Shown: piece by piece, positions 1 through 21,171 of the stretch
Numbering within the stretch: position 1 is the stretch's first letter
How the letters are laid out: each line of letters begins with the position of its first letter
Program-made: the position numbers and the translations under genes
Notes under the pieces: model-generated
Seen by the model: the letters and a program-made list of their open reading frames with translations, nothing else
Told to the model about the DNA's origin: nothing
The model's database searches: none
DNA from: a virus
IMG/VR virus record: IMGVR_UViG_3300031963_001075
Coordinates: 1 to 21,171 of that record
DNA: 21,171 nt
Reading direction: 5' to 3' (one strand)

Positions 1-616
1 CGGAAATACTTGTATAAAGAGTATTTGTGCCTGTTGTGTTGATATAACCTGTATTAGTGGCTCCGTTATAAAAAGTAATAAAAGTTTGACTTCCACTACC
101 ACTCGAAATTTGACAAGTAATTGGTATGTTTCCCGAAGAATTTTCAAACCCTGCGGCATATTTATTACCAGCACTTATACGAAAGTTATAGCCATTGTTA
201 GTTGTACCACCAAGTACAAAATCACCACCGCTAGTGATACGGGCACGCTCTAATCCATTAGTATCAAAACTTATCGGCGTTGAAGAAAAGGTTTGGAAAT
301 AAAGACCTATTGTGCTAGAGCCTGTAATAGAGCCTCTAAGAGTTCCTGATTCTGAAAGTTGCAGCACTGGGCTTGAAGATGCGTTTAATCGTGCGTTTCC
401 AGTAACATCTAATTTTTGTGATGGTGAACTCGTACCAATCCCAAGGTTCCCACTTGAATCAAACCTAGCAACCTCTGCACCGCCCTCACCAAAGGCTATG
501 GTGTCTGCCGCAGGGAAGAAAATACCTGTGTTGGTATCCGTACCCTGTACCGCTGGCGTACTAGCGGAACCGTCTACACCCGCTATGCCTGTCGTACCGT
601 TAATCGTAATTGTCAT
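1..616 (-). CDS. Putative tail fibre / receptor-binding protein, 3' end cut by window edge
   Basis: Minus-strand reading of the window's left end is open from an ATG at 616 to base 1 with no stop, giving 205 complete codons. The protein starts MTITINGTTGIAG. It is rich in Gly, Ser, Thr and Asn, with the run GIFFPAADTIAFGEGG at about residues 36-51, followed by SSGNLGIGTSSPSQKLDV. This type of sequence is common in phage tail-fibre proteins, many of which end in a self-cleaving endosialidase-chaperone (peptidase S74) domain. The C-terminus lies outside the window, so that domain is a prediction only. A GGAGA lies just upstream of the ATG, and the gene begins 8 bases after the preceding fibre gene ends. 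It probably encodes a distal fibre or receptor-binding component mounted on the upstream fibre. The structural assignment is fairly secure; the exact role is inferred. Confidence 0.75.
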   Translation of the reverse strand, partial: MTITINGTTGIAGVDGSASTPAVQGTDTNTGIFFPAADTIAFGEGGAEVARFDSSGNLGIGTSSPSQKLDVTGNARLNASSSPVLQLSESGTLRGSITGSSTIGLYFQTFSSTPISFDTNGLERARITSGGDFVLGGTTNNGYNFRISAGNKYAAGFENSSGNIPITCQISSGSGSQTFITFYNGATNTGYINTTGTNTLYTSIS

Positions 617-624
617 ATTGTCTC

Positions 625-2697
625 CTAGACTACAGTCCAAGCAGAGCCGCTTGCAACAGTCACCGTAATACCTGAGTTAACTGTTACAGGGCCAGCAGAT
701 AAACCATTAAAACCAGTATCAACGGTATAGTTCGCCGCAATAGTATTTGCATTGACAGTAATACCGTTACTAGAAACCATCGCCGTAGATTGCAGCTCAC
801 CTGTACTGGGCTTGTACAGCAACTTGGCATTACCTGTATTTAGGCTACTAGCCGTACCGCTGGTACTGGTTACAAATGTTGGGTATAGGTTAGTTGTGGT
901 GCTTGTGTCGTTTGAGATGGTAATACTTGTGCCGCTGCTTGGCGTTACAAACGACAGGGTTCCAGAACCGTTAGTCTTTAATACTTGATCTGCCGTTCCA
1001 TCAGTTGTCGGCAGGGTGAACGTATTAACAAACGATGTTAGGTTGCTATCGTATGCCTGGACATCTGTGCCTATAGTCAGGCCAAGGGAGGTCTTTAGCG
1101 TAGCCCCTGATTCAACAACAAAGTTAGTACCGTTGCCGATAATCACGCCATTGTCTGTTGGGGTCAGGCCAGCTACGTCAGCTAGTTGAGCATCGTAGGC
1201 TTGTACGCTAGAGCCAATGTTAGATGCGGTGAGCACGTTGCTACCAGAGTTCTGCAAAGTACCGGTAAAGTTTGCGGTTGTGTCGGCGTACTTAGCAAAG
1301 CTAGATGCTGTGAATGTGCTGTCTTTGATTAGCTTTCCGGTTGTGCCATCAAACGCAGCCAGGCGATCATTGACCGCAGATGCTGGGCCAACCACATCAC
1401 CGGTTCCAGAGCCTGCCGCACCCTTCTCAGCAAGCACATCCCAGTATGTTGTATTGGTGGGCAGGTTGCCAGTAGATGCCAGCTTACAAATGTAGCTTGA
1501 TCCGTTGTAGCTGACAGCGTCATCGACTACATAGGATGTACCGCCAGCGTAGGCACCCAGCCAGTTGACACCAACCGGGCCTGTTGCCCCTGTTGCCCCT
1601 GTTGCACCGGTTGCGCCTGTGGCTCCAGTAGCTCCAGTTGGAATGCCGAGGGTTAGTACATAAGTACCAGAGTTGTAAGACGCTGTTGCGCTAGATCCAG
1701 CTGAGAGCGTGGTAGCTGTGGCCGTGAGATTGTTGGCCAGGTTGATCGATGCATTGCTGGCATTGGTTGCCGTAGTGGCAGATGATGCAGCCGAGGTTGC
1801 GCTGTTGGCTGCGTTAGTCGCAGAAGTGCTAGCGGACGATGCGCTATTGGATGCGTTGGTTGCTGCCGTGCTAGCAGTAGAGGCAGAGCTTGATGCATTG
1901 CTTGCGCTGGTGCTGGCAGATGATGCGCTGCTGGCCGCATTGGTCGCAGAGGTTGATGCGTTAGATGCCGAGGTGCTGGCGTTAGAGGCTGACGTTGAGG
2001 CGGCAGATGCGCTGGCAGCAGCTGCTGTAGCTGAAGCCCCGGCAGATGCGTTATCTACAATCAGATCCCACTTGGCAGAATCGGTGTTAGTAGAGATAGG
2101 CTGCGATCCGCTAGACGTATGCGAGGTATTGGCGTAGTAGATGTTGCCGTTGCTGGTGTCTTTGACAATGTCGCGTTTATTGTAGGAAGTTGTAGCTGCC
2201 CAGTTGCCACGGTTATCGCCAATTGTTTCGCCGGTCGTTGGGTTCCCGTTAACATCAAAAGCAAGAACTTTATTAGCCCGTACAGTAGACCGTGGCAGGG
2301 TCATGTTGATTGAGGTTGGATCAGTCTGCGGAGCCTTCAGGGATCGGTCTGCGGCCTCGGCATTCTGCTGGGCAAAGATGGTCAAGCTGTCCAGCTCATC
2401 ATTAATCGTATTGGCAAACAGGTCACCGCCCGTCACAAAGTCTGAGGTGCGCTGGATCGCCCGGTCACCAACGATGGCAATCTGCGTTGCCCCGGTAGGC
2501 GTTGCCGTCAGGGTCACAAAGCCGGTGCCGTTTGAGTTGATCGTAACCGTGTAGTCCGTGGTCAACGTCAGCAGGGTATCGTCCTTGTACACAGAGATAT
2601 CTGTGTTGGCCAGGATCTCAAAGGTAAAGGAGTACGGCCCGGTGCCAGAGGCAGCGAGCACTACTCGGCGGGTGACGTTGCTAATAGGGACTGCCAT
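625..2697 (-). CDS. Tail fibre protein with T7 gp17-like N-terminal domain
   Basis: A 690-residue fibre. Residues 1 to about 130 resemble the N-terminal tail-attachment domain of T7 gp17 (Phage_T7_tail family), including the GDRAIQRTSDF and QNAEAADRSLK segments. Next come a W...TSY...D.V...NG..Y...P...WD module (about 164-215), a long Ala/Ser repeat (about 218-318), six GAT triplets plus GPV (355-375), and a second copy of the W/Y/P/W module (about 379-420) that looks like a small carbohydrate-binding domain. Later, VQAYD recurs at 498 and 546. The end (GLSAGPVTVNSGITVTVASG) is a motif familiar from phage fibres. AAGGA lies 8 bases before the ATG. The protein should form an elongated trimer joining the tail to the distal receptor-binding part. 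Host range function is inferred. Confidence 0.9.
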   Translation of the reverse strand: MAVPISNVTRRVVLAASGTGPYSFTFEILANTDISVYKDDTLLTLTTDYTVTINSNGTGFVTLTATPTGATQIAIVGDRAIQRTSDFVTGGDLFANTINDELDSLTIFAQQNAEAADRSLKAPQTDPTSINMTLPRSTVRANKVLAFDVNGNPTTGETIGDNRGNWAATTSYNKRDIVKDTSNGNIYYANTSHTSSGSQPISTNTDSAKWDLIVDNASAGASATAAAASASAASTSASNASTSASNASTSATNAASSASSASTSASNASSSASTASTAATNASNSASSASTSATNAANSATSAASSATTATNASNASINLANNLTATATTLSAGSSATASYNSGTYVLTLGIPTGATGATGATGATGATGATGPVGVNWLGAYAGGTSYVVDDAVSYNGSSYICKLASTGNLPTNTTYWDVLAEKGAAGSGTGDVVGPASAVNDRLAAFDGTTGKLIKDSTFTASSFAKYADTTANFTGTLQNSGSNVLTASNIGSSVQAYDAQLADVAGLTPTDNGVIIGNGTNFVVESGATLKTSLGLTIGTDVQAYDSNLTSFVNTFTLPTTDGTADQVLKTNGSGTLSFVTPSSGTSITISNDTSTTTNLYPTFVTSTSGTASSLNTGNAKLLYKPSTGELQSTAMVSSNGITVNANTIAANYTVDTGFNGLSAGPVTVNSGITVTVASGSAWTVV
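1570..1635 (-). repeat. Collagen-like (GAT)6 stretch in the fibre
   Basis: Fibre residues 355-376 read as six Gly-Ala-Thr triplets followed by Gly-Pro-Val-Gly. Gly-X-Y repeats of this type form collagen-like triple helices in some phage fibres. At DNA level it is a tandem array of near-identical 9-base units, so the copy number may vary between relatives. Confidence 0.85.
1744..2046 (-). repeat. Ala/Ser-rich repeat in the fibre shaft
   Basis: Within the fibre gene, about 100 codons encode near-repeats of units such as SASNAST, SATNAAS and SASSAST, with almost only Ala, Ser, Thr and Asn. Side-stalk fibres of lambdoid and T7-like phages have comparable Ala-rich stretches, thought to form trimeric coiled shafts. 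The DNA is correspondingly repetitive, which leaves a long open but meaningless frame on the opposite strand. Such repeats are prone to length change by slippage or recombination. Confidence 0.8.
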
Positions 2698-2729
2698 GTT
2701 AGTTTCCTTTCAATACGCAAATCTAGTGG

Positions 2730-5700
2730 TTATTTGCCCTCAATGCGAATAAATTCTTTATTACGGCGAACCAGTTTTGCAAGGTCTGGGAACTCAATCT
2801 TCTCGTCCAGAAACCCGGCCTCGTCCAAATTTGCTGCCTCGCCTTGGCCAGCATCTGGACTTGGGTCAAATCCAATCATCCGCAGCTTTGCGATCCGTCT
2901 GTAGTTGCTGGTCAACCGATCAACAAACTTTTGCATCTCGCCCTTGGTAAAGGATTCGCCTGCGCTTATAGCGTCTTCCCTGGCTTGCTTTAGCTCAAAC
3001 GGTATTGCCTGCTCCAGGTTTCTTTCTTGCCCGTCAGACCCGGTTATTTTCACCACCTGGCCATAGAGCTCTTTATATCGATTGAATTGTTCAGCCGACA
3101 GCTTTACGCCGTCCCATGTATCGCGTGGCCGAGATATCCCGTAGTCAATTGATGCAAGTGCCTCGTCTGCCAGGCTGCGCTTACCAACAGTTACGCTGGT
3201 TACTGGACTGTAGTTTGCCCAATAATCGAGGCCGCGATTTTCTACTTTACGAACCCGGCCAAGACTGTCGAGCTCTGGCTTCAAAGATTGAGACAAGTAA
3301 GGAATTCTGCTGTGAACAAAAGCTCTTTGTTCCGCATAAAATCTCATGCCCAATGGTACGTCTGCCTCTGATGGTCTAGTAGATCTAATGGTTGGATCGG
3401 TAAGCCGTTCCATTTTTGCCATTAAGCTAGAGTTAAGAAACCCTACACCAGGTGTACCCGTAAACAAATAGTTTGCATATTGTTTGGCAAGCCTATCGAA
3501 AACCTCAACTACCTTTCGGCCACCGTCTTCTTGCCTGCTTTTAAGAATGCTAACCACATCTCCAATGCCTTGCATCGCAGGCAGGTTAGTCATGTATTCG
3601 GCAGACGCTCCAGAGCCAGCAAGAACCAAATTCATAATCATTGATTCATCTGGTTTACCCCTGTGGAACTTAAGCGCATCACCAATATCAGCTCCGACAT
3701 TAAGCGGCATTGAGATTGGGTCAAATCTTGCATAGCTGATAAATATATATCCCTCAAGCGGCCCCTCACCTGTAGTTATTTTTGTTAGCTGTGAAAGCCT
3801 GCTTAAGTTTGCAAAGCTGATTTCATCTTTTTTATAAATCAATGATCGCCGCTGGTAGCCAAGCTTTTCTAGGGCAGCAAGGTCTTCTGGTTGGCTAGGG
3901 CCAGAACCAGTAACCCTGTTGTTCATTGAGAGATACGCAAACGTAGACGCAGCCAAACCACCAGCTGACAGCCTGGCCATTGCCAGGTCTCGATATCTAC
4001 CGCCCTTATCGTAATCGTCCCAGAACCGTGGGCTCAAAAGATTGAAACCGGGTAGTCTGGCTGATGATTCAATGAATAAATTGGAAATTGTTTTTGCAAA
4101 AGGAACAAACACTTTAAGGGCTGGAACTTGAAACATATCGTTAAGCTTCCAGTAAAACTCTCCAAGCTTTGTAGAGCGATCAAACTCTGTGGCCAACTGC
4201 GATTGCTTGCGGAAGTTTTCAACGCTAGCAGCCATAGTTGCTGGACGCTCATCCATCAACGCAGCCACTAGTCTCTGCGTTTCTTTTAAGGCATCAGCAT
4301 CAGTCATACCAGATGCAATTAGCTTGTCGTATTCTGTATTTGCAAAACGCCACGCATCTTCATGCAGCTGCATTCTTGCAGATATTCCACCGATAAACTC
4401 GTCAGCTCCGCTGATTGCCCTAAATACTGATCCATGAAAAAACCCAAGGTAATCTAAACCCTTACCAAGCCAGGTGTTGGTTAGATCAGGGGTTCTGTAA
4501 ATCTCTTTTCCAAAATCAGACGCGCCGCCCAAGATTGGGGAGATAGGTAAAGTTAATAGATTGCCAAGACGGATGGGAACATCTGAAAAAGCTTCTGCTG
4601 ACAATGGGCTTATTTTTACATCACCCTTTACCGTTGCTCTTTCGCCGGTTCTGACAACGTGCTTTAGTAAATCCCAACCATCTAGAATTCCATTTGCCAG
4701 CCCAGATGTCCTAGCAAGAACATCGCCCATAAAGAATCTGTCTTCACCTGCGTTAGGAATTATTGCTTGGCGAACTTTCCCGTACCCAACAGCAAGCGTC
4801 CTTTCAATTGGAGAAGCTGGCCCAAACAAAACACCGCCTGCAAAGTTGTAAGCGTGACTATCTGGATTAGTTAAAAGATTTCCTTGAAAAGTAAATATAA
4901 ATGCATCGCTTAATTTTTTACCAAAGCCAACCTCAAGCAATTTGTTTTTGCCAGCTCTCGTTGGGCTAAGAAGATAAGCTTCTGCCAATCGAGAAAGCGA
5001 TTCGTCTCCACCAACCTCGTCAAGAATTGCGCGTATATCAGTTGGCTTAAACCCTGGCCCTTTGTCTTGAACCCTCTTAAAGACGTTCATTGTTCTGGCA
5101 ATATCAACTGAGATGCCCTTTAGGTTTTTAGCAATATTGTCGTGGTAAGCCATTTGCTGGCGCAGCTGCAATTTGCCGGTGTCATCTAATTGGCCAGCAG
5201 CCATCTTGGCAAACAGCTCATCTAAACGTGCCGCGCTATCGTCATGCAGCTTTAAAACCCCGGCAGCTTGCTGGGCTAGCTGTGACCCACCAACCGTGGA
5301 TTCCATTGGGAGACCCTGAAGAATTCTCTGGGCCTGGGCCTCTGGAACCCCGGCGTTGATAGCCCTCATGTAAATTGAGCGGATAGACATCTCTGGCTCA
5401 TCTTTGAGCACAGCCTCCGCAGCCGAGCGCACCGTGGCCTGCATTGTTTCATTGTCAAACGGTAGGGTGCTAATCGGCGTTTCAGTAACACCGGCCTCTG
5501 CTTGAGCCTTGGTGGGGCTGGGAGCACCAGGCTCGCCACCGGCCTGAATTATTCTGTCCCGCTCTGCCGCCTGCTGCATCATCCTTTCGCCTGAGACCGG
5601 AGCTGGTGCCTCTGCCTTTGGAGCTGCTGGCGCAGCCTGGGCAGCCTCAGTTGATGCAGGTGTAGCTGGTGTTATAGGCAACGGGTCTGGGGTTACCTTT

Positions 5701-5981
5701 GGGTCTACTTTAGATTTGACACCCTTTTTTACAATCGGAGCCAATACTTCTGGCGCAGCTGCTTCCGATATAAATTGCGCCCCAGCCTGTACTGGTTTCG
5801 TTATTAGCCCGGTTCCAAGCTCTACTAGCCTACCAAGACCAGCTACCTGCACAGGCTCGCTGTTTTCTAGGTTTCGTTCACCCTCAGAGATTGGAGTAAA
5901 GCTTTCGTTGGTTGGGTCTTCGGCTGGCTGGTTAGTTGCCAGGAGCTCATCCAATCTCTGGGTGATGGGAGGAAGTGCCAT
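2730..5981 (-). CDS. Large internal virion / DNA-ejection protein (putative T7 gp16 counterpart)
   Basis: 1083 residues, the longest gene here. The N-terminal 170 residues are low-complexity, with a Pro/Ala-rich tract at about 99-128. The rest looks largely alpha-helical. Residues 369-383 (NLLTNPDSHAYNFAGG region) match a motif type seen in large phage internal and polyvalent proteins (LLSNP-x-THxxN-like). It lies last in a series of virion genes after the gp14-like protein and immediately before the fibre, the place where T7 has its large ejection protein gp16 (about 1300 residues). I see no clear lytic transglycosylase motif, unlike T7 gp16. The start is supported by AAAGGA about 9 bases upstream and a TAATG 1-base overlap with the preceding small gene. 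The ejection role is inferred from size, composition and position. Confidence 0.65.
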   Translation of the reverse strand: MALPPITQRLDELLATNQPAEDPTNESFTPISEGERNLENSEPVQVAGLGRLVELGTGLITKPVQAGAQFISEAAAPEVLAPIVKKGVKSKVDPKVTPDPLPITPATPASTEAAQAAPAAPKAEAPAPVSGERMMQQAAERDRIIQAGGEPGAPSPTKAQAEAGVTETPISTLPFDNETMQATVRSAAEAVLKDEPEMSIRSIYMRAINAGVPEAQAQRILQGLPMESTVGGSQLAQQAAGVLKLHDDSAARLDELFAKMAAGQLDDTGKLQLRQQMAYHDNIAKNLKGISVDIARTMNVFKRVQDKGPGFKPTDIRAILDEVGGDESLSRLAEAYLLSPTRAGKNKLLEVGFGKKLSDAFIFTFQGNLLTNPDSHAYNFAGGVLFGPASPIERTLAVGYGKVRQAIIPNAGEDRFFMGDVLARTSGLANGILDGWDLLKHVVRTGERATVKGDVKISPLSAEAFSDVPIRLGNLLTLPISPILGGASDFGKEIYRTPDLTNTWLGKGLDYLGFFHGSVFRAISGADEFIGGISARMQLHEDAWRFANTEYDKLIASGMTDADALKETQRLVAALMDERPATMAASVENFRKQSQLATEFDRSTKLGEFYWKLNDMFQVPALKVFVPFAKTISNLFIESSARLPGFNLLSPRFWDDYDKGGRYRDLAMARLSAGGLAASTFAYLSMNNRVTGSGPSQPEDLAALEKLGYQRRSLIYKKDEISFANLSRLSQLTKITTGEGPLEGYIFISYARFDPISMPLNVGADIGDALKFHRGKPDESMIMNLVLAGSGASAEYMTNLPAMQGIGDVVSILKSRQEDGGRKVVEVFDRLAKQYANYLFTGTPGVGFLNSSLMAKMERLTDPTIRSTRPSEADVPLGMRFYAEQRAFVHSRIPYLSQSLKPELDSLGRVRKVENRGLDYWANYSPVTSVTVGKRSLADEALASIDYGISRPRDTWDGVKLSAEQFNRYKELYGQVVKITGSDGQERNLEQAIPFELKQAREDAISAGESFTKGEMQKFVDRLTSNYRRIAKLRMIGFDPSPDAGQGEAANLDEAGFLDEKIEFPDLAKLVRRNKEFIRIEGK

Positions 5982-6160
5982 TATCCAAGTCCTTTGTTCA
6001 TTGCAGCCAGGTCAGCAACATTGATGGCCGGGCCTTGAAAATCTGGGTTCCCGCCAACCTCCCACCAATCATCAAAAGGAATGCCTTCCATTTGGTATTG
6101 ATCTTCATTTGGAAACTGTTGCACAAAATCTTCTAGGGGTAGCGGTTTTCCATTGATCAT
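5981..6160 (-). CDS. Small 59-residue acidic protein between ejection genes
   Basis: A complete short gene, beginning MINGKPLPLEDF and ending with LAAMNKGLG. It starts inside the stop of the upstream gene (ATGA overlap at 6157-6160), and its own TAA overlaps the ATG of the downstream 1083-residue gene (TAATG at 5979-5983). It therefore fills exactly the apparent gap between two large genes, and its translation is probably coupled to both. It is acidic in the middle, with a FDDWWEVGG segment at about 29-37. I do not recognise the family. Its position suggests a small virion component or an assembly partner of an ejection protein, which is inference. The exact fit of both overlaps makes it convincing as a gene despite its length. 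Confidence 0.75.
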   Translation of the reverse strand: MINGKPLPLEDFVQQFPNEDQYQMEGIPFDDWWEVGGNPDFQGPAINVADLAAMNKGLG

Positions 6161-8340
6161 TTCATCTGCTCCTGAATTGATTGGCCAGTATTAATAAGGT
6201 TTTCTTGTGGTTGCCCAGAAGATATAGGAATCATCTTATCTTGTTTGGTCTGCTGTTTGGCAATCACTACTTCTGTATTGGTTGGTATTAACGGGCCGCG
6301 TAATGGTTTGCCACTTTTTTCGCTAACGCCTGGACTTGGGCCGCGCAAGAATCTTTTGCCTGTTTCATCTTTTTGGAACTTAGGGTCATATTGAACAAAG
6401 AACCCATCTGATTTTATGGCGGCTTCAGCTTCTTTTCTAGTAATAGCTTTGTTCTTTAAGCCAATAATTACACCGTCAAAGCCTGGTGGTTGGGCATCCA
6501 TTGGCCTAAAGTCATAACTATCGCCATCGATGACTTTGTATATCTTGCCTGTCTCTTCATCTCTAACGCTTTGTGGCAATGCTTTTTTATTGCTGAATGC
6601 CATCGCTACGTTTTGTCCATTATCAAGCCATTGGCGCATCTGAGGCCAATTAGCATATGGATTATCAACGTCTACTGTCAAACCATTTTGGCCAGCCTTT
6701 TGTAATAGACCAGTAGAACTATAGGTGTAGTGATGATTAGGAGCAATCGGTCGATATTTCATTTTTGTGTAATCGTAAAAGATTACATCTGGGTGTTGCT
6801 TAATTAATGTTTCGTGAATTTTTGGATTGACATCAGATAGCACGTTTAAACGCACGGCTAACACGTTGCCATTTTTTGCTGCCTTTTCTTTTAAAGAAGT
6901 AATTTCGTTGCTAAGTTTTATTGCAAAAGCTTCTGGCTCATGCAGCATACCCATAGTCATTCTAAAGCCACGCAAGCGAGATGGCCCCATAGCATCAAGG
7001 TCGGCACCGCCACCAAATATGTAATAACCGTTGGCGGTCTTGCCAAGGCACTCTTTGACGCATGATCTGTGATTTGGGCAAGTGTTGTACTTTCCAACCT
7101 TTAGGGCTGGAGCCAAAGCAAGGCCAGCATTTTCAATGCCTCGTCCATCTGGAAGTTTGATTGGCTCGCCGCCAGGAACTCCAGTTTCTGTTTTCTTAAG
7201 CTTGCCGTTTGATGTCAAAAGTTTATTGGTTTGACCTTTTACATTTACACCAAGATAAGGAGCCAAAGTTTGATTTGAGCTTAATGCTAATTCCTTTTTT
7301 TGCTCAACAGATAATCCTGGCAATCTGGCTAATGAGCCGTTGAACGATTGCGCCAATGTGCTATCGGTTGGCTCAACCCTCATTTTTTGATTTAGCATTT
7401 GCTCAAACGAAAGCTCTTGCGGATTTGTTGGTGTAACCAATTCTTTTTTAAGTGCTTTTTGAGAATTAACGTATTCTTTAACAAGAGCCGATTGTTCTTT
7501 TGTCAGCTTAGATCCAATATCTGTTTCAAGCTTTTTAATAATTGCAGCAGGTTTTAATCCTTGGTCTGTATATAAGCGAATGTTGTTGCTAACAGTTTTT
7601 GCGTTTTGCTCTTCAAGGCTTTGAGATATTCTGTCCTGATAGGCTTTTGTGTTTGCCCATGCTTCGGCCGCAGACCGCAGTTCTCCTTTTGGCATTATTG
7701 CCCCAACAGGTGCGGTCGTCATTACTTCCTGAGCCATACTTTTAACAGCCCCAACCCCAGACTTAATAGCCCTGGCGGCTAGAAACGGGTCAGCAAGTAC
7801 CTCACCGGCCAACTCCCCGCCAGCCGCAGCTTTCTCTCGCATTGCCCTATCAGTAGTAACGCCAGGCGGTATTACTGGTGGCAACTTGACGCTACCAAGC
7901 GGTGCGCCAGGCAACAGCCCAATACCTTCTCTCTCAACGTCCTTTGATGTTTGTAGCAATGTTGGCGATTCAAAAGCACCGGCAGACCTTTTCACCCGCT
8001 CTACAAAACCGCCGCCCTGGTTATCGGTTATAAAGTTTTTGATAAACGTACCGAGCTGCTCAACGTCCCCGCCAAAGCCAGCCACAGCCTTAACGCCACC
8101 ACGGCTCATACCGGCCAGGCCATCGAGCACTACCTGACCCATCTGGGCCGGTGTCATGCTTTGGGCATCAGCTGGTAGCGTCATGCCGCCCTGGGCAAGA
8201 AACTCTTCAGCTGCGCCGGTAGCAGGGGCAACCTCTTCTGGGGGTGTAGCCTGTGGCGCAACACCAGTAATGTCAATTCTGAGCGGAGGATAAGCCCGAT
8301 CAAGGGCGTAGTCTACATATCCGGTATCGTCATCATTCAT
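6157..8340 (-). CDS. Putative ejection protein with GP88/DUF7227-like cysteine domain
   Basis: 727 residues with two different parts. Residues 1 to about 220 are Ala/Gly/Pro-rich and virion-protein-like (for example GGVKAVAGFGGDVEQLG at about 81-97). A helical Lys/Glu-rich segment follows. From about 400 to 630 lies a domain with three cysteines (C421, C427, C431, spacing CX5CX3C), AVRLNVLSDVNP at about 495, VIFYDYTK at about 519 and VIDGDSYDFRPMD at about 603, then GVIIGLKNKAI. This order resembles a phage protein family of unknown function (GP88 / DUF7227 type: Cys-rich N-terminus, a RxN.xSD strand, FYxYTK, then DGDxxDxR and a GLKxK end). Family assignment is from memory of motifs and not from a search. 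The gene is ATGA-coupled to its upstream neighbour. Delivery with the DNA is inferred from the neighbourhood. Confidence 0.6.
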   Translation of the reverse strand: MNDDDTGYVDYALDRAYPPLRIDITGVAPQATPPEEVAPATGAAEEFLAQGGMTLPADAQSMTPAQMGQVVLDGLAGMSRGGVKAVAGFGGDVEQLGTFIKNFITDNQGGGFVERVKRSAGAFESPTLLQTSKDVEREGIGLLPGAPLGSVKLPPVIPPGVTTDRAMREKAAAGGELAGEVLADPFLAARAIKSGVGAVKSMAQEVMTTAPVGAIMPKGELRSAAEAWANTKAYQDRISQSLEEQNAKTVSNNIRLYTDQGLKPAAIIKKLETDIGSKLTKEQSALVKEYVNSQKALKKELVTPTNPQELSFEQMLNQKMRVEPTDSTLAQSFNGSLARLPGLSVEQKKELALSSNQTLAPYLGVNVKGQTNKLLTSNGKLKKTETGVPGGEPIKLPDGRGIENAGLALAPALKVGKYNTCPNHRSCVKECLGKTANGYYIFGGGADLDAMGPSRLRGFRMTMGMLHEPEAFAIKLSNEITSLKEKAAKNGNVLAVRLNVLSDVNPKIHETLIKQHPDVIFYDYTKMKYRPIAPNHHYTYSSTGLLQKAGQNGLTVDVDNPYANWPQMRQWLDNGQNVAMAFSNKKALPQSVRDEETGKIYKVIDGDSYDFRPMDAQPPGFDGVIIGLKNKAITRKEAEAAIKSDGFFVQYDPKFQKDETGKRFLRGPSPGVSEKSGKPLRGPLIPTNTEVVIAKQQTKQDKMIPISSGQPQENLINTGQSIQEQMK

Positions 8341-9992
8341 CTGATAGTGCTCAATTCTTTTCGTTGTTTATCAAGTCCGATCATTTTCTGTTCAATGTCA
8401 TCAATTTGAGAATCGCTAAAGCCATCCCTACGCAACGCTGCTTTTACGTCTGAAGACAAACCAACAGCTTCCCCGTCTTTGCTATATTTCATTTCAATGT
8501 TATTAAAATCAATATTGCTTTTTTTGGTAGTTCCTTGCGGCCCATAGGAAGAGATCAAGCTTTCCGTAATATTGTCAATTTTCCTAGACTGAATACTTTC
8601 CCTGCGCTTAACAACAAGTTTATTTGCAATATCTCTTTTAGATGGTGCCGGGCCTTTTGAGCCGCCATCTTTCCACGCTTGCGTTTCCTGTTGAAATCCG
8701 TCTTCAACATTTGAAATAAATTTATAGTAATCCTGTTGCTGGCGTTGGCTAATATTTTGCTGCCCAGGAACAAGCCTTGCTTGAGCCCTGGCAATTCCTT
8801 CAATGTCATTCTCAACTGCGCGATTACCGGAATACCAGTTGTCTTGCAATTCGGAAAGCCTGCGAATCCCAACTCCGAGTGACCGCCCTCGATTCTGAAA
8901 ATCAGCCAGGCTAGTAATTAAACCTTTTTGAATTTCATCCTTAAGCATCATTTCGCCCATTACGTTTCTTGGTTCTGCACCAGAAACCTTGTTTGGTAAT
9001 TCAGCTACATATTCTGGGGATACGGCACCAGAGCGAATAGCAATGGCTCGCAGTTTTTCTAGGGTTGCTGGTTTTGGGGAACTAAAGTAATCAGCAATTA
9101 GTGCGCGAGCTTCTGTCTCATCTCCAGATTTTTTAAGCTCTGCTTCGGCTTTTAGAATATCTGTAGATTCAACAAATCGTTTTTTGATTGCTGTGCGGAT
9201 AGCTGACTTTTGTTCCTCTGTGAAAGACATAACATCCCTGGTGTATTTGCCATAATCCCCAGCAGCCATCTTTGCGTTAAGGATTGTCATGTTGCCCTGG
9301 GATAGCTCATCTTTTAAGTATTTAGAAATAACATTGATTTTTGCTGCTTCTACAGATTTTAAAAACTGCGTCATTTTTTCATCAGATGAACCTGGATTCA
9401 TTCTTGCGACATTAAACATCTTTGAAAAAATAGATTGCTCTTCTACATTTCTAGTTGTTCTTGCCTGCTCCCCCATTGCGGGGTCTTCATATGATGCTGT
9501 TGTTTCCCATAGCCGTTCAATTAGTTTTGTGTTTTGCTTGATTGCATCGTCTGTTATTACGTTTCTGGCGGCACTATAATTCTTGAGCATCATGTCCGTG
9601 CTCTTGGCCATCAACGCTTTTCCAGAAGATGTAATCGACTGAATTAAACCAGCAGCCTGGGTAACATCCCTACCAAACAATGGTTGTGCAAATGATTCTA
9701 GAGAGCGAATTTCACTTTGTAGCTCACGGACATCTGTGAGCTGGCCAGTAGAAACCAAGGTGTCTAAATCATTAACTTTCTTTGCGACTTCAAGCTCTAG
9801 CTCTGATCGCATTTGGGCGGCAATGATTTTGTCTTCTTTGTCTTTGCGTTCCTTAATTTCGCCAAACGCAAACTGCATAAGCTGGTCTAGTGACTTCCCA
9901 ACAGCCTGTGACGTACTGGCCATCGGAAAGCTCATGCTAGGAACATCCGCTGAGATGACCCCTGATTCTTGGTATCTAGGTATGCGTGCCAT
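8337..9992 (-). CDS. Putative internal virion protein (T7 gp15 position)
   Basis: 551 residues starting MARIPRYQESGV. It is mainly charged helix, with no signal peptide or membrane segment. Early on it has KERKDKEDKIIAAQ (about 48-61), suggesting a coiled coil. I recognise no catalytic motif. It lies directly after the gp14-like gene, joined by a TAATG 1-base overlap at 9990-9994, and its own TGA overlaps the next ATG (ATGA). In T7 this place is taken by gp15, a helical ejection protein that forms a channel across the cell envelope. The present protein is shorter than gp15 (747). Function is inferred from position and helical composition and could be wrong; a structural role in the virion is likely. 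Confidence 0.5.
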   Translation of the reverse strand: MARIPRYQESGVISADVPSMSFPMASTSQAVGKSLDQLMQFAFGEIKERKDKEDKIIAAQMRSELELEVAKKVNDLDTLVSTGQLTDVRELQSEIRSLESFAQPLFGRDVTQAAGLIQSITSSGKALMAKSTDMMLKNYSAARNVITDDAIKQNTKLIERLWETTASYEDPAMGEQARTTRNVEEQSIFSKMFNVARMNPGSSDEKMTQFLKSVEAAKINVISKYLKDELSQGNMTILNAKMAAGDYGKYTRDVMSFTEEQKSAIRTAIKKRFVESTDILKAEAELKKSGDETEARALIADYFSSPKPATLEKLRAIAIRSGAVSPEYVAELPNKVSGAEPRNVMGEMMLKDEIQKGLITSLADFQNRGRSLGVGIRRLSELQDNWYSGNRAVENDIEGIARAQARLVPGQQNISQRQQQDYYKFISNVEDGFQQETQAWKDGGSKGPAPSKRDIANKLVVKRRESIQSRKIDNITESLISSYGPQGTTKKSNIDFNNIEMKYSKDGEAVGLSSDVKAALRRDGFSDSQIDDIEQKMIGLDKQRKELSTIR

Positions 9993-10585
9993 TATGTTGG
10001 TACAACCATTCTGGTTTCAACTGGTGCTGGAACAAGCCAGTTATAACTTGTTCGATCAAATCCACCGCCCTTGCCTGCGGTTGCACCGGCCATCAAAAGC
10101 TTGGTAGCCGCATCTAACTTGCCTGCTGTTTTTGCTTGTTGGGCCGCAGCTAGATTAGATGCCAAGGCAATGTCTCCAGCTCGTATTGCTGCGTCTGCGT
10201 CATCTAGATAAATCTTGAACTCTCGCCCGGCAGATGTTTCATTAGATGCCCGAACAATATCTGTTGACCCGCTAAACGAATCAACACCACCAGCAAATCC
10301 TTTTGCCGTTAGGGTGGCGTTAGTCTTCTTAAGCCGCTCTAGAACCTGGTTGGCTTTCTGCTGATACTGGATCGCCCGGCGGTCATACTGAGTTTGTTCT
10401 AGCCTTCCCTTGAGCTCTAGCTGCTTGCCCTGGATCTGGCCTTGCTGGTATGAGCTGTAAGCAGACATAACAGATGCGGCCACAGCTGCGGCGGTAAACG
10501 GATCGTTCTGAACCCTGCTTGATCCAGGTGGGTTGTGTGGGTCACCAAGCGGTAGCCCGTGGACGTTGATATTAAATCTGCTCAT
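9992..10585 (-). CDS. Internal virion protein, T7 gp14-like
   Basis: 197 residues, nearly the size of T7 gp14 (196). After a short polar N-terminus comes a small-residue stretch, DPFTAAAVAASVMSAYSSY (about 28-46). A long Gln/Lys-rich helix follows (QGQIQGKQLELKGRLEQ), then QQKANQVLERLKKTNATL, a Gly-rich turn (GFAGGVDSFSGS) and Ala-rich helices. This layout is typical of gp14-type internal virion proteins, which are ejected first and are thought to form a pore in the host outer membrane. It follows tail tubular protein B by one base and overlaps the next gene by one base (TAATG). No strong Shine-Dalgarno is seen, so translation may be coupled. Confidence 0.75.
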   Translation of the reverse strand: MSRFNINVHGLPLGDPHNPPGSSRVQNDPFTAAAVAASVMSAYSSYQQGQIQGKQLELKGRLEQTQYDRRAIQYQQKANQVLERLKKTNATLTAKGFAGGVDSFSGSTDIVRASNETSAGREFKIYLDDADAAIRAGDIALASNLAAAQQAKTAGKLDAATKLLMAGATAGKGGGFDRTSYNWLVPAPVETRMVVPT

Positions 10586-10586
10586 G

Positions 10587-12587
10587 TCATGCCCCAGGGT
10601 ATGTAGATATCTTGTACTCTAAACCTAGCAAAGTCATCTTTAGCGGAATAGTTTGCCTAATAGTGATTTTACCTTCTGTTGTATATCCGAGAATGCTGTC
10701 GATAGTTTTTGTGCCAGTAAAGATAGGTACGGGATCATCGAGTGTGTCTCCTGTGTCAAAGCTTCTAAAGGGTAATTCATTGTCATTGACAATTAAATGC
10801 TGGGTGTCTTTAACAATAGCGTTTACTTCAATGATTCGTTTCTGGTAGGCAAGCCTAGTACCAGCTGCAATCTTTATATCTGCTGGCATGGTTACCGCCT
10901 GGGTAGTAAAGTTAAGACCTACCTGGTATGAACTAGCAGCTGCTCGAGGGAATGTCACCGTGCCGCCACCAGGTACTGTCTGAGCTGCCTGCACCGCGCC
11001 ATCTAAAACAACTTGCACGGACTTGGCCACAAGGTGGGACATCGACACAGACGCAGCTGCGCCACCAGACTTGGCGCAATCGAGCTGTAGGCTGTCATCG
11101 AACACCTCAACGTAATACTGAGTCGTACTATTTATCGTACGTTTCACCACCGTATAAATAGTGGTGAGATCTACGCCAACATCGATGTACTCGCCATCGG
11201 TTGTAAATTCAGACGGTGCAATTACGTTTTGTACCCGCAACATAGAAAAGGCAGCGATTGTCCCGCCCGTGCTGTTAACGATAAATAGCAGGTCATTTTC
11301 ATCGGTAGCTACTGACCGGCGCAGAGCCATCCTTGTGGGAGACTTTAGTAGATGGCCAGCCAGTAGCGATATCTTGCTTGTAACGTAGGTTAATTGCGTG
11401 TCTGTAAACGCAAACTCATTAAGTGATTTTCCCTGCCGCTGCAAGAATAGGGTGCCTGATTCCAGCTGCTGGACACGGACACCTTCTTTGGCGCCATTGC
11501 GGGTGACCGCCTTCATAAAGAAGTTGGTTGGCGTGATTGGCTCTAGACCCTCTTGTGGGCAATAGAACTCGCCACCAGTTGTAAAGATTTGCAGGTCGCG
11601 ACCAGAGGTTACATCGACAATTGCGTTAAAGGTGTTGGTGTCTAGCGTAGCCTCCACCGCATCATCGTCTAATCCCTCGGTTGGCTCAAAGTCAAAAAAC
11701 AATCCAACCTTGGAACCCCATACGGTTGATGGCCGCGACTTAGATCCAGCAAAGAAAAGCCTGCCCTCATGGAACGTAACCGAGCGTGGCCAACCTTTTC
11801 CAGATGACCACACAGCCTCGTAACCAGATTCGTATTCCCATGAACCGTTTGCAATGGCAGAGGTATTAAAGAACGGGAACTCAACTATTGCGTCAACTAC
11901 TGTGGCACTTGTGTATTTGACTATCTTGGCCCGGCCCTGTGGGCTAGCGTTGACATATTGGCCAACCGAACCTGCGCTAAATGGCGTGCCTGTTGACGCT
12001 GTTAACGTGACCTTCCCGCTTACAGCAGACGGTGTCAATGTTCCAGATGGATTAGATACAGATAACGTAAAAGCATACTTGGGAATACTGTCAAAAGAAA
12101 GCGTGCTGGCAGTCCAAGATGTATCAGAGGCCCCGCGCACAATCTTTACCGGGTTGATGTCCTGGTGGCAGACAATCAGGGTATCAGCCGATTGCGTCCA
12201 GGTTAGATTGGCGAGCCTGGCACCGGTAAGGCCAAATGAGCTGGTATCTAGGTAATCGTTTGCTCCACCATTGATTGCCAGCTGCTGCACGGAGTTTTTA
12301 AAAACATACATTCGACTATCGGTAAAGCACAGCATATAGCTGTCGGATGTAGAGAACTCAAACGGAACCAGGCGCACGCCGTTTCCAGCAGATGGCGTGC
12401 TTGAGTTTGGCAGAGCCATAATGTACTTAGAACCGGGCCTGCGCCTAATTCCACCCTGGGGCTGCACCACCACATTGGTGGCCTCCTCTAGGGCGTTAGC
12501 GTAAGCCTGTAGGTCAACCCTGGCCCTCAATAGGGGATCGAGTTCCCCGGTTGAGAAGTTGGTTTGGATTGACGTAAAACGTGCCAT
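10587..12587 (-). CDS. Tail tubular protein B (tail nozzle), T7 gp12-like
   Basis: 666 residues. The N-terminus is highly characteristic: MARFTSIQTNFSTGEL, then RVDLQAYANALEEATN and QGGIRRRPGSKY (about 43-54). This is the signature of nozzle or stabilisation proteins of podophage tails. The remainder is beta-rich, with PRSVTFHEGRLFFAG at about residues 273-287, another feature of this family. It forms the distal tail tube and closes it until DNA ejection. It is shorter than T7 gp12 (794), as in many non-T7 podophages. The start follows GAGGAACTG and overlaps the stop of tail protein A by one base (TGATG), so the two are translationally coupled. Confidence 0.9.
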   Translation of the reverse strand: MARFTSIQTNFSTGELDPLLRARVDLQAYANALEEATNVVVQPQGGIRRRPGSKYIMALPNSSTPSAGNGVRLVPFEFSTSDSYMLCFTDSRMYVFKNSVQQLAINGGANDYLDTSSFGLTGARLANLTWTQSADTLIVCHQDINPVKIVRGASDTSWTASTLSFDSIPKYAFTLSVSNPSGTLTPSAVSGKVTLTASTGTPFSAGSVGQYVNASPQGRAKIVKYTSATVVDAIVEFPFFNTSAIANGSWEYESGYEAVWSSGKGWPRSVTFHEGRLFFAGSKSRPSTVWGSKVGLFFDFEPTEGLDDDAVEATLDTNTFNAIVDVTSGRDLQIFTTGGEFYCPQEGLEPITPTNFFMKAVTRNGAKEGVRVQQLESGTLFLQRQGKSLNEFAFTDTQLTYVTSKISLLAGHLLKSPTRMALRRSVATDENDLLFIVNSTGGTIAAFSMLRVQNVIAPSEFTTDGEYIDVGVDLTTIYTVVKRTINSTTQYYVEVFDDSLQLDCAKSGGAAASVSMSHLVAKSVQVVLDGAVQAAQTVPGGGTVTFPRAAASSYQVGLNFTTQAVTMPADIKIAAGTRLAYQKRIIEVNAIVKDTQHLIVNDNELPFRSFDTGDTLDDPVPIFTGTKTIDSILGYTTEGKITIRQTIPLKMTLLGLEYKISTYPGA

Positions 12588-13201
12588 CAGTTCCTCACAT
12601 CGATCAAGCTGTAATCTTCAATCACAGAAATTGGCTGGCCCTGGCCATCGATGGTGGTGGCGGTACGCATATAACCACCCCGGCCATTTTCTGACGCAGC
12701 TCCAATGGCAATCTGCTGCCAGTATTGGGTTTTGTCGATCTGGTCTGTAATTGGCAGAGACAGGTGCCAGGCCATCATGTACTTGAGCAGCTGCACAAAG
12801 TAAACCGGCATCTCGTACTCTTGGACGGCATATGGATAGTCGGCGTAGATGGTGGTCTCGTTGGTGAGCAGCTTGTCTTGGAATATTCGGTAGGCTTTAA
12901 TCGGTCTGGCACCAATAGCGTTGGTAACAAATATCTGCCTGGGGGGCCCAATCCGATCACCTGGCAGCTGATATTCGTACCTGTATTCTGTGGTTGGCGT
13001 GGTGATTAGTTGAGATAGCTGGATCTTTTTGTACAGAAAAGACCACGGATAATTTAATAGCGTCTGATTCTTGATGTCCGGGTATAACCGGTCACATACG
13101 TTAGCTGCGTTAGTTCCCTCGTTAAACGATGAGATAGCTTTTGCACCCAACATCAAGAGAGCGTCTGAACAAATTGATAGTGCGGAATCACCTGCTGCCA
13201 T
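12587..13201 (-). CDS. Tail tubular protein A (tail adaptor), T7 gp11-like
   Basis: About 204 residues beginning MAAGDSALSICSDAL. Family marks are LLMLGAKAISSFNEGTNAA, the CDRLYPDIKNQTLLNYPWSF stretch, and PPRQIFV. T7 gp11-type adaptors dock under the portal ring and carry the nozzle. Two in-frame ATGs exist, at 13207 and 13201. The GGAG at 13210-13213 is only 2 bases from the first but 8 from the second, so I chose 13201. The start lies inside the end of the upstream glycosyltransferase gene (14-base overlap), and the stop overlaps the start of tail protein B. This A-B gene pair is the normal arrangement. Confidence 0.9.
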   Translation of the reverse strand: MAAGDSALSICSDALLMLGAKAISSFNEGTNAANVCDRLYPDIKNQTLLNYPWSFLYKKIQLSQLITTPTTEYRYEYQLPGDRIGPPRQIFVTNAIGARPIKAYRIFQDKLLTNETTIYADYPYAVQEYEMPVYFVQLLKYMMAWHLSLPITDQIDKTQYWQQIAIGAASENGRGGYMRTATTIDGQGQPISVIEDYSLIDVRN

Positions 13202-13847
13202 TTGCATTACTCCATATATCTCTTACCCAGCCACTTGAACCAGAACCTTTTGGCTCGCCATGAAAACAAACTACTTTTGCCTCATCTGGTTTTTGCTTGC
13301 CAAGAAGATGAAATTTGTATGAGAAGATTCTATTGGGGAATATCTGTTGCCACAAGCAGTCTGGCTTTTGATTCTTAGCAATAAATGCCTGATCTCCAAG
13401 ATTCAGGCTCCCAGAGTACATAGTCATGTAAAACGATGGGTCTGACCTAAATGTCAGGTAAATGTGCGAATAGTCACCGTTCCAGGCCATCATCCCACTT
13501 GCCGGGGTATCGCGCTTGCCCAGGTCTTTGAGCATCGTGAATTTATGTGGGTACTCGGCCAGCTCGGTCAGGTCACCACAGATAACAGTATCCAGGTCAA
13601 AGTAAAGCACCGGGCCATCAAATACCCAAGAGAAGAGCTCGATCTTAGACCACCAACCTGGCCACCCGTGTTTGAGCGGTATCCGCTCGCAAGGTACATC
13701 TACATCCGAAAAACAGACAAACCTATGGTCTCCAAGATTCTTGGCAACCATATTCATCAATCTTTCCACATCGGCTGGGGTGTAGGGTTCTTTGCCAGCT
13801 GATTGGCTAAAGCGACCAGACTTGAGAACGCAGGCAACAGTTAACAT
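13188..13847 (-). CDS. GT-A type glycosyltransferase (GT8-like)
   Basis: 219 residues. A GT-A fold is indicated by the early strand LTVACVLKSG, the WPGWWSKIELF segment (about 62-72), the metal-binding DLD motif in VLYFDLDTVICGDL (D84, D86), a GDQAF box (151-155) and a late VVCFHGEPKG motif (about 192-201). GT8-related enzymes have matching DxD, donor-site and HG.PK elements. It likely transfers a sugar from a nucleotide-sugar donor; the acceptor is unknown. It overlaps the preceding DUF115-like gene by 7 bases, with an AGGAG before its ATG, and its 3' end overlaps tail protein A. Co-transcription with head and tail genes suggests it acts late, perhaps on a virion protein or on host surface sugar. 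That is inference. Confidence 0.75.
   Translation of the reverse strand: MLTVACVLKSGRFSQSAGKEPYTPADVERLMNMVAKNLGDHRFVCFSDVDVPCERIPLKHGWPGWWSKIELFSWVFDGPVLYFDLDTVICGDLTELAEYPHKFTMLKDLGKRDTPASGMMAWNGDYSHIYLTFRSDPSFYMTMYSGSLNLGDQAFIAKNQKPDCLWQQIFPNRIFSYKFHLLGKQKPDEAKVVCFHGEPKGSGSSGWVRDIWSNANGSR
13210..13213 (-). promoter_or_regulatory. Ribosome binding site deciding the tail protein A start
   Basis: GGAG on the minus strand, 8 bases before the ATG at 13201 and only 2 bases before the ATG at 13207. Normal spacing favours the internal start, which shortens the protein by two residues (loss of Met-Gln). Confidence 0.6.
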
Positions 13848-14392
13848 GGAGCTCCTAGAACTTGGCGGGTATATCCGCTAAGAGAGGTTACACCATCCAT
13901 GCGTCCATGTTCTTTGTGTCTATACAAAAACCTCTGCCAATGCTCAATATTATTGGTGGGTGCAAATACCTTGTCTGGTTTGCTGTCCGGGTATTGGGCG
14001 TGGTAATCGGTGCTGTTAACACTTAGGGGGATGCCAGCCATAATTACCTCATCGAAACCCATAGCTTTGGCCCAAATTGCGGCTACAACCCCGCTCGATC
14101 CTTTTATGCCAACCATGCTATTCCACCAGTAATCTACATCATTTCCTATGATGTCTGCCCTGGCATGAACCTTTATTGGCCTACCGGCCTTGGTTTTGTA
14201 TTCTTGAGCGTAGCTATTGTGCTGCGTCCAGATATGCTCAATCTCAGGGACTATTGCAGCTGCGTTATTGACCCCAACGATGGTGGCACCTGGGCGCAGC
14301 TTGAGTGCGTTTTCTAGGTCTTCAAAGACACAAGGGGCCGCGCCACAGATAATGGCACACCCCTTGTGTTGTACGTCATACGAATGCGGCAT
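13841..14392 (-). CDS. DUF115-like Rossmann-fold protein, probably sugar-related
   Basis: 183 residues from the ATG at 14392 (a GTG lies directly before it). Residues 11-18 form a strand and Gly loop (GCAIICGAAP), followed by an acidic helix, then IVGVNNAAAIVPEI. Near the middle is GSSGVVAAIWAKAMGFDEVIMAGIPL, with the GF.EVI..G pattern seen in DUF115 / MAF-type proteins that handle nonulosonic acid or other sugar transfer. The match is partial, and other Rossmann enzymes are possible. No good Shine-Dalgarno precedes the start; a small hairpin at 14400-14416 sits there instead. The 7-base overlap with the GT8-like gene suggests the two work together in one glycosylation step. Confidence 0.5.
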   Translation of the reverse strand: MPHSYDVQHKGCAIICGAAPCVFEDLENALKLRPGATIVGVNNAAAIVPEIEHIWTQHNSYAQEYKTKAGRPIKVHARADIIGNDVDYWWNSMVGIKGSSGVVAAIWAKAMGFDEVIMAGIPLSVNSTDYHAQYPDSKPDKVFAPTNNIEHWQRFLYRHKEHGRMDGVTSLSGYTRQVLGAPC

Positions 14393-14399
14393 CACAATC

Positions 14400-14416
14400 G
14401 GGAGCTTATGGCCCCC
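14400..14416 (-). other. Small hairpin before the DUF115-like gene
   Basis: On the minus strand GGGGGC-CATAA-GCTCCC can fold into a 6-bp stem (one G-U) with a 5-base loop. It ends 7 bases before the ATG at 14392 and is not followed by a T tract, so it is not an intrinsic terminator. It could limit ribosome access and reduce expression of the sugar genes. This may also be chance. Confidence 0.3.
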
Positions 14417-14422
14417 TCTTGA

Positions 14423-14701
14423 TTAGTCCGTATCCGTGTTGGCTAATGTTGTGCCATCGTTCACATCAACTACGCCTGATGAGTTAGACAGTACATATAC
14501 CAGAGTTGCTACAGCAGTTGAACCAGTTGAAGTTACACAGTAAATCAGGTCTCCAACTTCCAGGGTATCAGCCAGGCTGTTGAAGTAACCTTCGGTATTT
14601 ACTGTGGCGATTGTGTCAGTTGTCTTATAAGCGTAGATCGATGGTGCATTGCCACGCTTATTGGGGCTGACAGAGTTTAAACCAGTAATAGAAAATGCCA
14701 T
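14423..14701 (-). CDS. Small putative head decoration/structural protein
   Basis: 92 residues, MAFSITGLNSVSPN at the start, then AYKTTDTIATVNTEGYF, a LEVGDLIYCVTSTG strand and a C-terminal VVDVNDGTTLANTDTD. It should be beta-rich and small. Proteins of this kind, placed straight after the major capsid gene, are frequent in podophages and are usually called hypothetical or head-associated. An AAGGAG lies 7 bases before the ATG, and the gene follows the capsid stop by 11 bases, so abundant expression is expected. A capsid decoration or fibre-base role is inferred from position and composition; no direct functional motif is visible. Confidence 0.6.
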   Translation of the reverse strand: MAFSITGLNSVSPNKRGNAPSIYAYKTTDTIATVNTEGYFNSLADTLEVGDLIYCVTSTGSTAVATLVYVLSNSSGVVDVNDGTTLANTDTD

Positions 14702-14712
14702 TGTCGTTCTCC

Positions 14713-15552
14713 TTATGCGTCAGTCGTTTGGACTTCGACAATACCTTCGGCATCGATGGCAATCGCACCGGCTGAGAATACTGCGTTGACCAAGAAACTG
14801 GTCTTCTCAGGGATGTAATTGATTTCCGTGCGAGGAGCGATACCCTCTGCATATCCGATTGCGTCACGGTGGAAAGCCCACAGCTTGCGCTCAGACGATG
14901 CAACGGGAAGACCACCCTCGGTGCGGTCACCGATTGTGTGGAAAGTAAAGCCGAGGAATGTGTTGAGCTCACCAGATACCAGGGCGCGGACGGTATTGAA
15001 ATCTGCGCTGGTTACCGAGGTCTCGCTTAACAACGATGCCAAAGAGTTTGCGTGGATGATCATGTGGCGGTTGTCCATTGGAACGTTGCCTTTATCCAGC
15101 AGCTTCTTGGCGGCACGCAGTTTAGCCACGTTCAGACCGGTGTTGGTGCCACCCTCGTCTTCGGTCACGATCAAGCTTGTGCTTGAACCTGCGAGTGCAT
15201 CCAAAACGATCTGGTCTTGACGGCGGCCAATAGCGGAACCAACCACCTGGACAAGCTCGGAACGCTCGTCAAAGTTAACTTTAGCCTGATTGAAGATGTC
15301 GCTGTACTCAGCGGCATTGTAATCAGTCAGCGTGCAGGTGACGTTAGAGAACGCTACGTTTAAGGGGCTAACATCGGATTGGGGAACGCGCACGGTGGCC
15401 ACGCCCTTGCCGACTTTAGGGAATTTTACAGTTGAGCCTTCGACACCCCGGCGCTGACGAACCGCACCTACCAATTGGGCTTTGCCCTGGTAAGCTTGCT
15501 TAACTTCAGCGTCAAAGAGCGTTACAAAGGCGTTTGATAATGAAATCGCCAT
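14713..15552 (-). CDS. Major capsid protein (HK97 fold expected)
   Basis: 279 residues. N-terminus MAISLSNAFVTLFDAEVKQAYQ; then GAVRQRRGVEGSTVKFPKVGKG. The segment DIFNQAKVNFDERSELVQ (about 84-101) is followed by GRRQDQIVLDAL, a helix pattern typical of T7-like and related podophage coat proteins. It continues with beta-rich C-terminal strands ending in GIVEVQTTDA. It is shorter than T7 gp10A (345). No gp10B-like frameshift extension is evident: the stop is followed closely by the next gene. GGAG lies 7 bases before the start. The gene stands downstream of a terminator and a 233-base gap, so it probably has its own promoter. Neighbours (scaffold upstream, small head protein downstream) fit. 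Confidence 0.92.
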   Translation of the reverse strand: MAISLSNAFVTLFDAEVKQAYQGKAQLVGAVRQRRGVEGSTVKFPKVGKGVATVRVPQSDVSPLNVAFSNVTCTLTDYNAAEYSDIFNQAKVNFDERSELVQVVGSAIGRRQDQIVLDALAGSSTSLIVTEDEGGTNTGLNVAKLRAAKKLLDKGNVPMDNRHMIIHANSLASLLSETSVTSADFNTVRALVSGELNTFLGFTFHTIGDRTEGGLPVASSERKLWAFHRDAIGYAEGIAPRTEINYIPEKTSFLVNAVFSAGAIAIDAEGIVEVQTTDA

Positions 15553-15591
15553 TTGGAATCTCCAAGAAAGTTAAAAAGGTTTGGTCGCTTC

Positions 15592-15603
15592 GGTTAGCCG
15601 GTG
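15592..15603 (-). repeat. 12-base direct repeat, copy in the capsid leader
   Basis: CACCGGCTAACC (minus strand), identical to the terminator copy at 15739-15750, about 40 bases before the capsid ATG. The CACCGG part could pair with the CCGGTG in the terminator 3' arm in a read-through RNA. Confidence 0.6.
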
Positions 15604-15722
15604 TTCTGGGCCTCTTGCTTGCTGGTTACGCCAGCCGCTCGTCAGCATCCGCTGCGGTAAGGGTCGATGGATATCGATTGGCCTTAAACGAATATCTAAC
15701 GGTTCTAAAAATAAAATGCAAG

Positions 15723-15752
15723 AAAAAAAGCCACCGGTGGTTAGCCGGTGGC
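15723..15752 (-). terminator. Rho-independent terminator between scaffold and capsid genes
   Basis: On the minus strand GCCACCGG-CTAACCA-CCGGTGGC forms a perfect 8-bp GC-rich stem (15730-15752 on the window), followed at once by seven T residues (15723-15729 as A on the plus strand). This is a textbook intrinsic terminator for the minus-strand operon. It lies 33 bases past the scaffold stop and 170 bases before the capsid ATG. Confidence 0.92.
15739..15750 (-). repeat. 12-base direct repeat, copy in the terminator
   Basis: CACCGGCTAACC (minus strand) is part of the 5' arm and loop of the terminator. An identical copy lies in the capsid leader at 15592-15603. Confidence 0.6.
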
Positions 15753-15760
15753 GTTCAAGC

Positions 15761-15776
15761 CTCTCCTTGCGGAGAG
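15761..15776 (-). other. GNRA-tetraloop hairpin after the scaffold stop
   Basis: The minus strand reads CTCTCC-GCAA-GGAGAG: a perfect 6-bp stem closed by a GCAA (GNRA) loop, 10 bases after the scaffold gene and 8 bases before the terminator stem. Such a compact hairpin could protect the 3' end of the upstream mRNA or be an RNase III or processing signal. The role is inferred. Confidence 0.55.
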
Positions 15777-15785
15777 TGAGGAGGA

Positions 15786-16568
15786 TTAGTTGCCGAAAGT
15801 CGATGCGAACATCCGCTCGACCTTTGATCGATAGGCCGGGTCTGTCTTGTACTTTGGATCGGCCACCATTGCGTAGAGCTCGTCCTTGCTAGCTGAACCC
15901 TCAACCGGAGCAGACTGCAAAGGAATCTTCATCCCCTCGTAGGTCTCCCGTATCTTCATAAATACACGCACCCCAGCAGCTGTGCCGCCCATGACCTTGA
16001 ATTCTTCAAAGTCATCCTTGCTGAGAATTCCCTTGCGAACCAGGCCAGCACCCCAATCGCCCATGCCCTTGATGATTGCATCTGCGTTAGGGCCAAGGGC
16101 CTTGCGCTCTTCTTCGATGGTGCGAGATACCTGCTGCGCCTGCTCGCCGTTCATGGCCACGACATCGCCAACCAGCTTGTCTAGAGCTGCTTGAGATATC
16201 CCATATTCTTTAGCCCACCCCATAACGTGGCCACGCACCGGGTCATCTTCTGGGATATCCCCAAAGACCGAGGTGTCGTATTTGCCGTCAGCTGGCGGTT
16301 TGTGCTTGCCTTGAGCTATCTGCTTTCGCAGGTCTTGCCAGCTCTTGGCTATGCCCTCCAGGTCGGGTGAGGAATCGTCCCTTTTCCAGAAGTTCTCTGG
16401 CCACCAATCTGGACGCTCTAGTGGTGTATCGTCATCTTGCTCCTCGCGGTGCTCGATGTCTGAACTGCTTGGGCTTGCCTGCTGGCCTTGGTCTTCAGTA
16501 ATTGATACCGAATCGAGTAGGCCAGCTTCTTGGCTTTCGCCGCTGGGCTCGTTTGCTTGCGTTTCCAT
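15786..16568 (-). CDS. Capsid assembly scaffold protein, T7 gp9-like
   Basis: 260 residues with a disordered, acidic, Gln/Ser-rich N-terminus (about 1-52). Then comes PDWWPENFW (about 53-61), a Trp/Pro box common near the start of podophage scaffolds. A charged helical middle follows, and a C-terminal DELYAMVADP segment then KTDPAYRSKVERMF (about 229-254) form the usual capsid-contacting end. Scaffold proteins direct coat assembly and leave the procapsid. AAGGAG lies 7 bases before the ATG, which is directly adjacent to the stop of the Bbp19-like gene. The gene is the last before a terminator, so upstream transcription probably largely ends here. Confidence 0.85.
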   Translation of the reverse strand: METQANEPSGESQEAGLLDSVSITEDQGQQASPSSSDIEHREEQDDDTPLERPDWWPENFWKRDDSSPDLEGIAKSWQDLRKQIAQGKHKPPADGKYDTSVFGDIPEDDPVRGHVMGWAKEYGISQAALDKLVGDVVAMNGEQAQQVSRTIEEERKALGPNADAIIKGMGDWGAGLVRKGILSKDDFEEFKVMGGTAAGVRVFMKIRETYEGMKIPLQSAPVEGSASKDELYAMVADPKYKTDPAYRSKVERMFASTFGN

Positions 16569-16832
16569 TTACAGGCTCCTTGCCTTTTTGATCCGTGCTT
16601 CCAAATCTCGCACCACGCTGTTCTGCCCTTCACGGTAGAAAGCGAATGAGGGATCGCTGCCCGGCACGGCAACGGGCTGCTCTAGTAGGGCAGCTCGTAA
16701 CCACCCCATCAATTTCTGGCCATCTTCTGAACCGAGCACGCGCAGGCAGAGCTTGTTTAAATCTTCTACCGCCTGCTGCGCTCCACGGATATCTGTTGGT
16801 ATGGCCTCTAGGTCTTCCCAGCCGCCAGACAT
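16569..16832 (-). CDS. Bbp19-like small phage protein
   Basis: 87 residues, MSGGWEDLEAIP at the start. Core features are LRVLGSEDGQKLMGWLRAALL (about 30-50) and FAFYREGQNSVVRDLEARI (about 63-81). These match the pattern of the Bbp19 family named from Bordetella phage BPP-1: a VL...GQ....L helix and an F..EGQR.V/L..I helix. Members lie between the portal and capsid genes of podophages, and their function is not established. Here the ATG overlaps the portal stop by one base (TGATG), indicating coupled translation, and the next gene begins directly after the stop. A head assembly role is inferred. Confidence 0.7.
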   Translation of the reverse strand: MSGGWEDLEAIPTDIRGAQQAVEDLNKLCLRVLGSEDGQKLMGWLRAALLEQPVAVPGSDPSFAFYREGQNSVVRDLEARIKKARSL

Positions 16833-18409
16833 CAGGTCATGCCCCCAACCAGCTGCTCAACCATCTCTGGGTTTTCCTGGGCTATCTGAGCTGCCTGCTC
16901 GGCCATCTCTTGCGCCTCAGCCATCTTCGCCTCGCGCTCGGCCTTGGTCATTCTGATGGACTGCGGAATGGCCAACTTCTCGGCAAGCATATCAAGCATA
17001 TCGCCAACCTTGATTGCCATCTGACCCTCTGGGCCAGCCTGGGCTGCAATCTGAGCGTACTGGAGAATGTTGCTGACATCTTCCATGTTTTGGGCCATCG
17101 CCAGCGGAGCTACAGCAGATACCTTGATCTCCAGGCCGTTGACCCGCAGGGGCATTGTGATGATGCCGCGCTCGTCCATAACCTCAAGAATCTTGGTAAC
17201 CACGGGAATAAGGGTCTCGTTAATCAACCGGCCAAAGGCAGAGCCCAGGTTTTGCGAGAGCTCTTTCATCCGCTCGACCACCTCGGTAGCTGACCGGGCC
17301 GACATATTGTCCGGTGGCAAGGATTCGTCTAGCAAAATGCGCTTGATGTTTTGCACCAGGTCGTTGATCACCAGCTGCGACAGGTTGAAGTCACCAGCTC
17401 GCGGCAGGGCCTTGAGCGATTCACCTTGTGGCCCACCATTACGCGCCACGGGAATAATGGCACCTGGGACAATCTTGATTGTTGCAGGGTTGAGTACGCC
17501 GTCATCAGCTGCGGTGTAGACACCAGCAATTGATAGAGACGCATTTTTGAGCACCAGCTCTTTGACCTTATTTAGTGTCTTAATATCTGGCATCGCGGTT
17601 ATTACCGGGCCGCGCCCATAGATCTCGCCAGCCACCTTCATGTACCGGCTTACCACCCAGGGGCTAGTCTTTAGCCTGCGATAGACAATCTCTTGCTTGG
17701 TCTCTTTCTGGATAACGTGGTAGCAGTAGTCACCGCGCTGGTTGTCGTAAACCGTGGCCTCTACGAATTCAAGGTCTTCCGTTGGCTTTGATTCAATCTT
17801 TAACTTTAGTTGGCCATCAATCTTGGCATCTCGCCATTGACGCTGGATTGATTCGCCTTTGATTCGCATACGGCGGTAGACGTTGTCCACCTGGCCATTG
17901 GCACCCTCTTCAAATGCCACAAGGTACTGCGGCACCGGCACAAAGTTTAGCGGGTTAACGTCATCTCCGGGCTGCACCATCATTACGGCTGTGCCAATAG
18001 AGAGATCTAGCAAGAACTCGCCCATAGCAATGTCAAAGTTTGACTGCTTGAGCGTGGCAAATAGTTTCTCGGTGTAGATGTCGAGCGCAGCTTGTGCCTC
18101 GCCCCTGCGATCATCTGGAATGTCTGCGCCTGGCTCAAGCCTCGCCCACTTACGCTGCGGTGGGAAGATTCCTGATTGTAGGCGGTTAGCAAATCGCTGG
18201 GTGGAGTTGATCGCCGTGGAATCAAACACCCGATTCATTTTCTTTGCGCCGCCAACTTTGCCCTCGTAGTACCCGTCATAGAGGTTGCGCTGTGGGAGCG
18301 CAAACTCGTAGGCATCCTCATAGAGGTCGCGGAAATCATCCTTCTTTCGTAACGCCATATCGTGCCGCTTGAGCACATCCTCTGGCGATAGTCTCATCAT
18401 CTCAGCCAT
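16832..18409 (-). CDS. Portal protein (head-tail connector), T7 gp8-like
   Basis: 525 residues, close to T7 gp8 (536). The N-terminal helix RLSPEDVLKRHDMALRKK is followed by LYEDAYEFALPQRN, MNRVFDSTAI (about 58-67) and LQSGIFPPQRKWARLEP (about 77-93), all marks of the head-tail connector family. Later PPDNMSARSATEVVERM is a conserved crown/stem element. The C-terminus is rich in Ala, Glu, Gln and Met (about 470-515), as expected of barrel helices. Twelve copies form the vertex ring through which terminase drives DNA and to which tail protein A binds. AAAGGA lies about 9 bases upstream of the ATG. Confidence 0.93.
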   Translation of the reverse strand: MAEMMRLSPEDVLKRHDMALRKKDDFRDLYEDAYEFALPQRNLYDGYYEGKVGGAKKMNRVFDSTAINSTQRFANRLQSGIFPPQRKWARLEPGADIPDDRRGEAQAALDIYTEKLFATLKQSNFDIAMGEFLLDLSIGTAVMMVQPGDDVNPLNFVPVPQYLVAFEEGANGQVDNVYRRMRIKGESIQRQWRDAKIDGQLKLKIESKPTEDLEFVEATVYDNQRGDYCYHVIQKETKQEIVYRRLKTSPWVVSRYMKVAGEIYGRGPVITAMPDIKTLNKVKELVLKNASLSIAGVYTAADDGVLNPATIKIVPGAIIPVARNGGPQGESLKALPRAGDFNLSQLVINDLVQNIKRILLDESLPPDNMSARSATEVVERMKELSQNLGSAFGRLINETLIPVVTKILEVMDERGIITMPLRVNGLEIKVSAVAPLAMAQNMEDVSNILQYAQIAAQAGPEGQMAIKVGDMLDMLAEKLAIPQSIRMTKAEREAKMAEAQEMAEQAAQIAQENPEMVEQLVGGMT

Positions 18410-18414
18410 TTTGT

Positions 18415-18687
18415 TTAGTCCTTTTTGTGCCTTTGCGCGAAATTACGGGCCGCTTCTTTGCTGCCGAAACCCCACGCTTTGAGGGCGAGCTTGAGGCGGG
18501 TGGGTCTACCCTTTTCGTCCGTGAGAGGCCCAGCCATTCCACCAAATCGCGCAGCAAAGCTAACACGCCTCGGGTTCGTTCCAGACTTGACCGGGGATTT
18601 GAGGTTGCTGCCTTCTTTGTTCTTGAAGTATTTGCGGCCTGCTTCATTTAGTCCACCTTCTGGGTTTTGATATTTTTTCTGAACCAT
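18415..18687 (-). CDS. DUF6321-like small basic protein
   Basis: 90 residues from the ATG at 18687, which shares a base with the upstream stop (TAATG). A GTG further up is less likely. It starts MVQKKYQNPEGGLNEAGRKY, then SNLKSPVKSG, and later RRVSFAARFGGMAGPL and ALKAWGFGSKEAARNFAQRH. The GGL...GR....G.NLK.PV pattern is that of DUF6321-type proteins, frequent next to portal or terminase genes of phages and of unknown function. The strong positive charge suggests nucleic acid contact or a packaged protein, which is inference. Confidence 0.65.
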   Translation of the reverse strand: MVQKKYQNPEGGLNEAGRKYFKNKEGSNLKSPVKSGTNPRRVSFAARFGGMAGPLTDEKGRPTRLKLALKAWGFGSKEAARNFAQRHKKD

Positions 18688-19271
18688 TATTCGTACCACT
18701 CAATCATCAAGTGAGCCATGTGCGCTTGGCCGCTTCTGTTTGTTAACCTAAATAAATAAGTTGTCAGGGGCGCTAAAACATATTGAAACGAAAATGCAGC
18801 AGCTCCACCAGCCTGACCGCCAGACCCGCCTGCAAGAAACTCTCCGGTCAAAGCCGTTCCGGTAGTAGTGACTGTTGGGTTGACAAGTATTGCGCTTGAG
18901 CTCGTATTGGTTGATGACCTATAACGATTGATGGCTGTAAACGATGTGCCACCAGTTACCGTTGCGTTTTCGTAAATAGTGAATTCCGCATCCCCGCCAC
19001 AATTAACATCAAACACTAGGTGAGGATATTTTCCAGCAGCCCAGGCAACAGCAATGTCAATAGACGCATTGTCAGCCAGTTGATTTGCGTCACCATTTAA
19101 GTAGTAAGCATAAAAGGCTCGGCCTTCGTGCAACCTGACATGGTTAACGTCAGCAACTACAAATGGCTTTTCTGACCCGGCAACAGTTTGATTGCCATCT
19201 TTATCAATAAATGTTGACGTAACAAATATTGACTTTGTATTGTCAGATTCTCGCTGAACAATAATTGCCAT
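18687..19271 (-). CDS. Conserved beta-rich probable virion protein
   Basis: 194 residues, MAIIVQRESDNTKSIFVTST at the start. Features are VRLHEGRAFYAYYL (about 45-58), HLVFDVNCGGDAEFTIYENATV (about 84-105), a Gly/Ser-rich loop (LAGGSGGQAGGAAAF) and a C-terminal TTYLFRLTNRSGQAHMAHL then IEWYE. It has an all-beta look, with an ending (LFR.TN..G....... .WYE) that I recall from hypothetical proteins encoded between terminase and portal in many phages. The function is not established; a capsid-surface or tail-associated role is plausible. It overlaps both neighbours by one base (TAATG on each side), so it belongs firmly to the head operon. Confidence 0.6.
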   Translation of the reverse strand: MAIIVQRESDNTKSIFVTSTFIDKDGNQTVAGSEKPFVVADVNHVRLHEGRAFYAYYLNGDANQLADNASIDIAVAWAAGKYPHLVFDVNCGGDAEFTIYENATVTGGTSFTAINRYRSSTNTSSSAILVNPTVTTTGTALTGEFLAGGSGGQAGGAAAFSFQYVLAPLTTYLFRLTNRSGQAHMAHLMIEWYE

Positions 19272-19423
19272 TATTTCTTGGGCTTCATTGCGGTTTTAGC
19301 TGCCTTCTTAAATGCATCGGCAGTTGGTGCGCCTGGTGCGCCAGGCTTACGCATCTTCTCGCCAGAGCCCTCGGCTATCCGCTCACGTTTTTTATGGATG
19401 TTGGCATATAGTCCGGGCTTCAT
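19271..19423 (-). CDS. Small basic phage protein (50 residues)
   Basis: A short gene starting MKPGLYANIHKKRERIAEGS and continuing GEKMRKPGAPGAPTADAFK before a Lys-rich tail. The GLYANIH.KR.RI..GSGEKMRKPG pattern is one I recognise from many phage and metagenomic small proteins of unknown function. The ATG overlaps the stop of the DUF6496-like gene (ATGA), and its TAA overlaps the next ATG (TAATG). It is very basic, which may mean DNA or RNA contact. Existence is well supported by motif and by both overlaps; function is unknown. Confidence 0.75.
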   Translation of the reverse strand: MKPGLYANIHKKRERIAEGSGEKMRKPGAPGAPTADAFKKAAKTAMKPKK

Positions 19424-19575
19424 TTCTTGGCCATCCCTGCTTGAGACATTGCAATTGCCACGGCCTGCTTTTGGCTCTTAACTACTGGGCCACCTTTTCC
19501 AGAGTGCAAGGTTCCTGATTTGTACTCGCGCATGACCTTGGCCACTTTCTTTTGCATCTTGTCTTTTTTATCCAT
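19420..19575 (-). CDS. DUF6496-like small basic protein (51 residues)
   Basis: A short gene starting MDKKDKMQKKVAKVMREYKS, then GTLHSGKGGPVV and KSQKQAVAIAMSQAGMAKK. The pattern VM.E...G.L.SG.GG.V....QA.AIA.S.A is that of DUF6496-type proteins, which occur in phages and bacteria and have no known function. AAGGA lies 5 bases before the ATG. It overlaps the next gene by ATGA. It lies in a run of small basic genes between terminase and portal. Confidence 0.8.
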   Translation of the reverse strand: MDKKDKMQKKVAKVMREYKSGTLHSGKGGPVVKSQKQAVAIAMSQAGMAKK

Positions 19576-19583
19576 GATTGTCC

Positions 19584-19835
19584 TTATGCCATTGGGCCTG
19601 CGCCCAGGGTTGATTGGCCAACACCAGCTTCCGGTGTCAGACGCTGCTCAGACAACAAAGCTCTTCCACCACGGCGAGCTCTACGGCGAGCTGCGCGTTC
19701 TTCATCAATTTCTGAAGAAATAGATTTTGCAACCGGTTTTGACCCTTCTCTCATTTGATCTGCAACAGTTCCAAGACCGCCGTCTTGTCGTGGCTTATCA
19801 AATACTTTTTTAATGCTGCCAACTGCTCCACCCAT
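19584..19835 (-). CDS. Small phage protein with RRGG...LLS...TLG C-terminal motif
   Basis: 83 residues, starting MGGAVGSIKKVFDKPRQDGG. The centre is Glu/Arg-rich (SSEIDEERAARRRARRGG), and the end reads RALLSEQRLTPEAG then STLGAGPMA. The basic tract followed by a LLS...TLG ending resembles common phage small proteins that end in GR.STILT...TLLG. It shares this ending with the gene directly upstream. AGGAG, which overlaps the upstream stop codon, is 7 bases before the ATG. The function is unknown; its place in the packaging and head operon suggests an assembly or internal role, by inference. Confidence 0.7.
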   Translation of the reverse strand: MGGAVGSIKKVFDKPRQDGGLGTVADQMREGSKPVAKSISSEIDEERAARRRARRGGRALLSEQRLTPEAGVGQSTLGAGPMA

Positions 19836-19845
19836 AATTAAACTC

Positions 19846-20082
19846 CTATGCGATTTCAGATGATCCTAAGGTTTGTATTCCCTGCTCCGGGGAAACCCGA
19901 GCAGCCGACAACAACATCCGCGACCCACCACGCAACCTGGCCATACGCTTTGATGCGGCCTGTTCGCCTAGTTCTCTGCGCTCTTCTTCAGCCTGTATCT
20001 TGAGCCGCTCGTTTTCTTTGCGCGTCTCTTCGATAGCCCTTTCTTGTGGGCCGGTGTCTGGTTTTCTTGTTAAAGCAGACAT
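19846..20082 (-). CDS. Small phage protein with RGG...LLS...TLG C-terminal motif
   Basis: 78 residues from the ATG at 20082 (MSALTRKPDTGPQERAIEET). A longer reading starting at 20142 has no good ribosome site and would overlap the gp13-like gene, so the inner start, with GAGG 8 bases upstream, is preferred. A strongly charged helix (RKENERLKIQAEEERRELGE) precedes an ending RLRGGSRMLLSAARVSPEQG then IQTLGSSEIA. The end matches that of the next gene. A coiled coil is likely. The function is unknown. Confidence 0.7.
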   Translation of the reverse strand: MSALTRKPDTGPQERAIEETRKENERLKIQAEEERRELGEQAASKRMARLRGGSRMLLSAARVSPEQGIQTLGSSEIA

Positions 20083-20084
20083 AT

Positions 20085-20582
20085 TTACCTCGCCATTAAA
20101 AAATAATCCACACCATCTGTTCCGTACTTTCGCATCAGACACTCTTCCTTAAACCCAACCGCTGATGCCCATTTGTACGCCCGTGTATCCGTAGATCTAA
20201 CGGTTATCTGTGTTCGATGCAATCCCATAGATATCGCAGAGATATCTAAAACTAAGTTTGCTGTCTTGGTAAGCGTGATTGGCATTGTTCTCGCAATGTC
20301 ATCTGCTACTAGCCACGCCTCGGCAACGCCATTCCAGATTGAAACGAAACCAAAGATAGCTGCTGGCTGGTTGTAGACGAAAGCGGTAACAGCTGCGCCC
20401 ATCTGTTCCTGTTGGTCAAAGACATCAATGGCCTCCTCTCGGTTGGCCACAACTAGTACCTCCTCGGATTTGATATCTATTCTGGCGGCGTGGTTTTTGT
20501 GAAAGGGCATAAAGAACAGGCCCGTTCTTCTGCGGTTGTCGTTGAGTTTCTCAGCGAGTTGTAAAGACATCAAAGTCGGCAT
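20085..20582 (-). CDS. GNAT-fold protein, T7 gp13-like
   Basis: 165 residues. The centre holds AAVTAFVYNQPAAIFGFVSI, then NGVAEAWLVADD, followed by LHRTQITVRSTDTRAYKWA and SAVGFKEECLMRKYG with a DGVDYFLMAR ending. The A.GFVSI...VAE.W and L.R.Q..V......A..W...GF..E pattern is that of the T7 gp13 / DUF2833 group, which has an acetyltransferase (GNAT) fold. In T7, gp13 is needed for virion morphogenesis, and no substrate is proven. The gene overlaps the end of the terminase by 32 bases from the first ATG. A second in-frame ATG at 20570 exists, and neither has a clear Shine-Dalgarno. Here it lies next to terminase rather than after the nozzle gene. Confidence 0.75.
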   Translation of the reverse strand: MPTLMSLQLAEKLNDNRRRTGLFFMPFHKNHAARIDIKSEEVLVVANREEAIDVFDQQEQMGAAVTAFVYNQPAAIFGFVSIWNGVAEAWLVADDIARTMPITLTKTANLVLDISAISMGLHRTQITVRSTDTRAYKWASAVGFKEECLMRKYGTDGVDYFLMAR

Positions 20583-21171
20583 TGACCACCGTTTGGGCTA
20601 TCTGTGTGTTTTGGGCAAATGCACTCTTGGTCATGCGCCTGTGTTCGCCGCCACCGAGTAGCAGGTATCCGAATGCGTCACCAACGTGGGAGTGCTCGTT
20701 TTTATTTGGGCTATCTCTGAATCTTTCCTGGCCAGCTCCAACGGATACCCGTTTAAAATGATATCCACCGGCTAACGATTTTCGGAGGAGCTTGCATTGC
20801 GTATTGACAATCAATCCAGGTTTGCCGTTTATGAGCCTCTGCATCGGGGCGGCACCTGCCTCACGCCTGACCTTGAAGTCGTTAGATGGCGTGGGTTGAG
20901 CTCGCAGCCCCAGGGTTCTCAGGTGGTCAAAAGCGGTGACCTCGTAGATTGCGTCCCTCTGCATACCGGCGGGGTCACCCCAGACCATCAGCTGCGCCTT
21001 TGGAAACCGCGCATTCAACTCAGCCAGGAGCTGCTGGCCGAACCGCTCCAGGCCCATATCAAAAGTCACAATCTCATGCAGAACTATCCAACGCCCGTTA
21101 GCGAGCCGCTGACCTATGACCGCAGCTGGCGTAAGACCAAAGTCTAGGCCCACCTGTAGCGGTATGCTTGG
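20551..21171 (-). CDS. Terminase large subunit, C-terminal nuclease domain (partial)
   Basis: The frame is open to the right window edge (PSIPLQVGLDFG...), so the 5' ATPase part lies outside; 206 residues are seen. The visible part is the RNase H-like nuclease. The first acidic residue is in GLDFGLTPAAVIGQ, a second in VWGDPAG, and the third in HVGDAFGYLLLG near the C-terminus. These are the three acidic positions expected of headful or cos-type large terminases that cut concatemeric DNA. EIVTFDMGLERFGQQLLAEL lies between. It should bind the portal ring to package DNA. The downstream gp13-like gene overlaps its 3' end. Confidence 0.9.
   Translation of the reverse strand, partial: PSIPLQVGLDFGLTPAAVIGQRLANGRWIVLHEIVTFDMGLERFGQQLLAELNARFPKAQLMVWGDPAGMQRDAIYEVTAFDHLRTLGLRAQPTPSNDFKVRREAGAAPMQRLINGKPGLIVNTQCKLLRKSLAGGYHFKRVSVGAGQERFRDSPNKNEHSHVGDAFGYLLLGGGEHRRMTKSAFAQNTQIAQTVVNADFDVFTTR

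Follow-up and report, generated by a model that had tools for sequence, protein, structure and literature searches.

The stretch of DNA analysed here (the window) is the 21,171-nt virus record IMGVR_UViG_3300031963_001075, whose minus strand carries the head genes. Its scaffold gene, which also has a weak match to the head assembly family PHROG 1052 (E 1.9e-6), is followed by a hairpin with seven T (15752-15723), by a further 170 nt and then by the major capsid gene (Table 1). The nearest named phage in the phages collection is the Methylophilales phage MEP301 (MW452941), with a capsid 76.7% identical to that of the window and the same order of head genes. Relatives were taken from the best 80 loci of a capsid search in viral_contigs, from a search with the MEP301 capsid (at least 80 further matches, 68 with new locus ids and many on contigs already in the set) and from a search by hairpin pattern, which gave at least 120 stretches. 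The element described below is present across these loci in at least 142 distinct versions, counted with 40-nt flanks. Many gaps among the first 80 loci show, in this order, a hairpin with a T run, whose sequence varies, two hexamers resembling a promoter, and a conserved block in which compensatory changes are visible.

Promoters and terminators were counted in 73 representatives, thinned at 80% identity over 45 nt upstream, among which the window was included despite L005 being identical there. L020 was excluded from both counts because its upstream DNA is scaffold coding sequence and looks rearranged, and L011, L012 and L057 have too little upstream DNA. A1 and A2 do not contain L082 (SI2). 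We also used 24 relatives' records of 31-37 kb; one of them, G001, holds locus L001, whose capsid is 99% identical to that of the window.

Table 1. Genes and sequence features around the gap between scaffold and capsid in the window
Feature	Position	Strand	Evidence or remark
Scaffold (capsid assembly) gene, 260 aa	15786..16568	-	ORF; PF05396 E 1.5e-39
Intrinsic terminator stem-loop, perfect 8-bp stem, 7-nt loop	15730..15752	-	Site scan; fold; terminators in relatives
Seven-T tract of terminator	15723..15729	-	Window sequence
Putative -35, TTGCAT	15716..15721	-	Family register; 3 of 6 letters match TTGACA; begins one base past the T tract
Putative -10, TAGATA	15693..15698	-	Family register; 17-nt spacer; 5 nt before the RNA model's first base; weak match
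Structured leader RNA, four hairpins P1-P4, about 105 model positions	15580..15687	-	R1 96.9 bits, E 3.1e-24; covariation
Hairpin P1, internal loop module GGCNNA / CCC	15659..15685	-	Alignment, covariation
Hairpin P2	15643..15654	-	Alignment, covariation
Hairpin P3, CGUAA loop, AAG before closing C	15617..15636	-	AAG invariant in 84 rows, on the 3' side of P3
Hairpin P4, same module strand-swapped (GGCCC / GGCNNACC)	15592..15612	-	Columns 96-125 and 97-124 change from G-C to A-U on both sides in 2 and 4 rows, respectively
Capsid Shine-Dalgarno, GGAG	15560..15563	-	Window sequence; similar purine-rich sites in 40 sequences
Major capsid gene, 279 aa	14713..15552	-	PF19821 E 1.8e-73; PHROG 3437 E 4.9e-52

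The terminator between scaffold and capsid

The original prediction placed a perfect 8-bp stem with seven T at 15723-15752, before the capsid gene, and this is what lies there. Read on the minus strand, 15752-15730 is GCCACCGG-CTAACCA-CCGGTGGC, followed by TTTTTTT at 15729-15723. The RNA fold of the hairpin has an energy of -16.5 kcal/mol (z -4.9), and none of 200 shuffles was equally stable. In a scan of 5000-21171 it ranks first among 23 terminator-like sites, with 7 G-C pairs and a full T run; the 23 sites as a whole are no more than chance, since 18.7 +/- 4.2 are expected there. The hairpin has the features of an intrinsic terminator, i.e. a G+C-rich stem-loop, a T run directly after it, a place past the stop codon and one-directionality, the last because the opposite strand lacks a T run after the stem.

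Among relatives the sequences of such terminators differ and their place is the same. We found one at most 130 nt from the upstream stop in 46 of 68 representatives, the window included, by a rule that 1.2% of mononucleotide-shuffled regions also satisfy; the other five of the 73 lack an upstream frame in the DNA available. For this count the scaffold is taken to be the closest open frame upstream with 180 codons or more; in L008 this frame belongs to another gene. An earlier rule gave 42 of 70, and misses loci with long inserts because it counts terminators from the RNA; the terminator of L137 was caught by that rule and missed by the later one. Termination between scaffold and capsid, as had been proposed, is likely.

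The presence of the terminator varies with the position of the upstream stop. With the nearest stop 75 nt or more ahead of the RNA, the terminator is found in 43 of 44 representatives. MEP301, which has its scaffold stop 38 nt before the RNA, differs from the window in having no terminator before the capsid. Other MEP301-like loci, grouped by eye, also lack it; in these only about 35-51 nt separate the scaffold stop from the RNA, and the promoter therefore overlaps the end of the scaffold gene. The RNA is kept where the terminator is missing among the 68 representatives. The original prediction put its emphasis on the terminator. It is indeed present and stable, but comparison of the relatives indicates that it is dispensable and not a constant part of the gap (it occurs in 3 of the 24 representatives where the stop is closer than 75 nt), and most of the gap is filled by the conserved leader (15687-15580).

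Some loci carry additional material in this region. The terminator of L159 has a stem identical to that of the window and a different loop. In L059, L062, L073 and L077, judged by eye, extra conserved blocks with further terminator-like hairpins are inserted several hundred nt ahead of the RNA, after the terminator of the scaffold and before the promoter of the capsid, and L010 has a short trace of them; another inserted block occurs in L019 and L079. The extra blocks of L077 and L079 gave no Rfam match. At about 2300-2850 in L008 an open frame lies between scaffold and RNA, and its translation looks by eye like an HNH homing endonuclease.

A promoter-like site in fixed register with the leader

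If transcription ends before the capsid, the capsid may need a promoter of its own in the gap, as the original prediction pointed out, naming a comparison of the gap in relatives among its checks. TTG at -35 and TA at -10 stand in fixed register with the RNA in 63 of the 73 representatives, whereas 50 mononucleotide-shuffled sets reached 6 at most, with a mean of 1.84. Register here means that the -10 ends 3-5 nt before model position 1, with a spacer of 16-19. The usual forms in relatives are TTGCA[T/A], sometimes TTGACA, at -35 and TANAAT or TANAAA at -10, and MEP301 has the promoter-like pair TTGCAA-17-TATATT. Hexamers 16-19 nt apart in a conserved place, the pattern of sigma70-type promoters, are thus present in relatives. 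The expectation of a separate promoter is borne out for them. In the window itself, TTGCAT-17-TAGATA is weak relative to the E. coli consensus TTGACA/TATAAT. The window, like L005, which is identical there, falls outside the 63 because its hexamers are weak and the script scored a neighbouring frame higher; a general sigma70 scan listed no site at this position. We infer that the weak hexamers of the window work and that the RNA is transcribed from them. The +1 predicted for the window is near 15686 and coincides, give or take one or two bases, with the start of P1 (15685).

Comparison with T7 helps to place this arrangement. The T7 record has the terminator Tphi after capsid gene 10, in agreement with the original prediction, and it also has the promoter phi10 between scaffold gene 9 and capsid gene 10. 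Since T7 too has a promoter before its capsid, which is thereby given a dedicated start, the differences are the position of the terminator, which precedes the capsid in the window, and the type of promoter. T7 uses its own RNA polymerase, whereas the promoter in relatives of the window is of sigma70 type and PF00940, the T7-type single-subunit RNA polymerase, was matched in none of the 24 relatives' records of 31-37 kb. This search covered those records rather than the 21-kb window, and the T7 positive control matched. The main text of the MEP301 paper reports that neither an RNA nor a DNA polymerase was identified in this phage (PMC8024684), and the words promoter, terminator and non-coding have no occurrence in it. 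Because of the absence of PF00940 from the 24 records and of an RNA polymerase from the MEP301 report, the host RNA polymerase most likely reads the capsid promoter, if promoter it is.

A covarying RNA before the capsid gene

Comparison of relatives indicates that the leader is a structured, covarying RNA. The covariance model R1 was built from 41 sequences, the window being one of its training rows, and has one match in each of 84 representatives, largely by construction. Of 130 distinct full elements, 84 remained after thinning at 95% similarity and make up the alignment used for covariation. Among the top 11 column pairs by APC-corrected mutual information, 10 are proposed base pairs, the first nine included. 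The covariation score is 0.487, against 0.166 +/- 0.007 in shuffled alignments and at most 0.08 for slid structures; in the proposed structure 93.8% of cells of the 84-row alignment are paired, against 77.1 when shuffled; 20 of 25 pairs have double changes in at least one row, against 13.7; and 385 cells have them, against 109.8. None of 500 shuffles reached any of these values, which have to be read with the knowledge that the alignment was fitted to the structure of the model and leans towards it, and that relatedness among the sequences is lost on shuffling. However, two outer pairs of P4, 96-125 and 97-124, are absent from R1 and still have 2 and 4 double changes, respectively, against one unpaired cell. 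Beyond these two pairs the mutual information table shows no strong extra pair that would suggest a pseudoknot; it also contains non-structural pairs such as 136-139, 54-55, 62-126 and 48-55. The case for the leader RNA rests on covariation, because single-sequence folding energy is unremarkable. We thus rejected folding energy as support (z of -1.7 in the window, +0.6 in MEP301 and +0.4 in L064).

The first and last hairpins contain the same internal-loop module. In P1 it has the form GGC-NN-A-(C/U) opposite (A/G)-C-CC, and in P4 the form GG-C-CC opposite GG-C-NN-A-CC, so that the order of the strands is reversed. Out of 84 rows, the C and A of the loop and the facing C are kept in 81, 84 and 84, respectively, for P1 and in 83, 84 and 84 for P4. 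The P3 loop is of CGUAA type in the family. The sequence of P2 varies, and all but its weak base pair covary strongly; in the window the inner stem of P4 has one A-C mismatch. The C-loop, a known motif with a sequence preference, offers a possible parallel. It is, like the module of P1 and P4, an asymmetric internal loop in a helix (PMC8570644), and we take the likeness as a lead only. The two were compared by sequence, where the non-Watson-Crick pairs that define the C-loop are not visible. As a separate observation, the 12-mer CACCGGCTAACC is common to the terminator (15750-15739, minus strand) and to the 3' side of P4 (15603-15592, minus strand), by chance or by a small duplication.

Several other identities of the element were considered. 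A leader peptide or small gene was rejected, as no frame is open in more than 28 of 84 sequences and their lengths modulo 3 are spread over 32, 29 and 23. Hammerhead ribozymes have an invariant CUGANGA core, and some members contain a similar string; the columns with its CUG form the 3' strand of P2 and change along with the bases that they pair with, and Rfam gave no match, so this candidate was rejected too. An outer extension of P3, pairing CGATTG with CAATCG, suits some members but not the window or many others. No Rfam 15 family was found at or above its gathering threshold in the part of the window searched, in 20 sources or, in another scan, in 3 sources.

Intrinsic terminators are common after operons, and one whose position is kept while its sequence differs between relatives could be an ordinary end-of-operon signal in an otherwise functionless gap. 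We give this reading almost no credence, for it is contradicted by the strong covariation and the conserved promoter register downstream.

Place of the leader and its possible roles

The association of the RNA with the capsid gene was assessed in loci found by the hairpin pattern alone, since the capsid lies downstream by construction in the 142 capsid-fetched loci. Among the matches listed, a capsid start is found 3' on the same strand in 109 of 117 of these loci; seven of the other 8 end about 110 nt or less from the element, and L088 has a partial capsid match. The distance from RNA to capsid is 28-101 nt with a median of 32 in the whole set of loci listed, and about 30 nt in the window. 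A relative of the scaffold gene lies upstream in 252 of the 261 loci listed. All 24 records of 31-37 kb, which were chosen for carrying the RNA, have exactly one copy of it. In L084, positions 1-230 of the minus strand, at a contig end, hold an extra partial RNA beside a second scaffold end and terminator in opposite orientation, probably a chimeric assembly.

Standing directly after a promoter-like site, in one copy per record and with near-invariant loops, the element might be a trans-acting small RNA, involved in host takeover or packaging, that shares the capsid promoter. This seems improbable, because no terminator was seen by eye between element and capsid in the alignment of relatives and because the 8 pattern-found loci without a capsid start are the truncated ones and the one with a partial capsid match.

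Since the same leader is found in more than a hundred related virus fragments, the capsid is probably expressed as a unit of its own, and the reading that we favour, and hold to be probable, is an insulated transcription unit read by the host polymerase and provided with a cis-acting structured leader. Host RNA polymerase coming from the packaging and scaffold genes would stop at the terminator (15752-15723), and a sigma70-type promoter abutting it (15721-15693) would start a new transcript at about 15686. This transcript would open with the leader RNA (15687-15580), with P1 at or within a base or two of its 5' end, and continue with a linker carrying the Shine-Dalgarno site and then the capsid. 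The leader would raise or tune capsid expression in cis by means of a folded, protected 5' end, and a host or phage factor may bind the repeated GGCNNACC/GGCCC internal-loop module. A role in the ratio of scaffold to capsid, which the original prediction had suggested, is plausible.

How the leader would act could be imagined in two further ways. It could be an autogenous or factor-sensing switch, in which capsid, scaffold or a host protein binds both modules and represses or activates capsid translation, matching supply to assembly. A module present in both P1 and P4 in opposite strand order (GGC-NN-A-CC facing GG-C-CC), with near-invariant C, A and C, is what one expects of a specific binding site; the CGUAA and AAG residues are near-invariant as well, and the RNA adjoins the capsid in nearly all pattern-found loci listed. 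Against a switch, no alternative fold sequestering the ribosome site was seen in 40 sequences, and we regard this mode of action as possible, on the unlikely side. In these 40 sequences the Shine-Dalgarno region is not predicted to be specially open either (mean unpaired probability 0.42, against 0.46 in the element). The TTGGAGATTCCAA of the window could fold into a small hairpin covering the site, which by eye is lost beyond its nearest kin, and sequestration found no support. Secondly, the leader may do no more than stabilise the 5' end, or may be cleaved away, e.g. by RNase III or RNase E, in the manner of the structured 5' ends that certain phage and bacterial mRNAs with strong expression carry. 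Capsid is needed in hundreds of copies, and P1 begins near the predicted transcription start. Yet a plain stabiliser does not need near-invariant loop and internal-loop residues, and we find this option just as doubtful as the switch.

We know of no account of how podoviruses without an RNA polymerase of their own produce capsid in such excess over the other head proteins. A concrete and testable answer would be an insulated transcript for the capsid that opens with a conserved, folded leader. As the RNA is present in a cultured phage, MEP301 (R1 89.2 bits, MEP301 being in the training set), its 5' ends, binding partners and effects on reporters are measurable. The leader could also mark capsid expression of this group in metatranscriptomes.

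Outside the close relatives the picture changes. We scanned nine capsid relatives at a greater distance (SI2, Hodr, HTVC010P, CKB-S2, 1.257, ZCVPP1, Baldr, Skadi-3 and a Manatee Spring phage) with R1, filters off, and none gave a significant match (best E 0.13); hence this type of capsid does not in general require the RNA. The best of these (L278 1372-1479, Manatee Spring podovirus, capsid 26% identical; E 0.13) is on the capsid strand, ends 21 nt before the capsid and has a P1-like hairpin; we did not count it as a match because the opposite strand scores nearly the same (E 0.18). The 60 loci fetched with the SI2 capsid gave two strong R1 matches, both with capsids only 51-52% identical to that of SI2. 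They also gave weak, shortened matches that end 30-34 nt before the capsid, in L353 (E 0.013), L331 and L332 (E 0.089 each). In these (1905-1966 in L331 and L332, 1901-1970 in L353) P1 and the 3' part are kept and P2 and P3 are missing. A second model, R2, gave E 0.094 for L353, and L331 is absent from its list for 28 sources. These three may be cut-down versions of the leader, which for now is only a lead. In host genomes a loose pattern found at least 118 stretches in genome_contigs, and R1 matched none of the 80 loci scanned, which says little about prophages. Searching named phages for the gap at the DNA level turned up nothing beyond short matches of the kind expected by chance, and none of them covered 80%.

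SI2-like phages (part of L279-L325, and L082) have a different conserved leader about 100 nt before the capsid, with the letters GCAGACCC...GGCACCC...GGCCC...GGCCCTCG in 15 aligned sequences. With terminator-like and promoter-like sites placed by eye, they appear to have the order terminator, promoter, leader, capsid. One might speculate that the RNA represents a new family of phage regulatory RNAs, in which the module copies of P1 and P4, strand-swapped with respect to each other, together make up a paired binding site for a factor dedicated to the control of major capsid production. Groups of relatives would then have exchanged the RNA for another (SI2-like phages) or shortened it (perhaps L331 and L353), with the layout of promoter and leader retained. 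We put this forward as a tentative possibility, less likely than not. On this view, small podoviruses that lack an RNA polymerase of their own would generally control the capsid by way of its leader.

Terminators, promoters and structured leaders are known kinds of elements. The RNA family, the strand-swapped module and the place before the capsid were not found in Rfam 15 or in the literature searched, whose coverage leaves out most subscription journals and in which we found no description of the leader RNA. The Mu-gpT-DE motif, a candidate structured RNA near a Mu-type capsid gene, resembles the leader in being a structured RNA tied to a capsid gene. If it is in Rfam 15, it did not match the leader, and its name did not occur in the papers among the matches listed. 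Other candidates, manA and wcaG, are structured RNAs of marine metagenomes and cyanobacterial phages, possibly 5' UTRs (Weinberg et al. 2010, PMC2864571). They stand before metabolic genes, whereas the leader of the window stands before the capsid, and the words capsid, head protein and portal are absent from the main text of that paper.

Elsewhere on the minus strand of the window, two genes lie between capsid and tail tube (13188-14395), one glycosyltransferase-like (PHROG 1962, E 6.2e-41) and one alpha-2,3-sialyltransferase-like (PHROG 4603, E 2e-5); MEP301 has no annotated glycosyltransferase or sialyltransferase genes at that position. At 625-2697 of the same strand a tail-fibre-like protein shows, by eye, long alanine/serine/asparagine repeats and a collagen-like GATGATGAT run.
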